DNA from: Faecalibacterium prausnitzii
GTDB taxonomy: Bacteria; Bacillota; Clostridia; Oscillospirales; Ruminococcaceae
Assembly (NCBI RefSeq): GCF_003287405.1
Contig: NZ_PRLD01000007.1
Location: forward strand, 1 to 64,000
Reading direction: 5' to 3'
Length of the DNA: 64,000 nucleotides
Below the pieces are notes generated by a model. That model did not search any database. It was given only the letters and a program-made list of their open reading frames with translations, and had not been told where the DNA came from. The translations under genes and the position numbers were made by a program. Positions 1-64,000 of this stretch are shown here, piece after piece; position 1 is the stretch's first letter; every line of letters starts with the position of its first letter.

Positions 1-485
1 AAAATGCGCTTTACGACTTCGGATGCCACCGGATCAACAACAAGTGTCTGCTTGTCGTTCGGCAAACGGTTATATCCATACGGAATAGAGCCGCTGCAAC
101 GTTTTCCATCTTTCATCCGAGCATCGAACACAGCCTTGATTTTATTACTCGTGTCTTTGGCATACCATTCGTTCATAATATTCAAAAATGGAGCAAAATC
201 ATTGTCTGAAGCATTGTTGCTGTCGATGCTGTTGTTGATTGCAAGGAATCGGACGTTTTTCTGTGGGAACAGAACTTCCGTATAAAAACCGACTTGCAGA
301 TAATTTCGTCCTAAGCGGCTCATATCCTTCACAATAAGCGTTTCGACATTTCCTGCTTCTACCTCTTTTATTAGAGATTGAAAGCCGGGACGATTGAAAT
401 TCACACCTGAAAAGCCATCATCTGTAAAATGGCGGATGTTCTTAAAACCGTTCTTTTGGGCGTAATCTTCCAGATATTTCTTTTG
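1..485 (-). pseudogene. Large serine recombinase, downstream segment of a gene split by IME-1 (runs off the window)
   Basis: Leftward reading gives a continuous serine-recombinase segment beginning at a QKKYLEDYAQ stretch, followed by FTDDGFSG, VKDMSRLGRNYL, FLNIMNEWYAKDTS and GSIPYGYNRLP, the conserved catalytic-domain and linker blocks of TnpX/TndX-type resolvases. There is no start codon or N-terminus here: the frame begins abruptly at the TTG at 483-485. The missing first 31 codons lie at 18984-19076 on the same strand, and joining 1-485 to 18984 onward restores ...NSISNQKKYLED in frame. This is therefore one gene interrupted by an 18.5-kb insertion, not a decayed copy. The C-terminal half lies left of the window. 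The recombinase would have excised and integrated the host element. Confidence 0.9.
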
Positions 486-617
486 AGATGGAATTTGTCA
501 AGGGGCTTTTCTGCAAAACACAATGTTTCTGAAAATAGCGTTCAAAATATATGCAGAGCCGTTAGTCCGCAAAGGATGCGAATTATCGGCTCAATGGTTT
601 TCTTTTATTTGTAATCA

Positions 618-980
618 TTACTTTTCCAATTCCAGATATTCTTGTCCCATGAAGAAGATTTTCAATTCGTTTTGATCTACTTCTATCTCAAATTCTACAC
701 TACTATTTCCCTGTGTAACACAGATTATATCCGAGTAAGAAAAACTATAATATGCGTCACCGCAGGATAGACCCGAATCGGGCATATCTTTACTCACAGC
801 AAGTTCCCCGTTTTCTTGAAAGGTAAATATCTCCTCAGCATTTGCATCCTTCCATGTGCCAATAATATCTTTTTCGTTCTGAATGCGATTTACTTTACCA
901 ACACATACAATGGCAAGTATAACTGCACCAACAGTCAAAGCAATGCCTGCAACTCTCTTTACCAGTTTCTTTTTACGCAA
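618..980 (-). CDS. Small membrane-anchored protein with a lipocalin-like (DUF5640-type) region
   Basis: A 120-residue protein with basic N-terminus (MRKKKLVKR), one hydrophobic segment at about residues 11-30, and an extracytoplasmic part starting IIGTWKD and rich in short beta-type segments (EEIFTFQENGEL, FEIEVDQNELKIFF). The GTW opening resembles small lipocalin-like domains, but this is a weak call. It lies about 40 bp downstream of the FtsX-type permease and on the same strand, so it is probably the last gene of the ABC/two-component operon. A role beside the transporter, for example as an accessory surface protein, is inference only. Confidence 0.6.
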   Translation of the reverse strand: MRKKKLVKRVAGIALTVGAVILAIVCVGKVNRIQNEKDIIGTWKDANAEEIFTFQENGELAVSKDMPDSGLSCGDAYYSFSYSDIICVTQGNSSVEFEIEVDQNELKIFFMGQEYLELEK

Positions 981-1022
981 TTTCTATTACCTCTGTTTCA
1001 GTTGCTTTGTTAGATTGAATGA

Positions 1023-3527
1023 TTACATATTGCTCAATTTCAGTTCCTCTACAATTTCCACCTTTGATACGCTTCTAACAGCAAACAGCATAGCGATACA
1101 TACCATAGCGCCGACAGCCATAACTGCAAGAGCATAAATACCGCCGTTCATATAAAAAGCAAATGGTGTCATACCCGACGATATGAAGTAGTAGATAGCA
1201 CAATGAATCAAAAAGCTCACAGGCAACGCAAGAACCAATGCTTTTACGCCGTACAAAACAGCTTCGAGCAATAGCGTACATTTTAATCCTTTGGCAGTCA
1301 TACCAACAGAACGCAGAACAGCAAATTCGCTTCTTCTCAAATGAATCGTATTCGAGATAGTGTTACAAACATTCAAGCTGATAATAACCGTCATCAGGAT
1401 CGAGAACAGGCAGATTACCAGTTTTGCAATCGTATATACCTGTCTGGAATTATTCGTTGCGGCTGCAATGTCCACAGTTTGCGGAAATCCTCTGTCAGCC
1501 AGACATTCCATTGCTTCTTTATGCTGTGCTGTCTGTATTCTCATTTCCACATAGGCGTTATCATCTATCAGCCAGTTAAAATAACTTAAAGGCACGATGA
1601 GGACAGCTCGATCTCTCACAAACATGGATTGGATATTTGCATTTTCTTCTGAAACGATTTTTTCCACGATAATCGGCAAGGCATCCTCGGATGCCCCCAG
1701 CGGAATGATTTCTGTTCCCGGTTCAATAAGAAACGGTGAGCCTGCAATTACCCGATTTTGTGCCGAATTATAGTATCCCATAGTCTGATTGAGCAAAATT
1801 CCATGATTGAAATTTGTCACATCCAGACTGAATCCATTTTCATCGCAAAAAGAGACAAAATGTTCTTCGTCCAATCCTACGACATATACCTCTGCTTTCG
1901 TACCATTGATAAAATATCCTTGCATATCAGGATTGATTTGTTCCTGCGAAAATTCAGCGGTCATATATCGCTGAAAAGAATAGGAAACATCCGCAGTGAT
2001 ATTTTCATCCGATAATGCCCCGATTGCGACAGGAATATCTTTGTATTGAATCATCGAAATCACATCAGTATAACAGGAACCGTCCTCCTTCATATCCAAG
2101 GATGTCTGATAAAGCATAAAATCAGAGAAACTATATAAGGAAAGGGCAATTACCACCGACAAGAAAATAGAGCCGGTAATCGCTCGGAAGCGTTTTGGAT
2201 TACGCTTAATATTTTTTGCTGCTAACGAACCATAAATGCCAAAAACCAAAGAAACGATTTTTCCGTCACGGAATTTCTTTCTTGATACCGCATTGTTAGA
2301 CTGGCGGATCGCTTCAATAACTGTAATTTTAGCTGCTTGCTTCACAGGCTTTCTACTTCCGAAGTACAAAGAAGCAATGCCGGATAATCCGCTGACGAGC
2401 AGGATCAATCCGTTTACCTTCAAGGACAGTTCTACGATGCCAAAAGTGAATGTTTCTCCAAAAGCTGCCCTGACCACACTTAATAACAGAGCAGATAGCA
2501 GGATACCAACAACCAATCCAAAGGGTATGCTCACCACTCCCAAAAGGAAGGCTTCTAAATATACGCTAAGGCGTTTTTGCCCTTTTGTGGCTCCAATACT
2601 GGATAGCATTCCCATCTGCTTAATTCGTTCCTGTAAGGAAATGGAGAGGGCGTTGCTGATCATTGAAGCAGATGCAGCCATCAAAAGACAAACGACCATG
2701 ACCACCAAAGCAATCAGTTTTGCAGCTCCTTTACCCCCGGTAATTCCATGATAGACTAACAATTCCGAATGAAACTTTGCTACATGACTGTCTACTGCCG
2801 CAGCCACTTCTTCGGCTTCTGTATAGATCGAATTGGATAAATTCTTTGCCTTGACATACGCAGCAAAATCGGATGCCGTTTTGTCAACACCTGCAAAGGC
2901 ATTATAGTTTGCTGCGATTTTTGAGTCATTCACATCTGACAGAATACCAACAACTACATACGCTTTCTCTTTTGTTGGAACGAAGCTTTCTTCTTCACCC
3001 CTATAATTTGTCAGCCCGGAAAGCTGGGCATTATATTCATCCCAAATTCTTGAACCAAGAGTTAAAGAAATCGTATCTCCAATCTCTGTATTCATGTTGT
3101 TTTTCTTCAAAAAAGATTCTGAAATAACAATCTCATTTTCATCTTGCGGGAAACGCCCTGCAAGCAAATACTGATTTAACGAAAATCTTTGGGTAAAGTT
3201 CTCGTCAATCTCGCCAACGGAGAGCATTGTACTGTTGGATTTCTCCCCGTAAAAACTGTTTCCGGCAAAGCGGAGAAGCGAAACTTCGCCTACATTGTTT
3301 TGACTATATAGCTCTTGAACCTGCTCCCAAGTCAAATCCTCCATGTAGTAGTCATAATCGCCACCATACACTTTTTCTTTCTCTTTCAAAAAATCAACCA
3401 ACGACCATCCCCCACAGAGAATAGCGGTTATCATACTGATTGACAAAAGAATGGTTAAAAGTGTGAGTAGGGTACGCTTTTTATTCGACAACAGATTCCT
3501 GAGTGTAAGCATGAAAATCATATTCAT
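1023..3527 (-). CDS. ABC transporter permease, FtsX/MacB family (duplicated permease domain)
   Basis: An 834-residue membrane protein with an N-terminal membrane anchor, a large extracytoplasmic region, and two FtsX-type permease units (about residues 260-410 and 690-825), each with the family's typical SxGxTxxQxR or SVGMTAKG turn. A short hydrophobic segment at about residues 450-470 starts the second half. This duplicated layout is that of permeases working with a separate ATPase in antimicrobial-peptide or lipoprotein handling (BceB, VexP, SalY types). The start overlaps the ATPase stop by one base, and GAGGTG lies 8 bp upstream. Together with the histidine kinase and regulator, it is likely a peptide-antibiotic sensing and resistance transporter; the substrate is unknown. 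Confidence 0.88.
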   Translation of the reverse strand: MNMIFMLTLRNLLSNKKRTLLTLLTILLSISMITAILCGGWSLVDFLKEKEKVYGGDYDYYMEDLTWEQVQELYSQNNVGEVSLLRFAGNSFYGEKSNSTMLSVGEIDENFTQRFSLNQYLLAGRFPQDENEIVISESFLKKNNMNTEIGDTISLTLGSRIWDEYNAQLSGLTNYRGEEESFVPTKEKAYVVVGILSDVNDSKIAANYNAFAGVDKTASDFAAYVKAKNLSNSIYTEAEEVAAAVDSHVAKFHSELLVYHGITGGKGAAKLIALVVMVVCLLMAASASMISNALSISLQERIKQMGMLSSIGATKGQKRLSVYLEAFLLGVVSIPFGLVVGILLSALLLSVVRAAFGETFTFGIVELSLKVNGLILLVSGLSGIASLYFGSRKPVKQAAKITVIEAIRQSNNAVSRKKFRDGKIVSLVFGIYGSLAAKNIKRNPKRFRAITGSIFLSVVIALSLYSFSDFMLYQTSLDMKEDGSCYTDVISMIQYKDIPVAIGALSDENITADVSYSFQRYMTAEFSQEQINPDMQGYFINGTKAEVYVVGLDEEHFVSFCDENGFSLDVTNFNHGILLNQTMGYYNSAQNRVIAGSPFLIEPGTEIIPLGASEDALPIIVEKIVSEENANIQSMFVRDRAVLIVPLSYFNWLIDDNAYVEMRIQTAQHKEAMECLADRGFPQTVDIAAATNNSRQVYTIAKLVICLFSILMTVIISLNVCNTISNTIHLRRSEFAVLRSVGMTAKGLKCTLLLEAVLYGVKALVLALPVSFLIHCAIYYFISSGMTPFAFYMNGGIYALAVMAVGAMVCIAMLFAVRSVSKVEIVEELKLSNM

Positions 3528-4207
3528 CAGCGTATCACCTCATCCCTCACAAGTCTGCCATCCTGAATTTCCAGAATACGGTCTGCCTGCATTGCGATTT
3601 CACGGTCATGGGTAATCAGGATCATTGTCTGGCGATAGACTTCATTGGATTCACGCAGAAGTTTCATAATATCCCTTGTGTTCTCCGTGTCCAGATTTCC
3701 CGTCGGCTCATCCGCAAGGATAATCGCAGGTGCGTTAATCAACGCTCGTCCGATTGCCACTCTTTGTTGTTGACCGCCGGATAACTGACTTGGCAGGTGC
3801 TTTCTACGCTTTACCAGTTTGAGTGTGGATAGCAGTTCTTTCAAACGCTCCTGATTGATTTTACGCCCATCCAATCGAATCGGCAGCGTGATATTTTCCT
3901 CGACAGTCAAAACCGGGATCAGATTATAAAACTGATAGACAAGCCCAACCTGCCTTCTTCTGAATACAGCCAATTCATCTTCATTTTGCTCATAAACATC
4001 CTGTCCATCCACAAATACTTTTCCCGAAGTCGGTCTGTCAACACCACCTAAAATGTGCAACAGGGTAGACTTGCCAGACCCAGATGCTCCAATGATTGCA
4101 ACAAACTCTCCTTTATCGACGGAAAAAGAAACATCTGACAAAGCATGGACAGGAGCATTGTCCATTTCATAGGTTTTGCAGATATTCTCTACTCTTAATA
4201 TCTCCAT
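3527..4207 (-). CDS. ABC transporter ATP-binding protein (LolD/MacB/BceA-like)
   Basis: A 226-residue ATPase with all core motifs: Walker A GASGSGKST, Q-loop region YQFYNLIP, signature LSGGQQQRVAIGRAL, Walker B ILADEPTGNLD, and the H-loop ITHD. It powers the adjoining FtsX-type permease at the cytoplasmic face. An ATG at 4234 is possible, but the ATG at 4207 has GGAGG eight bases upstream and begins the family-typical MEILRVENICKTY. It is co-directional with the histidine kinase upstream, after a gap of about 100 bp, and overlaps the permease gene by one base, implying coupled translation. Confidence 0.93.
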   Translation of the reverse strand: MEILRVENICKTYEMDNAPVHALSDVSFSVDKGEFVAIIGASGSGKSTLLHILGGVDRPTSGKVFVDGQDVYEQNEDELAVFRRRQVGLVYQFYNLIPVLTVEENITLPIRLDGRKINQERLKELLSTLKLVKRRKHLPSQLSGGQQQRVAIGRALINAPAIILADEPTGNLDTENTRDIMKLLRESNEVYRQTMILITHDREIAMQADRILEIQDGRLVRDEVIR

Positions 4208-4307
4208 AAAAAGTTCCTCCATATATTTTTGCAATTCAGTATAGCAAAGCCAAGTGACTGCTTCATTACTTTTTCATTACAAAAATGTCACTTAAAAAGG
4301 GGCTGCA

Positions 4308-5315
4308 TTAAGCAGTCCCCCGATAAAAGCAGATTTCAAATTTTGCACCGCCTGACTCCCGATTTTTCGCTTGGATGACACCACCCTGATTGACAATAAT
4401 CGTCTTTGCCAGAGCCAACCCCAAACCGGCATTACCGATTGTAGAGCCACTTCCTTGATAAAATCGGTCAAATAAATGGGGGATGTCTTTTTCCTGAAAA
4501 CCTGTTCCGCTATCCTCTATAATGATCTGTGTCAAAAGAGGTCTTTCTATTGCCTTGATTTCGATAGTGCTGCCCTCTGGTGAATGTTCGATACAGTTTT
4601 TGATTACATTCCCCAAGGCTTCAGCAGTCCAATCAGTATCAAGAGATAGTTTTAATTCTGCCGGAATCACTTGCGTGATTGTCTGCATTTTTAATTCTGC
4701 CGCAATCTCCAGAGGACGAATTGCTTTTTCTACCACATCTTTTAAGTATACCGCCTGTGGCTTTAGAGTAATCGTTCCTGCATCCAGCTTGGATATTTTC
4801 AGAAGTGTGGCTATCAGCCACTCCATTCTTGATAAGAGCATAGTCTGTTCGCGGATCAGCTCATACCTTTCTTCGTCAGTCAGTTCCTCATTACACAGAG
4901 AAGCATTTAAGATATTCAGCGATGTCAAAGGTGTTTTTAATTGATGTGAAATATCGGCTAAAGCATTTGCCAAATTACCTTTCTCCATTTTCAGAGCTTC
5001 TGCCTGTTCAATAAGCCGTCTTGTCATCTTGGATATTTCATCATGTAAAACAGATAACTCACCTTCTTGAAACTGCCCAAAAGAAATTTTTTCATCTCCA
5101 TGTAACAGCCTATCAATATGCAAACTAAAATCAGCAATTTTCTTGTATCTCTGATATGTGAAAAAGAGGGAAACTGCACTGGATGAAATGATAGCCGACA
5201 GAACAATCCACACAGCTTTGCTATCAACGATAATGCCAATGCCGCCCCAAAATAGAATAAGAATACTGCTGACAACAATTTGCCTTTTAACTTCTTTATT
5301 TCTGATAAAGTCCAT
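4308..5315 (-). CDS. Sensor histidine kinase
   Basis: A 335-residue protein with two N-terminal membrane segments (about residues 12-30 and 35-55) separated by very few extracytoplasmic residues, an HAMP-like linker, an H-box SHQLKTPLTSL with the phospho-accepting histidine near residue 124, N-box VIKNCIEHSPEG, G1 EDSGTGF and G2 GNAGLGLALAK. The short sensor loop is typical of intramembrane-sensing kinases paired with peptide-antibiotic ABC transporters. A longer frame opens at 5342, but the ATG at 5315 is chosen because AAGGTGG precedes it and it follows the regulator's stop by one base. Its partner is the response regulator immediately upstream. Confidence 0.92.
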   Translation of the reverse strand: MDFIRNKEVKRQIVVSSILILFWGGIGIIVDSKAVWIVLSAIISSSAVSLFFTYQRYKKIADFSLHIDRLLHGDEKISFGQFQEGELSVLHDEISKMTRRLIEQAEALKMEKGNLANALADISHQLKTPLTSLNILNASLCNEELTDEERYELIREQTMLLSRMEWLIATLLKISKLDAGTITLKPQAVYLKDVVEKAIRPLEIAAELKMQTITQVIPAELKLSLDTDWTAEALGNVIKNCIEHSPEGSTIEIKAIERPLLTQIIIEDSGTGFQEKDIPHLFDRFYQGSGSTIGNAGLGLALAKTIIVNQGGVIQAKNRESGGAKFEICFYRGTA

Positions 5316-5316
5316 A

Positions 5317-5985
5317 TCAACCCACCTTATAGCCAAGCCCACGAACGGTAATTATGATTTCCGGCTCCTGCGGATTGGTTTCAATTTTGTCACGTAGCCT
5401 TTTCATATAGACAGTCAATGTATTATCATTGATAAACTCCCCGGTAGTGTCCCATAAAAGCTCCAACAATCTTCTGCGAGAAAGGACAATACCTTTGTTA
5501 CGCAAAAAGACTAACAGCAACTTATATTCCATAGCAGACAACAAAATCTCTTTCCCATTCTTTGATACGGTTGCTTGATTTGTGTCCACAACTAAGTCGA
5601 GGTAACTGATAATGTTTTGTGTGTTCTTAGTTCTCCTTAATACGCTGTTGATCCTTGAAAGCAGTTCTCTTGGTCTGAACGGTTTGCTGATATAATCGTC
5701 AGCCCCCATATCTAACCCAGCCACAACACTATATTCATCATCAGAAGCCGTTAAGAAAATAACTGGCATAGTTCCTCTTTCTTTAATTGCAGAACAAACA
5801 GAAAAACCATTTCCGTTTGATAATTGAATGTCCACCAAGGCTATATCGTATTGGTCGCTATCCAATTTTTCTATTGCTTCTTTTTGACCGGGAGCATTTT
5901 CGATTTTGAACCCTTCATTTCCTAAATAGTCTGATAATGAGGATACGATACTTTGGTCATCCTCCACTAATAACAATTTACTCAT
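5317..5985 (-). CDS. Response regulator, OmpR/PhoB family
   Basis: A 222-residue regulator. The receiver domain (residues 1-120) shows the acidic pocket VEDD, the phospho-acceptor aspartate in ALVDIQLS near residue 52, T in FLTASD and K in YISKPF. The C-terminal winged helix (about residues 125-222) has the family's LLELLW and TVYMKRLRDKIE recognition region and ends RGLGYKVG. It probably controls the downstream kinase/ABC operon. Its start overlaps the small HTH gene by four bases (ATGA), and the kinase begins one base after its stop, so the genes form a tight operon. Confidence 0.93.
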   Translation of the reverse strand: MSKLLLVEDDQSIVSSLSDYLGNEGFKIENAPGQKEAIEKLDSDQYDIALVDIQLSNGNGFSVCSAIKERGTMPVIFLTASDDEYSVVAGLDMGADDYISKPFRPRELLSRINSVLRRTKNTQNIISYLDLVVDTNQATVSKNGKEILLSAMEYKLLLVFLRNKGIVLSRRRLLELLWDTTGEFINDNTLTVYMKRLRDKIETNPQEPEIIITVRGLGYKVG

Positions 5986-6194
5986 CGTGTGTTCTCCTTG
6001 TTGTCAGCTATAAATTCATTTTTATTTTGTTTATATCTTCCATCAGCCGGCTTTTGGGCATCTTGGGGAATTAGCCATGCACGAGGTAGCCGAACAATTC
6101 CATCAATGCGATTCTCCTCACACAGCTTTTGAACACGACGCACCGATATTCCCCAAAGTTTAGCCGCATCCTGTACTGTCATGTATTCAAACAT
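5982..6194 (-). CDS. Small helix-turn-helix (excisionase-like) DNA-binding protein
   Basis: A 70-residue protein opening MTVQDAAKLWGISVRRVQKLCEE, a MerR/excisionase-type HTH, followed by a short wing and a polar tail. GGAGG lies six bases before the first ATG. It is the first gene of the two-component/ABC operon and overlaps the regulator start by ATGA. Proteins of this kind in conjugative elements act as transcription factors or directionality factors. Position and overlap suggest regulation of this cassette; a recombination role is possible but unsupported. Confidence 0.72.
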   Translation of the reverse strand: MFEYMTVQDAAKLWGISVRRVQKLCEENRIDGIVRLPRAWLIPQDAQKPADGRYKQNKNEFIADNKENTR

Positions 6195-6595
6195 AGTTTA
6201 CCTCCGCATCAAATAGTTATATATATTATATACGCACAAACGAACAATATCAATGGGCTGTTTGTAAACACTTAAACACTAACTGTGTACGAATTAACTC
6301 GGCGCTAACAATTTCCGTCATCCTGTTTCGGATATTATTTATTTTTCCACCCAACCCATTCTGTCCGGGCAGCTACCTTTAATTTTTTGTTACGCCTCCT
6401 CTGCTGCGAGCAACTCTACCAAAACCGAAGGACCATATTTTCAGACTGCCGAGCGACCTCGACTGGTGCCAAACGATTTTGCTGAGGCGATAGAAAATAG
6501 AATTGCAATGTACTATAATAAAGGTGTGAAATTTTCCCTCGCTTCTGTAAGATTGTCCGCCAGATCCATAGTACATAGGTGAGGAGGTGGATACC
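6195..6595. promoter_or_regulatory. Divergent intergenic region between the HTH operon and the sigma factor gene
   Basis: About 400 bases without a convincing gene. A TATAAT at 6514-6519 fits a rightward -10 for the sigma gene, though no clear -35 accompanies it. The left part is AT-rich and probably holds the leftward promoter of the HTH/two-component operon. The reading frame at 6379-6705 on the minus strand has no family resemblance and overlaps the sigma gene. Confidence 0.4.
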
Positions 6596-7156
6596 TTGTT
6601 AGAGGATGTGAAGATCATTGAACTGTTCTTTGCTCGTACTGAGCAGGCAATAGCTGAACTTGCTGCAAAATACGGTTCAACTTGCAAAAGAATTGCAAAC
6701 AACATTTTGAAATGCGAACCCGACGCAGAGGAATGTGTAAATGATACATACCTTGCTGCGTGGAATGCAATTCCTCCAGAAAGACCTGACCCACTCAGAA
6801 CCTATATTTTTCGTATTACCCGCAATATCGCTACCGCAAAATACCACGCAAATACTGCACTAAAGCGAAACAGTTACTATGATGTTGCACTTGATGAGTT
6901 GGAAGAGTGCCTAACTTCTGCATCTACTATTGAACAGGAAGTGGATGCAAAGGAGCTGTCACAGGAAATTGATCGTTTCCTTGACAGCTTGGATCAGGAA
7001 AGCAGGGTTATGTTTGTAGCAAGGTATTGGTACTCAGATAGCATTACAGAAATTGCAAAGAGGCTTCGTACAACAAATAACAATGTGTCTGTCCGCCTTT
7101 CCCGAATCAGAAGCAAACTTAAAAATCATTTACAGAAAGCGGGGTATGATTTATGA
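6596..7156 (+). CDS. RNA polymerase sigma factor, ECF-like
   Basis: About 186 residues. Region 2 is seen in ANNILKCEPDAEECVNDTYLAAWNAIPPERPDPLRTYIFRI-type spacing (residues about 25-70), and region 4 as YWYSDSITEIAKRLRTTNNNVSVRLSR near the C-terminus. A GTG at 6587 is in frame, but it overlaps the ribosome-binding sequence. The TTG at 6596 sits eight bases after GGAGG and is preferred. The stop overlaps the next gene (ATGA), which encodes a membrane protein likely to be its anti-sigma factor. The pair would form an autoregulated stress or envelope response carried by IME-1. Confidence 0.85.
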   Translation: MLEDVKIIELFFARTEQAIAELAAKYGSTCKRIANNILKCEPDAEECVNDTYLAAWNAIPPERPDPLRTYIFRITRNIATAKYHANTALKRNSYYDVALDELEECLTSASTIEQEVDAKELSQEIDRFLDSLDQESRVMFVARYWYSDSITEIAKRLRTTNNNVSVRLSRIRSKLKNHLQKAGYDL

Positions 7157-7833
7157 CACGAAAGAACATCTCTGACGCCGTTGGTGGCATTGGTAGCCGT
7201 CATATCGAAGAAACGGCGAGTTATCAGGCAAAGAAACAAAAAAGCATTTGGCTGAAATTTGGGGCAATTGCTGCGTGTCTCTGTCTAATCGTGGTGGGAG
7301 TGTTTAGTATGGGATTATTCGGCAAAAGTACAGAAACAGCTACATTAGGTGATGGAACTACCATATCTTTCACTAAAGCAGATACGGTAGCCTCTGCTCT
7401 GAGTTTGAACTTGCAAGCACGAGCATTGACCAAAGATGAGGTTCAGACTATTTTCGGTGATCTTCCGATTTCCGGAGATGCCCTCTTTACCTTGGACGAT
7501 GTAGCATTTGTTGGCTTTTATGGTCATTACAGCGATATGAAATTTGTTGTTTCGCTGTCTGGGAACAATCTTATGGATACTACCGTAATTGGCAAGGAAA
7601 ATGTATCTATGGTTGGAGATACGCCAGTTAAAGCTGGCTACTTCGTTACAAATGCAAACAGCGAAGGAATTAAGACTGTGATCTATTACGCCTATATCAC
7701 ATTTGATAACTATTCCATCTATATCGAAAATGCAGGCGGAGAAAGTGAAAGAGAGGCTGTTCGAGCGGAACTGATGGCAGCACTTGATAAGTTGTTGGAA
7801 AACTCTTTTGATTTTTCACTTGTAAATAAGTGA
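7153..7833 (+). CDS. Putative membrane anti-sigma factor
   Basis: A 226-residue protein with a short cytoplasmic N-terminus (about 35 residues), a single membrane segment at about residues 37-58 (LKFGAIAACLCLIVVGVFS), and an extracytoplasmic domain of about 165 residues of beta-rich character. It overlaps the sigma gene by four bases. Topology and coupling are those of anti-sigma regulators. The N-terminus lacks a clear zinc-binding HxxxCxxC motif, so the functional call rests on context. A hairpin terminator follows at 7855. Confidence 0.65.
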   Translation: MTRKNISDAVGGIGSRHIEETASYQAKKQKSIWLKFGAIAACLCLIVVGVFSMGLFGKSTETATLGDGTTISFTKADTVASALSLNLQARALTKDEVQTIFGDLPISGDALFTLDDVAFVGFYGHYSDMKFVVSLSGNNLMDTTVIGKENVSMVGDTPVKAGYFVTNANSEGIKTVIYYAYITFDNYSIYIENAGGESEREAVRAELMAALDKLLENSFDFSLVNK

Positions 7834-7854
7834 TAGAATTCGATTAAATATTGC

Positions 7855-7891
7855 AAGCACCGGTATGGAAAACCCATACCGGTGCTTATTT
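7855..7891. terminator. Bidirectional hairpin terminator between convergent genes
   Basis: The stem AAGCACCGGTATGG pairs with CCATACCGGTGCTT around an AAAA-type loop, followed by a T-rich run rightward and A-rich DNA leftward. It separates the anti-sigma gene from the convergent relaxase gene. Confidence 0.85.
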
Positions 7892-7966
7892 TACGCTTGA
7901 CGTATAGGGATTATCTCCATCCCCCTATGTCACAGACTTCACCTGAAGTTTCAACCTCCAGCACTT

Positions 7967-9664
7967 TTAACGTTCCATATCTCTGTTTTTCATCTTACGC
8001 TCAAGCCGCTCCGATCGCCGCCTTTGCCGCAGTTCTCGATCCATTGTCTTTTCCTGTGCATATTCGTCAAGATAGCCAGACACATCCCGTAGGCCACTCT
8101 CCATCAACCACCAACTGAACTTGTCGCCATAAGCCGCTTCAATGCGTTGGGCTGCTGCTTTCTCTCTGTCAGGTCGAAGTGCCTTCCGCTCCAGATAAAG
8201 CTGCAAGGAATCAAAGCCGGAAGCTTGCTCTTTCAGCTCGGCATACTCAGACAATGCAGCCTCCAGCTCTCCGGCATACTTATTCTCCTGCGCCTCAAGC
8301 CGTTTGAGATTATCTTCATAGCGGTCAATCTGGCGCTGGAAGGTATCGCTTGTGGCGTCCTCTGGGTATTCCAGAGAATGAAGCAGCATAGCCTTTTCGC
8401 TTTTTAGCTCCTCTAACTTTTCCGTCAACTCGGCTATTTTGGAGGCAAGCTCACGGTGCCTGACAAAGTGGATCGCAGGAAGGGATTTCTTTTCAGCCAG
8501 TAGGGACTTCCGTTCTTTGGTTGTTTCCTTTATCTGCTGCACAAGGGAGCGGTACTGTGCCAGATTTGGCTTCAGAATATTCAAGGCACCGGTCATCTGT
8601 TTCTTGCTGCTGCGGATATGCCCTAACTGATAGCAGAAGATCAGCATATTTTCCCGCAGCTTTTCCAACGCTTCTGCAATAGCGGGCAGCGTGTTCTTCA
8701 CCGCCTCCGTAATTTTCTTGAACTGCGCCTTCAGTTCCCGCAGGAGCCTGTTGTCCGCCTTGATCTGACGGTTGAGTTCGCACCTGTCGGACACGATACC
8801 TTTCTGTTCCAAAGCACGGGCAATCACGCCCTCGTGGATGGTGGGCTGCTCGTCAATGCCTCGCTCGACAAAGCTGCGGTGGTCGATGCGCTCCTCATGA
8901 CCGTATCGCTCCAAATATTTGTTTGTCACATCTGCCCATGCTTTGCGCCAGATAAGGAGCTGTTCCTCGCTGTTCCAGCGTTCAGAAATGGGATTCTGTC
9001 TCCCGTATTTGGTGCTTTTGGGATACTTGCTGGCACGCTCATATCCATGTTCCTCAGCTGCGGATGGTGTCATATACACTTTCTTCCTGCCTACCTTGTA
9101 CTGGTACTGTTTCTCCCATCCGTCAGCCTGTGCAGCCTTAAACTCGGCAGCGGTAAAGCCCCGTTCCTCACCGTCACGGCTGCAGAGATATTCCTTCTCC
9201 GTTTTGTATTGCCATTTGCCGCTTTCATCAAGCGGGCGCACCGTCAAGAGAATGTGGGCGTGGGGATTGTGACCGGGTGGATCGGGATCGTGGATCGCCG
9301 TATCGGCGCACATCCCATCTGCGACGAATTGATTCTGTACGAAATCCGTCAGCAGCGTTTGCCATTGTTCTGGGGACAACTCCATGGGTAAGGCTACCAC
9401 GAACTCACGGGCCAAGCGGCTGTCCTTGGTTTTCTCGTTTTCCTCCACGGCGTTCCAGAGCACTTCCCGGTCTTTCCATGCGGGCGGGGCCGTGTCCGGC
9501 AGAAGTACCTGCTGCCAGACCAGCCCTTGCTTTCGGGTGTAGTCGTGCTGCACCCCGTCATAGTCATTGAGGATGTGGGAGCAGCTGAGATAAGCGGAGG
9601 CTGCACAGGCGGAGCGTCCGGCTCCCCGGCTGACCACCTTTGCCTCCAAGTGGTAAATTGCCAT
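7967..9664 (-). CDS. MobA/MobL-family relaxase (MobQ-like) of IME-1
   Basis: A 565-residue relaxase that nicks oriT and leads the transferred strand. The N-terminal domain opens MAIYHLEAKVVSRGAGRSA, with the family's DYTRK block, and has the metal-binding histidine motif HNPHAHILLTVRPL at about residues 135-150. The rest is charged and helical with long coiled-coil-like stretches (about residues 300-480), as in MobL proteins. It lies next to an oriT-like site at 9975-10014 and a DUF3847 gene, an arrangement repeated in IME-2. The element has no transfer channel genes, so it should need a conjugative helper. Confidence 0.92.
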   Translation of the reverse strand: MAIYHLEAKVVSRGAGRSACAASAYLSCSHILNDYDGVQHDYTRKQGLVWQQVLLPDTAPPAWKDREVLWNAVEENEKTKDSRLAREFVVALPMELSPEQWQTLLTDFVQNQFVADGMCADTAIHDPDPPGHNPHAHILLTVRPLDESGKWQYKTEKEYLCSRDGEERGFTAAEFKAAQADGWEKQYQYKVGRKKVYMTPSAAEEHGYERASKYPKSTKYGRQNPISERWNSEEQLLIWRKAWADVTNKYLERYGHEERIDHRSFVERGIDEQPTIHEGVIARALEQKGIVSDRCELNRQIKADNRLLRELKAQFKKITEAVKNTLPAIAEALEKLRENMLIFCYQLGHIRSSKKQMTGALNILKPNLAQYRSLVQQIKETTKERKSLLAEKKSLPAIHFVRHRELASKIAELTEKLEELKSEKAMLLHSLEYPEDATSDTFQRQIDRYEDNLKRLEAQENKYAGELEAALSEYAELKEQASGFDSLQLYLERKALRPDREKAAAQRIEAAYGDKFSWWLMESGLRDVSGYLDEYAQEKTMDRELRQRRRSERLERKMKNRDMER

Positions 9665-9974
9665 TTGCGTTCACCTCGATTCGTATTTTGTGAGGGGGTG
9701 GTAAAACGCCACCCCTTGGTTTCTGTTTCTCTTTGCAAAGAGAAAATGGGCTGCATTGCTGCCCATATCTGCGATAAAGCTGCCGGTGGCAGGTTTTCGC
9801 AGGCAGGAGGCGGGCAGAGTATCTGCCGGATTGGTGCGACAAGCAGCAATCTCTGCATCAGCAGAAGCGCCGACTGCACAGGGAATGCTGACTTGCGGCA
9901 TTTCCTGCCCTCTCTGGAGAAGTGTCCGATGGACAGTTCGTGAAGAGCGCACGAGCCCGACCAACGGAAGGGAT

Positions 9975-10014
9975 ACCACCGCCTGCTTCGCAGGTGGTGA
10001 GTAAGTGCGCCCTT
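9975..10014 (+). other. Candidate origin of transfer (oriT/nic) of IME-1
   Basis: An inverted repeat CACCGCCTGC/GCAGGTGGTG with a TTC loop lies two or three bases before TAAGTGCGCCCTT (10002-10014). That sequence matches the nic core known for RSF1010/R1162-type MobQ systems. It lies about 340 bp upstream of the relaxase start. The same hairpin-plus-core combination occurs beside the second MobL relaxase at 32864-32892, which supports the call. Confidence 0.72.
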
Positions 10015-10067
10015 CGGGAGAAAAAAGAGGAAGGCCCCCGGTTTCCCGGAGACCTCCCATCTGAAAT

Positions 10068-10274
10068 TTAGATTTCTTTTCCCAGCTTCCGTGAAAGATA
10101 CCCCTCCAGCGCAGGCAGCTCCATCGTCCGCACCTCCGGCAGCACCTTTTCCAGAATTGCACCCTCCTGAATGAGCCTGCGAGTGCGGGCTTTTCGCTCC
10201 TTGACGCGATCCCGCGCCTGTGCTTCCTCCAATCGGTGCTGCGCCTGCAACAGCTTCTTTTCCGTATCCGTCAT
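10068..10274 (-). CDS. DUF3847-type mobilization-region protein
   Basis: A 68-residue highly charged helical protein starting MTDTEKKLLQAQHRLEEA, with the basic block RKARTRRLIQEGAILEKVLPEV characteristic of the small DUF3847-like proteins found beside MobL relaxases. An upstream in-frame ATG at 10352 would add an unrelated leader, so the ATG at 10274 is preferred. Its counterpart in IME-2 (32906-33196) occupies the same place relative to relaxase and oriT. A role as an accessory of the relaxosome is inferred from position. Confidence 0.75.
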   Translation of the reverse strand: MTDTEKKLLQAQHRLEEAQARDRVKERKARTRRLIQEGAILEKVLPEVRTMELPALEGYLSRKLGKEI

Positions 10275-10287
10275 GTGAACATCCTCC

Positions 10288-10503
10288 TCACTTCCGCCTC
10301 TGCCAGACGATCTCATAGCCCAGTGCGTCGGCAAGCTGGACAGCCTCGACATAGCGCAGGGACTCCCGCTGGAGCTTGTTTGAAAGGTTGGAAACGCTGT
10401 CAGACCAGCCGTGTTCGTCCCGCAGCAGATCGACCACCTCCTGCATGGTCATGCCCTGACGGACGATGTACGACTTGATCTCATTTCTCAGATTGGATTT
10501 CAT
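10288..10503 (-). CDS. Small HTH (Cro/CI-like) regulator
   Basis: About 71 residues, opening MKSNLRNEIKSYIVRQGMTMQEVVDLL and containing a helix-turn-helix-like stretch LSNKLQRESLRYVEAVQLADALG. It ends with a basic tail. GGAGG is ten bases before this ATG; the TTG one codon earlier is an alternative start. It is the first gene of the DUF3847/relaxase group and probably regulates it or the adjacent iteron region. Confidence 0.7.
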   Translation of the reverse strand: MKSNLRNEIKSYIVRQGMTMQEVVDLLRDEHGWSDSVSNLSNKLQRESLRYVEAVQLADALGYEIVWQRRK

Positions 10504-10813
10504 CAACTTTTTACCTCCATATTTTCGTGATATTGGTTTTTGAGTAAGTGAACTGTGTGCGCTTTGCGGTGAAGAATCTGCCGTGCCGCAAATCCGCTCA
10601 GATTTCCGCCCGTGATGCCCTGTTCACAACTGCGCCCTATCGGCTTCATCGTTCTGTGTGAGAACATACGGAATGGCAGGATATGCCACAGTCCGGTACA
10701 GCAGCTTCGCATTTCGGTAAATCACCGGATGGTGCATCGTGTTCGACCTGCGGCGAAAATCTTCACGGATTTCACAAGCATTGATTTTGAAGCCGCTAAA
10801 TTGAGCCGCCAGT

Positions 10814-10994
10814 GTACGGCTCGGTACGGCAAAGTCTCTTTGTGTACGCTTCTGTACGCCTGTTTTGCGTACCAGCCGTCGGTTCAGCGGCAGATTTTAC
10901 ACTCTGCCGTGAAATACTCCACGGTGCACACAAGCAAAATGGTTTTTAAGAATGAAATCAAAAACAGCCGTACAGGGTGTACGGCGTGTACGGC
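10814..10994. repeat. Iteron-like GTACGSC repeat cluster in the 10507-11018 intergenic region
   Basis: GTACGGC or GTACGC-type units occur at 10814, 10824, 10844, 10854, 10979 and 10988, with a CCGTACA at 10968 and a GTAC at 10869. Pairs are spaced 9-10 bp, about one helical turn. The 512-bp stretch holds no convincing gene. It lies directly downstream of the primase/helicase gene and upstream of the small HTH regulator. Such direct repeats usually bind a replication initiator or repressor, so this is a candidate replication origin or operator. Confidence 0.6.
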
Positions 10995-11018
10995 AATTTT
11001 GAAGTCCATTCCTCATTT

Positions 11019-12320
11019 TTAATACGGCGGCGGATTGACCACCTCAATGCCCATGAACCCGCGCACCCGCTTGCCGCCGACATGGACGTTGTTGGTGGCC
11101 TCCACATTGTAAAGCCGCTCATTTTGTGCAAGCTCGGAGCTGACGCGGTTGGCAGACATGGGCTTCTGCGCGTTGTCGTCGCACCATCTTGTATAGGCTT
11201 CATAGATCGCCTTGGAGCTGGCTTCGCTGTCTGCCCGAAAGCGGATATAGCCCTCGGATTGCAGAAACTCGATCACATTGTTGCTGCTGCGCTTGACCGT
11301 CTCCATATTTTCTTTGGCTTTTCCCGAAATGCTGAACTGATAGTTGTTGCCAATCAGCCGGTGCAGCCCCTCCAGACACCAGAGGAAGATGCCCTCCTTT
11401 TCCCGCAGCAGCTTATCCACCAGAAACGGATCGTCCGCTCTGCCTGCGGGCCGGTCTTTGGTGGTCAGCACGATCTGGCGGCGAAAGAAACCGTCGGACT
11501 TGTCGTGCAGGGCGGTGAGCGCACCGTTGCCGAAGCAAAGAAAACGCACATAGAGCTGGCTTTGGTAGCTCTGAACACCCTTACGCTCCATGTCCATTTT
11601 GCACTCGGAGGTCACGATGGATTTGATGTAGTTGGTCTTTGGCAGGGCGCTCATGTCCATATCGTCGTCCACCATCAGGAGCTTGTTTTCCAAGTCTGCA
11701 CGGCTGAACCGGTTGCTCTCCACCTTTTGGATGCTGGTGGTATTCATGCTGTCCCCCAGCAGCGAGCGCATGACAAGACCAATGCGGCTTTTGCCCTCGC
11801 CGCCCTTGCCGATGAGCATGAGCATTTTTTGCCCCTTGGTGGTAGGCAGCAGGCAGTAACCGAGAAATTCCTGCAAGGTTGGAATGTCCTCCGGTTGCAG
11901 CAGCTCCGATAGGAATTGCAGCCACTTTTTCGGAGTGGGTGCGTCTGGATTATAAGTGACGGTGAGACGATTGTTGCAGTAGCTCCTGTCTGTGGAAAAG
12001 CTACCGTCCATGAAGTACGTTCCGTTGGCAACATGGATGCGGTCGGTTTCAATGGGCAGCGGCGGCGAATAGGCTTGCAGCTTGATGCTGGCAAGCAGAT
12101 TCGCAACCGTCTTGGAAAGATTGGCGGTCAGCACGCCGGAGATTTCCTCCAGAATGAGATTCCCAATCTGCCCTTCATCCTCAATCAGCCCGTCCACGGT
12201 GAACAGCCGCCCACGCACACATTTCATGGGGTGCTTGTCCAAAAACTGTTGACAGAACAGCACCTCGTTGATGTGCCTGCCATCGTACCACTCAGGCCAC
12301 GTCTGCGGTGTCATATCCAT
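11019..12320 (-). CDS. Phage/plasmid primase-helicase, P4/D5 type
   Basis: A 433-residue protein with an N-terminal D5-like domain and a superfamily 3-type ATPase: Walker A MLIGKGGEGKSRIGLVMRSL near residue 170, Walker B-like ENKLLMVDDDMD, and sensor region RFLCFGNGALTALHDKSDGFFRR. The C-terminal HTH-like region (SANRVSSELAQNERL) fits the origin-binding part of these helicases. It overlaps the CHC2 primase gene by 29 bases, so primase and helicase functions are encoded by two coupled genes. They probably support autonomous replication of the excised circle, possibly from the GTACG repeats downstream. Confidence 0.85.
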   Translation of the reverse strand: MDMTPQTWPEWYDGRHINEVLFCQQFLDKHPMKCVRGRLFTVDGLIEDEGQIGNLILEEISGVLTANLSKTVANLLASIKLQAYSPPLPIETDRIHVANGTYFMDGSFSTDRSYCNNRLTVTYNPDAPTPKKWLQFLSELLQPEDIPTLQEFLGYCLLPTTKGQKMLMLIGKGGEGKSRIGLVMRSLLGDSMNTTSIQKVESNRFSRADLENKLLMVDDDMDMSALPKTNYIKSIVTSECKMDMERKGVQSYQSQLYVRFLCFGNGALTALHDKSDGFFRRQIVLTTKDRPAGRADDPFLVDKLLREKEGIFLWCLEGLHRLIGNNYQFSISGKAKENMETVKRSSNNVIEFLQSEGYIRFRADSEASSKAIYEAYTRWCDDNAQKPMSANRVSSELAQNERLYNVEATNNVHVGGKRVRGFMGIEVVNPPPY

Positions 12321-12921
12321 CTTCCAATTCCTCCTTGTGAATTTTCTCTAACCTCCGTCGCAGCCTGTCCAGCTTTTCGTCCGCCATCTGCTGCTGAATT
12401 ACTTCGGCACGTTCGTGAGAATCCCCGGCGCACAGAATATCTAAGTAATACTCTGTCCGGTCGAGTTCGTGGCAGGCTCCTACAAACCGTGCGTGAACAG
12501 GCTTGTCAGGTGACTGCGGCGCATACTGCACCTTCCAGTCCCGCAGGACACGGGCATAATCGGACAGAACAGAAAGGCACAGCCGCTCGTTTTCCCTGAG
12601 CTGCTGTGCTTCTGTTCGGATGCGCTTTGCGTGGAGCGCCGCTGCGCTGGGCGGTTTGTCCGGGGTAAGGTGAAAGTCTGCTGCCAGACGCTGCGCCGCC
12701 TCATAGAGCGGCAAGCCGAACAGCCTTGCAGCAAAGTCGATCACATCGCCATGTTCCCCGCAGGCAAAGCAATGGTAGTGATCGTCTGCCACATATAAGC
12801 TGGGATACCGGTCATTGTGGAACGGGCAAAGGGCCATGCCGTAATGGTTGACCTCCACGCCGTACCGCTCCGCCGCCTCCCGGCAGCTTACGCCGTATTT
12901 TACAATTTCGAAAAGATTCAT
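12292..12921 (-). CDS. CHC2 zinc-finger DNA primase-like protein
   Basis: A 209-residue protein starting MNLFEIVKYGVSCREAAERYG. The zinc finger is plain: CPFHNDRYPSLYV then HCFACGEHGDVIDF (residues about 30-65), as in DnaG-type primase N-terminal domains. The rest is helical and charged, with no TOPRIM catalytic motifs visible, so it is a zinc-binding primase part rather than a full DnaG. The ATG at 12921 fits the domain start better than the frame opening at 12969. It overlaps the downstream helicase gene. Confidence 0.85.
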   Translation of the reverse strand: MNLFEIVKYGVSCREAAERYGVEVNHYGMALCPFHNDRYPSLYVADDHYHCFACGEHGDVIDFAARLFGLPLYEAAQRLAADFHLTPDKPPSAAALHAKRIRTEAQQLRENERLCLSVLSDYARVLRDWKVQYAPQSPDKPVHARFVGACHELDRTEYYLDILCAGDSHERAEVIQQQMADEKLDRLRRRLEKIHKEELEDGYDTADVA

Positions 12922-12989
12922 TGTTCCTCCATTTCTGCACAAAACGGCGGCCTGCCCATTAAGGGACAAGCCGCCGTTTGCGTCTTATC

Positions 12990-15032
12990 TTATGCTGTTT
13001 TCGTTTCTTTTTCGTTCTTAGCGTCTCGCAAGGCTTTCTTCCGTGCGCCCTGCCGCTTGATCTGTGCCTGATAACGGCAATCGTCACCGCAGTATTTCAC
13101 ATCTGCCCTCGTTGTTGTAAACACCCTGCCGCAGTTCTCACAGGTACACGCCCGGCTGCGGCTCTCCGCCGCCTCCTGCCGGTAGAATTTCGCCCGGCAG
13201 TTGGGGCCGCAGAACAGGGTGTTTGTCCGCTTGGATGCAAATTCCTGCCCGCAGCACTTGCATGTCAGTGTAACCGGAACGCCAACCGTGCGCTCTCCGG
13301 ACTTCAGCTTCTGATAGCGCTCCCGGCTACGGATGCGTTCTTTCTTCAAAAACTCCTGCCGCTTGATTTCCTCCTCGCTCAGCTCTGTGACAGGCAGCTC
13401 AAACCGCCCGATGAACCGCAGATGGATTTCTACCTCCTGCACCCGGTCGCCGTCGATCTTTTCTGGGGCGTGGACGATAATCTTCTCCACGAACTCGTTG
13501 ATCATGGGCGTGGTCAGCTCGGAGAAGTCCGTATAATTCTTTGCCAGCTCCAGAAACTGCCTGGCTCGGTCGGTGTCCTCCGCAAAGGCAGACATCTGCG
13601 TTTCCATTTCGGAGACGGATGCTGTCAGCGCTTTCTGCTCCGCCTCATATTCTGCCAGCAGAATGTCAAACCGCTCGCCGGTGATACGACCGACGGCAAA
13701 GGATTCATAGAGCTTCTTGATGATGGTGTCCAGCTCAGAAATCCGCTTTTTCTCCTTGTTCAGCTTCCGCTTGGTTTCCTTGGTGGCTTCCGCCTGGCGC
13801 AGCTGGGAGGCGGAGCGCACCTTCTCCAGAAAAGCATCTCGGTCAGAGATGGCAAAGGTGCTGGCAGCCCGGATGGTTTCCAGAATCAGCTCCCGCAGTA
13901 CTTTGCTGCGGATATAATGTCCTTTGCAAGCATGGGTGCGTTTCTGATGTGCCAGCGTATAGGTGGAACAATCGTAAAAGTCCGACGGATAAGGATTGTT
14001 CTCCGTGCCGCCCCTTGAGCGGTGATTCATCATCTTTGCCCCGCAGTCGGCACAGAACACAAGCCCTGTCAGCGGATTGGCCTCGCCCAGCGTGTCATGC
14101 CGCCGTGGTGTTTTCCGCAGCTTCTGCGCCAGCTCCCATGTTTCTGCGTCTACGATAGCTTCATGGGTGTTCTCGAAAATCAGCCAATCCTCTTTGGGAT
14201 TCATTACGGCATTTTTATCCTTATAGGACTGCTTGTGGGAACGGAAATTCACCGTATGCCCCATATACTCCGGCTTGGACAAAATCTGCCCAACGATGTA
14301 GCCGCTCCAGTTATAGGGGTTGGGGAACTCCTCCTTGCTTTTCCAGACGCCTTTATTCTGCTTGCCAAAGTAGACCGCAGGCGTGTCGATCTTGTCATCG
14401 AACAGAATGCGGGCAATATCGTAAGGGCCTTTACCCTCGATGGTCAGCTGGAAGATACGCCGCACCACGGCGGCAGCTTCCTCGTCGATCAGCCAGTGAT
14501 ACTTGTTCTCCGGGTCTTTCTTGTAGCCATAGATGGCGCAGTTGGTGGTGGGCTTGCCGGATTCCCCTTTGACCCGAATGGCGGTTTTCTGCTTGCGGCT
14601 CAGGTCACGAAGATACCATTCGTTCATGATGTTGAGGAAGGGCGCAAATTCGTTGCTGTTCTGATCGTCGCTGTCCACGCCGTTGGCAATCGCCACAAAG
14701 TGGACACCGTGCTGCCGGAAGAATACCTCCGTGTAAAAGCCGGTTTGCAGGTAATCACGACCGGCCCGGCTCATATCCTTGACAATGACATGGGCAACCT
14801 TTCCGGCCTCGATGTCCGCCACCAGCCGTTTCCATGCGGGACGGTCAAAATTACCGCCGCTCCATCCGTCATCGGTATAGTGGCGGCAGTTGGCGTAGCC
14901 TCTCTGCTGGGCATAGCTTTCGAGGTATTTTTTCTGATTCACGATGGAGTTGCTATCACCAGCATTGTCATCGTCACGGCTCAGCCGCTCATACAGAGCG
15001 GTGATCTTTTCCTCAGTCTGTTTCATGCGCAT
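12990..15032 (-). CDS. Large serine recombinase (TnpX/TndX family) of IME-1
   Basis: A 680-residue site-specific recombinase. The catalytic domain (about 1-150) has YERLSRDD with the nucleophilic serine, VKDMSRAGRDYLQTGFY and FLNIMNEWYLRD; then come the recombinase domain (GYKKDPENKYHWLIDEE, IFENTHEAIVD), a zinc ribbon GLVFCADCGAKM...CKGHYI, and a coiled coil at about 400-490. The C-terminus carries two extra CxxC...CxxxC zinc modules (CKCCGQEF and CENCGRVF), longer than the common 550-residue forms. AAGGAG precedes the ATG at 15032, which overlaps the TnpW stop (ATGCGCATGA). It presumably excises IME-1. Confidence 0.93.
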   Translation of the reverse strand: MRMKQTEEKITALYERLSRDDDNAGDSNSIVNQKKYLESYAQQRGYANCRHYTDDGWSGGNFDRPAWKRLVADIEAGKVAHVIVKDMSRAGRDYLQTGFYTEVFFRQHGVHFVAIANGVDSDDQNSNEFAPFLNIMNEWYLRDLSRKQKTAIRVKGESGKPTTNCAIYGYKKDPENKYHWLIDEEAAAVVRRIFQLTIEGKGPYDIARILFDDKIDTPAVYFGKQNKGVWKSKEEFPNPYNWSGYIVGQILSKPEYMGHTVNFRSHKQSYKDKNAVMNPKEDWLIFENTHEAIVDAETWELAQKLRKTPRRHDTLGEANPLTGLVFCADCGAKMMNHRSRGGTENNPYPSDFYDCSTYTLAHQKRTHACKGHYIRSKVLRELILETIRAASTFAISDRDAFLEKVRSASQLRQAEATKETKRKLNKEKKRISELDTIIKKLYESFAVGRITGERFDILLAEYEAEQKALTASVSEMETQMSAFAEDTDRARQFLELAKNYTDFSELTTPMINEFVEKIIVHAPEKIDGDRVQEVEIHLRFIGRFELPVTELSEEEIKRQEFLKKERIRSRERYQKLKSGERTVGVPVTLTCKCCGQEFASKRTNTLFCGPNCRAKFYRQEAAESRSRACTCENCGRVFTTTRADVKYCGDDCRYQAQIKRQGARKKALRDAKNEKETKTA

Positions 15033-15238
15033 TCGGCGCTCCTTTCAGACTGACGGCTCATTTGTGGTGCTTCCATTATACCACAAGTACCGTCATTTGT
15101 AACCCCCTCATTGCGGATCATCCGCAGAATCTTTTCCTCCATAGTCTCCGCTGCTGTTTCGCTGAATGCGACCCTTACCTTATAGGTGGTGCCGCCGATG
15201 CGCCGAATGATGAACTGTTCCTGTTGCGTTTGCTCCAT
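15023..15238 (-). CDS. TnpW-like transposon protein
   Basis: A 71-residue protein with the family block FIIRRIGGTTYKVRVAFSET followed by TMEEKILRMI. An open frame extends to 15331, but AGGAGG precedes the ATG at 15238. It overlaps the recombinase start by ten bases, so the two are probably translationally coupled. TnpW-like proteins accompany Tn4451-type recombinases; their function is not established. Two others are present at 19211 and 28130. Confidence 0.82.
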   Translation of the reverse strand: MEQTQQEQFIIRRIGGTTYKVRVAFSETAAETMEEKILRMIRNEGVTNDGTCGIMEAPQMSRQSERSAECA

Positions 15239-15484
15239 AGGCTTCCTCCTTGCGTAATTTGCTGGTTTTTGATATAATAAATCCGGTTCCGTTGGCTGTA
15301 AGCCAACTGCGTCTTTGCGCTGATTTTCCATACTTGTTTCTCCTTTCTTTCCTCTGTGTTTTAAGAAAGTAATCTTAGTAACTTGCGTTTAGATTACCCT
15401 TTCACTAATAGGAGAAAAACGGGGTGTAAATCGGAACTGTTTTTGAGAAAAAGAAAAATATTTTTTCGGGGAGGTGAAGCTGTC

Positions 15485-16417
15485 GTGGAACCATGGGAGG
15501 ATGAACTGCTGTGGGAAGATGATTTTTCCGATGAGGAAGAAGATGCCGAGGAGCAAATAGAGGAAACCGGCCTTGAAATGGATGCGGACGGCTTTGCCGA
15601 TTGGGAGGATTCGTCTGACACTGCGCCGGTGGATGAGACACTGGAGGAAGCGCTTGCAGAGGAACGCACGCTGGAGCTGGAGAGCGAGCTGGAGCAGGAT
15701 GAGCATCCCAGAAACTATGCCGCCGAGCTGGAGGACGAGGAGGAAGAAGCCGCGCCCACCAGTGAGAAACGGCTCAAGCGGGAAATTCGCGCAGAGGCTC
15801 TGCGGCGGCTGGAGGAAGCAGCCCGGACGGAATCAGATTTTCTAACTGTAGTAGACGAGTGGAACAAGCTGGACAGAAACCGGGAGCGCCGGGAACGTGA
15901 CCACGAAAACCTGCGTGGAGACGTGCCGTTGGAGTTTCAGGCTGTACCTGATCCAAAGATCGCTCCCCTCTGGATGAATCTGCCGAGGTTCCGCCAGCTT
16001 TGTCAGGGAAATTTTCTCGACATCATCTTCTCCTGTCCCTACGAGCTGCACCAGCTGACTTCCAACCGTTTTCTCTCCAAGCTCTTTTTCACACTCAGTG
16101 ATGAGCAGAAGGAGGTGCTGTATTACCTGTTCGTTAAGCAATACAGCACCACACGGCTTGCCACCCTCCGCGGGCAGTCCGACCGAAACATCCGAAAGCT
16201 GCGGATGACCATTCAGAAAAAGCTGCAAAGGCGGATGTATGAGCATCTGAGCGAAAAGCTGGAAAAGGACTACAGCATTACTCTGCGGGAACGCGAGTTC
16301 GTGGAGGAATATGAAGCACTGCTGCAAACCATGGGCAAGGATGCCGTGATCCGCCGGGAAAACAAAACCAAACCGAGAAAAATGAAAGCCGCCCTTGACG
16401 ATGACAAGGACGGTTGA
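15485..16417 (+). CDS. Acidic protein with C-terminal sigma region 4-like HTH
   Basis: About 310 residues. The first 110 are strikingly acidic (runs such as EDDFSDEEEDAEEQIEE), then a basic helical segment RLKREIRAEALRRLEEAA. A C-terminal domain follows with LSDEQKEVLYYLFVKQYSTTRLATLRGQSDRNIRKLRMTI, a sigma region 4-like helix-turn-helix. The preferred start is GTG 15485, ten bases after GGGGAGG; the frame open to 15383 has no better signal. It is the first of three rightward genes in an otherwise leftward element and may activate them or the element's transfer genes. No region 2 is visible, so it is not a complete sigma factor. Confidence 0.65.
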   Translation: MEPWEDELLWEDDFSDEEEDAEEQIEETGLEMDADGFADWEDSSDTAPVDETLEEALAEERTLELESELEQDEHPRNYAAELEDEEEEAAPTSEKRLKREIRAEALRRLEEAARTESDFLTVVDEWNKLDRNRERRERDHENLRGDVPLEFQAVPDPKIAPLWMNLPRFRQLCQGNFLDIIFSCPYELHQLTSNRFLSKLFFTLSDEQKEVLYYLFVKQYSTTRLATLRGQSDRNIRKLRMTIQKKLQRRMYEHLSEKLEKDYSITLREREFVEEYEALLQTMGKDAVIRRENKTKPRKMKAALDDDKDG

Positions 16418-16473
16418 TACAATAGTAATATAGTTAATATATAGTTGGATTACGAGTTGAGAGGAACAGCACC

Positions 16474-17382
16474 ATGAAGAATCTCTTTGAGCAGTCCCGC
16501 TCCCATTGGGTGCGGTATGACCGCTATGAACTGAAAACCGCCGCAGACGGCAAGCGGTACATCACGCCGGGGAAGAATGCCAAGCCTGACATCTATAATC
16601 CCTTGAAGGAAGCGTCGGGAATCGTGCTGGATGCACTGAATGTGGGTATGCTGATGATGAACCGGCAGCCAGAGGACGAGGTGCAGAAGGCTATCTTAGA
16701 GTTTGTAACCCATTACGGCCTGCTGGGTCTGATGACGGCGCTACCCACTACGCCGTCCTTTATGGATTATGAGGCAGTCTATCTGCCGAAAAACCATTTC
16801 ATCAAGGCAGAATCCATGGAAACCGAAGACTATCTGGCACTGTTCTATCCCTTTGACCAGCTGGATGTGGTGAAACAAGGCGTTGAATCCAGTTGGAGCG
16901 TGTCCGGCGACCGAACAATGGTGGCGCTGACCATGACCTTTGCGGACGAACCTATGGCGAAAACCATGAGCTTCCAGCGGGAGTATGCGGAAGCCTATGA
17001 CTGGGTAGCACAGCAGTTCAAGGATTGGGCGTTCACGCTGACCACCTCTGTTTTGTACTATAACGACTACGACAGCATTGACGAGGATACAAGAAATCTT
17101 TACCGCAAGGGCATGGCTGCCTTCGGCGGCATTGCGCCCAGCTATCATATTGAGCTGCTGGACAAGCCGACCATCTATTGGGACTTCCATTCGCTGCTGC
17201 TGGGCATCCAGATGATGTTCAGCTTCCTGCTGGTGGACGGAGAGAAACCCCTGCGGCTGTGCAAGCACTGCCAGAAGGTATTCCTGAGCAGCCGCTCCAA
17301 TTCCGCATTTTGCAGCCCCCGGTGCAAGAATCAGTATAATGTCTATAAGAGCCGGGGAAAGAAAACCAGCGAAGAAGATTGA
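16474..17382 (+). CDS. DUF6076-like protein with C-terminal zinc ribbon
   Basis: A 302-residue soluble protein. The body (about 1-250) has no motif I can assign to an enzyme. The C-terminus LRLCKHCQKVFLSSRSNSAFCSPRCKNQYN is a four-cysteine zinc ribbon like those ending CGNR-type regulators. The length and finger fit the DUF6076 type of mobile-element proteins, a recollection-level match. It follows the acidic sigma-like gene by about 55 bp and precedes rhuM by 12 bp, so the three are likely one transcript. Confidence 0.6.
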   Translation: MKNLFEQSRSHWVRYDRYELKTAADGKRYITPGKNAKPDIYNPLKEASGIVLDALNVGMLMMNRQPEDEVQKAILEFVTHYGLLGLMTALPTTPSFMDYEAVYLPKNHFIKAESMETEDYLALFYPFDQLDVVKQGVESSWSVSGDRTMVALTMTFADEPMAKTMSFQREYAEAYDWVAQQFKDWAFTLTTSVLYYNDYDSIDEDTRNLYRKGMAAFGGIAPSYHIELLDKPTIYWDFHSLLLGIQMMFSFLLVDGEKPLRLCKHCQKVFLSSRSNSAFCSPRCKNQYNVYKSRGKKTSEED

Positions 17383-17393
17383 GGTGAAACGAC

Positions 17394-18419
17394 ATGGCAG
17401 ACGCCAAGAAGGATAAACTGCAAATCCGCAACAGCACAGTGGATTTCCTTGTGTTCACGAAAGATGCCCATGAGGATGGCATTGAGGTACGGGTACAGGA
17501 TCACGACGTTTGGCTGACCCAAAAGGCCATTGCACAGCTTTTTGATGTAGACCGGAGCGTTGTGACAAAGCATCTGAAAAATGTATATGAAAGCGGTGAA
17601 TTGTCCGAAGATGCAACTTGTGCAAATTTTGCACAAGTTGCGGATAACGGAAAAACCTATCACTATAAGTTCTACTCTCTGCCCGCCATCATAGCCGTAG
17701 GCTATCGGATCAATTCCGGCAGAGCCACGCAGTTCCGTCAGTGGGCAACCAAGGTGCTGGACACCTTCACCAAGCAGGGGTATGTGCTGGATAAGAGCAG
17801 GCTCATCAATGGGCAGATTTTTGATGAGGACTACTTCGATCACCTGATTTCCGAGATTCAGGAGATTCGGGCCAGCGAACGGCGCTTTTACCAGAAAATC
17901 ACGGACATTTACGCCACCGCTGTGGACTACTCTCTCGATAGCCAGACCACAAAGGATTTCTTTGCCACAGTTCAGAATAAGATGCACTATGCCGTCCATG
18001 GCGGCACAGCGGCAGAGGTCATTATGGCACGAGCCGATCACACCAAGGAACACATGGGACTGACCTCATGGAAGAATGCTCCTGACGGCAAGATTGTCAA
18101 GGCAGATGTGTCCGTTGCAAAAAATTACTTATCCATGGATGAAATGCAGGAACTGAACGAAATCGTCACCATGTATCTGGACTACGCCACCCGGCAGGCC
18201 AGACGGCATATCCCTATGACCATGGCAGATTGGGCCTCCAAGCTGGATGCTTTTCTGCAATTCAACGATGCAGAGATTCTGCAAAATAAGGGAAAAGTCA
18301 CCGCTGCCATTGCAAAAGCCTTTGCCGAAAGCGAGTTTGAGCAGTACCGTGTCATTCAGGATCGGCTGTATCAGAGCGACTTTGACCGGCTGGTAGCCAG
18401 CACGGAGCAAAAGAACTAA
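17394..18419 (+). CDS. RhuM-family protein
   Basis: A 341-residue protein of the RhuM (virulence RhuM) family: VWLTQKAIAQLFDVDRSVVTKHLKN (an N-terminal DNA-binding-like HTH at about 40-65), YSLPAIIAVGYRINSGRATQFRQWAT (about 100-125), and a C-terminal helical domain with MHYAVHGGTAAEVIMARAD. RhuM genes are scattered on genomic islands and near defence loci; the molecular role is unknown. GAGGTG lies eight bases before the ATG. A strong hairpin terminator follows at 18428. A toxin or phage-defence role is speculative. Confidence 0.88.
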   Translation: MADAKKDKLQIRNSTVDFLVFTKDAHEDGIEVRVQDHDVWLTQKAIAQLFDVDRSVVTKHLKNVYESGELSEDATCANFAQVADNGKTYHYKFYSLPAIIAVGYRINSGRATQFRQWATKVLDTFTKQGYVLDKSRLINGQIFDEDYFDHLISEIQEIRASERRFYQKITDIYATAVDYSLDSQTTKDFFATVQNKMHYAVHGGTAAEVIMARADHTKEHMGLTSWKNAPDGKIVKADVSVAKNYLSMDEMQELNEIVTMYLDYATRQARRHIPMTMADWASKLDAFLQFNDAEILQNKGKVTAAIAKAFAESEFEQYRVIQDRLYQSDFDRLVASTEQKN

Positions 18420-18427
18420 AACGCAGA

Positions 18428-18465
18428 AACGCCCGTTATCGGCCATGCGGCCAATAACGGGCGTT
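18428..18465. terminator. Bidirectional hairpin between rhuM and tnpV-like gene
   Basis: AACGCCCGTTAT pairs with ATAACGGGCGTT, extended inward by GGCC/GGCC around ATGC. It lies between the stop codons of two convergent genes, nine bases after rhuM. Confidence 0.85.
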
Positions 18466-18467
18466 CA

Positions 18468-18839
18468 TCATTCATATACAAGTTCGGTCAGGACAATTTC
18501 CTCTGCGCGGCTGCGGATGCTGTTCATGCGGCGCACCCATTCCATTTGATCGGCAGCTTTGAGTGCTTCTGTTACGCCTTCCTGCTTCGCTATTGCAGAT
18601 ACGATGATTGCCATGCGCTCGTTGCAGGCTTGGTCGATCTCGGCAAGGTGCCGATGCAGCGTTCCGCTTGTGAGCAGGTTTGCGTAGAGAACAGGACGAT
18701 GTTCTTTCAGATAGCTGCGGCGCATACGCCCATACTTGCCAATCTGGTATTCCGGTTCGTCCGGCAGCGCAAGGTTCGGGATGAGGTAATCGCCCTCCTG
18801 ACGGTAAGTGCCGCCCATTTCCTCAAATAGAGATTTCAT
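18468..18839 (-). CDS. TnpV-like transposon protein
   Basis: A 123-residue protein with the TnpV hallmark YGRMRRSYLKEHRPVLYANLLTSG at about residues 35-60 and a helical C-terminus. It is similar throughout to the IME-2 copy at 39598-39951. In Tn4451 relatives TnpV follows the recombinase; here it is the last gene before the IME-1 right end, far from that element's own recombinase. Coincidentally it sits just downstream of the truncated host recombinase, which could mislead an annotator into calling an internally deleted tnpX-tnpV pair. Confidence 0.82.
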   Translation of the reverse strand: MKSLFEEMGGTYRQEGDYLIPNLALPDEPEYQIGKYGRMRRSYLKEHRPVLYANLLTSGTLHRHLAEIDQACNERMAIIVSAIAKQEGVTEALKAADQMEWVRRMNSIRSRAEEIVLTELVYE

Positions 18840-18980
18840 ATGAATCAGCTCCTTTTTGTGTTGATTTCCAGCGGTTATAAGGTGTTTTTACTCCTTTCCT
18901 ACAACTGCTGTTCCATTCACCACAAATGAGCCGCAGTCATATGTATTAGGTGGCAGAAACCACCCTTTACATATTAACTC

Positions 18981-19076
18981 TTGGTTGGAAATGGAATTGC
19001 TTTCGCCTTGCAGCTCGTCCTCATGGGATAGTCTTGGATAAAGGGCAGTGATTTTCTGGGTGGTCTGTCTTAACAT
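18981..19076 (-). pseudogene. N-terminal 32 codons of the split host-element serine recombinase
   Basis: GGAGG precedes the ATG at 19076. The protein runs MLRQTTQKITALYPRLSHED, then ELQGESNSISNQ, the standard start of a TnpX-type recombinase including the catalytic serine region. At codon 33 the homology ends and the frame runs on for about 30 unrelated residues into IME-1 (to 18888). The continuation is at 1-485. The TTG (gene strand CAA, Gln32) is shared by both junctions. Confidence 0.9.
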
Positions 19077-19210
19077 AAAATCCTCCGTTTCCGACAGCCA
19101 GCCCCACTATTCCGTATTTCGATTATACCACATGGGGCGGCTGTCTGTATAGCGGCTTCTGCTTCTTTACCGCCCGGTAAAATGACGATTTTTCTGTGCG
19201 GCTTGTAGCG

Positions 19211-19402
19211 TTAGGGCGAAAGCTGGGCTTTGTGTCCTGCGGCTGCTTCCGCCTCCAGCACTTTCATCATCTTATCGGCTGCGGTGTCGGTGGTATCTTT
19301 TTTGAAAAAGCCGGAAACGACAAGGACGGTGTTGCCCATGCGGATCTCTGTCACACAGTCCGGGCGGCGTTCCGGGGTGGTATTCTGCTTGTTCTCTGCC
19401 AT
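19211..19402 (-). CDS. TnpW-like small transposon protein of the host element
   Basis: A 63-residue protein (start MAENKQNTTPERRPD) with the pattern TEIRMGNTVLVVSGFFKK followed by TAADKMMKVLE. This is a diverged form of the VRKIGxTTYKVxVHF block of TnpW proteins. AAGGAG lies six bases before the ATG at 19402. It sits between the host recombinase and the DnaC-like gene, the same place that the TnpW copy holds in IME-2. Confidence 0.7.
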   Translation of the reverse strand: MAENKQNTTPERRPDCVTEIRMGNTVLVVSGFFKKDTTDTAADKMMKVLEAEAAAGHKAQLSP

Positions 19403-19414
19403 AGGCAACTCCTT

Positions 19415-20254
19415 TCATTTCATCAATTCTTTTAGTCTGTTCAGCTTGGCTTGCGCCGTTTCACGGCGGAAGTTTTCTCCCGTAAAGAGGATAGGGGCGC
19501 ACATTTCCAAAAGGCGGTCATAAATCCGGGCATGGGCGGTGTCCAGCGGATTTTGCAGGCTGTCCAATGTCAGATTGGTGGTAACGATTAAGGGCTTGCG
19601 GCTGCGGTAGCGGCTGTCAATCACATTGTAGACCTGTTCTAAACCGTACTCTGTGCCGCGCTCCATTCCAAAATCATCAATGATAAGCAGAGAAAAACGG
19701 CAAAGACGCTCGATATACTCGTTGCGCCCCTCAAAGCTGGCGGTCAGGTCATTCAAAATCGCAGAGAAGTTCGTCATGCGGACAGCGACTTCCTGCTCCA
19801 TGAGGGCATTAGCGATACACCCGGCAAAATAGCTCTTTCCTGTGCCGACCTTGCCCCATAGCAGATAGCCGATATTTTCCTCGCGCATGATTTCCCAATG
19901 CTCCACATAGAAGTGTGCAATCTCCATTTGCGGGCATTTCCTGTTGTCGTTGGCGAAAGTCCATTCCTGCATGGTAGGATTGGTAAATCCCCGGCGTTTC
20001 AAGTCCTCCACGGTGTCAAGGTGCTTTCTGCGCTGTTCGGCGGCTTCACGCTCCAAACGCTGGGCTTTCTGGCAGTCACATTCTGCCGGGTGGCGGTCAC
20101 GCCCAAACAGGGCGGCTTGCTTTTCCGGGAAGTAGGCTTCTTTCGGAGTGTGACACTTGCCGCAGTAAAGCAGTCCGTCCTCGCCCGTGTAGTCCTCCGG
20201 CTGTGGGGTAACAGCCGCCATATTCAAAACTCGTTCTGTAAACAGATTACTCAT
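19415..20254 (-). CDS. DnaC-like replicative helicase loader (AAA+ ATPase)
   Basis: A 279-residue protein starting MSNLFTERVLNMAAV. An N-terminal zinc-binding part (YCGKCHTPKEAYF ... CDCQKAQRLEREA) is followed by a AAA+ domain with Walker A LWGKVGTGKSYFAGC, Walker B LLIIDDFGMER, and arginine-finger region DSRYRSRKPLIVTTN. This is the DnaC/IstB-like loader type. The ATG at 20254 overlaps the upstream DnaD-like stop (ATGA). With that protein it forms the element's replication module. IME-2 carries a clearly related copy at 28368. Confidence 0.9.
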   Translation of the reverse strand: MSNLFTERVLNMAAVTPQPEDYTGEDGLLYCGKCHTPKEAYFPEKQAALFGRDRHPAECDCQKAQRLEREAAEQRRKHLDTVEDLKRRGFTNPTMQEWTFANDNRKCPQMEIAHFYVEHWEIMREENIGYLLWGKVGTGKSYFAGCIANALMEQEVAVRMTNFSAILNDLTASFEGRNEYIERLCRFSLLIIDDFGMERGTEYGLEQVYNVIDSRYRSRKPLIVTTNLTLDSLQNPLDTAHARIYDRLLEMCAPILFTGENFRRETAQAKLNRLKELMK

Positions 20255-20991
20255 AAGCTCTCGCCCTCCTTGCAGGTGTATTCGGGTATGCCCTTTTTCG
20301 GGGCAGCCTTTGCGGTATCGTCTGCCGCCCATCTGCGGATAGTGGCGGCGTGGTTTTTATATTTCTTGCCCGTGGACGCGATATAGCCGGAAAGCCGCTC
20401 AATGTAGTACGCCCATTTTTCGGGCAGCTCCGCTTGCAGTTCGGAAAGCTCCGTATCAGTCAGAAATACATTCTCATATCTGCCATAGCTGCGGGCGAGG
20501 GCTTGTCTCTTTAACTCTCCCTCTTTTTCTAACTCTATATCTATCTCTTTCTTTATCTCTATCTCTGGTGGACGAATGTTGGACAAATGTCCGCCATTTG
20601 TCCGCGGCGGCAAAAGTGCCTTATTTTCAAGCCTTGCGGCGCGTTTCCGTTCCGCTTCGGTAGAGGATTGACCGATCATCAGCTCGATGTCGGTCATATA
20701 AAGCAGCCCGCAGTCAAGCTGCTCCACAAGCCCTAACTGCTGGAAGATGGCTAATGCCCGTTCCACCGTCCCGATTTGGTGACGGGTCAGCGTGGCTATC
20801 ATCTGGGCGGTATAGGGGATATGCTCGTCAAGCTGCAATCTGCCGCCATTTTTCAGCGATTTTAAGTACAGCTTCAAGAGGATATTGGAATACAAAATCC
20901 CGTCTTTCATGTCCTCCAACAGCACAATGGAATCGCTGTCGAAGAAGTTTTCTTTCAGTTTGAGGTAGTAATATTTGCGGTTATCTGCCAT
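20251..20991 (-). CDS. DnaD/phage replisome organizer-like replication initiator
   Basis: A 246-residue protein with N-terminal domain MADNRKYYYLKLKENFFDSD and a winged-helix region (YSNILLKLYLKSLKNGGRLQL, TAQMIATLTRHQIGTVERAL), as in phage replisome organizer proteins. A glutamate/isoleucine-rich linker EIEIKKEIDIELEKEGEL at about 160-178 is encoded by a pyrimidine-rich (plus-strand) TCTATCTCT-type tract. The C-terminal DnaD-like part has YIERLSGYIASTGKKYKNHAATIRRW. The ATG at 20991 is chosen because homologous copies begin there. It is coupled to the DnaC-like gene. Confidence 0.87.
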   Translation of the reverse strand: MADNRKYYYLKLKENFFDSDSIVLLEDMKDGILYSNILLKLYLKSLKNGGRLQLDEHIPYTAQMIATLTRHQIGTVERALAIFQQLGLVEQLDCGLLYMTDIELMIGQSSTEAERKRAARLENKALLPPRTNGGHLSNIRPPEIEIKKEIDIELEKEGELKRQALARSYGRYENVFLTDTELSELQAELPEKWAYYIERLSGYIASTGKKYKNHAATIRRWAADDTAKAAPKKGIPEYTCKEGESL

Positions 20992-21175
20992 TGGCGGTGT
21001 CCTCCCTGTGTTTCCATCTCTTAGAGAAATACCGGGGGCAGAGGACGATAATCGCCCGGAAGCTCTGCTTGCAGCCGTGTGTGCAGCCCCGGCAAAGGTC
21101 ATTGTAGGTAATACGGTTTCGGTGGTTGAGGAAAAAGCTCCATTCCAACCGCCGCTTTTTGCTCATGCGTGGCAT
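20981..21175 (-). CDS. Small conserved cysteine-containing mobile-element protein
   Basis: A 64-residue basic protein, MPRMSKKRRLEWSFFLNHRN with CRGCTHGCKQSFRAIIVLCPRYF further on. The CxxCxxxC cluster suggests a small metal-binding protein. AAGGAG lies five bases before the ATG at 21175, and the gene overlaps the start of the DnaD-like gene by eleven bases. Similar small proteins are, to my knowledge, common upstream of the replication gene in Tn1549-type elements. Function unknown. Confidence 0.65.
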   Translation of the reverse strand: MPRMSKKRRLEWSFFLNHRNRITYNDLCRGCTHGCKQSFRAIIVLCPRYFSKRWKHREDTANGR

Positions 21176-21349
21176 TTCTCGCTCCTTTCTGCCGTTTCCG
21201 CTGGTATAAGCGGATAGGTCGGTAAAAATGTAGTTTCTCGGTGTCATTTTCGGGGATTTCCTGCGCTGTGCGCCCCGTTTCAAAGGTGGGCAGTATTGCG
21301 GATAGGGTGCAGGGCATATCCCCGTTTTGGTATCGTTTCGGGGCGGTTT

Positions 21350-22978
21350 TTAACGCTCATGTTCGTGCTTTTTCTCTCTGTCTTTCTCGCCTTGCAGGAT
21401 TTGAGAAAGATTGCTTTTCACGGTATGCAGCTCCTTGACACGGGCTTTTTTCTCCCGGTATTCGTTGTAATGGGCGTTCTTTTCGGCGGTAAGCTGCTCG
21501 ATTTCCGCTTGCAGGGCTTTATGGCTTGGCAGCTTGGAAACGCCATGCGCCCGAAAATAACGGGTGGCTGCGTCCGCTATGATAAAATCGCTTTCGTGCC
21601 GTTCCCGGTAGGCGCTGCGGGCTTTTTCCGTTTTCTGCGCTTTCAGACCGTCACGGGCAGGCTTGGTCTTGGCATAGGCAAGCACCTGTGTCTGAAGTTC
21701 CTTTTTCTCCCGGATAGCAGCGTCCAGGGCTTTCAGCTTGGCGGTGCTGTCCTGTAAATCCGCATTGGCGGATACAAGGGCTGCGTCCAGCTCCTCCGGC
21801 GAATAGCCGTACTGCCCGTAGGCGGCAACGGTAGCCGCCATTTGTTTCAGATTGTGGACTGCCGCCCAGCGGTCATAGCCCGCGCCCTTTCCCTCCGCTC
21901 GCTTCGCTGCCCGGTCAACCATGCGCTGAATACCGTCCTTTTCCGGGGTGGTTTGGACAGCTTTTTTGCCCTGCAAACGCTCCCTTATGTTGCGGGGGTA
22001 TTCGGGTACGGTTGCGGTCTGCTCGGCGGCTCTGTGGGCGTTCTGTTCCAAAAGGGCAAGAACGGCAGTGCGGTCAAAATCATCTCCCAGCTTGCGGGCG
22101 GTAATGGGCTTTGTCCTGTCCGGCGTGAGGTAGGATAGCCGCCCTCGGCTCTCCTTGACAGTCACGCCCTGTTGCAAGAGAACGGCGGCGAACTCGCCAT
22201 AGCTTGCGGCAGAGGACAGCGCGGTGCGTATGGCCTGCCGCAATTTTTCCTTGTCTGTTTCAAACTTCGTGGGCTTGGCTGGCTGCTCCTCGGCTGGCAA
22301 GGCGGCAGCTTCCTTGTCCAGCTTTGCCTGCCCTTTCCGCTGCGCCCAATACTCATGCTCGGTAATGCGGTTTTTGCTGCCATGCAAAAGGTCGATTTGA
22401 TAGAGATTTTCCCGGTGGCACAGCTCCATGACTTCGGCTTTGAAGTATTCCATCGCCGCGTCTGTGCAGCGGTGTTTGCACCCGGCGCGGGTGTCTGCCG
22501 GTCTGTCCATATAGGGCAAGAATGGAACTTCGGCTATCCGCAGAGAATTGATAACGATATGCACATGGATATTGCCGCTGTGGTTGTGTCCGTCCGGGTG
22601 GGTGCAGACAATGGCTTGGTGTCCGGGAAAATGCTCGGCACAGAATTTCTCGCCCAATGCCTGCGCCCGGTCTACGGTCAAGCCGTTGTCCGAGCCGTCC
22701 CGTGGGTCAAAGGAAATGATATAGTGGTGGCTTTTCACATCTTCCCGCTTTTGATTTTTGCCGTAGCGGAGATTGGAGCGCATACACGCAACGGCAAAAT
22801 CTTCCTCACCGCAGTTCAGCGTGGCTATTCGGTAGTCCTCCCGGAGAATAAGCCGCCCGTTTTCATCAAGGGTGGGCTTCATGGTAAACTCGTCATGTTC
22901 AAAGGTGAGGTACTGTTCGGCTGCGCCATAGTCCGCATTTTTAGAGCTGATATGTTTGAATGTTGCCAACAGCGTCAC
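21350..22978 (-). CDS. Relaxase/mobilization nuclease of the host element (MobP-like, Tn1549 type)
   Basis: A 542-residue relaxase. The N-terminal nuclease domain (about 1-220) has the first motif MTLLATFKHISSKNADYG, the tyrosine region SHHYIISFDPRDG, and the histidine triad HPDGHNHSGNIHVHIVINSL. The C-terminal half is charged and helical. A GTG start at 22978 overlaps mobC. This family differs from the two MobL relaxases in IME-1 and IME-2, so the window encodes three relaxases of two types. It should nick an oriT near 23.4-23.7 kb with MobC's help. Confidence 0.9.
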   Translation of the reverse strand: MTLLATFKHISSKNADYGAAEQYLTFEHDEFTMKPTLDENGRLILREDYRIATLNCGEEDFAVACMRSNLRYGKNQKREDVKSHHYIISFDPRDGSDNGLTVDRAQALGEKFCAEHFPGHQAIVCTHPDGHNHSGNIHVHIVINSLRIAEVPFLPYMDRPADTRAGCKHRCTDAAMEYFKAEVMELCHRENLYQIDLLHGSKNRITEHEYWAQRKGQAKLDKEAAALPAEEQPAKPTKFETDKEKLRQAIRTALSSAASYGEFAAVLLQQGVTVKESRGRLSYLTPDRTKPITARKLGDDFDRTAVLALLEQNAHRAAEQTATVPEYPRNIRERLQGKKAVQTTPEKDGIQRMVDRAAKRAEGKGAGYDRWAAVHNLKQMAATVAAYGQYGYSPEELDAALVSANADLQDSTAKLKALDAAIREKKELQTQVLAYAKTKPARDGLKAQKTEKARSAYRERHESDFIIADAATRYFRAHGVSKLPSHKALQAEIEQLTAEKNAHYNEYREKKARVKELHTVKSNLSQILQGEKDREKKHEHER

Positions 22979-23339
22979 CTACCTTTCGCAAGACTTCAAA
23001 CTTCAAGGCAGCAAGGTCAGAAATGGCGGCGCGGACTTCAACGGACAGGGCGTTGCATGGTGTGCCGTACTCGTTGAGGGCGCGGGCAATCTGATTGAGG
23101 TTGCCGCCGATTTTTCCGTATTCGGCGGTCAGCCTGCCAACGGCAGACAGCAGTTCATCATTGACCGGGGAAACGGTAACGATGGGGCGAATGGTCGCCC
23201 GTGTAATGGCTTGCCGGATAAATTCGGCTTGGCTCATGTCATAGTGTTTCAGCCGCTCGGTGAAGTCGGCGTATTCTTCCTCGGTCATGCGGGTTTTGAC
23301 CACATGGCTGCGGTGGGGCGTGTTGTATTTTTTCTTCAA
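22941..23339 (-). CDS. MobC-like relaxosome accessory protein
   Basis: A 132-residue protein starting at TTG 23339, which AAAGGAGG precedes by seven bases. It reads KKKYNTPHRSHVVKTRMTEEEYADF at the start, a ribbon-helix-helix-like DNA-binding part, and ends with the MobC C-terminal block IGGNLNQIARALNEYG. Upstream in-frame residues to 23405 lack similarity. MobC proteins bind oriT and open the DNA for the relaxase. The stop lies inside the relaxase gene, giving translational coupling. Confidence 0.88.
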   Translation of the reverse strand: MKKKYNTPHRSHVVKTRMTEEEYADFTERLKHYDMSQAEFIRQAITRATIRPIVTVSPVNDELLSAVGRLTAEYGKIGGNLNQIARALNEYGTPCNALSVEVRAAISDLAALKFEVLRKVGDAVGNIQTYQL

Positions 23340-23778
23340 GCGTTGACCTCCTTTCTCGCCCGACAGGGCGCATGAGCAGGGTTTGGGGAAGGCACTCCCC
23401 AACAAGATTTACCAAAGGGGCAAAACCGCAGATATGCGGATTTTGGCACCGTGGTAGAATCTTGCTCTAAAAAACTACCGCTTTCCTCGGCGGCTCTGGT
23501 TTGCGGATATACTGGCTTGCTCCACCAATATAGCGATTGCGGCGGCGTGTTCTGCCCGCTGTTCACCACTACAACGGTGAAAAGGGGGCGTTTTGGCAAA
23601 CGCAGCGAAAATTTTTTTATTTTCCCTGTCTGCTCCCTACAACAATCCGGCGGTGTGGTTTGCCAAAGATTTTTGAAAATGGGCGCAAAAAAAGCAGTAA
23701 ACCTTTTCAAGATTTACTGCTTATCTGCCGCTGTGATGGGCGGCGGTATTAAATTGTCAGCCGTTTTTCAAATGGAAT
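23340..23778. other. Probable oriT region upstream of mobC
   Basis: Some 440 bases with no convincing gene, although the minus strand is open from 23336 to 23710. It holds an inverted repeat AAAACCGCA/TGCGGATTTT around 23425-23445 and a repeated TAGAATCTTGCTC/ACTACC-type stretch just to the right. Location next to mobC and the relaxase makes it the likely origin of transfer of the host element, but I cannot point to a known nic sequence. Confidence 0.4.
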
Positions 23779-24189
23779 TTATCTGCAATCGCTTTCTTTC
23801 CGCTTTCCAATTCCTTTTCTGTAATCTTCCATAATCCTAACGCAATGATCTGCTATCTTTTGCATTCCGAGTTCTTCAAAAAAGGCAATTTGTATTTTCA
23901 TCAGTTCTTCACAAACAGTCAACTTCTGCTCATCCATATTGCTAATAGCAAGCCATGGGAACGCTTTATATTTCTTAGTGTCCCCAATGAGAAAATTGTA
24001 CCCTATCAACTCATTTTCACGGAAAACGAAATAGAATTGTGGGCCTGAACCTGGAACTGACTTTTCCATAATTTGCTGCATTGTTCTCACGCCGCCGTAT
24101 GCCGGAAAAAAACCTATTCGCTCAAGAGCATTTAATATGTCAATCCTTTTATCTGTGGGTATGTCTCTATAATTGATAATCTGTTCCAT
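23779..24189 (-). CDS. Possible GNAT-like acetyltransferase or unassigned cargo protein
   Basis: A 136-residue protein. The central part QFYFVFRENELIGYNFLIGD with AFPWLAISNMDEQ resembles the beta-strand/turn region of GNAT N-acetyltransferases, but a clear acetyl-CoA loop (Q/RxxGxG/A) is not visible. GAGGGTAG precedes the ATG at 24189. It is more AT-rich than its neighbours and sits between the oriT region and the sigma/HTH pair, so it looks like inserted cargo. The assignment is tentative. Confidence 0.45.
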   Translation of the reverse strand: MEQIINYRDIPTDKRIDILNALERIGFFPAYGGVRTMQQIMEKSVPGSGPQFYFVFRENELIGYNFLIGDTKKYKAFPWLAISNMDEQKLTVCEELMKIQIAFFEELGMQKIADHCVRIMEDYRKGIGKRKESDCR

Positions 24190-24246
24190 TTGCTCTACCC
24201 TCATTGAAGTTTAATTTGTCAGGCTCTAATTATACAACTTTTCTGT

Positions 24247-24444
24247 TTAGCGGTCAAAGCGGAACTTCAACAGGCTTTCTATCAGTTGCCTGACGATATG
24301 CTCCTGCATATCCGTGTTAATCTGTCCGTCCATTTTCGCACAAGAGCGGACATATCCCGCATAATGGGATAGGACGGCGGCAACAGCTTCCGGGTCGCCC
24401 TCGCTTGCCTTAACGATTGTCTCATAGGGAAGTAGCTGGCTCAT
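24247..24444 (-). CDS. Conjugative-transposon HTH-domain protein (Tn916 Orf8-like)
   Basis: A 65-residue protein, MSQLLPYETIVKASEGDPEA followed by AVAAVLSHYAGYVRSCAKMDG and ending ESLLKFRFDR. This resembles the short helix-turn-helix-like proteins encoded next to the small sigma factor in Tn916 and Tn1549 relatives. It overlaps the upstream sigma gene by 23 bases. It probably takes part in transcription control of the element. Confidence 0.75.
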   Translation of the reverse strand: MSQLLPYETIVKASEGDPEAVAAVLSHYAGYVRSCAKMDGQINTDMQEHIVRQLIESLLKFRFDR

Positions 24445-24880
24445 AGGACAAACCCTCCAACTCTGCCCGTAACCGCCGTAAAATCATCTGAATACGCCGC
24501 CCGGTTGTGTTGCCAGCCCGTCCATATCTCCGTCCAATCTCCCTATGCGTCAATCGTTGGAAGTAGTACAAGAAAATGATTTCCTGTTCCATCTGTGATA
24601 GTGCGGACAGGGCTGCGGCAAGCTCTGGACTTTCCAAAAGCACCATCTGACCACAGACGAAAAGCGGATAGCTGGTCATGCCGGATTGCTCCGCAAAGTA
24701 TTTATCTGTGGTACTGAATGGATAGTGTTTTTCTTCTATCAGATATTCAAGCGAGATTTCCCGCTTGCGGCGGCTCCGTATGCTCCGGGCTGCGTCTATG
24801 GCAGCGTGGCGAATAACAGTCTTGCAAAAGGCATCGTGTGTATGCCGGATATGTTCTTGATACTTTTCGTGTTCGGTCAT
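24422..24880 (-). CDS. Sigma-70 family protein (Tn916 Orf7-like)
   Basis: About 152 residues starting MTEHEKYQEHIRHTHDAF. Region 4 is clear near the C-terminus: ALSALSQMEQEIIFLYYFQRLTHREIGRRYGRAGNTTGRRIQMIL. The N-terminal half has a reduced region 2. This is the small sigma-like activator type of Tn916/Tn1549 elements. The ATG at 24880 is preferred to the frame's opening at 24922. It is coupled with the HTH gene downstream. Confidence 0.82.
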   Translation of the reverse strand: MTEHEKYQEHIRHTHDAFCKTVIRHAAIDAARSIRSRRKREISLEYLIEEKHYPFSTTDKYFAEQSGMTSYPLFVCGQMVLLESPELAAALSALSQMEQEIIFLYYFQRLTHREIGRRYGRAGNTTGRRIQMILRRLRAELEGLSYEPATSL

Positions 24881-25038
24881 GGAAAATCCCCCTTTCTGAA
24901 TAATGGCAGAGGGCGGCAGCATCTTGTGCTGTCGCCCTCTTGATTACCGAACAGCAAAGACGGGCGGGGCTGTCAACAGCGGCGCATTTCCGCCGTTCAT
25001 CTTGACCGTTGACAGGCTCGGCTGGGTTTGCTATCTGC

Positions 25039-25743
25039 TCACGGCAATTCACTCTCATTGATAGGAATTGCTTCAAGTTCCGTATTCAAATTGTTCCAAT
25101 AAGAGCCGATATCCGCACTTGTGAAATACTTAAAACCGCCTGCTGCTGACTTCAATTCGCCGTTTTTAACTCCATAGCAGGCGTAAATCAAATCGTAGCT
25201 TGTTCCATCTGAGAGGTTAAATCTAAAGCTGGTCACAGCTGCTCCGGCAGTTTCCTCAGTTGTTTTGTCTTTTAAGGATAAGCCCTTGAACTTATCATAC
25301 AGGGTCTTTATATCATTTTCAGCAACAACTACTTTCTTTTCTGCTGATGCAGGCACTTCGTCATAGTGGTACATTTCAACGCTTTCGACATCTTCAACCT
25401 CAAATGGGAAGTCGATTTTGACAGGCTCATAAGCAATGTTTATAGGTAACAGAAAGAGAGCTGCAAAAATTGCAATGATACAAAGAGCGATGGAAACGAG
25501 AACAGCAATCGTTATCTTTTTTTTGCCTCTCTGCTTTTCTTTTGCCTCATGGCGCATAATAACGCTTTCGCTTTCTTCGTGAAGAACATCTTCGTTCGTG
25601 TGAGAAAGCAATTTCTGATAAATTGCGTTACAGTCAGCACAGGCGTTCAAATGCTCTTTTACCATCTCTGCGCTTGCTTCGCTGCAAGCACCGTCAACAT
25701 ACAGCGGAAGAATATCTCGAACAATATCGCATTGTTTACTCAT
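25039..25743 (-). CDS. Anti-sigma factor with zinc-finger (zf-HC2) domain
   Basis: About 234 residues. An N-terminal zinc-finger domain shows CDIVRDILPLYVDGACSEAS with HLNACADCNAIY, the HxxxCxxC motif of ZAS-type anti-sigma factors (residues about 4-45). One membrane segment follows at about 80-103 and an extracytoplasmic domain to the C-terminus. The start ATGAGTAA overlaps the ECF sigma stop. It should hold the ECF sigma factor at the membrane until an envelope signal releases it. Confidence 0.85.
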   Translation of the reverse strand: MSKQCDIVRDILPLYVDGACSEASAEMVKEHLNACADCNAIYQKLLSHTNEDVLHEESESVIMRHEAKEKQRGKKKITIAVLVSIALCIIAIFAALFLLPINIAYEPVKIDFPFEVEDVESVEMYHYDEVPASAEKKVVVAENDIKTLYDKFKGLSLKDKTTEETAGAAVTSFRFNLSDGTSYDLIYACYGVKNGELKSAAGGFKYFTSADIGSYWNNLNTELEAIPINESELP

Positions 25744-26221
25744 GCTTTTCATCCATCCTTTCTTGAATTTTTAGCTTTGCACGATGATAAGTAACTCTCG
25801 CCCATGATTCTGTTTTTCCAAAAATTGCAGCGATTTGTGAAAAAGATAGTTCCCCGAATACGCGAAGCTGAAAGACTTCTTTGTATGGTTCTTCCAAACG
25901 GTGAAGAACGAGGTGTATGCGGAACGCCATGTCAGAATCTGCAACTGAGTTCTCAACATTTTCATTTGATGGCAAGTCATTGATTTCACTCACATCAGCT
26001 ACTCGCTGACGGCTTCGCATTTCATCATGGTAAAGATTTTTTGCTATGGAGCAGAGCCATGTCAATTCATCTGACTTACCTTTGAATTGTGATGTTGTAG
26101 AAACAGCCTTATAGAATGTGTTCTGCGTGATTTCCTCTGCTATCTCACGATTTTTGGCAAGAGAAATAGTATACGAGTATACCTGTAAATAGTAGGCTTT
26201 ATAGAGCTTTTCATAGTCCAT
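25736..26221 (-). CDS. ECF-type RNA polymerase sigma factor
   Basis: A 161-residue sigma factor with region 2 (YKAYYLQVYSYTISLAKNREIAEEITQNTFYKAVS, DELTWLCSIAKNLYHDEMRSRQR) and region 4 (LEEPYKEVFQLRVFGELSFSQIAAIFGKTESWARVTYHRAKLKIQ). The ATG at 26221 lies eleven bases after AAGGAGG; frames opening at 26230 or 26248 have poorer spacing. It is coupled to the zf-HC2 anti-sigma gene. The pair is of chromosomal stress-response type and probably hitchhikes here. Confidence 0.88.
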   Translation of the reverse strand: MDYEKLYKAYYLQVYSYTISLAKNREIAEEITQNTFYKAVSTTSQFKGKSDELTWLCSIAKNLYHDEMRSRQRVADVSEINDLPSNENVENSVADSDMAFRIHLVLHRLEEPYKEVFQLRVFGELSFSQIAAIFGKTESWARVTYHRAKLKIQERMDEKHE

Positions 26222-26427
26222 ACTTGTCATCACCTCCTTCAGCTTCATAGGTTAGACGGAGAAATCGGAATTTCGTTACAAAGAAGTTTGAAATTTTTAT
26301 ACCTTTACGATACTCTTGCTTTCTGCGGACTATTGGTAGACGCGCATTAACGGCAAGCAAAGAGATTGCTGTGTCAGCTTGATATGTTCAAATGCTAATT
26401 AAGTATAGCATACAGCTATGAATTTTT

Positions 26428-26634
26428 CTATTGCGTTCCCCTGACTTCGGAATAGTGGCAGGGCTGGCTATCCTTGTTTTGCTTTGTGCTTCTCTGCCGT
26501 ACATGAGCATTGGAGCCCGGGTTATCCGAGCCGTAGCCCTCCAGCAGATTGACCACACCCCATACGCCGAGACCGGCACCCAGAGCGACAACCAGAGTCT
26601 GAAGAACTTCGATAGCAGAGTTAAAGAATTCCAT
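26428..26634 (-). pseudogene. Maff2-family membrane protein, truncated
   Basis: It starts MEFFNSAIEVLQTLVVALGA followed by GLGVWGVVNLLEGYGSDNPG, the well-known N-terminus of the Maff2 proteins found directly after virD4 in Tn1549-type elements. After NPG (near 26525) the sequence becomes unrelated and hydrophilic (SNAHVRQRSTKQNKD), so the C-terminal half is replaced. On the plus strand the same DNA reads as a hydrophobic segment, suggesting the junction with an unrelated gene fragment. The conjugation genes that should follow are missing. Confidence 0.8.
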
Positions 26635-26772
26635 AGTCGTTTCTCCTTTATAAATGAAAGTTGTAGACCATCCGTACACACCTGAAGCTGCATAATGAAG
26701 CCGCAAACTGCGGCGGGAGTAGGCTTGCTGGTGTACCTCTCTGGTCAGGATAAAATAAAACCGCCTACCGGG

Positions 26773-27588
26773 TCAGGCAGACGGGAGCGAATCGGCATCC
26801 ACCACGATGAACTCATCACCGGGGTGGATTTTTTCTTTTCGGTTCAGATATTTTTCAATATCGAAGGTGTTTTTGGGGTCATAGTCCGAGGTCAGCTTGT
26901 AGTTGGGGTGCTGGGTCAGGTCGTACTTGTCCGAAAGAAAGGGGCGCACACCTCGCAGCTGCAAAATACACTTGCCGCCGTCCAGCACCGCCAGCTCATC
27001 CCGGCTCAATAACTCGTGCCCCATCTTTTGGAACGTAGTGCCGTAACTGGGGCTATTGCCACGGGTGTCTGAGGTGTTGAATGCGTCAATGGTCTCCTTG
27101 CCTAGCATCTCCGAAAGGTCTTTCAGGGTCGTGGGTTCGGAGCCGCCGAGAAAAATTTGACTGTCCATGTTGCCCACAATGGTATCTGCGTTGTCCTTGT
27201 AGATGGCTTTCAACTGGCTTCTTGCCTGTAAAACAAGGCAGGCAGAGATTTCACGGCTGCGAATGGTCGCCACCAGCTTTTCCAGATTGGGAATCTGCCC
27301 GATGTTGGCGCACTCGTCGATCAGGCACCGCACATGGATGGGCAGCTTGCCGCCGTACACATCGTCTGCTTTATCGCACAGGAGGTTGAAAAGCTGGGTG
27401 TAGACCATGCTGATGAGGAAATTAAAGGTGGAATCCGTGTCCGACATAATGAGGAACAGCGCCGTTTTCTTATCGCCCAGCGTGTCCAGTTGCAGCTCAT
27501 CGTACATAGTGAGGTCACGCAACTCTTGGATGTCGAAGGGGGCTAATCTGGCACCACAGGAAATGAGGATGGATTTTGCGGTCTTTCC
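26773..27588 (-). pseudogene. virD4: VirD4/TraG-type coupling protein, C-terminal segment (split by IME-2)
   Basis: From 27588 the frame reads GKTAKSILISCGARLAPFDI, then Walker B-like VRCLIDECANIGQIPNLEKL, ISACLVLQARSQLKAIY and IFLGGSEPTTLKDLSEMLG, all typical of the TcpA/VirD4 coupling ATPase C-terminal half, ending EFIVVDADSLPSA. A TTG at 27522 gives an artificial start. The preceding segment is at 41950-42383; joining at the shared GG (gene strand) gives KLAAGKTAKS in frame. The protein would dock the relaxosome to the mating channel if complete. Confidence 0.92.
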
Positions 27589-27635
27589 AGAGACAAATTG
27601 TCAAGGACTTTTTAATCAAATTCACAAAAAATCTA

Positions 27636-27675
27636 CAAAAAAGGTGCCAGAAGCGCTATATGGCTCCTGACACCT
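27636..27675 (-). terminator. Leftward terminator at the IME-2 left end
   Basis: AGGTGTCAGGAGC pairs imperfectly with GCTTCTGGCACCT and is followed on the minus strand by TTTTTT. It would stop the leftward transcription leaving the TnpW-side genes before it enters virD4. Confidence 0.7.
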
Positions 27676-27686
27676 CGTTTGATAGA

Positions 27687-28052
27687 TTACATTTTTCTGT
27701 TCAGCAGGTCTTTGCAGAGATACGCATAGTCTGGCAGCTGGTTGATATATGGCTCCCAGCGCCGCTTGATTTCGGCCAATTCCAGCGGATCGGCTGCTTC
27801 CAGCGCGTGATCGTTGCCCGTCATATACAAAACATCCGTAGCAACATCATCCAAACACCTGCTGCAAAGATCGGCGGCTGATTCGATTCTGATACCGGTA
27901 TCCACATAGACTGGATTGACGCCAATCGTCAGCCAGACATAGCCTACCTTGTCCGACCAGAGCAGTTCAAAATCAGGGCTTTGCCGCAGATGTTCCGCAA
28001 AGACCTCCTTTACTCGTTCAATTTCATGCTTCTCTTTTTCTGTGTAAAGCAT
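27687..28052 (-). CDS. Uncharacterized protein at the IME-2 left end
   Basis: A 121-residue acidic, mostly helical protein beginning MLYTEKEKHEIERVKEVF, with VWLTIGVNPVYVDTGIRI and LDDVATDVLYMTGND in the middle. No membrane segment or known catalytic motif is seen. AAGGAGG lies eight bases before the ATG at 28052; the frame opening at 28094 lacks such a signal. It is the last gene before the element end and follows the TnpW gene. Function unknown. Confidence 0.65.
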   Translation of the reverse strand: MLYTEKEKHEIERVKEVFAEHLRQSPDFELLWSDKVGYVWLTIGVNPVYVDTGIRIESAADLCSRCLDDVATDVLYMTGNDHALEAADPLELAEIKRRWEPYINQLPDYAYLCKDLLNRKM

Positions 28053-28129
28053 TTTCGTGTCCTCCTTGACAAAAATTTTGGTGCGTACCATCATCAGTTT
28101 AGCACAAGGCGGCTTCGTTTATCAGTCTG

Positions 28130-28324
28130 TCACATTTGCTGAATTTCATTTTTGAGCATACGCTTGATTTTATCGCTCATGGTTTCTGTGCTGGTATTGC
28201 TGAAATGGACATGAACCTTGTAGGTTGTCTTTCCGATTTTCTTTACCATCGTCGGCGTGTTTTCCGGCGCTCTGGACGCAGTAGCGGCGTCTGCCACCTG
28301 CATAGTACGGGGTTCTTTGTTCAT
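28130..28324 (-). CDS. TnpW-like transposon protein of IME-2
   Basis: A 64-residue protein with the characteristic block MVKKIGKTTYKVHVHFSNTS followed by TMSDKIKRMLKNE. AAGGAG precedes the ATG closely. It is near the end opposite the recombinase, as TnpW is in Tn4451. It is much closer to the IME-1 copy (15023) than to the host-element copy (19211). Confidence 0.85.
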   Translation of the reverse strand: MNKEPRTMQVADAATASRAPENTPTMVKKIGKTTYKVHVHFSNTSTETMSDKIKRMLKNEIQQM

Positions 28325-28367
28325 GGCGCTCCTTTCTCCGAACGGGTCTGTGCCGCCCGGTAAAAAA

Positions 28368-29231
28368 TCAGTCGTGCTTACTGTTTACAATGTCTTTTGC
28401 TGCCTGTCGGGTAGCACCGGCATTTTCTTCCCGGAAATTCTTCCCGTCAAAGAGAATCGGCGCACACCGTTCCAGAATACGGTCATAGATACGAGCGTGG
28501 GCCAGGTCAGGCGGGTTTTTGAGTTCGGCCAGCTTCAGGTTGGTGGTGATGATCATGGGCCTGCGGCTGCGGTAGCGGCTGTCAATGACGAAAAACATCT
28601 GCTCCATAGCATATTCGGTACTGCGCTCTACTCCCAGATCGTCAATGATAAGCAGGTCATACTCGTCAAAGCTGGCAATAAACTCCGACCTGTCCTCGGA
28701 AAACATCCCGGTCAGGCGGTTCAGAATGGTGGGAAAGTTCGTCATCAGCACCGGCACATCCTGGTCAAGCAAAGCATTTGCAATACATCCGGCGAAAAAA
28801 GACTTGCCGGTTCCCACATCTCCAAACAGCAAAAGCCCGATATTGCTCTTATATGCCTCTTTCCAGTTCTCCACATAGGCGCGGGCCTTGTCCATCAATG
28901 GGTTTTTGCCGTTGTCGTTGGCAAAGGTGTAGTCATACAGATAACGGTCTTGCAAGCCCTGTGCCTTTCGGCGTTTGATACGCTCCATGCGGCGCTGCCG
29001 TTCTTCAGCAGCCTTGCGCTGCTCCTCAGCCTCCCGCTGGCACTGGCAGATGCAGCGCGGCATAAAGTAGCCGGATTTCCCGAAGCATGGCACAACGGTC
29101 TGCCTCTGGCCGCCGCATTTCTTACAGTGAATGAGCCCGTCTGCCGGGTCTATGTACTCGTCCCCGGCCAGTTCCATACCGACGGCTGCCTTGTCGATCA
29201 GCGCCCGGATTTCTGCGGTAATCTCCATCAT
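28368..29231 (-). CDS. DnaC-like helicase loader (AAA+ ATPase) of IME-2
   Basis: A 287-residue protein with an N-terminal zinc-binding part (HCKKCGGQRQTVVPC ... CICQCQREAEEQ) and a AAA+ domain: Walker A LFGDVGTGKSFFAGC, Walker B LLIIDDLGVER, and DSRYRSRRPMIITTN. It is paralogous to the protein at 19415-20254. The ATG overlaps the DnaD-like stop (ATGATG). It should load the host DnaB helicase at the element's replication origin. Confidence 0.9.
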   Translation of the reverse strand: MMEITAEIRALIDKAAVGMELAGDEYIDPADGLIHCKKCGGQRQTVVPCFGKSGYFMPRCICQCQREAEEQRKAAEERQRRMERIKRRKAQGLQDRYLYDYTFANDNGKNPLMDKARAYVENWKEAYKSNIGLLLFGDVGTGKSFFAGCIANALLDQDVPVLMTNFPTILNRLTGMFSEDRSEFIASFDEYDLLIIDDLGVERSTEYAMEQMFFVIDSRYRSRRPMIITTNLKLAELKNPPDLAHARIYDRILERCAPILFDGKNFREENAGATRQAAKDIVNSKHD

Positions 29232-29962
29232 ACGGTTTCATCCTCCTTTACGCTGTAATCACGGTTGCGGGTGGGCGGGGCCGCCTTTTTCGCGTCCTCA
29301 CCGGCCCAGCGCCGGATGGTGGCGGCATGGCTCTGATACCGCTTACCGGTAGAGGCCATGTATTCGGACAGCTTTTCGATGTACTGGCCCCATACAGTGG
29401 GAAAACTGGCCTGCAAGTCTGCCAGTTCCTCGTCCGTCAGGAAAACATTCTGGTAACGGCCATAGGCGCGGGCGGAGCATCCCTTCTCTATCTCTCTCTT
29501 TATCTCTATCTCTTTCTCTAACTCTATCTCTATCTCTGGTGGACGAATGTCGGACAAATGTCCGCCGTTTGTCCGGGGCGCAGAAAGAGCCTTGTTTTGG
29601 AGCCTCGCAGCCCGCTTTCGCTCAGCCTCGGTGGAGGACTGGCCGATTAAAAGTTCGATGTTGCTCATGTAGAATGTGCCGCTGTCCAGCACTTCCACAA
29701 GGCCCAGCTTCAAAAAGATCTGCAAGGCTCTCTCCACAGTGCCGATCTGCTGGCGGGTGATGGTGGCGATCATCTGCGCCGTGTAGGGGATGTCCTCGTC
29801 AAGCTGGAGCCGCCCGCCATGTTTCAGCGATTTCAGATACAGCTTGAGCAGAATGTTGGAATACAGCACACCGTCCTGCATACTTTCCAGCAGCACGATG
29901 GAATCATCGTCAAAATAGTTTTCTTTGAGTTTCAGGTAATAATATTTTCGGTTGTCTGACAT
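29228..29962 (-). CDS. DnaD/phage replisome organizer-like replication initiator of IME-2
   Basis: A 244-residue protein closely related to 20251-20991: MSDNRKYYYLKLKENYFDDD start, winged-helix region YSNILLKLYLKSLKHGGRLQL, then a linker EIEIELEKEIEIKREIEK and DnaD-like C-terminus YIEKLSEYMASTGKRYQSHAA. As in the paralogue, the linker is encoded by a pyrimidine-rich plus-strand tract of repeated TCTATCTCT units at about 29485-29540. It overlaps the DnaC-like gene, forming a two-gene replication module. Confidence 0.88.
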   Translation of the reverse strand: MSDNRKYYYLKLKENYFDDDSIVLLESMQDGVLYSNILLKLYLKSLKHGGRLQLDEDIPYTAQMIATITRQQIGTVERALQIFLKLGLVEVLDSGTFYMSNIELLIGQSSTEAERKRAARLQNKALSAPRTNGGHLSDIRPPEIEIELEKEIEIKREIEKGCSARAYGRYQNVFLTDEELADLQASFPTVWGQYIEKLSEYMASTGKRYQSHAATIRRWAGEDAKKAAPPTRNRDYSVKEDETV

Positions 29963-30075
29963 AGGGTTCCTCCTTGGGGTTTCTCTTGGGATTCTGTACG
30001 CATTTTAAGGCTATTTTAGGGGGCAGAGGATAAATCTATCAGACTGCCTTTGACACCCCCGAAAAAAGCCTTGAT

Positions 30076-30474
30076 TTACAAGGGTTTTTCAGCCCCTAAA
30101 GCGTGACATTTCTCCCGTTGTTTCCGCTTGCGCTTTGCGGCGTTGATCCGCTTCATGCGTGCGGCACATTCCGGGCAGTATTTGGCTCGGTTGGAACCGG
30201 GGGTAAACAGCGCCCCGCATACGGAGCATTTCTTCGCATTCAGCCGGTGGAACAGTGCCGTTTCCAGTTCCTTATCCTGCGGCAATACCGCCGCCCGAAA
30301 CCACCTGCACAACAGGGAGTAGGAAATAGACTGGACACAGACACATTCTTCCCCATCGTCCAGGGCGATACAGTTTCCGTCGATGTAGTTACAGCACTCA
30401 TGCACCAGCCTCCGCACTCTGCGGTACTGGCGGTAATCCATGACGGGGATAGGTTCAGACTTATTGTTCTTCAT
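30076..30474 (-). CDS. Cysteine-rich zinc-ribbon protein
   Basis: A 132-residue protein. The N-terminal half has MDYRQYRRVRRLVHECCNYI and CIALDDGEECVCVQSISYSL. The C-terminal half holds a zinc ribbon KKCSVCGALFTPGSNRAKYC followed by PECAARMKRINAAKRKRKQ with a basic tail. This looks like a small DNA-binding protein. It is upstream of the replication genes on the same strand, about 115 bp away. Function unknown. Confidence 0.65.
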   Translation of the reverse strand: MKNNKSEPIPVMDYRQYRRVRRLVHECCNYIDGNCIALDDGEECVCVQSISYSLLCRWFRAAVLPQDKELETALFHRLNAKKCSVCGALFTPGSNRAKYCPECAARMKRINAAKRKRKQREKCHALGAEKPL

Positions 30475-30529
30475 AAATGATTTCTTTCATAAAGCCGGCA
30501 ACCTCCTCAAATGAATTTATTATTAAATA

Positions 30530-30576
30530 TTCGTGCAAAGTATTGTTTTCTTCGTGCAAATGGCATATACTATAAT
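30530..30576 (+). promoter_or_regulatory. Promoter/operator of the RelB-YafQ unit
   Basis: Two copies of TTCGTGCAAA (30530-30539 and 30551-30560) lie 21 bp apart, two helical turns, just before a -10 TATAAT at 30571-30576. The -35 is weak and overlaps the second repeat. Direct repeats in this place fit autorepression by a ribbon-helix-helix antitoxin. Confidence 0.6.
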
Positions 30577-30600
30577 TGCCAGCAGAAAGGGGTTGATCGT

Positions 30601-30879
30601 ATGGCTGGAAATACCACAAACATCAGTATCCGCATGGACGCAGATTTGAAAGCGCAGGCGGACGCACTGTTTACTGAACTTGGCATGAACCTGACTACGG
30701 CGTTTAACATCTTTGTGCGCCAGTCGCTTCGTGAAGGCGGCATTCCCTTTGAAGTAAGGCTGGAACAGCCGAACAAAGAAACGGTTGCTGCCATGCTGGA
30801 AGCGGAAAGGATTGCAAAAGACCCGTCTGTAAAGGGCTACAATGACCTTGACGAGTTGTTTGCTGACCTGAAAAGATGA
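30601..30879 (+). CDS. RelB/DinJ-family antitoxin
   Basis: A 92-residue protein starting MAGNTTNISIRMDADLKAQA, with the ribbon-helix-helix block ELGMNLTTAFNIFVRQSLRE and GGIPFEV that define RelB/DinJ antitoxins. The C-terminal tail (DPSVKGYNDLDELFADLKR) would wrap the toxin. The ATG at 30601 follows AAAGGGG; a frame open from 30511 overlaps the operator and is not used. It overlaps the toxin gene by ATGA. It neutralises YafQ and likely represses the operon. Confidence 0.9.
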   Translation: MAGNTTNISIRMDADLKAQADALFTELGMNLTTAFNIFVRQSLREGGIPFEVRLEQPNKETVAAMLEAERIAKDPSVKGYNDLDELFADLKR

Positions 30880-31166
30880 AAGAAACCAAATATACCGTCA
30901 AGTACACGACCAGTTTCAAAAAAGACTACAAACGAGCCATCAAGCGTGGCTTGAAGATCGAGCTGCTGGAGCAGGTCGTAGCGTTGCTGGCGATGGGCGA
31001 ACCGCTGCCGGATAAGAACCGTGACCATGACCTGTCCGGCGATTGGGCAGGCCATCGGGAATGTCATATTCTCCCGGACTGGCTGCTTGTCTACCGCATA
31101 GAAGATGATGTTCTGGTGCTGACGCTGGCCCGCACCGGCACACACAGCGACTTGTTCGGCAAATAA
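30876..31166 (+). CDS. YafQ-family mRNA interferase toxin (RelE superfamily)
   Basis: A 96-residue protein, KYTTSFKKDYKRAIKRGLKI at the start, then PLPDKNRDHDLSGDWAGHRE and CHILPDWLLVYRIEDDVLVL, ending TGTHSDLFGK. The histidines in DHDLSG, GHRECH and the C-terminal THSDLF are the YafQ catalytic region. Such toxins cut mRNA on the ribosome. With the antitoxin it should stabilise IME-2 by post-segregational killing. It is the only rightward transcript in this part of the element. A terminator follows at 31174. Confidence 0.9.
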   Translation: MKETKYTVKYTTSFKKDYKRAIKRGLKIELLEQVVALLAMGEPLPDKNRDHDLSGDWAGHRECHILPDWLLVYRIEDDVLVLTLARTGTHSDLFGK

Positions 31167-31173
31167 ACCGACT

Positions 31174-31207
31174 GCCGCCGTATGGGGAAACCTGTACGGC
31201 GGTTTTT
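31174..31207 (+). terminator. Terminator after the toxin gene
   Basis: GCCGCCGTA pairs with TACGGCGG around a short loop, followed by TTTTT. It lies eight bases after the yafQ stop. Confidence 0.8.
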
Positions 31208-31273
31208 CTGTGTGCAAAAGGGTGTCGTGAAACGCGACGCACCTAAAAGGAGTACGCCAAAACGCGGTAGCCC

Positions 31274-32710
31274 TTACCGCTCCGGTTCCCGGTCGTGAGG
31301 TTTGTCCAGTTCCTGTCGGGACAACTGCTCGGCGGTTTTGCGGAGCCGTTCCACTGCTTTCAAATCCTCCCGCATGGCTTTCATGGCAAGCGTGTCCGTC
31401 TGCTTTCCAGCGGCCAGCTGGTCAATTTCCAGCTGCCATGCCTTTGGGGTGATTGCCTCGCCGCTGTCTTTCAGTTCTTTCAGATACCGGGCCGCTGCGT
31501 CATACAGAATCAGTTCCCGGCTGTGGCGCTGTTCAAACTGTTCCCGTTTTTCCGGCTTTACTTTGGCAAACTGCTTGTGGATGGACTTGTACTGGTTGTA
31601 CTGTTTCCACATCTCCCCGCGCTCGGTAAGGGTAGTGATCCGGCGCTCGGCCTTGACGATCTTTCCCCGCAGGTCATAGTAACGGCTGTTCATATCAGCG
31701 ATTTTTTCATGAAGCTGCTGCATAGACTGGATGCCGTTTGCCTGTAAAAAGCTGAATAGTGCAGCGCTTTCCTGCAAAGCCCGGATTTTGCCGGTGCGGG
31801 TGCGGGGAGCGTTCAACTGCTGCTGGGCTTCCCACAAGGCGGTCAAGCTGCTTTGCTGCGTTTGTGGTTTTTCCGCTTCGTCTTTCGACCAGAGATAAAG
31901 ACGGGTAATGCGGGCTTTGATTTCTTTCAGCAGCTTGTTGTCGGCGGCGATCTGCCGGTTTACTTCACCCTTGTCGGTGCGGATGCCGCGCTTTTCCATT
32001 TGGCTGGCGGCTGGCCCCAGATGGACAGAGGGAATCTTATCAATGCCCTGCCGCTTGTAGCTGCGGTGGTCTACCAGGGCGGGATGACCGGCGGCCTCCA
32101 ATGCCCGGTTGGTGCAGGCCGCCCATGCCGCCCGCCAAATCTCCACATTTCCTTTGTCGTTCCAGTCGGTGGTGTCCTCCCGGTGGTTCTTCCAGCCGCC
32201 TTTCCCGTCCGGGATACGCTGGCCGTTTTCGTCCAGGTCGTATGCCTTGCGGCACTTTGCGCCCCACTGTCCATTTTCTTTCAGAGGCCGGAGCGTCAGC
32301 ATGATATGGACATGAGGGTTGCCGGTTCCCTTGTCATGGATAGCAAAGTCGGCGCACATTCCTTTGTCTACAAAGTTGTCCTTCACATAGGCACGCACAA
32401 GGGCAAGCTGCTCTTCGCCGGACAGTTCACGGGGCAGGGCTGCTTCAATCTCGCGGGCAAGCTGGCTGTCCCTTGCTTTCTCGATTTGCTCCACGCTGTT
32501 CCAGAGGATAGATCGGTCTGCAAATTCCGGCGGCGCGTGGGCAGGCAGCATGATCTCCGCATGAACAATGCCGCCTTTCCGGGTGTAGTCGTGGGTCATG
32601 CCGTCCCATTCATTTGTCAGCTTGGTTCCGCTGCGGTAAGCAGCTGCGGCAACAGCAGAACGGCCTGCGCTGCGCTTGATAATACTGACGGGGATATGAC
32701 AGAAATCTAT
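31274..32710 (-). CDS. MobA/MobL-family relaxase (MobQ-like) of IME-2
   Basis: About 478 residues. The protein opens IDFCHIPVSIIKRSAGRSAV, then DYTRKGG and the metal-binding histidines in GTGNPHVHIMLTLRPL, followed by a helical charged C-terminal half. There is no ATG at the proper place: AAAGGAGG is followed six or seven bases later by ATA (32710). A GTG at 32719 overlaps the ribosome-binding sequence, and the frame opening at 32872 is an unrelated leader through oriT. I place the start at ATA with reservation. It belongs to the same family as the relaxase at 7967. Confidence 0.88.
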   Translation of the reverse strand: MDFCHIPVSIIKRSAGRSAVAAAAYRSGTKLTNEWDGMTHDYTRKGGIVHAEIMLPAHAPPEFADRSILWNSVEQIEKARDSQLAREIEAALPRELSGEEQLALVRAYVKDNFVDKGMCADFAIHDKGTGNPHVHIMLTLRPLKENGQWGAKCRKAYDLDENGQRIPDGKGGWKNHREDTTDWNDKGNVEIWRAAWAACTNRALEAAGHPALVDHRSYKRQGIDKIPSVHLGPAASQMEKRGIRTDKGEVNRQIAADNKLLKEIKARITRLYLWSKDEAEKPQTQQSSLTALWEAQQQLNAPRTRTGKIRALQESAALFSFLQANGIQSMQQLHEKIADMNSRYYDLRGKIVKAERRITTLTERGEMWKQYNQYKSIHKQFAKVKPEKREQFEQRHSRELILYDAAARYLKELKDSGEAITPKAWQLEIDQLAAGKQTDTLAMKAMREDLKAVERLRKTAEQLSRQELDKPHDREPER

Positions 32711-32863
32711 GGGTGGCACCTCCTTTCGGCGGGGATATTTCAGGCTCCGTGGAGCCGAACAAACGCGAAGCGGGTGTTTGGCTGCGCGGGGCGCACAAGG
32801 GGTTTGGGGAGTGTAGCGCCCCATCGCGGACGAAGTACGCAATGCCCCCGGCAGGGCGCACAG

Positions 32864-32892
32864 CACCGGCAACGGTGTATAAGTGCGCCCTT
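32864..32892 (+). other. Candidate origin of transfer (oriT/nic) of IME-2
   Basis: The hairpin CACCGGCAACGGTG (32864-32877) is followed after two bases by TAAGTGCGCCCTT (32880-32892), the MobQ nic core. A second inverted repeat CCCTTG/CAAGGG follows. The position and design match those at 9975-10014. Confidence 0.75.
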
Positions 32893-32905
32893 GTAAACAA
32901 GGGAC

Positions 32906-33196
32906 TTATGGCGTGTCCCCGGATTTTGGCAGGTTTGCAGTCAATTCCGCAGCCCCCGGAAGATGGGACAGGGTAATCAGAAATGCTTTGACCTCTGCGC
33001 CGGAAAGGTCAGGAGCCAACGGGAAAATCCCCTCCAAAACGGCTCCGCGCTCAATCAGGCGGCGGGTGCGAACCCTGCGTTCTTCGTTCCACTGCTTGTT
33101 CTCCAAAATCTTCTTTCGGTTTTCAAGCTGCCGAATCTCCTTCAGGACTTTCTCCCGTTCTTCTTTTTGATGGTGGGCTGTAATTTTTTCGTTCAT
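32906..33196 (-). CDS. DUF3847-type mobilization-region protein of IME-2
   Basis: A 96-residue protein, MNEKITAHHQKEEREKVLKE start, helical, with the shared block RRVRTRRLIERGAVLEGIFP and then LSGAEVKAFLITLSHLPG. GAGGTG precedes the ATG at 33196. It is homologous to 10068-10274 but longer at both ends, and occupies the equivalent place on the far side of oriT from the relaxase. Confidence 0.75.
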   Translation of the reverse strand: MNEKITAHHQKEEREKVLKEIRQLENRKKILENKQWNEERRVRTRRLIERGAVLEGIFPLAPDLSGAEVKAFLITLSHLPGAAELTANLPKSGDTP

Positions 33197-33224
33197 GTCA
33201 GGCACCTCTTTTCTTTGGAAATAC

Positions 33225-33686
33225 TCATAGATTGACCGTCCATTTCTGTCGAGCAAAGTACCGGCGCAGCCTCCGCAGTGCGGCATGGATGGATTTTCCC
33301 GCCTGTGATGGCGTGATACCCTCCATTGCGGCAATATCTTTCACTTTCATACCCAGCATATAGCGGGCATGGACACGGCGAGCCTGCATAGGCGGCAGGG
33401 AAGAAATGGCTTCGTACAATCGCCGTATCAATTCTTCGTATTCGGCTAATTCTTCTTTTTCTATCAGGTAGTCCTCCGGCGATGGCTGCGCCCAGCCGAT
33501 GGCGGCATTTTCGATTCCATCGTTACAATCGAGGGAATAAAACGCCTTATACCGGAACATCTTGCGATCTCTGGCGGCCTCGGCTCTCTTGTCCAGAAGA
33601 AACGCTTCGACGATCTCATCGGACACCTCCACAAAAATGTCCTCTTTGCAAAATGGATAATATTGTTTGAGATTGATGGTCTGCAT
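33225..33686 (-). CDS. Sigma region 4-like protein, first of three paralogues
   Basis: A 153-residue protein starting MQTINLKQYYPFCKEDIFVEVSDEI, a beta-strand-rich opening shared with the next gene. It ends in a sigma-type HTH: LPPMQARRVHARYMLGMKVKDIAAMEGITPSQAGKSIHAALRRLRRY. The ATG at 33686 follows GAGGG. It lacks a full region 2, so it is probably an accessory activator rather than a stand-alone sigma factor. It lies just downstream of a closely similar gene. Confidence 0.75.
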   Translation of the reverse strand: MQTINLKQYYPFCKEDIFVEVSDEIVEAFLLDKRAEAARDRKMFRYKAFYSLDCNDGIENAAIGWAQPSPEDYLIEKEELAEYEELIRRLYEAISSLPPMQARRVHARYMLGMKVKDIAAMEGITPSQAGKSIHAALRRLRRYFARQKWTVNL

Positions 33687-33696
33687 AGGCACGCCC

Positions 33697-34149
33697 TCAC
33701 TCTGTTTGAAAAAGGTCATCATAGCAGCGGCGCATATTCCGCAGCCCCCGGCGGATGGCAACGCTGACCTTGCTGCTGTGGACGCCCTCTCTCCGGGAGA
33801 TTTCCGGCTGCTTGATACCGGCAATGTAGTAGGCGTGAACACGGCGGGCCTGTGTCGGAGTGGCATGAGCCAGAGCCACCGGCAGAGCTGCAATCAGGTG
33901 CAGGCGGGTGGTCATTTCTTCTCGTTCCAGCAAAATATCTTCCGGCGATCTGCTGTGTTCCAGCGCGTAATTTTCCAGCCAGCTGTATGCGTCCAGAGAG
34001 TAGTAGGCGCGGTGGTAGACTTTCCGACGCTCATAGTTCTCCATCTCCCGCTTGGCCTGATACATCGCTGCCCATACCTCGTCCGTAACATCCACAAACT
34101 CGTCATGCCGGTAGTGGGGATACATCCACCGCAGATTGATTGTTTTCAT
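33697..34149 (-). CDS. Sigma region 4-like protein, second of three paralogues
   Basis: A 150-residue protein starting MKTINLRWMYPHYRHDEFVDVTDEV, with AKREMENYERRKVYHRAYYSLDAYSWLENYAL as linker and a C-terminal HTH region TPTQARRVHAYYIAGIKQPEISRREGVHSSKVSVAIRRGLRNMRR. The layout matches its downstream neighbour residue for residue in the first 40 positions, so these arose by duplication. The frame opens at 34275, but the homology starts at the ATG at 34149. Confidence 0.75.
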   Translation of the reverse strand: MKTINLRWMYPHYRHDEFVDVTDEVWAAMYQAKREMENYERRKVYHRAYYSLDAYSWLENYALEHSRSPEDILLEREEMTTRLHLIAALPVALAHATPTQARRVHAYYIAGIKQPEISRREGVHSSKVSVAIRRGLRNMRRCYDDLFQTE

Positions 34150-34252
34150 AGGCTTACCTCCTGAAAATCGGAGAGGATGACAGCTCGTCCGCTGTCCGCC
34201 CCTCGCTGAGATAAGGGAAATGATCCCTTTCACTTGGTAGCCAGAAAACAGG

Positions 34253-34666
34253 TCATTCGTTAAGCCTGTTCTCAAAGAAATTTATAAATTTTTTTCTGAC
34301 CGCCTCCACACTTTGATACACAGCCACTTTGGAGCAGCCGCACAGCACACCAATCTCTGCAAGGCTCAGTCCCTCAAGCGCATAGAGCAGGAACCGGCGG
34401 CGCTGGGCCTCAGTACAGGTGTCCAGAACAGCCATCAGCTCATGCAGCGTTTCCATGTGGCAAAGATATTCTTCCGGCGTTTCTCCGTAGGCTCCTACGC
34501 CTTCGGTGGTAATGATGTACTCGTCAAACTCCCGGCCATCCCAATGCCGCCGCTGTTCATGGAACAGGTTCTCCGTTTTGTGATCGGCCCGGTCAAGAAA
34601 TTCATAGACTTCCAGCGTGACCTCCACGGCCACAGCTTGTCCGTTATAATTGATGGTAACTTCCAT
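34253..34666 (-). CDS. Sigma region 4-like protein, third of three paralogues
   Basis: A 137-residue protein starting MEVTINYNGQAVAVEVTLEVYEFLDRA, with TEAQRRRFLLYALEGLSLAEIGVLCGCSKVAVYQSVEAVRKKF as the region 4-like HTH. It is more diverged than the other two but shows the same strand-then-HTH layout and the ExP-EEYL linker. GGAGG precedes the ATG at 34666. It is first in the leftward series toward the DUF3847 and relaxase genes. Confidence 0.75.
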   Translation of the reverse strand: MEVTINYNGQAVAVEVTLEVYEFLDRADHKTENLFHEQRRHWDGREFDEYIITTEGVGAYGETPEEYLCHMETLHELMAVLDTCTEAQRRRFLLYALEGLSLAEIGVLCGCSKVAVYQSVEAVRKKFINFFENRLNE

Positions 34667-34686
34667 CTGCCTTTCCTCCATTCAGA

Positions 34687-35147
34687 TTTTTTCGGGAAAA
34701 TCTGAATGGGGCGGCGGAGAACGGCACCGGGGATAAAGTTCGGGCCATGCTGGCCCGATGTTACGGCTCCACAGGGACAAAAAAGCGCCCGGACGGCATA
34801 AAGCCATACGAGCGTAATAGAGTATATTTTGCTGTTTAGTTACATGGTATAGTGCATACTTCTGACCGCATTGCTCCGCTGCTGGGAACAGGCTTTTTTT
34901 AGCTGGTGCAGGTCATGGGGACTGTGAAAAAAGGCAAAAATAGACACGGCGGCAATCCTCCTATGTGCCGCCGTGGATTTACACGGTGTTAGGTCGTCGT
35001 TGGTTTAGGGTAGACGAAAAGAAACGGCGGCTCTGATTTCTCAAAACCGCCGCCAGGGTATCTAGAGTAAGCGCACAAAATCAACCTGCCCAGCTACGGT
35101 TTTTTTCTTTCCCCATTAGGCGGGGCAGGTTTAAAAGAATATGAAAA
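34687..35147. other. Intergenic region with several inverted repeats
   Basis: About 460 bases with no recognisable gene. It holds CACGGCGGCA/TGTGCCGCCGTG near 34945-34978 and AACCTGCCC/GGGCAGGTT at 35083-35131. These may be terminators or regulatory hairpins upstream of the sigma-like genes. Confidence 0.4.
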
Positions 35148-35186
35148 GCCGATAACAGCAGTCATGTTAGCCTGCGTGTTATCGGC
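35148..35186 (-). terminator. Leftward terminator after the KTR gene
   Basis: GCCGATAACA pairs with TGTTATCGGC, and the minus-strand product continues with TTTTCATATTCTTTT. It ends the leftward transcript of the KTR gene and possibly the ABC operon. Confidence 0.75.
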
Positions 35187-35193
35187 TCTGCGT

Positions 35194-35367
35194 CTATGCG
35201 TCTGGCTCTCTAATAACGGATATATTCAGTTGCTTTACATGAATGAGCGTTTCCTGTTTACATTTTGGACAGAACAAGGGGAAATTCCTTAATTCCGTGT
35301 CAATTCGTATTTTTATTCGGGTTTTATTATGGCATATAGGACAACTAACCCAACTTGTCTCTTTCAT
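35194..35367 (-). CDS. Short cysteine-rich KTR-type protein
   Basis: A 57-residue protein: MKETSWVSCPICHNKTRIKI, then RIDTELRNFPLFCPKCKQET and a beta-rich tail LIHVKQLNISVI. Two CPxC pairs bound a KTR motif, matching the small 'cysteine-rich KTR' proteins scattered on Firmicutes mobile elements. It probably binds zinc. It begins five bases before the end of the ABC permease gene and is followed by a terminator. Function unknown. Confidence 0.8.
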   Translation of the reverse strand: MKETSWVSCPICHNKTRIKIRIDTELRNFPLFCPKCKQETLIHVKQLNISVIREPDA

Positions 35368-35372
35368 CAAAA

Positions 35373-36479
35373 TTACCCCGTAACTTGATGTTTCTTTGAT
35401 ATATTTTTTGTTAGTCTATAAAATACGAATATCAATCCAACATTAAGGATGATCATAAAGACCGGCTGGCTCATACCGAAATATGTTTTCATATCAGAAA
35501 ATATACCGTTTGCATGAAGCATAAAAATCGGGCAAATTTCCTGCATTTTTTGTAAAACAGGAAGGCTATCATTAAAATCAAACACAACTGGCAAGAAGCA
35601 GATGACGCAAGAAGTAATAAGCGCTGTAACAGGAGAACTCATTTGAGCACTTAAAAACAATGTAATAGTTGTCAAGGCTACAATCCCCAAAATATTCAAT
35701 ATTACAGAGATAAAGAACATTTGCAAAAAGGTCAAATTATATATTGAAGAAGCATAATGTAATGAAGATTGAATGCTTACATTCCACCCCTGTAACCCAT
35801 AGGTACAGCCATACAGAACTAAATTTAGCAGTAAATACAAGAGGTATGTGCCAATTACAACTTCCAAGGCCGCTATAATTTTTGAAGTTGTGAGTTTGGT
35901 TCGGCCATACCGAGCCGAATAAATAATGCTATCTGTATGAAGTGCATACTCTTCTGAGAAAACAGGAGATAGAGTGATTACAACAATTAAACATATCATT
36001 ATGGACAAGATGCTCCCCATTCCAGATAATAGCTTATCCCAGCCATCGCAATATCCTAAAGTCACAGTTGGACTATTTGGATATGCTGTTTCGAGTGACT
36101 TAAAACTACCATCAGAATTTGTCAAATATTCCAGAATCGCCGCTTGGTCACGATAAACATGAACAGCAGAAAAAGCAGAATTTTCATCTTGTCCAACAGT
36201 TGCTTGTTTTGCTTGGTCGATTTTTTCTTGCATAGTAAGTAATGTATTTTGAGAGAGTTTTCCTTCAAATATTTCTGCTACTTCCTTCCGTTGTTCAATG
36301 GCTGTAAAACCGCTTGCTAATGCCATTTTTTCAAGGTCATAATCATAGAAAACATTTTGATAATTAAATTGAAAAAAGAAAAAATAGGCAACGATAAGAA
36401 CCACACCAGCTAAAAACAACATTCGTGTTTGCTTTCTCGAACATATTTTATTTCGTTCTGCTTTTATCATTTCATTCAT
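35373..36479 (-). CDS. ABC-2 type membrane permease
   Basis: A 368-residue protein starting MNEMIKAERNKICSRKQTRM, a membrane segment at about residues 20-37, a roughly 140-residue extracytoplasmic loop, then five hydrophobic segments from about residue 150 to the C-terminus. This is the ABC-2 exporter layout (GlnP/LanFEG or NatB type). The start ATG overlaps the stop of the ATPase gene and has GGAGG nine bases upstream. It is AT-rich compared with the mobilization genes, pointing to acquisition from another host. Likely a peptide or bacteriocin immunity/export permease; the substrate is unknown. Confidence 0.8.
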   Translation of the reverse strand: MNEMIKAERNKICSRKQTRMLFLAGVVLIVAYFFFFQFNYQNVFYDYDLEKMALASGFTAIEQRKEVAEIFEGKLSQNTLLTMQEKIDQAKQATVGQDENSAFSAVHVYRDQAAILEYLTNSDGSFKSLETAYPNSPTVTLGYCDGWDKLLSGMGSILSIMICLIVVITLSPVFSEEYALHTDSIIYSARYGRTKLTTSKIIAALEVVIGTYLLYLLLNLVLYGCTYGLQGWNVSIQSSLHYASSIYNLTFLQMFFISVILNILGIVALTTITLFLSAQMSSPVTALITSCVICFLPVVFDFNDSLPVLQKMQEICPIFMLHANGIFSDMKTYFGMSQPVFMIILNVGLIFVFYRLTKNISKKHQVTG

Positions 36480-37347
36480 GCTCGGATACCTCCGCAAAAT
36501 AGTATAAATACAAATCTTCCAATGTTGGATCAACATTCCAAGCGGTTCTGCATGGTGCTTCTTGAGAAATAATCCTCAGCCGTTCTGCACCATTATTATG
36601 TTTCAGATTTGCTGTTACATAGTTCAATTCTAATTCTTCGGCCTCTTTTCGAGATACATCACATTCCCAAACACATTTTTCAATCGGCTTCAAAATTTCT
36701 TCTGGAGAACCATGTTGAATTAACTCGCCATTTTTCATAATCAGAATCTCATTTGCGATATATTCAACATCAGAAACAATGTGAGTGGACAAAATTACAA
36801 TTTTATTTTCTGCCAAAGAACTAATCAGATTCCTAAACCGCACCCGCTCTTTCGGGTCAAGTCCAGCTGTAGGTTCATCCAAAATCAAAATACGGGGATC
36901 GTTTAGTAATGCTTGAGCAATTCCCAAGCGTTGTTTCATACCGCCGGAAAAAGTTTTGATTTTTTCGTTTTTCTGTGTGAGCAGATCAACAACCTGCAAC
37001 AGCTCCATTGTGCGATTATGGGCTTTTTTAGGCGGCAGCCCCTTTATTGCAGAGATATACATCAAAAATTTATACGCTGTAAAGTTAGGATAATAGCCAA
37101 AATTTTGTGGCAGGTAGCCTAAGATATTACGATATTTCTCGCCCAAATCATGAATGTTTTTCCCGTTAAAAAAAATTGCTCCTTTCGTTTCAGTTTGGAC
37201 ATCGCAAATCATTCGCATCAAAGTTGTCTTGCCCGCACCATTTGCCCCGAGTAGACCATAAACACCATTTGTTAATTTTGCGCTGAAATGATTTACAGCT
37301 TTTTTTCTTCCATATTCTTTTGAAAGATCATTTATTGTAAGTTCCAT
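36472..37347 (-). CDS. ABC transporter ATP-binding protein (CcmA-like)
   Basis: A 291-residue ATPase starting MELTINDLSKEYGRKKAVNH. Walker A LLGANGAGKTTLMRM, the Q-loop in YLPQNFGYYPNFTAY, signature FSGGMKQRLGIAQAL, Walker B ILILDEPTAGLD, and H-loop LSTHIV are all present, then a 90-residue C-terminal extension. This is the CcmA/BcrA type pairing with ABC-2 permeases. The ATG at 37347 is favoured over the frame start at 37437, which would overlap the upstream permease more. It overlaps both neighbouring genes. Confidence 0.92.
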   Translation of the reverse strand: MELTINDLSKEYGRKKAVNHFSAKLTNGVYGLLGANGAGKTTLMRMICDVQTETKGAIFFNGKNIHDLGEKYRNILGYLPQNFGYYPNFTAYKFLMYISAIKGLPPKKAHNRTMELLQVVDLLTQKNEKIKTFSGGMKQRLGIAQALLNDPRILILDEPTAGLDPKERVRFRNLISSLAENKIVILSTHIVSDVEYIANEILIMKNGELIQHGSPEEILKPIEKCVWECDVSRKEAEELELNYVTANLKHNNGAERLRIISQEAPCRTAWNVDPTLEDLYLYYFAEVSEHE

Positions 37348-38105
37348 ATCAATTCTCCAATCATTTTTTCTTTTTTCAAGTACAGTTGAAGTGTTTTCCC
37401 TAATAGGATAATGGATAACACATAAAATCCAATCCATCCCCAGAACATAGACGCTTCAAAAATAAATCGCTGATGAAGTACAAGAGAAAATGTTCCAGAA
37501 AGAAAAATCATACAAGCAATTAAATGATACAAGCTATCGTTTGTCCTGCTTTTCGCACATATAAAAAGATAACAAGTGCAAGAAATATTAAACGGAATCA
37601 AACCATACAACACCATTTCAATCATTGATTTCTGGTAAATATATGCCATTGAAATTAAAATGACTGTTATTAGGAAAAGGTTGATTACTCCAATAATCAG
37701 CATACGACCTGCTATAATTTTTACCAGCGTTGTTCTACTAGACTGTTCAATTTCCCACATACCATAGATGTTGCTTTTAGATATTTCTATTGCACCTAAT
37801 AACGCAAGGAATGGAACCATAACTGCAAGGATTGTCAATGGATAATAAAATGGAACCCTCCATTGGCCCAGGATACATGCTAATAATACTGCACATATAG
37901 TGAGTATTATTTGAATAATCCAGAAAGAAAGCGGCAGAAATTGAAGTTGGTTCAATATAATATCTCGCATTGAATTTTTATTGAATTCAGAACTATTCAT
38001 GTAACTTTTTCCAGCTACGATTACTGCTTCAATTTTAGGTTCAGATGGAGCAGGCGTTTCACAACTCTGCAACCATTCTAATACACCATTTTGTTTTTGG
38101 GTCAT
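37332..38105 (-). CDS. Second membrane subunit of the ABC-2 system
   Basis: A 257-residue membrane protein with a 60-residue cytoplasmic N-terminus (MTQKQNGVLEWLQSCETPAP) and about six hydrophobic segments, for example FWIIQIILTICAVLLACILG and LTILAVMVPFLALLGAI. No ATPase or enzyme motif is present. It overlaps the sigma gene upstream (ATGA-type overlap) and the ATPase gene downstream, so sigma factor, permease, ATPase and permease are a single translationally coupled operon. Confidence 0.75.
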   Translation of the reverse strand: MTQKQNGVLEWLQSCETPAPSEPKIEAVIVAGKSYMNSSEFNKNSMRDIILNQLQFLPLSFWIIQIILTICAVLLACILGQWRVPFYYPLTILAVMVPFLALLGAIEISKSNIYGMWEIEQSSRTTLVKIIAGRMLIIGVINLFLITVILISMAYIYQKSMIEMVLYGLIPFNISCTCYLFICAKSRTNDSLYHLIACMIFLSGTFSLVLHQRFIFEASMFWGWIGFYVLSIILLGKTLQLYLKKEKMIGELIWNLQ

Positions 38106-38650
38106 ACATTATCGCCTCCTCTAAAATCAGCCAAATATCGTTCCAGTTTTTTAATCCCCTGTTGGAGCCTAGATTTTACAGTAGAAACACTCGCTTTTGT
38201 AATGGTTGCAATCTCTCGGATTTTCAAATCATAATAAAATCGTAAAATGATGACCTCTTTTTGATAGTCCGGTAATGTGTTGATTGCATATTGAACTTGC
38301 GCTTTAAGTTCGTTAAGCTCAATTTTTTCAAAGGCATTATCAGTATCTTCTATATCTTCAAGAGTTTCTAAATCCATATACAGGGGTTTTGCTTTCTTAG
38401 TATAATTGTTACAGGTATTAACAGCAATCGTTAGCAGGTAGTTTTGAAATTTCCCTATCTTTCGTACTGATTGAATATTCTCCAACAATTTCAAGAAAAC
38501 ATCTTGTGTAATATCTACGGCGGTATCTGGATCGCCGTTCAATCGCCGACAACAAAATAGATAAATTGACTGATAATATTTTCGGACAATTATCTCAAAT
38601 GCATCTGTGTCACCCGACTGGATTTTTTTTATTAGTATGAAATCTTCGAT
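38102..38650 (-). CDS. Sigma factor leading the ABC-2 operon; start codon unclear
   Basis: The first start-like codon (TTG 38542) would cut region 2 in half. In the same frame the sequence continues upstream through IEDFILIKKIQSGDTDAFEI and IVRKYYQSIYLFCCRRLNGD, a normal sigma region 2.1, before a stop near 38656. No ATG, GTG or TTG lies at that end. An ATG at 38671 reads MEGGDKVSK and is in another frame, so a one-base shift near 38650 or a rare start must be assumed. Region 4 (TLPDYQKEVIILRFYYDLKIREIATITKASVSTVKSRL) is complete. It probably directs its own operon. Confidence 0.75.
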   Translation of the reverse strand: MEDFILIKKIQSGDTDAFEIIVRKYYQSIYLFCCRRLNGDPDTAVDITQDVFLKLLENIQSVRKIGKFQNYLLTIAVNTCNNYTKKAKPLYMDLETLEDIEDTDNAFEKIELNELKAQVQYAINTLPDYQKEVIILRFYYDLKIREIATITKASVSTVKSRLQQGIKKLERYLADFRGGDNV

Positions 38651-38885
38651 ACCTTGTCACCGCCTTCCATGTGTAAAACGCCTTACACTTAATATACAAC
38701 TGAATAACCCAAAAGGATTTAACTTTAGAATTATTTCTTTTACTTTTTTTATTTCCATTCTATTGTAATTCCTGTTCTTGAAAAATATAAGATGTAATAT
38801 ATGAATTATAAACTTCAACCAACCTGCATATAGCAACATTCCACGGGCAAAGTATGAATTATACAATGTAACTGGGTGATGTTAT

Positions 38886-39254
38886 ATGGCGAAAGTTGAA
38901 GATTGTCCCGGTTTTGAAACCTTTGGTGCAGATGTCAAAGCCGCACGAGAGGCAAAGCGTCTTGCACGAAAAACATTGGCAGAAATGGTTGGGATTGAAT
39001 GGCGGTATCTTGCCAACATTGAGAATCAAGGTGCGATTCCGAGCTTGCCTGTGATGATCCAGTTGATTAAGGTCTGCGGACTTCCCGTAGAGCGATATTT
39101 TAACCCGGAGATCATGCGGGAAGAAAGCGATCAGCGGCAGCGGGTCAGCCACAAGCTGAAGCTCTGTCCTGAACAATACCTGACGATTATTGAAGGTGCC
39201 ATAGACGGGGCGCTCAAAATGGAACAGACTGCGAAGCAGAAGGAGGACGCATAA
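38886..39254 (+). CDS. XRE-family helix-turn-helix regulator
   Basis: A 122-residue protein with HTH FGADVKAAREAKRLARKTLAEMVGIEWRYLANIENQGAIPSLPVMIQLIKV at about residues 15-65, and a C-terminal helical part ending KQKEDA. The ribosome-binding site is weak. It is divergent from the sigma/ABC operon (about 235 bp apart) and may repress it or the element's transfer genes. A hairpin AGAAGGAGG/CCTCCTTCT (39238-39269) at its 3' end could terminate both this gene and the convergent one. Confidence 0.82.
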   Translation: MAKVEDCPGFETFGADVKAAREAKRLARKTLAEMVGIEWRYLANIENQGAIPSLPVMIQLIKVCGLPVERYFNPEIMREESDQRQRVSHKLKLCPEQYLTIIEGAIDGALKMEQTAKQKEDA

Positions 39255-39281
39255 TCGCGGCCTCCTTCTGGCGTTTCTATA

Positions 39282-39581
39282 TCAAGTTTCCCAGCATTTT
39301 TCCAAAAGTTCCCGGCATCTCTGCTGAATTTCTCCAGTTTCTGTCACAGTTAGGTCACGGTCATTTCCAGTAATCTTATCTTCCAGAAAGTTGGCGTATG
39401 TACCCAACAAAGCGTTCCGTAAATCCTCCGGGGTTTTCTGTATTTCAGCGCTGTACCAGTCATTCCGGTGGGGTTCCCATGCCATCAATGTATAACCGTG
39501 GCTGGTCTGAACCACCTCATACAGTGGATCATCATCCAGATATGCCTGAAACACTTTCAAAATCTTTTCAAAGGTCAGCAT
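39282..39581 (-). CDS. Uncharacterized mobile-element protein
   Basis: A 99-residue protein starting MLTFEKILKVFQAYLDDDPL, with YEVVQTSHGYTLMAWEPHRN and a C-terminal helix QQRCRELLEKC. GGAGG lies eight bases before this ATG. It is located between the TnpV gene and the HTH regulator, on the recombinase strand. No membrane segment or known motif; function unknown. Confidence 0.65.
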   Translation of the reverse strand: MLTFEKILKVFQAYLDDDPLYEVVQTSHGYTLMAWEPHRNDWYSAEIQKTPEDLRNALLGTYANFLEDKITGNDRDLTVTETGEIQQRCRELLEKCWET

Positions 39582-39597
39582 TTCCCGCACCTCCCAT

Positions 39598-39951
39598 TCA
39601 GCTGCAAATCAGTTCCCTGATTAAAATTTCCTCAATCTGTGCCGTTAATGTGTTCATCAGCCCCACCCAACGCATAGGGTCACAGGCTTTCAGTTCTTCC
39701 GTGACACCCGCAGTCTCCATCATGTGAGGCAACATGGTTTCCACACGCCCCTGTGCTGTCCGCTCAATCTCTAACAGGTGTGGATACAGCTTCTCGCTCA
39801 TCAGCAGATGGTTGTAGAGAATGGGGCGATGTTCCTTTAGGTAGGATTTTCGCATTCTGCCGTACTTGCCGATAGAAGTTTCCGGCTGTTCAGAAAGTTT
39901 TAGGTTGGGTATATCATAATCTCCACAACGAATGTAAGTCAACTTACTCAT
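39598..39951 (-). CDS. TnpV-like transposon protein of IME-2
   Basis: A 117-residue protein, MSKLTYIRCGDYDIPNLKLS start, then the TnpV block IGKYGRMRKSYLKEHRPILY. AAAGGAG is seven bases before the ATG at 39951. It follows the recombinase by about 25 bp, the canonical tnpX-tnpV order. It is clearly related to 18468-18839. Confidence 0.85.
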   Translation of the reverse strand: MSKLTYIRCGDYDIPNLKLSEQPETSIGKYGRMRKSYLKEHRPILYNHLLMSEKLYPHLLEIERTAQGRVETMLPHMMETAGVTEELKACDPMRWVGLMNTLTAQIEEILIRELICS

Positions 39952-39977
39952 ATTCATTCTCCTTTGCTTCGTGATGA

Positions 39978-41858
39978 TTAGACTGCTGCGCTGGCTGCTA
40001 TGCTGCCTTTGCGCGGTTCTTCTTTTGGTAGCTGACCGATAGTAGAAAAAACACCTTTTTTCATATCCTCAGCCCGGATCAGGGCTTTCTTAGCGTCCAT
40101 TTCCGCTTTTTTCTTCGCCTTGATTTTGTCCTCATACCGTTTCTGTGCACCGCTGGCTTTCCGCTTCAAATAGTTCTGATGGAGCCTGTCCTTGCGTTCT
40201 TCTTTTTTCCGCAATTCTTCCTGTTCCTCTGGAGTTAAAGGAACCGGCTGTAAGGATGGCGGGATATAGCGTCCTAAAAAATTGAAGTGGATTTCAATTT
40301 CCTGCGTGGTGTCCTGGGTGCCTTTTCGGGCGCGTTCGTGGACAAGGATTTTCTCTACAAACTCGTTGAGCATGGTGTTTGTCAGAGTGTCAAAATTCTC
40401 GTACTTATCAATCAAGGCTATAAATTTCTCCGCTGATTTCTGGCTTTGCTCGTAGCCGGTAACAGCCTTTTCCAGCTCCGCAATTTCAATCTCAAGTGCG
40501 TCCTGCTCTTTGGCATACTGTGCATCAAGTGCCCTATATCGTGCATCCGGCAGCTTGCCGAGGGCGTTGTCCTCATAGATTTTGCAAATCAGTTTTTCCA
40601 GTTCTCCGGATCTCTTTTGAGCAGCGGCCAGACGCCTGCGCTTTTTCGCTATATCGGCACTCTGTTGGGCAACCTGCGTTTCCTGAACGGCGTGAATAAA
40701 TTCCGTCCGGTCATTTTTGGAATATTCAGCGATAGCCCGGAGCGTGTCAGAAACCAATGTCAGGATAGCACTCTCATTGATACGGTGTTGTGTAGGGCAT
40801 AGTGTCCCACACGGAACTTTGGTATAATTGGAACAGGTATATTGAGAAATCCGCTTGCCATTGTTGGTGCGGTGGACATACATCTTGCCGCCACAATCGG
40901 CACAATAGAGCAAACCTGTGAGGGGAGCCGCTTCGCCCCAGCCGTTTGGATAACGCCGTACATTGCTGCGGATTTTCTGCACCATATCAAAGGTCTGCTG
41001 GTCGATAATGGCTTCATGGGTATTCTCAAAGATCGTCCATTCGTCCTCAGAAACATAGTGGCTTTTCTTGTCCTTAAAGTGTTTGCGGGTCTTGAAATTG
41101 ATGGTATGCCCTAAATACTCTCGTTTTTTCAAAATGTTCACGATGGTAGATGATCCCCATCCATAGGGGTCTTTGACCGGCTTTGAACGGTTCACACCCT
41201 CGTTGAAGCGGGCAAGGTGTACGACAGGAATTTCAATCCGGTCTGTGGATAGTTTGCAAGCAATCTGATAAGGCCCATATCCCTCCAGCGTGAGGGAAAA
41301 GATACGGCGTACCACTTCGGCGGCTTCTTCATCTACCAGCCAATGCTCCCGCTTTTCGTCCCATAAGTAGCCGTAAATCACGGTGCCTGTCAGGTGCTTA
41401 CCACTCATGCCTTTTGACTTAAACACAGAGCGGATTTTCCGGCTGGTATCACGGGCGTAAAATTCATTCATGATGTTGCGGAACGGGGTAAAATCGTCAT
41501 CACCTTTCAGACTGTCTACACCGTCGTTGATGGCAATCAGACGAACACCACGCTGCCGCAAAACCTCCATAACCTGACCGACCTTCAGATAGTCGCGTCC
41601 TAACCGGCTCATGTCCTTGATGACGATTGCCTCTACACGCCCTGCCTCCACTTCCTCCATCATCGCCAAAAATCCGGGGCGGTCAAACCGGGTGCCTGAG
41701 ATACCGTCATCTGTAAAATGCGTAGGATTTGGCAGCCCGTTCCGGCGAGCAAAATCCTCCAACATCTGTTTTTGGTTGGATATGGAATTGCTCTCGCCCT
41801 GTAACTCATCGTCCCGGCTCAGGCGCTCGTACAGTGGGGTGATTTTTTCGTTTCTCAT
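39978..41858 (-). CDS. Large serine recombinase (TnpX family) of IME-2
   Basis: A 626-residue recombinase. Catalytic serine in YERLSRDDELQGESNSISNQ; then IVIKDMSRLGRDYLKVGQ, FRNIMNEFYARDTSRKIRSV, recombinase-domain blocks GYLWDEKREHWLVDEEAAEV and TIFENTHEAIIDQQTF, the zinc ribbon GLLYCADCGGKMYVHRT with CSNYTKVPCGTLC, and a coiled coil at about 400-470. The C-terminus is lysine-rich. It starts 91 bp from the right end of IME-2 and should catalyse excision at the CC/CC boundary sequences. Confidence 0.94.
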   Translation of the reverse strand: MRNEKITPLYERLSRDDELQGESNSISNQKQMLEDFARRNGLPNPTHFTDDGISGTRFDRPGFLAMMEEVEAGRVEAIVIKDMSRLGRDYLKVGQVMEVLRQRGVRLIAINDGVDSLKGDDDFTPFRNIMNEFYARDTSRKIRSVFKSKGMSGKHLTGTVIYGYLWDEKREHWLVDEEAAEVVRRIFSLTLEGYGPYQIACKLSTDRIEIPVVHLARFNEGVNRSKPVKDPYGWGSSTIVNILKKREYLGHTINFKTRKHFKDKKSHYVSEDEWTIFENTHEAIIDQQTFDMVQKIRSNVRRYPNGWGEAAPLTGLLYCADCGGKMYVHRTNNGKRISQYTCSNYTKVPCGTLCPTQHRINESAILTLVSDTLRAIAEYSKNDRTEFIHAVQETQVAQQSADIAKKRRRLAAAQKRSGELEKLICKIYEDNALGKLPDARYRALDAQYAKEQDALEIEIAELEKAVTGYEQSQKSAEKFIALIDKYENFDTLTNTMLNEFVEKILVHERARKGTQDTTQEIEIHFNFLGRYIPPSLQPVPLTPEEQEELRKKEERKDRLHQNYLKRKASGAQKRYEDKIKAKKKAEMDAKKALIRAEDMKKGVFSTIGQLPKEEPRKGSIAASAAV

Positions 41859-41882
41859 AGCTGTACCTCCTGAAACAAAAAT

Positions 41883-41941
41883 GCTCTAAGTGATTGCTTC
41901 ACTAACCATGACAAAATCATGATTAAGAAGTCACTTAGAGC
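41883..41941. repeat. Subterminal palindrome at the IME-2 right end
   Basis: GCTCTAAGTGA (41883-41893) is inverted as TCACTTAGAGC (41931-41941), with a second palindrome CATGA/TCATG inside (41908-41922). It lies between the recombinase start and the element end, so it may be the recombinase binding site, its promoter operator, or both. Confidence 0.6.
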
Positions 41942-41949
41942 ATATATCA

Positions 41950-42383
41950 CCGGCGGCCAGCTTGTAAAGTTTGTACTGCCGCCCGGCAAAGCTGTTGGGC
42001 TTCTTCTTCGCCAGTTCCTCAAACAGCAAATCCACCGGGTTTTGGTATTCCTCGTCATCCTCCAGCACCTGCATGGTGTTGAGCATCTCCAACAGGGTAG
42101 CGAAGTTTTGTTCCTCCACCGGGGCTTCATAATGCAGATAGGCGATCAGTGCGGTGAGCAAAAGACGTTCGCTTTTTTCCCAAAATGGGTCCCCGCCGGA
42201 CCCTTCACCCTTGGTGTTGGTCATCAGGGTTGTGACCAGTTTCAGAATGTCCTTTTCGCTGTGGACATAGGCGAAGGGGTTGTAGTGCATGGACTTTTTG
42301 AAGTTGATGGTGTTCAGGATTTTCAGCTTGTACCCGTTTTTCAGAAGTGCGTTCCCGCACTCGACCACGATACTACCTTTCGG
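41950..42383 (-). pseudogene. virD4: VirD4/TraG-type coupling protein, middle segment, fused to a transporter gene
   Basis: The frame reads PKGSIVVECGNALLKNGYKL, KILNTINFKKSMHYNPFAYV, GEGSGGDPFWEKSERLLLTA and ends KLYKLAAG at the IME-2 boundary, a standard stretch of the VirD4/TcpA coupling ATPase. The preceding part with the Walker A loop is absent: upstream of CCGAAAGG (42376-42383) the DNA is a GPH transporter gene. The downstream half is at 26773-27588. Even without IME-2 the protein would lack its N-terminus. Confidence 0.9.
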
Positions 42384-42816
42384 CACTGTTCTTCGTGACA
42401 AGAGCAGTCAGTGCAGAGTAAGCAATGTTGTTGGCAGTGTAGAATACAGCGTTCAGCAGAGTATATGCGATCAGGAACCATGCGTACTGTGCAAACTGTC
42501 CCAGATTGGTCGGGATGGCGAAGATCGCCACCAGCGTGATGGCGCAGCCAATGTAGCCGTACAGCATCCAAGGACGGGCTTTGCCCATTTTGGAGTGCGT
42601 TTTGTCGATCAGAGAGCCGAAGAAAATGTCCGTCACACCGTCCAGCAGTTTGGAAAATGCAATCAGAGTGCCGACAATACCGGGGTTCAGGCCAACGGTG
42701 TTGGTCAGATAGATCATGACGAAGGAGGACAGGAACGCATACACCACGTTGCCCGCAATATCGCCTGAACCATAGCCGACTTTATTATACCACTTTAGAT
42801 AACGCTTCTCAGTCAT
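42373..42816 (-). pseudogene. GPH-family sugar:cation symporter, truncated after about 147 residues
   Basis: It starts MTEKRYLKWYNKVGYGSGDI and has the family motif LLDGVTDIFFGSLIDKTHSKMGKARPW and four membrane segments, ending TALVTKNSAER. Family members are about 450-500 residues with twelve segments, so two thirds are missing. The break is at the junction with virD4, where the two genes share CCGAAAGG. The divergent AraC regulator beside it is the usual partner of such transporters. A glycoside or oligosaccharide substrate is inferred from the family. Confidence 0.85.
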
Positions 42817-43065
42817 TGTGCTTTCTCCCATCTTGCTTGTTTTGTGTGGGCGCGACCAATCTGCTGCGCACTTCAGACTGGAATTGTCATTCCGCAAGTT
42901 GCCCAAATCTCTTGCGTTTCGTCTGAAAATATTATAGAATCTAATGGGACGAAAAGATATAGACAAGATGGAACAAAATATGCACAAAATCAAAGAGTTT
43001 GTAATTTTTTGATAGAACATTTCCCAAATCACTGTAAAATCTCTGAAGATGAGGAGGACGCAGGG

Positions 43066-43929
43066 ATGTATTTCAACTCAGGATATTTAAACAACTCCCG
43101 TTTGGATTTCAAAGACTACTCAAAGCCGCTGGTCGTAGGCAGCTGCGGCACTTATCGCTTGAAAAAACGCCCTCAGCTGCCTACTTTTTGGGCAAAGGGC
43201 CGCAGAGACTATCAAATCCTCTATGTGGCATCCGGTAAAGCACACTTCTGGTTCGATGGTGTTGAGGAAGTGGTGACTTCTGGACACATGGTGCTTTATC
43301 AGCCGAAAGAAATCCAGAAGTATGTCTACTATGTAGAAGACCACCCGGAGGTGTTCTGGATTCACTTTACAGGATATGATGTCAAAAACATCCTGAACTA
43401 TCGCGGAATACCATTGGACAAGCACGTTTTTTACAGCGGCACACTGCCGGATTACAAAATGCTGTTCCGAAAGATCATCCGGGAACTGCAGCAATGTGAA
43501 TATGGCTATGAAGACTATATTGCTTCTCTCTTCAACATCATTCTGCTTTTAGTAAGCAGGAAACAGCAGGAAAGCGAGAAAACAACTACGAGCATCCCGG
43601 AAGAAATCGAAGCCGCCGTTGCCTACTTTAACGAGAACTATAACACAAAGGTCAGTGTGGACGATTACGCAGAATCGCTGCATATCAGTACGAACTGGTT
43701 TATCCGTAATTTTAAGCAGTACATGAAAATAAGCCCTGCACAATACATCCTGTCCCTTCGGATGGTAAATGCGCAGAGCTTATTGGAGAACACCGAATAC
43801 AATATTGGAGAAATTGCAGAGATCATAGGGTATGATAACCCACTCTATTTTAGCCGGGTATTCAAGAAAGAGTATGGTGTCAGTCCGGCACAGTACCGAA
43901 AGAATCTGGAAGAATCTACTGAAAAATGA
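43066..43929 (+). CDS. AraC-family transcriptional regulator
   Basis: A 287-residue regulator. The N-terminal cupin-like sensor domain (about 1-150) has DYQILYVASGKAHFWFDGVE and HPEVFWIHFTGYDV. The C-terminal pair of HTH motifs (about 185-285) includes VSVDDYAESLHISTNWFIRN and YNIGEIAEIIGYDNPLYFSRVFKKEYGVSPAQYRK. GAGGAGG lies eight bases before the ATG at 43066. It diverges from the broken GPH transporter gene and would have activated it in response to a sugar. The 250-bp region between them (42817-43065) holds the divergent promoters; a weak rightward -10 TATAGA is at 42933. Confidence 0.9.
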   Translation: MYFNSGYLNNSRLDFKDYSKPLVVGSCGTYRLKKRPQLPTFWAKGRRDYQILYVASGKAHFWFDGVEEVVTSGHMVLYQPKEIQKYVYYVEDHPEVFWIHFTGYDVKNILNYRGIPLDKHVFYSGTLPDYKMLFRKIIRELQQCEYGYEDYIASLFNIILLLVSRKQQESEKTTTSIPEEIEAAVAYFNENYNTKVSVDDYAESLHISTNWFIRNFKQYMKISPAQYILSLRMVNAQSLLENTEYNIGEIAEIIGYDNPLYFSRVFKKEYGVSPAQYRKNLEESTEK

Positions 43930-44035
43930 GGGAGCGGCTGCATGATTATAACCATAAAAACAGAAAATCTTGCAACAAACCAGTGATTTGCTGCGTTATC
44001 CGGATAAAAGGTTTTATAGAGAGGAGCCGAAGATA

Positions 44036-44233
44036 GTGAAAAAACTGGTAGTAGACGTTGGTGGTATGCTAATTGTGCAGTATTTGATATTTTACTTTGT
44101 TGAAATAAGATTAGGGGAACAAGCGACCTTTACAAAGTTTATAACTAACAATTATATCCTTACTTTTTGGATAATTTATCTTGCAAGTCGGATTGTGAAT
44201 TGCAAAATTAAAAAGCCCCGCAATGAGAAATAA
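44036..44233 (+). CDS. Small membrane protein
   Basis: A 65-residue protein with GTG start at 44036 (GGAG nine bases upstream): VKKLVVDVGGMLIVQYLIFY, then a polar turn, and a second hydrophobic segment YILTFWIIYLASRIV with basic tail. Two membrane helices are predicted by eye. No family recognised. An ATG-less longer frame from 43970 is less likely. Confidence 0.45.
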   Translation: MKKLVVDVGGMLIVQYLIFYFVEIRLGEQATFTKFITNNYILTFWIIYLASRIVNCKIKKPRNEK

Positions 44234-44346
44234 ATCTAAAGTAGAAATACGCAATTCCTGACTTTTACACAGACACAGCAAAAGGCGGGAGCTTCCCACA
44301 ATAAGGAAAGCCACCGCCTTCACGGTTGCAGACCCTAAATTCATGC

Positions 44347-44375
44347 TGGACATTTGCGCAAAATTATGGTATAAT
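44347..44375 (+). promoter_or_regulatory. Promoter of the tRNA-Gly gene
   Basis: A -35 TGGACA (44347-44352), a 17-bp spacer and a perfect -10 TATAAT (44370-44375), with TGG just before it as an extended -10. The tRNA begins 14 bases downstream. Confidence 0.75.
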
Positions 44376-44388
44376 GCATTCTGCAATT

Positions 44389-44463
44389 GCGGGTATAGTA
44401 CATCGGCTAGTATATCAGCCTTCCAAGCTGAGGAGGTGGGTTCGATTCCCATTACCCGCTCCA
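44389..44463 (+). tRNA. tRNA-Gly (anticodon UCC)
   Basis: Acceptor stem GCGGGTA pairs with TACCCGC, followed by T and encoded CCA. The anticodon arm is TCAGC-CTTCCAA-GCTGA, giving anticodon TCC. The T arm GTGGGTTCGATTCCCAT is standard. It lies about 2 kb from the mobile-element junction; no partial copy of its 3' end is seen elsewhere in the window. Confidence 0.95.
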
Positions 44464-44579
44464 CAAGACCTGAACCTTGAATGGTTCGGGTCTTTTCTTT
44501 TTATCCGGGCAGCCATCTTGCCAACCGGCGGCGGAAATGCTACAATAGAGCCATAAAACGCTGAAAGGGGAACGCTGCT

Positions 44580-44957
44580 ATGGAATTCCGCGATAAACCG
44601 ATGGAGAATCTTATTCGCCTGCAGGAGAAGGATATCTGCAAAAATATCAACGCCCTGCTGCTGGAGGGCGAGCAGATCGTGGGCGCTTACAAGACGGTGC
44701 GCGATCAGGTGGTGTTTACCAGCCACCGCATCATCATGGTGGATATGCAGGGGGTCACGGGCACGCGGCAGCAGCTTTTTGTGCTGCCCTACCGCAAGGT
44801 GCTGCACTACGGCATCCAGACAGCGGGCTTTGGCGATCCATTACAGGCGTCCCAGCTGACTGTCTGCTTTGCGGACGGCCACGAGGCCAAGTTTGGCTTT
44901 ATCGGACAGAAAGACCTGTTTCAGGTGGCAAACGCCATCAGTGCCCGCATTTTGTAA
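44580..44957 (+). CDS. Bacterial PH-domain protein
   Basis: A 125-residue soluble protein. LLLEGEQIVGAYKTVRDQVV followed by FTSHRIIMVDMQGVTGTRQQ and LPYRKVLHYGI is the bacterial PH domain pattern (bPH_1), covering residues about 20-125. AAAGGGG precedes the ATG. Single-gene unit with its own terminator at 44976. Binding partner unknown. Confidence 0.85.
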   Translation: MEFRDKPMENLIRLQEKDICKNINALLLEGEQIVGAYKTVRDQVVFTSHRIIMVDMQGVTGTRQQLFVLPYRKVLHYGIQTAGFGDPLQASQLTVCFADGHEAKFGFIGQKDLFQVANAISARIL

Positions 44958-44975
44958 GAAAAATTATGAACCAAA

Positions 44976-45010
44976 GCCGCTGCACAAGGTTTTGTGCGGC
45001 GGCTTTTTTT
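44976..45010 (+). terminator. Terminator after the PH-domain gene
   Basis: GCCGCTGCACAAGG pairs with the complementary CTTGTGCGGCGGC-type arm around TTT and is followed by a run of seven T residues. Confidence 0.88.
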
Positions 45011-45134
45011 ACGCATTTTTGCGGCTGGTTGTATACAAAACGCATGAAAATTTGGAACAAAGAGTAAAACAATGTGCCAAAATAGGCGAAAAACTGAGAA
45101 ACGCAAAACTTTGTGCCACAAGATAAAAACATGA

Positions 45135-45163
45135 TTGACATTTTGTTTTATCTCGCGTACAAT
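45135..45163 (+). promoter_or_regulatory. Consensus-like sigma-70 promoter
   Basis: TTGACA (45135-45140), 17-bp spacer, TACAAT (45158-45163). It is 94 bases upstream of the hydrolase start. Confidence 0.8.
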
Positions 45164-45256
45164 TCGGGGCATAAGGCAGTCCCGCTGCTGCGGGACAAAA
45201 AGCACGAATACAGGCATATTGTCGCATTGCGGCAAAAAGAATGGGAGGACCTTACC

Positions 45257-47353
45257 ATGTCAACCAAATTTTCCCGTAAAACGTTCCTGAAGGGCAGCGT
45301 TGCCGGTCTGGGCATGATGGCGCTCAACGTGTGCACCGCCGGGGCAGCCTCTGCTGCCGAGCCCGCAGCCGCCGCAGCGGAGGATACCAACTCCCTGAAC
45401 CTCGTCCCTAAAAAGGCGGCCTCGGTCAAGGTGACCAGCCGCGGCAGCGTGAGCGGCGGCTGGCAGGGCGAGCCGGTGTTCCCCAACTGGAAGGGTCTGG
45501 ACGATACGCTGGCCATGAACCACATGTACACCTTTGTGGGCTATGCAGGGCAGGGAACGCTGTGCGTGGAGCCCGAGGCGGGCGTGACCGGTTTTAACCT
45601 GTTCGTCAATAACCGCCAGATCAACACCGCTGCCATGGCGGCAGGCGGCGTGTGGAACGTGGATATTTCCGGCCAGACCATCAACGGCCGCAACACCATT
45701 CAAGTGGGCGGCATCCGTCCCCGCGGCAAAAAGGTGACTGTGCGGGTGGGCTACCCCACTGTGCAGGAGGGCAGCCTGCAGGACGTGGGCATCGACCGCG
45801 ATGCACTGGAACTGCTGGAGCAGATCATTCAGGCAGATGTGAACAACGGCTTCCCCAGCGCACAGATGGCTGTTGTGAAAAACGGCAAGCTGGTGTATCA
45901 GAACGCATGGGGCAAGGTGAACTCCTATAATCCGGACGGCACCCCCAAGACCGATAGCCCGGCTGTGACCAACGATACCCTGTACGATCTGGCCTCCAAC
46001 ACCAAGATGTACACTGCAAACTACGCATTACAGTACCTCGTCACGCAGGGCAAGGCCAATTTGGACAGCCGTCTGGTAGACCTGCTGGGCAGCGCCTTTG
46101 TGGAGGACACCATCGACATTACCTACAACGGCTACGAGAACCCGGGCCTGAAGGTCAACAAGCAGTGGAAGGCAGAACTGACCCTGCGCGATATCCTGCG
46201 CCATCAGGCAGGCTTCCCTGCAGACCCCCAGTACCACAACGATTCCTTTGACCAGTGCTCTCAAAAGACCGTTCCCGGTGCCACCAACCTGCTCTTCTCC
46301 GGTTGGGACGGCAGCGCTGCAACCCGCGCCGCGACCCTCAAGTCCATCTTCAAGACCCCGCTGATGTACAAGCCGGGCACCAAGACCGTTTACTCCGACG
46401 TGGACTATATGCTGCTGGCCTTCGCCATTGAAGCCATCACCGGCAAGGGGCTGGACGCCTTCCTGAAGGAGACCTTCTGGGATCCTATGGGTCTGACCCA
46501 TACCACCTACAACCCCCTGCTGAACGGCTTTGCCGCCAACGATTGCGCCGCTACCGAGCTGAACGGCAACACCCGTGATGGTGCCATCTCCTTCACCGGC
46601 GTGCGCACCGCTACCATTCAGGGCCAGGTGCACGACGAGAAGTGCTACTACGCGATGGGCGGTATTTCCGGCCATGCAGGCCTGTTTTCCAACGCTACCG
46701 AGTTGGCAAAACTGGCCTCTGTCATGCTCACCGGCGGCTACGGCGAGAACCGCTACTTCTCCCGCAACGTGATGGACGCCTTTACCGCACCCAAGAAGGA
46801 GGACGCTGCCAACTGGGGTCTGGGCTGGTGGCGTGAGGGTGACAACCAGCGCTGCTGGTATTTCGGTACGCAGGCACCCTCCAATACCATTGGCCATCAG
46901 GGCTGGACCGGTACGTTGACCATGATCGACCCCGTGGAGGATCTGGTGGTGGTGTACCTGACCAACAAGATCAACTCCCCGGTCACCGATAAGGCCGCGA
47001 ACCCCAATAAGTTCAACGGCAACTGGTATACGGCTTCTACGCTGGGTTTTGTGGCACAGCTGCTGTATCAGGGTCTGCAGAACCACGGCACCGACCCCAA
47101 CAACGCTTACAGCGCCCTGCTGGAGGATATGGCTGAAAGCAAGTTTGCGCTGGTAGCCGAGGGCGGCAGCGTGCCTGCCACCCACCCGCTGGTGCGCTCC
47201 GGTTATGCCGTGCTGGAGGCTATGGCTGCCCACGCCAATGCCACCCACTCTTATCTGGACCGCAACTATTTCAACGATGCCCTCACCCTGCTGGATGATA
47301 CCCGCGATGCAGAGGAACTGGCAAAGCTGAAAAAGATGCTCAATAAGTTCTGA
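45257..47353 (+). CDS. Exported beta-lactamase-family serine hydrolase
   Basis: A 698-residue protein with a signal sequence at residues 1-38 (SRKTFLKGSVAGLGMMALNV then A-rich, cleavage likely after AASA). The SRKTFLK part resembles a twin-arginine motif with lysine for the second arginine. After a beta-rich domain (about 60-180) comes a beta-lactamase/PBP4*-type domain: SNTK (SxxK nucleophile) at about residue 255, YSDVDYMLLAFA as the tyrosine motif, and HQGWTGT in place of KTG. Such enzymes hydrolyse esters or D-amino-acid peptides, or turn over beta-lactams. It stands alone between its own promoter and terminator. AGGAC is the weak ribosome-binding site. Confidence 0.85.
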   Translation: MSTKFSRKTFLKGSVAGLGMMALNVCTAGAASAAEPAAAAAEDTNSLNLVPKKAASVKVTSRGSVSGGWQGEPVFPNWKGLDDTLAMNHMYTFVGYAGQGTLCVEPEAGVTGFNLFVNNRQINTAAMAAGGVWNVDISGQTINGRNTIQVGGIRPRGKKVTVRVGYPTVQEGSLQDVGIDRDALELLEQIIQADVNNGFPSAQMAVVKNGKLVYQNAWGKVNSYNPDGTPKTDSPAVTNDTLYDLASNTKMYTANYALQYLVTQGKANLDSRLVDLLGSAFVEDTIDITYNGYENPGLKVNKQWKAELTLRDILRHQAGFPADPQYHNDSFDQCSQKTVPGATNLLFSGWDGSAATRAATLKSIFKTPLMYKPGTKTVYSDVDYMLLAFAIEAITGKGLDAFLKETFWDPMGLTHTTYNPLLNGFAANDCAATELNGNTRDGAISFTGVRTATIQGQVHDEKCYYAMGGISGHAGLFSNATELAKLASVMLTGGYGENRYFSRNVMDAFTAPKKEDAANWGLGWWREGDNQRCWYFGTQAPSNTIGHQGWTGTLTMIDPVEDLVVVYLTNKINSPVTDKAANPNKFNGNWYTASTLGFVAQLLYQGLQNHGTDPNNAYSALLEDMAESKFALVAEGGSVPATHPLVRSGYAVLEAMAAHANATHSYLDRNYFNDALTLLDDTRDAEELAKLKKMLNKF

Positions 47354-47386
47354 ACGCAGTTCTTTACAAATAACTGAATAAATAGC

Positions 47387-47429
47387 AAAGGGACTGCCGC
47401 ACCAAATGAGGTACGGCAGTCCCTTTAAC
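47387..47429. terminator. Bidirectional terminator between hydrolase and MFS genes
   Basis: AAAGGGACTGCCG pairs with CGGCAGTCCCTTT around about 14 bases; A and T runs on the two sides let it serve both convergent genes. Confidence 0.88.
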
Positions 47430-47448
47430 TTTAGCAGGCTGGACCCTT

Positions 47449-48609
47449 TCAGGTGCGCGCCGTTTTGCGCACCAGCTGCCGGTGCATCAGCGCCATCAGC
47501 ACCAGAAATACCAGCAGATAGAAGGGGAATAGCGCCGGGGTGATGCTGTTGGCTAGCAGACCGAACAGCGGCGGCATGGCAAGATTGCCCACATAGGCGC
47601 TGCTCATCTGGATGCCGATGACGGCCTGAGAATTCTGTGCGCCGAAATGCGCCGGGGTGGCGTGGATGATGCTGGGGTAGATGGGCGCACAGCCCAGCCC
47701 TACCAGCACAAGCCCTGCCAGCGCAAAAGCCTGCGCCCCGGGCAGCAGCAGGGCGGCAATGCCCACGCCCAGCACCGCAAACCCCAGACGGATCATCTGG
47801 TCGTCGCTCAGTTTTAAGGTCAAAAAGCCGCAGACGCCCCGTCCCACCGTGATGCCGATATAGAACAGGCTGGCAAAGCTGGCAGCCGTCTGGGCGGGCA
47901 CCTGCCGCACAAGGGTCAGGTAGCTGCTGGCCCAAAGCCCGGCGGTGGTCTCCAGCGCACAGTAGCAGAAAAAGCAGAGCATCACTTCCTTCGCGCCCGG
48001 TAGCGCGAACACCTGCGACAGGGTCAGCGCCTTGGACACAGTACCGTCCGGGGCAGCGTCGGAGCGTTTATGCCACAGGGGCAGGCTGCAAAAAAGAACG
48101 GCAGAAAGTGCGATCTGGAATAGGGCGATATACCGGTAACCGCTGTTCCAGCTCAGCCCGCCGGAAAGCGCTGCACCCATCACCACAGGGCCGATGGTAG
48201 TGCCCACGCCCCACATACAGTGCAGCCAGCTCATGTGGCGGCTTTCGTAATGCAGGGCAACATAGTTGTTCAGGGCGGCATCCACGCTGCCCGCGCCCAA
48301 ACCGTAGGGCACAGCCCACAGGCAGAGCATCCAGAACTGGCCGGAGACCGAGAAACCGAACAGTGCCGCAGCGGTCATGCCCACGCTGAGGGCGGTCACC
48401 TTGCCAGTGCCCAGCGCCCGGGTGAGCCGGTCGCTGTTCAGGCTGGAAACGATGGTGCCCAGCGAGATGATCATGGACAGGATGCCCGCATAGGAAAAGG
48501 GGATGCCCAGCTGGGGGTACATGGTGGGCCATGCAGACCCCAGCAGGGAATCCGGCAGGCCAAGACTGATAAAGGCTAAGTAAATGATAGGCAGCAAAAG
48601 CTGTGTCAT
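47449..48609 (-). CDS. Major facilitator superfamily transporter
   Basis: A 386-residue membrane protein with about twelve hydrophobic segments in two halves. MFS loop motifs include NSDRLTRALGTGKV between helices 2 and 3, and LSDDQMIRLGF in the second half. The N-terminal LPIIYLAFISLGLPDSLLGSAWP is typical of FucP-like sugar or small-solute carriers. GGAGG lies ten bases before the ATG. No neighbouring pathway genes give a substrate hint. Confidence 0.85.
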   Translation of the reverse strand: MTQLLLPIIYLAFISLGLPDSLLGSAWPTMYPQLGIPFSYAGILSMIISLGTIVSSLNSDRLTRALGTGKVTALSVGMTAAALFGFSVSGQFWMLCLWAVPYGLGAGSVDAALNNYVALHYESRHMSWLHCMWGVGTTIGPVVMGAALSGGLSWNSGYRYIALFQIALSAVLFCSLPLWHKRSDAAPDGTVSKALTLSQVFALPGAKEVMLCFFCYCALETTAGLWASSYLTLVRQVPAQTAASFASLFYIGITVGRGVCGFLTLKLSDDQMIRLGFAVLGVGIAALLLPGAQAFALAGLVLVGLGCAPIYPSIIHATPAHFGAQNSQAVIGIQMSSAYVGNLAMPPLFGLLANSITPALFPFYLLVFLVLMALMHRQLVRKTART

Positions 48610-48860
48610 AGGAAGAATTCCTCCACAGATGATTTGATGGCGTGTCCCGCAGTATATGCGGGTGCGCTATAAGAATAACATGACCGGATGGGAAATCATA
48701 GGGCAAAAGCGCCTGCTTTTTACAACAAAACAGGCGTTTCTTTGATTTGATCCGTAAAAATGCGTTTGCCGCAACCCACAGGCCGCGGCAAACGTGAAGT
48801 ATAAATAGACTTCCGCTGAAGATGGCCAAAGCGCAAGCGGCGGCCATTCTGGATCGTCTT

Positions 48861-49952
48861 TTAGTTTTCGCTGTTCTTTTCCAGATACACGGTGGTGGAG
48901 GGGAAGGCGAAGTCCACGCCGTTTTTCTGCATCACGTCCATCAGGTCAAGATTCAAATCGTTCTGCATCTGCAAAAAGCGGGTCATGTCGGCGGTGCGCA
49001 GGTAGGCAGACACCAGCAGGTCGATGCTGGAAGCTCCAAAGCCGCTCAGCTCCACCAGCACCGAGTCCTCGTAGGTGTAGGGGCTGGCCTTGAGCATGGC
49101 GGTTAGGTCGGTCATCAGCTGTTCCAGTTGGGGACGGGTGGTGTCGTAGGTGACCCCGAGGGTGAAGCGGTACAGCCGCTTGTTACGCAAAGTACCGTTG
49201 TTGATGGTGGCAGAGCTGACCGTGCTGTTGGTCAGGATGTACACCGAGTTATCCAGTGCGCGGACCTTGGTGGAGCGGAAGTTGATGTCCACCACCTCGC
49301 CGGAAACATCGCCCACGGTGATCCAGTCACCGATGGAAAAGGGCCGGTCCAGCAGGATGACCAGCCCGCTGAACAGATTTTTGGCGCTGTCCTGCGCCGC
49401 CAGAGAGATGGTCAGACCGACAAGACCCGCACTGGCTACGATGCTGCCCACCGGCAGGCCGGTCTCCTGTGCCATGGTCATAACGCCCAATACCACGATG
49501 AAAACTTTGTACAGCTTGTTCAGCAGGGTGGTCAGGGTGCGGTTGGCGCGCACCTCCTCGCCGCAGTTTGCCAGCAAAAGGTCGGTAAGGTCGGCGGCGG
49601 CGTACAGTCCCTGACACACAAAAAAGGTGGCGGCCAGCTCAAAGACTGTGAGCAGAAATTTGCTCACGCCGCTGATTGCCCACGGCAGGCTGGCAGCTGC
49701 GGCATAGATGAACGCCGCAAGGGTGAGCCGCTGCAGCGGCACGGCAAAGCTGCGCAGCAGAATGGGCGTACCCGCCAGCCGCCAGCTGCGGCGCAGCAGG
49801 GCAGGGCACACCCGGCGGGACAAAAGCTGCCGCGCCAGCCAGCCAAGCACCAGCAGCAGCGCCGCGCACACCACCCGGGCGGCAAAGGCTGCCCAGCCTT
49901 CCAGCAGCAGCGAGCCCAGCTCAAAACCAAGGTTACGGATCGAGAAAATCAT
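48861..49952 (-). CDS. Mechanosensitive ion channel, MscS family
   Basis: A 363-residue protein with several N-terminal membrane segments. The MscS core is clear: GLVGLTISLAAQDSAKNLFSGLVILLDRPFSIGDWI (pore helix and beta domain, about residues 170-215), then VVDINFRSTKVRALDNSVY and the C-terminal alpha/beta cage. AGGAGG lies six bases before the ATG at 49952; the frame opening at 50015 is not used. It releases solutes on hypo-osmotic shock. Single gene with about 250 bp of featureless DNA downstream (48610-48860). Confidence 0.92.
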   Translation of the reverse strand: MIFSIRNLGFELGSLLLEGWAAFAARVVCAALLLVLGWLARQLLSRRVCPALLRRSWRLAGTPILLRSFAVPLQRLTLAAFIYAAAASLPWAISGVSKFLLTVFELAATFFVCQGLYAAADLTDLLLANCGEEVRANRTLTTLLNKLYKVFIVVLGVMTMAQETGLPVGSIVASAGLVGLTISLAAQDSAKNLFSGLVILLDRPFSIGDWITVGDVSGEVVDINFRSTKVRALDNSVYILTNSTVSSATINNGTLRNKRLYRFTLGVTYDTTRPQLEQLMTDLTAMLKASPYTYEDSVLVELSGFGASSIDLLVSAYLRTADMTRFLQMQNDLNLDLMDVMQKNGVDFAFPSTTVYLEKNSEN

Positions 49953-50074
49953 GGAAAACCTCCTGTGTTTTTTCACAACGCATATTATGATAGCATACTC
50001 TGCCGCCCGGGGCAAGGAAAGAACGGTGAAAACACACTTTGATAAAAAATGCGCAAACTTTTCAAAAAGGGGGC

Positions 50075-50103
50075 TTGACAGCGCCGCAGTACCGCGCTAT
50101 ACT
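50075..50103 (+). promoter_or_regulatory. Promoter of the FMN riboswitch/ribU unit
   Basis: TTGACA (50075-50080), 17-bp spacer and TATACT (50098-50103). The riboswitch begins about 16 bases after the -10. Confidence 0.88.
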
Positions 50104-50118
50104 CTTGGTCAGAAAGTT

Positions 50119-50230
50119 CGTTTCAGGGCGGGGTGCAATTCCCCACTGGCGGTAAAGTCCGCGACCACCCGCAAGGGTGCTGACCCGGTGCAACTCCGGG
50201 ACCAACGGTATAGTCCGGATGCAAGAAACG
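50119..50230 (+). promoter_or_regulatory. FMN riboswitch (RFN element)
   Basis: The conserved RFN blocks occur in order: AGGGCGGGGTGCAATTCCCC, ACTGGCGGTAAAGTCCGCGA, CTGACCCGGTGCAACTCCGG, then ACCAACGGTATAGTCCGGAT and GCAAGAAACG. The closing P1 stem pairs CGTTTC (50119) with GAAACG (50225-50230). It senses FMN and acts with the terminator hairpin at 50251 to lower ribU expression when flavin is plentiful. Confidence 0.96.
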
Positions 50231-50250
50231 GCAGGCAAATTGCGTCTGTG

Positions 50251-50289
50251 CGCCCTGTTGCAGTTTTTGGTTGCAGCAGGGCGTTTTTT
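50251..50289 (+). terminator. Riboswitch-controlled terminator
   Basis: CGCCCTGTTGCAG pairs with TTGCAGCAGGGCG around TTTTTGG, followed by TTTTTT. It is placed directly after the FMN aptamer and about 87 bases before the ribU start, as expected for transcription attenuation. Confidence 0.9.
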
Positions 50290-50375
50290 GGTTTGTCTTT
50301 CCGGTTCGATCCAGCGCGAAAAGGGCTTTCCGAACAAATTTGAACGGGGCGTACACCCCGGGGAGGACAACTGCC

Positions 50376-50975
50376 ATGAAAAAGAATACCACCCACAACC
50401 TGACCGTTGCCGCCATGCTCAGCGCGGTCGCCTTTATCCTGATGTTCATTGAGTTCCCGCTGCCGATGCTCATCCCGTCCTTCGTCAAGATGGACTTCTC
50501 CGACCTGCCCGCCCTGCTGGGTGCCTTTGCACTGGGCCCGGTGTACGGCGTGGTCATCAGCTTTATGAAGAACCTGCTGCACATCATCATCAAGGGCACC
50601 TCCACCGCCTGCGTGGGCGAGCTGTGCAACTTTATGCTGGGCGCGGTGTTCTCCGCTGTGGCGGGCTTTGTCTACAAGCGCCATAAGAGCCGCAAGACCG
50701 CCATTCTGGGCGCTATCGCCGGTGCAGCCGCTATGGCGGTGTTCAGCGTGCCCTCCAACTACTTCATCACCTACCCGGCCTATGTGCAGTTCTACCATAT
50801 GCCGCTGGAAGCCATTCTGGGGATGTATCAGGCTATCCTGCCCTCTGCCGACAGCCTGATCAAGTGCCTTGTGATCTTTAATATGCCCTTCACGCTGGTC
50901 AAGGGTCTGCTGGACGCCGTGTTGTGCCTGCTGATCTATAAGCCCCTGTCTCCCATCCTGCACGGCCGCAAGTAA
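50376..50975 (+). CDS. ribU: Riboflavin transporter RibU (ECF transporter S component)
   Basis: A 199-residue membrane protein with about six hydrophobic segments. NLTVAAMLSAVAFILMFIEF, then FVKMDFSDLPALLGAFALGP and SFMKNLLHIIIKGTSTACVG are family-typical. It binds riboflavin and works with the shared EcfAA'T energising module encoded elsewhere. The ATG at 50376 follows GGGAGG by nine bases. Control by the upstream FMN riboswitch confirms the vitamin. A strong terminator follows at 50992. Confidence 0.95.
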   Translation: MKKNTTHNLTVAAMLSAVAFILMFIEFPLPMLIPSFVKMDFSDLPALLGAFALGPVYGVVISFMKNLLHIIIKGTSTACVGELCNFMLGAVFSAVAGFVYKRHKSRKTAILGAIAGAAAMAVFSVPSNYFITYPAYVQFYHMPLEAILGMYQAILPSADSLIKCLVIFNMPFTLVKGLLDAVLCLLIYKPLSPILHGRK

Positions 50976-50991
50976 GCTGCTGAAACAAGAG

Positions 50992-51023
50992 AGCCGGAAA
51001 GTCCGCGGACTTTCCGGCTTTTT
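50992..51023 (+). terminator. Terminator after ribU
   Basis: AGCCGGAAAGTCCG pairs with CGGACTTTCCGGCT with almost no loop, followed by TTTTTC. Confidence 0.9.
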
Positions 51024-51190
51024 CTCTGTTTGGAGGGAGTAGCTGCCGAAGAAACTCCCTCAGTCACGGCTTGCGCCGTGACAGCTCCCTCGGAGATGGA
51101 GCCCTTGGCATAGCGATGATGTTTCCGGCTAAAGTGTAAAGTTTGCGGATGCGTCAGGTGTTTGCGGACATTCTAGCTCTCTTTCTTTAG

Positions 51191-51343
51191 AGGGCTCGCC
51201 CTCTCAGTCACCTGCGGTGACAGCTCTCCCAAAGGGAGAGCCTTTGGCAGTCCACGCAAAGTTCATCTCTTTGCCAAGGCCTCTCCCTTTGGGAGAGGTG
51301 GATGCGAACGCAGTGAGCAGACGGAGAGGGCGAGGACGCTGAC
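51191..51343. repeat. MITE-like palindromic repeat, copy 1
   Basis: About 150 bp with inverted ends (GGGCTCGCCCTCTC at left, GAGAGGGCGAGGAC at right) and an internal inverted pair CTCTCCCAAAGGGAGAG / CTCTCCCTTTGGGAGAG. It is closely similar to copy 2 at 58244-58399. A related shorter palindromic stretch with CTCCCTCAGTCACGGC lies just before it (about 51040-51110). No coding capacity. Together they fill the 330-bp gap between ribU and the MATE gene. Confidence 0.85.
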
Positions 51344-51353
51344 AAGGTGCTTT

Positions 51354-52772
51354 TTACGCCAGCGCGCCCTTATCCAGCCATTTGCCACGCGCCATGCGCA
51401 GCAAAAACAGTACGCCGCGGGTGCAAAGTTCGGCGCACATGGCTGCCCATACGCCCACCAGCCCAAAGCGGGGAGCCAGCAGAACAGCCAAGGTCAGCCG
51501 CACGCCCCACATACTGATAAGGTTCAGCACAAAGCAGCCGGTGCTGTCGCCCGCGCCCTGCATGGAGCCGCTGGCCACGATGCTTGCCCCGAACATGGGC
51601 TCGGCAAAGGCTTCGATGCGCAGCACCCGCGCGCCCAGCGCAATAACGGCGGCATCGGCGGTGAAGATGCCCATCAGCTGCGGGGCAAACACATACAGCC
51701 CCACGCCGGTAAGCGCCATGATGCCCATGCCCATGGCGGTGCACAGCCATGCAAAGCGCTTTGCCATGTCCCGGCGGTTTGCGCCCACGGCCTGTCCCAC
51801 CAGCGCAAGGGCGGCGTCCTGAATGCCGTAGCCTGCCATGTAGCACAGGCTCTCGGCGCTGACGCCCAGACTGTTGGCGGCAATGGCGGTCGTGCCCAGC
51901 CCGGACACGATGCGCACCAGCAGCACCTGTGCCGAGGACAAAGCGGCGCGCTCTGCCGCCAGCGGTGCACCCACCTTCCACACGTTATGCAGGCAGGCGC
52001 GGGTAATGCGCCACGCGCCGGGTTTGCGGATGCACAGCGGGCCGTCCCGCAGCAGCAGAACGCCCAGCGCCAGCGTGCCGCCCACGGCGTTGGCAAGGGC
52101 TGTGCCCAGCGCCGCGCCCGGCACGCCCCAGCCCAGACCCCAGACCGTGAGGTTCTGGCCGAATACCGTCATCTCCCGGGTGGGGTTGATGAGGAAAAAG
52201 TTGAAGATGATGTCCAGCACGCAGGCGAACACGCTGATCAGGCCGGGGGTCAGGGCATCGCCGGTGGAGCGCAGCATGGCGGCATAGGTGCCCATAGCCA
52301 TGATAAAGGGCAGGGAAGCCGACCAGATGGCAAAATACGCCGAAGCATTTGTCTGCAGTGCCGCGTCTGCGCCCAGCCACCCGGGCAGAAACCGGCTGAT
52401 GCCCACGCCGAAGGCGGCAGCGGCAAGCCCTACCACCAGATTGAACAGCATGGACTGCCGCAGCACGCCCCGGGCGTCCTGCTGGCGGTCTGCGCCCAGA
52501 TACTGCGCCACCTGAATGGAAAACGCCATGCACAGCCCCGCCAGCATCCCGTGCAGCAGCCATGTGCTGGAGCTGACGATGCCGATGGAAGCGGTGGCGG
52601 CGGCGCCGATATGCCCCACCATGGCGGCGTCGATGTACTCCATGGCGGTAACTACGATCTGCTGCAAAATGGAAGGGATGCTCAGCGTCAGCGCCACCTG
52701 TGCAGTGTGGCGCAGCGGCACCTGCTCGCCCTGCCGCATCCGGGCAGAGAGCTGCTCAAGGGTAATGGACAT
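51354..52772 (-). CDS. MATE-family multidrug efflux protein
   Basis: A 472-residue membrane protein with about twelve hydrophobic segments in two MatE repeats: LSIPSILQQIVVTAMEYIDA at the start of the first and VGAPLAAERAALSSAQVLLV at the start of the second, plus QYLGADRQQDARGVLRQSM and VGQAVGANRRDMAKRF, the repeated GA-N/D loop. AGGAGG is four to five bases before the ATG at 52772; the frame to 52883 has no better start. It exports drugs or metabolites with Na+ or H+. The stop lies eleven bases from a palindromic repeat. Confidence 0.9.
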   Translation of the reverse strand: MSITLEQLSARMRQGEQVPLRHTAQVALTLSIPSILQQIVVTAMEYIDAAMVGHIGAAATASIGIVSSSTWLLHGMLAGLCMAFSIQVAQYLGADRQQDARGVLRQSMLFNLVVGLAAAAFGVGISRFLPGWLGADAALQTNASAYFAIWSASLPFIMAMGTYAAMLRSTGDALTPGLISVFACVLDIIFNFFLINPTREMTVFGQNLTVWGLGWGVPGAALGTALANAVGGTLALGVLLLRDGPLCIRKPGAWRITRACLHNVWKVGAPLAAERAALSSAQVLLVRIVSGLGTTAIAANSLGVSAESLCYMAGYGIQDAALALVGQAVGANRRDMAKRFAWLCTAMGMGIMALTGVGLYVFAPQLMGIFTADAAVIALGARVLRIEAFAEPMFGASIVASGSMQGAGDSTGCFVLNLISMWGVRLTLAVLLAPRFGLVGVWAAMCAELCTRGVLFLLRMARGKWLDKGALA

Positions 52773-52868
52773 GAAACCTCCTGCGTTGCGGGTGAAAATA
52801 CAGACTAACATACTATTATAAAGAGCGGCGGGAGAAAAGTCAATCCGCAGCGAATTTTGCCGCCGGGA

Positions 52869-52897
52869 TTGATTTTTGGGCAAGGGCGTGATACACT
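52869..52897 (+). promoter_or_regulatory. Promoter of the MraY-like gene
   Basis: TTGATT (52869-52874), 17-bp spacer, TACACT (52892-52897), 39 bases before the start codon. Confidence 0.65.
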
Positions 52898-52936
52898 CAC
52901 AACGTACTATACAGAAAGAAAGAGGAATGTTATCTT

Positions 52937-53890
52937 ATGATCCAAATGCTTACCTCTGTCATCGGGCAGCGGGGCGTGGATGCCATGGCATTTTTGCTGG
53001 CGTTCGCCCTGACCGCCCTGACGGATTCCATTTTCCGCGATAAACTGCCCCACGACCATGGCCGCGCCTTTGCGGTGAACGGCGAACTTTCCAAGGGCAA
53101 GGCGCGGGGCTCCGGATTGATCTTTGTGCTGTGCATCGCGCTGGTGTCGCTGGCGTTTCTGCCCTTCACCACCGAGTATGTGGTGTATAATGTGCTGCTG
53201 ATCGCTTCCATGCTCTCCGGCTATCTGGACGATGCCGCCGAGACTGCTTGGAACGAGTACAAAAAGGGCATCATTGATTTTGTCATCGCGGTGCTGGCGG
53301 GCGTCACCTACCTGAACTTCAACGGCTGCGGGGTGCACTTTTTGCAGTGGAGTTTCACGCTGCCCTATGCAGTGTACCTGCTGCTCATTGTTATCCTGAT
53401 CTGGGCAAGCATCAACGTGGTCAACTGCACCGACGGTGTGGACGGCCTTTCCGCCAGTCTGGCAGTGGTGACCATTGGCACCTACCTGCTGGCCTATAAG
53501 ACCGAGCTGGGTACCTACGCCACCGCCGGTGTGGTGTTCATCGGTGCGCTGCTGGCCTACCTGTGGCTCAACGCCAAGCCCTCCAGCCTGCTGATGGGCG
53601 ACGCCGGCAGCCGCGCCATGGGCTTTTTCATCGCCATGCTGTCCCTCAAGTGCGGCCATCCGTTCGCCTTCCTGCTGGCGGCTATCGTGTTCATCGCGGA
53701 CGGCAGCTTGGGCATTCTGAAGATCAGCCTGAAGCGTTTTCTGCACATCTGGATCTTAAAAAACACCCTGACCCCTCTCCACGACCATGTGCGCAAGCGC
53801 AAGGGCTGGAGCGACGAGCAGGTGGTAGCCCGCTGGCTGATTCTGCAGTGCGTGGCTTCGGCTCTGCTGCTGCTCCTTGTGCGGGGGTAA
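52937..53890 (+). CDS. mraY: MraY-type phospho-N-acetylmuramoyl-pentapeptide transferase
   Basis: A 317-residue polytopic membrane protein with the PNPT motifs: SGYLDDAAET (aspartate pair), NVVNCTDGVDGLSASL, LLMGDAGSRAMG, and LTPLHDHVRKRKGWSDEQVV, which corresponds to MraY's HHH region although the central histidine is aspartate here. It links UDP-MurNAc-pentapeptide to undecaprenyl phosphate (lipid I). It is not in a cell-wall (dcw) cluster, so it could be the only mraY or a paralogue. WecA-type enzymes are the alternative, but the C-terminal motif favours MraY. Confidence 0.82.
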   Translation: MIQMLTSVIGQRGVDAMAFLLAFALTALTDSIFRDKLPHDHGRAFAVNGELSKGKARGSGLIFVLCIALVSLAFLPFTTEYVVYNVLLIASMLSGYLDDAAETAWNEYKKGIIDFVIAVLAGVTYLNFNGCGVHFLQWSFTLPYAVYLLLIVILIWASINVVNCTDGVDGLSASLAVVTIGTYLLAYKTELGTYATAGVVFIGALLAYLWLNAKPSSLLMGDAGSRAMGFFIAMLSLKCGHPFAFLLAAIVFIADGSLGILKISLKRFLHIWILKNTLTPLHDHVRKRKGWSDEQVVARWLILQCVASALLLLLVRG

Positions 53891-53910
53891 ACAGCACGCT
53901 ATAAAACCAA

Positions 53911-53957
53911 AGAACAACACCCTCAGACCTTTGCGCCTGAGGGTGTTGTTTTTCTAT
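53911..53957. terminator. Bidirectional terminator between mraY-like and folD
   Basis: AACAACACCCTCAG pairs with CTGAGGGTGTTGTT around a 14-base loop, with T run rightward and A run leftward. Confidence 0.88.
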
Positions 53958-53980
53958 CTAATGGTCGAGACTGGGGGAGT

Positions 53981-54835
53981 TTACACCCCTGCCTTTTTCC
54001 CCGCCGCCTGCACCACATGGCCTACCAGCACCGAGGTGGTCACGGTGCCCACGCCGCCGGGCACGGGGGTGATGGCGTCCACCACCGGCTCTGCGGCGGC
54101 AAACTGCACGTCACCGCAGAGTTTGCCTTCCTCGTTCACATGGATGCCCACGTCCACGACCGTCTGGCCTGCCCGCAGGCAGTCCGCGCCCACAGCGCCC
54201 ATTTTACCCATGGCCACCACCACAATGTCGGCCTGCCGGCACACTTCCGGCAGGTTCCGGGTGCGGGAGTTGCACAGGGTGACGGTGGCGTTCTCCCGGT
54301 CCAGCATCATGGCGGCGGGCTTGCCCACCACAAGGCTGCGCCCCACCACCACGGCACGCTTGCCGGAAAGGGGGACGTTGTAATACTTCAAAATTTCCAT
54401 GCACGCCTGCGCGGTGCAGGGAGCATAGCCCAGATCGGTGTTGGTGAACACCCCGGCCAGCGAACCGTCCGTGATGCCGTCAATGTCCTTTTCCGGGCGC
54501 AGGGCGGCGCGGACGGTGCGGTCATCGAACTGCTTGGGCAGGGGACGGAACAAAAGACAGCCGTGGATGCCGTCGTCGGTGTTCACCTCGTCCAGTACCC
54601 GGAGCAGCTGCTCCTGCGTGGCGTCGGCGGGCAGCACGAACTGCCGGACGGCAACGCCCACCTTGCCGCAGCGGGTCATCACGCCCCGCTCGTAGGAGAG
54701 GTCATCCTCCCGCTCGCCCACACGCACCACCGCCAGCGTGGGGGTGATGCCCTTGGCTTTCAGCTGCTCGCAGAGTGCGGCGTTGCGCTCGTTCATGGCG
54801 GCCACCACCGGCGCGCCCTTTAAAATCGTTGCCAT
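53981..54835 (-). CDS. folD: Methylenetetrahydrofolate dehydrogenase/methenyl-THF cyclohydrolase
   Basis: A 284-residue cytosolic enzyme. It starts MATILKGAPVVAAMNERNAA and shows the substrate-binding block GCLLFRPLPKQFDDRTVRAALRPEKDIDG, and the nucleotide-binding motif VVVGRSLVVGKPAAMML, ending PVPGGVGTVTTSVLVGHVVQ. It interconverts 5,10-methylene- and 10-formyl-THF. GAGGG precedes the ATG at 54835. It follows fchA by about 22 bp and, with fchA and the ligase, forms a leftward folate operon. Confidence 0.95.
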   Translation of the reverse strand: MATILKGAPVVAAMNERNAALCEQLKAKGITPTLAVVRVGEREDDLSYERGVMTRCGKVGVAVRQFVLPADATQEQLLRVLDEVNTDDGIHGCLLFRPLPKQFDDRTVRAALRPEKDIDGITDGSLAGVFTNTDLGYAPCTAQACMEILKYYNVPLSGKRAVVVGRSLVVGKPAAMMLDRENATVTLCNSRTRNLPEVCRQADIVVVAMGKMGAVGADCLRAGQTVVDVGIHVNEEGKLCGDVQFAAAEPVVDAITPVPGGVGTVTTSVLVGHVVQAAGKKAGV

Positions 54836-54857
54836 ATACTTTCCCTCATTTATGATA

Positions 54858-55493
54858 TTATTTGTTGCGGAGTTTCCCGCTGACGGCGGTGAATATCTCG
54901 TCTGCCCGGGGCACAAACTCTGCCAGCAATGCGTCTGCCCGGGCGTCCAGCGCGGCGGCATGGGTGCGGTCTGCCATCAGCTTGGTATTGATGAACACAT
55001 TCAGGCTTGCGGCCTGCAAAGCGGCCTTGCACAGCACGGCAGCACACCCCGCGTCCGATACCGCCAGCACGCTGCCCTTCGCGGCGTACTGTCCCGCCAG
55101 CGCGATGCCCTCGGCGCACTTTTCCATGATCTGCAGCGGCACAGCGCTTGCACCGTCCAGCGCGGCTTCCAGCACAGCAGCCTTGTGCGCGGTCTGCTCC
55201 GGGGTGTCCTTGGGCAGACCGTAGGCCGCAGCCAACGGCGCAAAGGCATCGGCATCGGCCTGTACCAGCGCTTCCAGTTCCAGCCGCAGGGCACTGGCCC
55301 GGGCGTTCAGTGCCTGAATGTCCGCTGCCACGGCGGCGTACTTCTTTTTGCCGGTGGTCAGGCAGCCCACCATGTTGCCCAGCGCCACACCGGCAGCGCC
55401 TGCCAGCGCGGCGGTGCCGCCGCCGCCCGGCGTGGGCGCTTTGCTGGCAAGCTGTGCCAGAAACTGCGCGCAGCTTAGATCCTTCATTTCCAT
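54858..55493 (-). CDS. fchA: Methenyltetrahydrofolate cyclohydrolase / cyclodeaminase-family protein
   Basis: A 211-residue, almost entirely helical protein with the FTCD_C family start FLAQLASKAPTPGGGGTAAL and GALGNMVGCLTTGKKKYAAV-type continuation, plus LMEKCAEG/SDAGCAAVLCKAAL blocks. Family members act as methenyl-THF cyclohydrolases or formimino-THF cyclodeaminases. The context with folD favours the cyclohydrolase role, although FolD also carries that activity. GAGGGG precedes the ATG, and the start overlaps the upstream ligase gene by ten bases. Confidence 0.88.
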   Translation of the reverse strand: MEMKDLSCAQFLAQLASKAPTPGGGGTAALAGAAGVALGNMVGCLTTGKKKYAAVAADIQALNARASALRLELEALVQADADAFAPLAAAYGLPKDTPEQTAHKAAVLEAALDGASAVPLQIMEKCAEGIALAGQYAAKGSVLAVSDAGCAAVLCKAALQAASLNVFINTKLMADRTHAAALDARADALLAEFVPRADEIFTAVSGKLRNK

Positions 55494-56056
55494 GTGTAGA
55501 TACCCCTCTCTGTTACAAAGGCGTCCAGCCGCTGGTCGTGGGCGTCCACGGCGGCGCGGGGGACGCGCTGAACTTCCAATGCAATGCCGATCTTCACCGC
55601 CCGGGTGCAGCGGGGCAGGTAGCGGTCGTAGTAGCCCTTGCCCATGCCCACCCGGCGGCAGTCTGCGTCAAAGGCGGTGCAGGGCACCAGCACCAGATCC
55701 AGCTGCTCCGGCTGCAAAAGCGCAGAGCGCTCCGGCACCGGCGCACGGATGCCGTACTGTCCCACCGCCCAGCCGTCCGCGCCCGGCACGGCTGCGATAA
55801 GGGTAAAGCCCTCGCCGCACACCGGGTAGGCTACCGTCTTGCCCTGCCGGACAGCTTCGGCAGCCACGGCGGCAAGGTCGGCTTCGCCCCCAAAGGCTGC
55901 GTAGAGCAAAAGGGTATGGGCGGCGCGGTAGGCGTCCAGTTCCAGCACCCGGCGGCACAGCGCCGCGTTGGCGGCGGCGCGCTGCGGTGCATCCAGCGCC
56001 TTGCGGGCGGCACGGCCTGCGGCACGCTGCGCCTGTTTTTCCTCGGCAATGGTCAT
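55484..56056 (-). CDS. 5-formyltetrahydrofolate cyclo-ligase
   Basis: A 190-residue ATP-dependent enzyme starting MTIAEEKQAQRAAGRAARKA. The conserved C-terminal block CRRVGMGKGYYDRYLPRC is the ATP/folate-binding signature, and LVLVPCTAFDADC precedes it. It converts 5-formyl-THF to methenyl-THF, recovering the storage folate for FchA/FolD. The ATG at 56056 has AGGTG six bases upstream. It is the first gene of the leftward folate operon, facing away from glyA. Confidence 0.92.
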   Translation of the reverse strand: MTIAEEKQAQRAAGRAARKALDAPQRAAANAALCRRVLELDAYRAAHTLLLYAAFGGEADLAAVAAEAVRQGKTVAYPVCGEGFTLIAAVPGADGWAVGQYGIRAPVPERSALLQPEQLDLVLVPCTAFDADCRRVGMGKGYYDRYLPRCTRAVKIGIALEVQRVPRAAVDAHDQRLDAFVTERGIYTWK

Positions 56057-56181
56057 ACAAAACACCTCGCTTCACCTGTGGGGGAGGATACTTGAAAAAT
56101 ATACAAAATCGACAGCGCATTTTTATACAAACATAATAAACACTTCAGACAAAAAAAGCAAGCCTTTTGGCGAAAAGAGGA

Positions 56182-56210
56182 TTGAAGCCGCTGCCGCTTT
56201 CTGCTATGAT
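56182..56210 (+). promoter_or_regulatory. Promoter of glyA
   Basis: TTGAAG (56182-56187), 17-bp spacer, extended -10 TGC-TATGAT (56205-56210). The 76-base leader that follows has a GC-rich hairpin around AGCGCCGCGCGGGCGCT but matches no riboswitch I know. Confidence 0.7.
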
Positions 56211-56286
56211 TATGTTACAGCAGCAAGCGCCGCGCGGGCGCTGCGCTGAGAGAACCTGCAACATTTTGTGGAGAGGGGCAAGTAAA

Positions 56287-57540
56287 ATGTACAAGGATAT
56301 GATGGACACCATCGGCATGGTCAATGCAGCCGACCCGGAACTGGGCGCAGCCATGGAGCGGGAACTGACCCGTCAGCGCGAGAACATTGAGCTGATCGCC
56401 AGCGAGAACATCGTCTCGCCCGCCGTGATGGCAGCGATGGGCAGCGTGCTGACCAATAAGTACGCCGAGGGTCTGCCCGGCAAGCGCTACTACGGCGGCT
56501 GTGTCTATGTGGACGAGGTGGAGAACATTGCCATCCAGCGCGCCTGCCAGTTGTTCGGGGCAAAGTACGCCAACGTCCAGCCCCATTCCGGCGCACAGGC
56601 CAACCTTGCCGTGTATTTTGCCCTGCTGGAGCTGGGCGATACCGTCATGGGCATGGACCTTTCGCAGGGCGGTCACCTGACCCATGGTTCCCCGGTGAAT
56701 ATGTCCGGTAAAAACTACCACTTCATCTCCTACGGTGTCGGCGCAGACGGCGTGATCGACTACGCCGAGCTGGAAAAGCAGGTGCGCAAGGTGCGCCCCA
56801 AGATGCTGGTGGCGGGCGCTTCCGCCTACCCCCGCGCCATCGACTTTGAAAAGCTTGCCGAGATCGCCCACGGCTACGGCGCATACCTGATGGTGGATAT
56901 GGCGCACATTGCCGGTCTGGTGGCGGGCGGTCAGCACCAGAGCCCCGTACCCTACGCCGACGTGGTGACCACCACCACCCACAAGACCCTGCGCGGACCC
57001 CGCGGCGGCTTGATCCTGACCAACAACCCCATCATTGCCAAGCGCATCAACTCGGCAGTGTTCCCCGGCACGCAGGGCGGCCCGCTGGAGCACGTGATTG
57101 CAGCAAAAGCCGTCTGCTTTGGCGAGGCACTGAAGCCGGAGTTCAAGGAATATGCCCGCAAGATCGTGGAAAACGCACAGGCGCTGGCTGCGGCTTTGCA
57201 GCAGCACGGAGTAAAGCTTGTATCCGGCGGCACCGACAACCACCTGATGCTCATTGACCTGCGGGACGAGGAGTGCACCGGCAAGGACCTGGAGCAGCGT
57301 CTGGACAGCGTGCACATCACCGCCAACAAGAACACCGTCCCCGGCGAGACCCGCAGCCCCTTTGTGACCTCCGGCGTGCGTCTGGGTACCCCGGCTGTCA
57401 CCACCCGCGGCATGGGCGCAGCCGAGATGCAGGTGATCGCGGACTGCATTGCAGACTGCATCTGGCACTATGAGGAAAAGAAGGACGAGATCAGCGAGCG
57501 CGTTCTGCGCCTGACTCGGGAGTTCCCGCTGTACCAGTAA
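56287..57540 (+). CDS. glyA: Serine hydroxymethyltransferase
   Basis: A 417-residue PLP enzyme. It starts [20 protein letters not shown] and has [47 protein letters not shown] and the PLP-lysine motif [19 protein letters not shown]. It converts serine and THF to glycine and methylene-THF, feeding FolD. The ATG at 56287 matches the family start; the frame opening at 56167 reads through the promoter. It diverges from the folate operon, so the two units share one regulatory interval. Confidence 0.97.
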
Positions 57541-57560
57541 AGGCAAAGTATAAATAACAA

Positions 57561-57592
57561 GGCATCCGCAGCCGTTCTGCTGCGGGTGCCTT
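57561..57592 (+). terminator. Terminator after glyA
   Basis: GGCATCCGCAGC pairs with GCTGCGGGTGCC around CGTTCT, followed by TTTT. It lies about 20 bases after the glyA stop. Confidence 0.85.
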
Positions 57593-57616
57593 TTGCTGCA
57601 AAAAAGGAGAAAGACG

Positions 57617-58132
57617 ATGGAAAGCTTAGGTCTTTTGCATCTGTATTACGGCGACGGCAAGGGCAAGACCACAGCCGCCATGGGGCTTGCCCTGCGGGCA
57701 CTGGGTAGCGGAAAACGTGTGGTCATCGTGCAGTTTTTAAAGGGCGGGCAGAGCGGCGAGATCCCGCTGCTGGAACAGCTGGGTGCCACCGTCTACCGGG
57801 GCAAGGCCGGGCAGAAATTCGTCTTTCAGATGAACGAAGCCGAAAAGGCCGCTACCCGCGCTTTGCAGAACCAAAATCTTGCGGCGGCGCTGGCGCAGCC
57901 CTGTGATCTGCTGGTGCTGGACGAAGCCGGCAGCGCGTGGGAACTGGACATGGTGGACAAAGACCTGCTGCAGCAGGCGGTGCTGCACCGCCCCGCCGGG
58001 CAGGAGTGCGTCCTGACCGCCCACGCAGCCCCCGCATGGATGCTGGACGCCGCAGATTACCTTACCGAGATGTGCTGCCGCCGCCACCCCTACCAGAAGG
58101 GCATCGCCGCACGGAAGGGCGTGGAGTATTAA
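57617..58132 (+). CDS. cobO: Corrinoid (cob(I)alamin) adenosyltransferase, CobO/BtuR type
   Basis: A 171-residue enzyme starting MESLGLLHLYYGDGKGKTTA, whose GDGKGKTTAAMG is the atypical P-loop of the CobO/BtuR family. It is followed by VVIVQFLKGGQSGEIPLLEQ and LVLDEAGSAW (usually LDEI/LDE-N). It adenosylates reduced corrinoids to coenzyme B12 forms. The ATG at 57617 has AAGGAG nine bases upstream. No other cobalamin genes are near, so salvage rather than synthesis is suggested. Confidence 0.92.
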   Translation: MESLGLLHLYYGDGKGKTTAAMGLALRALGSGKRVVIVQFLKGGQSGEIPLLEQLGATVYRGKAGQKFVFQMNEAEKAATRALQNQNLAAALAQPCDLLVLDEAGSAWELDMVDKDLLQQAVLHRPAGQECVLTAHAAPAWMLDAADYLTEMCCRRHPYQKGIAARKGVEY

Positions 58133-58157
58133 GGGTATAATCCCTAAAGAATCAGAC

Positions 58158-58226
58158 AAAAAGCATCTGCAACGGTCGCTTCTGAGCTTCAGAAAGCTGG
58201 CGATTTGGTTGCAGATGCTTTTTCTT
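58158..58226 (+). terminator. Long hairpin terminator after cobO
   Basis: AAAAAGCATCTGCAAC pairs with GTTGCAGATGCTTTTT across about 35 bases, and T residues follow. Confidence 0.8.
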
Positions 58227-58243
58227 TAGCAGGTATGCCCTTC

Positions 58244-58399
58244 GGTTAGCGGGCTCGCCCTCTCAGGCGCTAACGCGCCAGCTCTCCCAAAGGGAGAGCC
58301 TTTTGACAGTCCACGCAAACTTCATCTTTTTGCCAAGGCCTCTCCCTTTGGGAGAGGTGGATTTGCGTAGCAAAGACGGAGAGGGCGAGGATGCTAACC
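58244..58399. repeat. MITE-like palindromic repeat, copy 2
   Basis: The ends are GGTTAGCGGGCTCGCCCTCT and its near-inverted partner finishing GATGCTAACC, with the internal CTCTCCCAAAGGGAGAG / CTCTCCCTTTGGGAGAG pair as in copy 1 (51191-51343). The right end overlaps the helicase stop codon: the CTA in GCTAACC is the complement of the TAG. Confidence 0.87.
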
Positions 58400-60880
58400 C
58401 CAGAACCCTGCCAGCGCCGTTTCCAGCGCGGCGGTGCCAGGCAGATATTGGATGTGCCGCCAGTGCGGCGGGAACAGGCGGGCGGTGTCGGGCTGCGCAA
58501 AGCGGTCGTCCAAAAGCAGCACCACGCCCTTGTCCTGCGGGGTGCGCACCACCCGCCCGGCGGCTTGCAGCACCTTGTTCATGCCCGGGTAGCGGTAGGC
58601 GTAGTCGAAACCGCAGCCGGACTGCTCCTCGTAATAGCGGCGCAGCATCTCCTGCCGGGGGTTCACCTGCGGCAGACCCACCCCTACGATGGCGCACCCG
58701 ATGAGCCGGTCGCCCACAAGGTCTACGCCCTCGCCGAAGATGCCGCCCATCACGGCAAAGCCCAGCAGCGTCTGGGCAGGGCGGGGCACGAACTGCGCCA
58801 GAAACTCCGCGCGCCCGGCATCGTCCAAACTGCGCTGCTGCACAAGGGTGGAAATGTCCGGCCAGCGGGCGGCAAAGGCTTCGTACACCTGCTGCAAATA
58901 GGCGTAGCTGGGGAAAAACGCCAGATAGTTGCCGGTTTTGCCCTTTGCCAGCGCCGCCAGCGCATCGGCTACGGCGGGCACGCTGGCTTCCCGCTGGCGG
59001 TAGCGGGTGGAGATGCCCGGCAGGCAGAACAGCCCCAGATTTTCCGGCGGGAAGGGGCTTGGCAGCGCCACTGCCCGGGCATCGGCACAGCCCAGCACAT
59101 TGCGGTAAAAGGCGGGCGGGGTCAAGGTGGCACTGAACAGCGCCGCACTGCGCCCTGCCGCCAGACTGGCATCCACAAAGGGCGCGGGGTCTAAGCAGAG
59201 CAGATGCAGTTCCAACTCACTGCCCCGGGCGGTGAGCTGGGTGACAAAATGGCTGTCGTACCGGTCAGCCGCACGGGCGATATCCTGCAAGGCGAAGTAA
59301 AGCTCCAGCAGCTGCGCGTGGGCGGGGTCCTCGGGGTTCTGTTCCAGCCAGTCCTGCAAAGGGGGGTGCACCGCCCGCAGCGCAGCGGGCAAAGCGGCGG
59401 GCAGCTGCTGCAAAAACACGGTGCCGTCCCGGGCGTACAGCGGCTGCGGCAGGGCAAAATCCGGGGCAGCTTCGGCGGGCAAAAGGCTCACCTGCGTAGG
59501 CTCGGTCTCCCCGGCGGGCTCTGCACCTGTGCGGGGCGCAGCCTGTGCGCAGGCTCTGCGCGCCGCCAGAAAGACTTTATCCGCCTTGGTCAGCGCGGTT
59601 TTCAGGCTGCTTTTGCCCTTGCCCAGCGCCCGCTTTGCTTCGGTCAGGCTGCTTTTGGCAAACTGCGCCGAGTACATGGCGCGGGCTCTGTCCGGCAGGT
59701 TGTGTGCTTCGTCAATGAGGAACAGCCAGTCCCCGGCGGCATCAAAAAAGCGCTTGAGGTGCACCACAGGGTCAAACAGATAATTGTAGTCCCCGATGAC
59801 CACATCGCACCACTCGCTCAGATCAAGCCCCAGCTCAAAGGGGCACACCGAGAACTGCCGGGCGGTGTCCGCCAGTGAGGCGCGGCTGAAACTGCCGCTG
59901 CCGTCCAGCAGAGCCGCCAGCGCATCCTTGCGGCGGTCGTAGTAGCCGTTGGCAAAGGAACACACCTCCGGCAGGCAGGCGGGGTGGCCTTCGGCGTCCG
60001 GGTGCAGACAGGCTTTTTCCTTGGCGGTCAGGGTCACGCTGCGCAGGGCAAGACCGGGCTGGGCGGTACGCAGCCGCGTTACCGCGTCCTCGGCGGCGGC
60101 TTGGGTGGTGTTGCGGGCGGTCAGGTAGAACAGCTTTGCGCCGCAGCCCTCGCCCATGGCTTTTAAAGCAGGGAAGAGGGCGCTCATGGTCTTGCCGATG
60201 CCGGTGGGTGCCTGACAAAAAACGCGGGTGCCGCCCTTGCGGTCGGCGCTTTTTCCGGCGCGGCAGGCGCGGTACACCTCGCCCGCCAGCGCCCGCTGCC
60301 CGGGGCGATACTCCGCAAAGGGGAATTGCAGCGCCGCAAGGCTCTGGCTGCGCCGGGTGTCCCAGTCCAGCTGCCGCTGCGCCCACGGGGCATACTGCGT
60401 TAAAAGCTGCTGCAAAAACTGTTCCAATTGCTGCCGGGTGAACTGCCGGGTAAAGCGCTGAATTTGGTCGGTGTCAACTTGGTAATAGGTCAGCCGCACC
60501 GCCAGCGTTTCCAGTCCCTGCTGGCTGCTGTAAATGGCGGCATACACCATGCCCTGTGCCCAGTGGCAGGGGTTCAGTTTCTCGGTGATCTCCTCGTAGG
60601 GGACAGTGGTGGTCTTGATCTCGTCGATGGTCACAGTGCCGGTTTCGTCGGTGAAAATGCCGTCTGCCCTGCCTTCCAGCGTAAAGGCGATGCCGCAGGC
60701 TTCCCGCTCCGCGCTGAGGAACACCTCAGCCTGATAACCCTCCCCGGCGGCTTTTTGCAGCCTGCGGTGGATGCGTGCACCCTCGTTGGCGCGGTCAAAG
60801 CCGGTAAAGCGGCTGTCGATGCTGCCGGTGCGCAGCAAAAACTCCACCAGCTGCCGGATGGGCAGATGGATGCTTGCCAA
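58394..60880 (-). CDS. Rad3/DinG-like DNA helicase with N-terminal PD-(D/E)XK-like nuclease domain
   Basis: An 828-residue protein. Residues about 50-150 show GRADGIF and VTIDEIKTT, the D...ExK pattern of PD-(D/E)XK nucleases such as Cas4/RecB. The superfamily 2 helicase follows: Walker A QAPTGIGKTMSALFP, iron-sulphur-type cysteines (KACLHPDAEGHPACLPEVCS ... FSVCPFELG), DEAH box LFLIDEAHNLPDRARAM, and C-terminal motifs VMGGIFGEGVDLVGD and QAAGRVVRTPQDKG. This XPD-like set implies 5'-3' unwinding of branched DNA, with possible cleavage. It is downstream of a P-loop ATPase gene on the same strand. The stop codon lies in a palindromic repeat. Confidence 0.88.
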   Translation of the reverse strand: MASIHLPIRQLVEFLLRTGSIDSRFTGFDRANEGARIHRRLQKAAGEGYQAEVFLSAEREACGIAFTLEGRADGIFTDETGTVTIDEIKTTTVPYEEITEKLNPCHWAQGMVYAAIYSSQQGLETLAVRLTYYQVDTDQIQRFTRQFTRQQLEQFLQQLLTQYAPWAQRQLDWDTRRSQSLAALQFPFAEYRPGQRALAGEVYRACRAGKSADRKGGTRVFCQAPTGIGKTMSALFPALKAMGEGCGAKLFYLTARNTTQAAAEDAVTRLRTAQPGLALRSVTLTAKEKACLHPDAEGHPACLPEVCSFANGYYDRRKDALAALLDGSGSFSRASLADTARQFSVCPFELGLDLSEWCDVVIGDYNYLFDPVVHLKRFFDAAGDWLFLIDEAHNLPDRARAMYSAQFAKSSLTEAKRALGKGKSSLKTALTKADKVFLAARRACAQAAPRTGAEPAGETEPTQVSLLPAEAAPDFALPQPLYARDGTVFLQQLPAALPAALRAVHPPLQDWLEQNPEDPAHAQLLELYFALQDIARAADRYDSHFVTQLTARGSELELHLLCLDPAPFVDASLAAGRSAALFSATLTPPAFYRNVLGCADARAVALPSPFPPENLGLFCLPGISTRYRQREASVPAVADALAALAKGKTGNYLAFFPSYAYLQQVYEAFAARWPDISTLVQQRSLDDAGRAEFLAQFVPRPAQTLLGFAVMGGIFGEGVDLVGDRLIGCAIVGVGLPQVNPRQEMLRRYYEEQSGCGFDYAYRYPGMNKVLQAAGRVVRTPQDKGVVLLLDDRFAQPDTARLFPPHWRHIQYLPGTAALETALAGFWG

Positions 60881-60907
60881 GGCGTTTCACCTCCGTTGGT
60901 TTTTACG

Positions 60908-61993
60908 TTATCCTACCCCGAACAGTTCCATGCACTGAGCGGCTGCGGCATCCACCTGTGCAAAGTCCACGGCGGTGCGGTAGTAGGTCTCCAGTTCATC
61001 GTGGCAGCTTTTTGCCTGCGCCATCAGGGCACAGGCCTGTTCCAGCAATTCGGCGGCGGCGCGCTCGTTAAAACGCAGCCGTGCCCGGCAGGCGGAAAGG
61101 TTCTCCCTGTCCACAAAACGGCTGCACCGCACGGTCTGCGCGGCAGACAGCCGCACCGGATGCCAGCGGTTGTCGGTCAAAAATGCCAGCCGCAGGGAGG
61201 GGATGATAATGTGGTCGATCTTGTCCTCCGGGTGCATGGCGCAGGGGCAGGTGATGATGTGGTAGCCCCGCGCCAGCGCCTCGGCGCGGATGAGCTCCAG
61301 CAGCAGACGGGACACTGCCCCGTAGTCGTCCCGGAAAAGGATACACCGGTCTGCCAGCGCCTGCACTGTGCCCTGATAGAACACCTCGCCCTTGGGCGTG
61401 ATGGCAGAGAGCAGCCGCAGCTCTTCAGAGCCCATCTCCTCGGTGCGGGGCAACAGGCGGGTGCACAGCCGCTTGACGTAGCGGCGCACTTTTTCAAAGT
61501 TTGCGCTGCACGCTTCGGCGCGGCGGCTGTCCAGCAGCAGGCTGCCCGCCGAAGCCACATACCGCGCCGCCCGGCTGCGCAGCAGCTGGTTGCGGGCAAA
61601 CAGGGCGGTCACCTCGTCCTTGTGGGAGTGCAGGGCATCGGCGTCGATGGTGTGGTACAAACTCAGCACCCGCTCGTCTGCGCCGGGGGCTTCCGGCTCC
61701 ACCACATGGGGTGCGGTGGCGTCGATGATGGCGCGTTTCTGCCGCAGGAACACCACCCCGTCCAGACTGTCGGGGTCGCTGGCGCAGTGGATGCGCTGGA
61801 TGGGCTCGCCTTTCTCCTGTGCGGCGCGCGCCAGACGCTTCATCAAAGTAGACTTGCCGCAGCCCGGCCCGCTTTTGAGCAGCACCAGCTGCATCCCGGG
61901 CTCCCGGCGCAGCGGCGCAAAGTAGCCCTTGAACCCGGCGGGCGTTGTAGCGCCCAGAAAGAAATCCACAGAAGGATGCACGGAACTTTCCAT
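60908..61993 (-). CDS. P-loop ATPase of unknown function (PRK06851-like)
   Basis: A 361-residue protein starting MESSVHPSVDFFLGATTPAG. The first Walker A is LLKSGPGCGKSTLMKRLA near residue 40. The remainder has IHCASDPDSLDGVVF, VVEPEAPGADER and ITCPCAMHPEDKIDHIIIPS and is otherwise unassigned. The layout fits the PRK06851 type of Firmicutes ATPases, about 360 residues with two ATPase-like halves; the second P-loop appears degenerate. It sits between the UDG gene and the helicase-nuclease on one strand, 28 bp from the latter. Confidence 0.75.
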   Translation of the reverse strand: MESSVHPSVDFFLGATTPAGFKGYFAPLRREPGMQLVLLKSGPGCGKSTLMKRLARAAQEKGEPIQRIHCASDPDSLDGVVFLRQKRAIIDATAPHVVEPEAPGADERVLSLYHTIDADALHSHKDEVTALFARNQLLRSRAARYVASAGSLLLDSRRAEACSANFEKVRRYVKRLCTRLLPRTEEMGSEELRLLSAITPKGEVFYQGTVQALADRCILFRDDYGAVSRLLLELIRAEALARGYHIITCPCAMHPEDKIDHIIIPSLRLAFLTDNRWHPVRLSAAQTVRCSRFVDRENLSACRARLRFNERAAAELLEQACALMAQAKSCHDELETYYRTAVDFAQVDAAAAQCMELFGVG

Positions 61994-62052
61994 ACAAAAA
62001 CACCTCGCTTTTGCTTTACAGTATGCAAAAGCGGCGCGGTTGGTTCCTGACC

Positions 62053-62625
62053 TTACCTATTATAGGTATGCTCGCACACGGCGGCAATGGTGTCCCGCAG
62101 CACGGTAAAGTCCGCAAAGGCTTCGGGCTTGTTCTGGGGCTGGCGCAGCAGGGCGGCGGGGTGGAAGGTGCCCATGAACAAAATGCCGCCTTTATTGATG
62201 ATCTGCCCGTGCTCCCGGGTGACGGAAAAATCCTGCCGGATCATCCGCTGGGCGGCAACGCGCCCAAGGCAGACCACGATCTTAGGCTGGATCAGCCGGA
62301 ACTGCTCCCGCAGCCACGGCATACAGGCTTCGCTCTCGGCGGGCAGCGGGTCGCGGTTCTGGGGCGGGCGGCACTTGACGATGTTGGCGATATAGCAGTT
62401 CTTTTTGCGGTCAAGGTCGATGGCAAACAGGTATTTGTCCAGCAGCTGCCCGCTGCGCCCCACAAAAGGCAGACCCTGCTCGTCCTCGCTCTGGCCGGGG
62501 CCCTCGCCCACAAACAGCACCTCGGCGTCTGGCACGCCCTGCCCGAACACCACGTTCGTCCGGGTGGCGCACAGCTCGCACCGGGTGCAGGCAAGGCATT
62601 CGGCCTTTAAAGTATCCATATCCAT
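62053..62625 (-). CDS. Uracil-DNA glycosylase, family 4-like
   Basis: A 190-residue protein. The iron-sulphur cysteines are CLACTRCELC near the N-terminus and CRPPQN plus EACMPWL later. Active-site block LFVGEGPGQSEDEQGLPFVG (GExPG) and C-terminal GTFHPAALLR match type 4 uracil-DNA glycosylases. It removes uracil from DNA. The ATG at 62625 has AAAGGAG nine bases upstream; the ATG at 62634 abuts that sequence. It leads a leftward group with the ATPase and helicase-nuclease. Confidence 0.93.
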   Translation of the reverse strand: MDMDTLKAECLACTRCELCATRTNVVFGQGVPDAEVLFVGEGPGQSEDEQGLPFVGRSGQLLDKYLFAIDLDRKKNCYIANIVKCRPPQNRDPLPAESEACMPWLREQFRLIQPKIVVCLGRVAAQRMIRQDFSVTREHGQIINKGGILFMGTFHPAALLRQPQNKPEAFADFTVLRDTIAAVCEHTYNR

Positions 62626-62740
62626 GGAGAACATCTCCTTTAAAATCAGATCAACGATTTATTTGCAAATTATAATATTGTAAACTATAACACAGATTCA
62701 AGAGTACGGCAAACGCACAAAAAGAGATCATCACAGTTTC

Positions 62741-62769
62741 TTGAAAAAAACACCTGCGTATGATAAAAT
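62741..62769 (+). promoter_or_regulatory. Promoter of the DUF4160/DUF2442 unit
   Basis: TTGAAA (62741-62746), 17-bp spacer, TAAAAT (62764-62769), 26 bases before the first start. Confidence 0.6.
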
Positions 62770-62794
62770 GAACTTGAAGAAGGGAGTGGGTAAA

Positions 62795-63061
62795 ATGCCG
62801 GTATTAAGCATATTTTATGGCATCATCGTCAGAATGTACCGGGAACAGGGCGGAAAACACAATATGCCGCATATCCATGCGGAGTATTCCGGGGAAGAGA
62901 TCGTGATGGCACTGGACGGGACGATTTTGGAAGGCGGCTTTCCCAAAAACAAGCTGAAGCTGCTGGAAGCGTGGGTAGTAATACACCGCGATGATCTGGA
63001 AGCGAACTGGAAGCTGTTGAGCAACGGCGAGCAGTTCTTCCGCATTGACCCTTTGAAATAA
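62795..63061 (+). CDS. DUF4160-family protein
   Basis: An 88-residue protein: MPVLSIFYGIIVRMYREQGG, then HNMPHIHAEYSGEEIVMALD and WVVIHRDDLEANWKLL. The PHIHAEY block is the family mark. It is followed eleven bases later by a DUF2442 gene, a pairing widespread in bacteria and suspected to be a toxin-antitoxin or phage-related module, not proven. The frame open from 62741 covers the promoter, so the ATG at 62795 is used. Confidence 0.88.
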   Translation: MPVLSIFYGIIVRMYREQGGKHNMPHIHAEYSGEEIVMALDGTILEGGFPKNKLKLLEAWVVIHRDDLEANWKLLSNGEQFFRIDPLK

Positions 63062-63072
63062 GGAGTGATCTT

Positions 63073-63330
63073 ATGTTGCAGCCGAAATTGACTAAGGTGG
63101 AGACCATAAGCCCCTTGAAGCTTCGCCTGTTCTACGAAACGGGAGAGGTAAAGCTCTTTGACGTTGCACCCTATGCAACGGGGCCGTGGTACGGACAGCT
63201 GAAGGACGAAAGCTATTTCAACGCGGTGCAGCTGCTGCCCGGCGGCGTGGGCATCGAATGGCCGGAGGGACAGGACGTTGCGCCCCACGAACTGTATGAG
63301 AACAGCGTCCCCGTAAAGAAAACTGCATGA
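63073..63330 (+). CDS. DUF2442-family protein
   Basis: An 85-residue protein starting MLQPKLTKVETISPLKLRLF, with YETGEVKLFDVAPYATGPWY and LLPGGVGIEWPEGQDVAPHE LYE, the conserved DUF2442 blocks. It shares the transcript with DUF4160, from which it is separated by eleven bases holding the ribosome-binding site AAGGAG. A hairpin at 63348 ends the unit. Confidence 0.9.
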   Translation: MLQPKLTKVETISPLKLRLFYETGEVKLFDVAPYATGPWYGQLKDESYFNAVQLLPGGVGIEWPEGQDVAPHELYENSVPVKKTA

Positions 63331-63347
63331 TGGAGCATCTGCCCATA

Positions 63348-63374
63348 GAGCCTGTGGACTGCACGGGCTCTTTT
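63348..63374 (+). terminator. Terminator after DUF2442
   Basis: AGAGCC pairs with GGCTCT around a 14-base loop that can extend the stem, followed by TTTTAT. Confidence 0.6.
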
Positions 63375-63476
63375 ATATTTGCGGGGAAAATATCCTTTAA
63401 AATCAGTATGATATTTTATTCACAAATAAAACAAGGCTTTCTCTCCTAAAATATAGCACAAAAACACAATTTTGTC

Positions 63477-63504
63477 TTGAACTTTTTGCTGTCTGTGCTA
63501 GAAT
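63477..63504 (+). promoter_or_regulatory. Promoter of pta
   Basis: TTGAAC (63477-63482), 16-bp spacer, TAGAAT (63499-63504), 74 bases upstream of the start codon. Confidence 0.65.
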
Positions 63505-63578
63505 AAAGAAGAAAGGCATCCTTGTGTCCAACAGGCAGAGGAAGCAAATTTTGGAAAGCATTTTCGGAGGTAATCACA

Positions 63579-64000
63579 ATGGCTGATATGTTTGCACCGC
63601 TGGTAGCACAGCTGAAGGCAAATCCCAAGACGATCGTGTTCACCGAGGGCAATGACCCCCGCATTCTGGAGGCCGCAAGCAAGCTGCTGGCCGAGGGCGT
63701 GCTGAAGGTCGTTATGGTGGGCAACGAGGCAGAGTGCAAGGCTGCTGCCGCCGCCGGTAACTTTGATATTTCCGCTGCCGAGATCATCGACCCGGAGAAC
63801 TACGCCGGTTTCGATGAGATGGTCAGCACCATGGTGGAGCTGCGCAAGGGTAAGCAGTCCGCTGAGGAGTGCACCGCACTGCTGAAGAAGTCCAACTACT
63901 TCGGCACCATGCTGGTGAAGATGGGCAAGGCTGACTGCCTGCTGGGCGGCGCTACCTACTCCACCGCTGACACCATCCGTCCCGCTCTGCAGCTGGTCAA
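63579..64000 (+). CDS. pta: Phosphate acetyltransferase, N-terminal part (runs off the window)
   Basis: At least 140 residues: MADMFAPLVAQLKANPKTIV, FTEGNDPRILEAASKLLAEG, then MVELRKGKQSAEECTALLKK, FGTMLVKMGKADCLLGGATY and STADTIRPALQLV, the standard N-terminal domain of Pta. CGGAGG lies eight bases before the ATG. It interconverts acetyl-CoA and acetyl phosphate. The C-terminal half and any linked ackA are outside the window. Confidence 0.95.
   Translation, partial: MADMFAPLVAQLKANPKTIVFTEGNDPRILEAASKLLAEGVLKVVMVGNEAECKAAAAAGNFDISAAEIIDPENYAGFDEMVSTMVELRKGKQSAEECTALLKKSNYFGTMLVKMGKADCLLGGATYSTADTIRPALQLV

Follow-up and report, generated by a model that had tools for sequence, protein, structure and literature searches.

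Bacteria make illegitimate deletions with short microhomology, through alternative end joining or slippage. The locus described here resembles such deletions in its non-homologous parents, its five shared bases and the truncated genes on both sides; it differs in that it offers one product of one presumed event, in which the deletion itself is something that we infer. Faecalibacterium prausnitzii, the source of the DNA, is presented, in the parts of PMC6295017 drawn on here, as a species of high genome plasticity, with many ICE and IME and very low synteny. This locus, from the same genus, agrees with that description in having integrative elements nested in one another and conjugation genes that are broken, whereas the join reported below has no mention in those parts of the source. 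On the side of the conjugation machinery, the closest described proteins are the VirD4-like conjugal transfer proteins of the CD1115 family (NF045973, cut-off 250 bits). A Faecalibacterium relative of the gene (G029, locus L074) is intact, encodes 588 aa and scores 549 bits against this family, and its gene is adjoined by DUF3801, a 163-aa ORF, ParB, ParA and RepA_N, in that order. The copy studied here differs in having lost its N-terminal codons and in being split by a 14.4 kb insertion.

The window, that is, the whole stretch of 64,000 bases that was analysed, corresponds to positions 1-64000 of a contig of 166,303 bases (C62) in the 3.03 Mb draft assembly of its genome (G000), which consists of 70 contigs. 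On its minus strand, an internal portion of a gene for a virD4-type coupling protein (41950-42383) meets the remnant of a GPH-family transporter gene (42373-42816), and the minus strand through the join (42383-42373) reads ...AAGAACAGTGCCGAAAGGTAGTATCGTGG.... Both parents were compared with the window, using 11 canonical transporter loci (L010-L020) and nine virD4 loci. The transporter homology, of 95.7-96.8% over ~726 bases in the 11 canonical loci, stops at 42375, while the virD4 homology begins at 42383 (94.7% to G014). Neither gene runs past the join, just as the first-pass annotation had stated, and no match that spans it was found in the other genomes searched.

The same annotation credited the two genes with eight shared bases. 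The eight-base word CCGAAAGG does occur at 42383-42376 on the minus strand, but the parents share exactly only the five bases CCGAA (42379-42383, minus strand). All 11 canonical transporter loci read CCGAACAGG, with AACAGTGCCGAACAGG at the join, and CCGAAAGGTA is present in six of the nine virD4 loci, where the preceding base is C or T as opposed to G in the transporter. Past CCGAA, the transporter carries one extra base, after which AGG matches again in both parents; the earlier reader, to whom only the joined sequence was visible, had assigned AGG to both genes. The alignments of the two parents overlap by nine positions on the window, of which the exact run is five, and there is no long homology between them. 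When the canonical AraC-transporter stretch of G028 was joined at random, 200,000 times, to the 1.8 kb of DNA surrounding the virD4 gene of G014, at least five shared bases were obtained in 0.58% of cases and at least eight in 0.024%. The five-base overlap is above typical chance, and less striking than the eight bases claimed earlier.

A few identical bases placed exactly at the breakpoint, between parents without long homology, are what characterizes a microhomology-type junction. The join has no recombinase-type features, unlike the CC-edged insertion ends at 27588 and 41950, in line with the original view that this is not a recombinase-type end; nor was the recurrence of the breakpoint that is expected of a site-specific recombinase found in the 30 other genomes of the genus, which include no further strain of the species. 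These genomes were searched with a 1,051-base query across the join (E 1e-50, up to 14 candidates scored per genome). Eighteen of the 30 match one or both sides of the query, with the transporter-side matches stopping at base 626 or before and the virD4-side matches beginning at base 612 or after, and none of the scored candidates spans the join. A 21-base word taken across the junction has no match in the genome_contigs and viral_contigs collections, both of which may leave out this genome. As no spanning match was found among the candidates scored, the join is known from one draft assembly only.

At the DNA level, virD4 is indeed fused to the transporter, but no fusion protein is encoded: the virD4 sequence lies in another frame, and the transporter frame reaches a stop codon after the join, which rules out a gene fusion. 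From its ATG at 42816, the remnant (PF13347; TIGR00792 positions 1-134 of 437) comprises 146 native residues, 145 of them identical to G028, and one residue derived from virD4 DNA, giving a frame of 147 aa before the TAG at 42375-42373. The intact transporter of G028 has 456 residues, so that 310 of the 456 are lost in the window copy. Its TIGR00792 score of 120.6 bits falls under the curated cut-off of 231.35, in keeping with a gene of which a third is left. Divergently from the remnant, in the window as in the relatives, lies a gene for an AraC-family regulator with a full-length frame of 361 aa (42844-43929, plus strand; PF12833, PF00165 and PF02311), whose protein is 96-98% identical in six named Faecalibacterium loci and 83% identical in a seventh. 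The AraC-transporter DNA of the window as a whole is 96-97% identical to its canonical relatives. The region upstream of the AraC gene (43931-44320) is present in a single copy in G000; its positions 43954-44240 are 97.6% identical to G017, and a terminator-like stretch at 44253-44320 occurs also in G008 (90%). The full canonical transporter stretch is present in 11 of the 31 genomes of the genus. Locus decay is also seen, in the form of an internal deletion in G014 (L021) and of a remnant of ~0.2 kb in G027 (L023).

On the other side of the join, the virD4 remnant (PF02534, 42.6 bits; 95% identical to G014 and 94% to G029) lacks its 173 N-terminal codons, the cut falling after codon 173. Its C-terminal part and adjoining sequence lie far apart from it, at 26478-27588 on the minus strand (89% to L074 8626-9738), and are followed by the left part of the host element that is still present (18982-26478, minus strand), collinear in pieces of 78-98% with L074 691-7546. 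According to Pfam, this part includes a relaxase (21350-22978), a replication-organiser-like gene (20251-21102) and a sigma-factor-like gene (24422-24922). The two portions of virD4 are separated by the 14.4 kb insertion (27588-41950), whose flanking positions, 41950 and 27588, are adjacent in G029. The insertion has the 2-bp core CC at both edges, and its ends look recombinase-made, of the kind that a large serine recombinase would leave; one is encoded at its right edge (39978-41858, minus strand; PF00239, PF07508, PF13408 and PF14287). In G002, positions 5983-9558 of locus L075 match window 38799-42383 at 95%, and the recombinase gene seems to lie at the same place in virD4 as in the window.

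The first-pass annotation had further proposed that the right side of the element and two thirds of the transporter were removed. This stands for the gene parts, with 146 of 456 residues kept and 173 virD4 codons lost; the loss of the DUF3801-ParB-ParA-RepA end follows only if the element is G029-like. In that case, ~4.4 kb, to the end of RepA, would have been lost, and element ends differ among relatives. An element deprived of a RepA-ParA-ParB end may be disabled. As to the nested array, which the first-pass annotation took to be frozen in the chromosome, a recombinase gene is still present at the edge of its inner insertion. A displaced end of the G029 type, expected at 90% identity or higher, was not found in G000 among 40 of the 177 candidates, the pieces recovered being 73-77% identical, with one of 287 bases at 85%. 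For an end of the G002 type, the 40 candidates scored out of 66 likewise yielded pieces of 71-82% identity, besides a single 281-base piece at 86%. DNA on contig C68, 91-95% identical to the virD4-adjacent DNA of G014, was considered as the displaced end and ruled out, as it forms a separate insertion of ~8.8 kb in another virD4 gene (L109 3162-11938), past which that gene continues as virD4 and not as transporter. This insertion splits virD4 near codon 103, and in G014 (L073) the 91-95% identical DNA adjoins virD4 at the same codon. Insertions appear to have struck virD4 genes repeatedly.

No reciprocal join, of the kind left by an inversion or exchange, was found in G000 among the candidates scored. 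The C-terminal part of the transporter on contig C25 was ruled out as a reciprocal product because it is part of an intact gene. This homologue aligns without a break over the full gene at 91% identity, has 458 aa by coordinates and scores 246.1 bits against TIGR00792, above the cut-off. The block around it shows 96.5-99.2% identity to G011 and is followed by ~7.6 kb of other DNA and then by a beta-galactosidase gene with glycosyl hydrolase family 2 domains, a gene that in G028 lies next to the transporter. In addition, a second truncated AraC-transporter copy is found on contig C23 (L046 5745-7202), cut ~39 bases before the cut on C62 and joined to different DNA. With an intact homologue on C25 and a further truncated copy on C23, the transporter piece of the window is an extra copy and not the native one. 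The transporter being broken here and its intact homologue kept on C25, the join is without evident function.

The position of the piece in the chromosome bears on how the join arose. A second unusual join (44321-44335), placed where flank homology starts in relatives, connects the AraC piece to a chromosomal flank that carries, near its start, a tRNA-Gly gene (TCC; 44389-44463, plus strand). The flank is collinear with loci L058, L061 and L062: homology begins at 44326 in G029 and G017 and at 44335 in G013, and extends to beyond 55 kb, as far as those stretches reach. The piece thus lies ~70 bp from tRNA-Gly in the window, whereas in the relatives the AraC-transporter pair is much farther from the tRNA-Gly block (G029, 44.8 kb; G013, 40.5 kb; G017, 629 kb). 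With this distance and the intact homologue on C25, the earlier implication that the native transporter suffered the cut is not supported. A deletion of 44 kb between tRNA-Gly and the AraC gene was set aside, since most of that DNA is on contig C11: its positions 2714-41083 represent ~38 kb of the chromosome found between tRNA-Ala and the AraC locus in G029.

It is therefore hardly credible that a simple deletion at the native locus cut the genome's own transporter and removed the right side of the element in one event. The orientation of the piece relative to tRNA-Gly, which is the same as in G029 and G013, would agree with such an event, but the ~38 kb of intervening chromosome on C11 and the intact transporter with its beta-galactosidase-side flank on C25 contradict it, unless those contigs come from a second strain. 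A single deletion at the native locus also cannot account for the displaced position, which requires that the pair had been displaced or duplicated before.

The relatives indicate where the displaced piece may have come to lie. The gap between tRNA-Gly and tRNA-Ala measures 119 bp in G013, 569 bp in G029 and 3,132 bp in G017. In G000, contig C11 carries the tRNA-Ala gene and, next to it, a serine recombinase, and the piece of the window apparently lies at the tRNA-Gly edge of DNA inserted between the two tRNA genes. C62 and C11 would then be the two sides of one insertion, a link drawn from the relatives because C62 starts at window base 1. The tRNA interval of G017 matches the serine-recombinase gene beside the G029 element (96% over 1.7 kb), which indicates that elements enter this interval repeatedly. 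The interval (44321-44389; L072 1-2544) varies in size among G013, G029 and G017, holds recombinase-bearing DNA in G017 and G000, and is a probable insertion hotspot.

This setting raises the question of whether transporter piece and element had met at another place and were carried together to the tRNA-Gly/tRNA-Ala site within the insertion, with no deletion at the site itself. We regard such a capture as improbable. It would agree with the location of the piece right at the border of the insertion, ~70 bp from tRNA-Gly, and with the recombinase-bearing DNA held by the interval in G017 and G000. Yet the 30 other genomes of the genus contain no spanning match, and no contig encoding the AraC protein was found in IMG/VR, where five stretches matched a pattern and none was confirmed. 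Moreover, the order and orientation of the piece relative to tRNA-Gly, being those of G029 and G013, suggest a local origin.

A different concern is that the join at 42383, the one at ~44326, or both, are absent from the cell and result from a chimera of the assembly or the library. The draft state of the assembly with its 70 contigs, the lack of a spanning match in the 30 other genomes and the two odd joins bracketing a piece of less than 2 kb are all compatible with such an artefact, as is the finding that the piece represents the canonical allele, whereas the C25 locus of the same genome is G011-like. Against it, only five identical bases lie at the join and virD4 is matched elsewhere in G000 at no more than 70-77% identity, so there is no long shared word to mislead a short-read assembler, and the region 43900-44388 occurs once in G000. 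Misassembly through a repeat at 44253-44320 was also considered, and no second copy of that stretch was found in this genome. We regard an artefact as rather unlikely.

We consider it reasonably likely that an illegitimate, non-homologous event with a five-base microhomology left the join as its scar, the likeliest form of this event being a deletion beside a displaced extra AraC-transporter copy. The comparisons establish the two parents, the breakpoint, the gene parts that are missing and the extra copy, whereas the deletion and the sequence of events are deduced. It would probably be an ordinary DNA scar in a much-rearranged mobile-element region. In the proposed order of events, an extra AraC-transporter copy would first have arrived in the tRNA-Gly/tRNA-Ala insertion, beside a conjugative element. 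One illegitimate deletion with a five-base overlap would then have joined virD4 to the transporter after codon 146, taking the virD4-side end of the element and the last two thirds of the transporter. What speaks against an account by a single deletion is that two unusual joins flank the short piece. If the join is real and present in the cell, as this reading presumes, it adds one more illegitimate scar to a genus known for genome plasticity, and it illustrates that a gene may adjoin an integrated element without being in its native place; the general picture is unchanged by it.

The two extra copies in G000, on C62 and C23, involve the same gene and different joined DNA, which could be read as the work of some process that repeatedly makes and disperses pieces consisting of AraC plus the transporter N-terminus in the genus. 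Such a process seems very improbable to us; for two events, it is nothing unusual that the cut points of C62 and C23 fall ~39 bases apart in a gene of 1.37 kb. At both contig ends, C23 and C25 have blocks in common (86% and 91%), which suggests that the C23/C25 block is duplicated. The first third of the transporter on C25 (L045 3927-6354) shows 84% identity to the window copy and the remainder 94% to the canonical gene, while the adjacent AraC gene is at 77%; the C25 transporter looks like a mosaic, which G011 shares. Finally, positions 3080-8436 of the GenBank record MT836864.1 (L008), deposited as "Bacteriophage sp.", match the virD4-ParB-ParA end of Faecalibacterium conjugative elements, so that the record seems to hold a piece of an ICE and not a phage.
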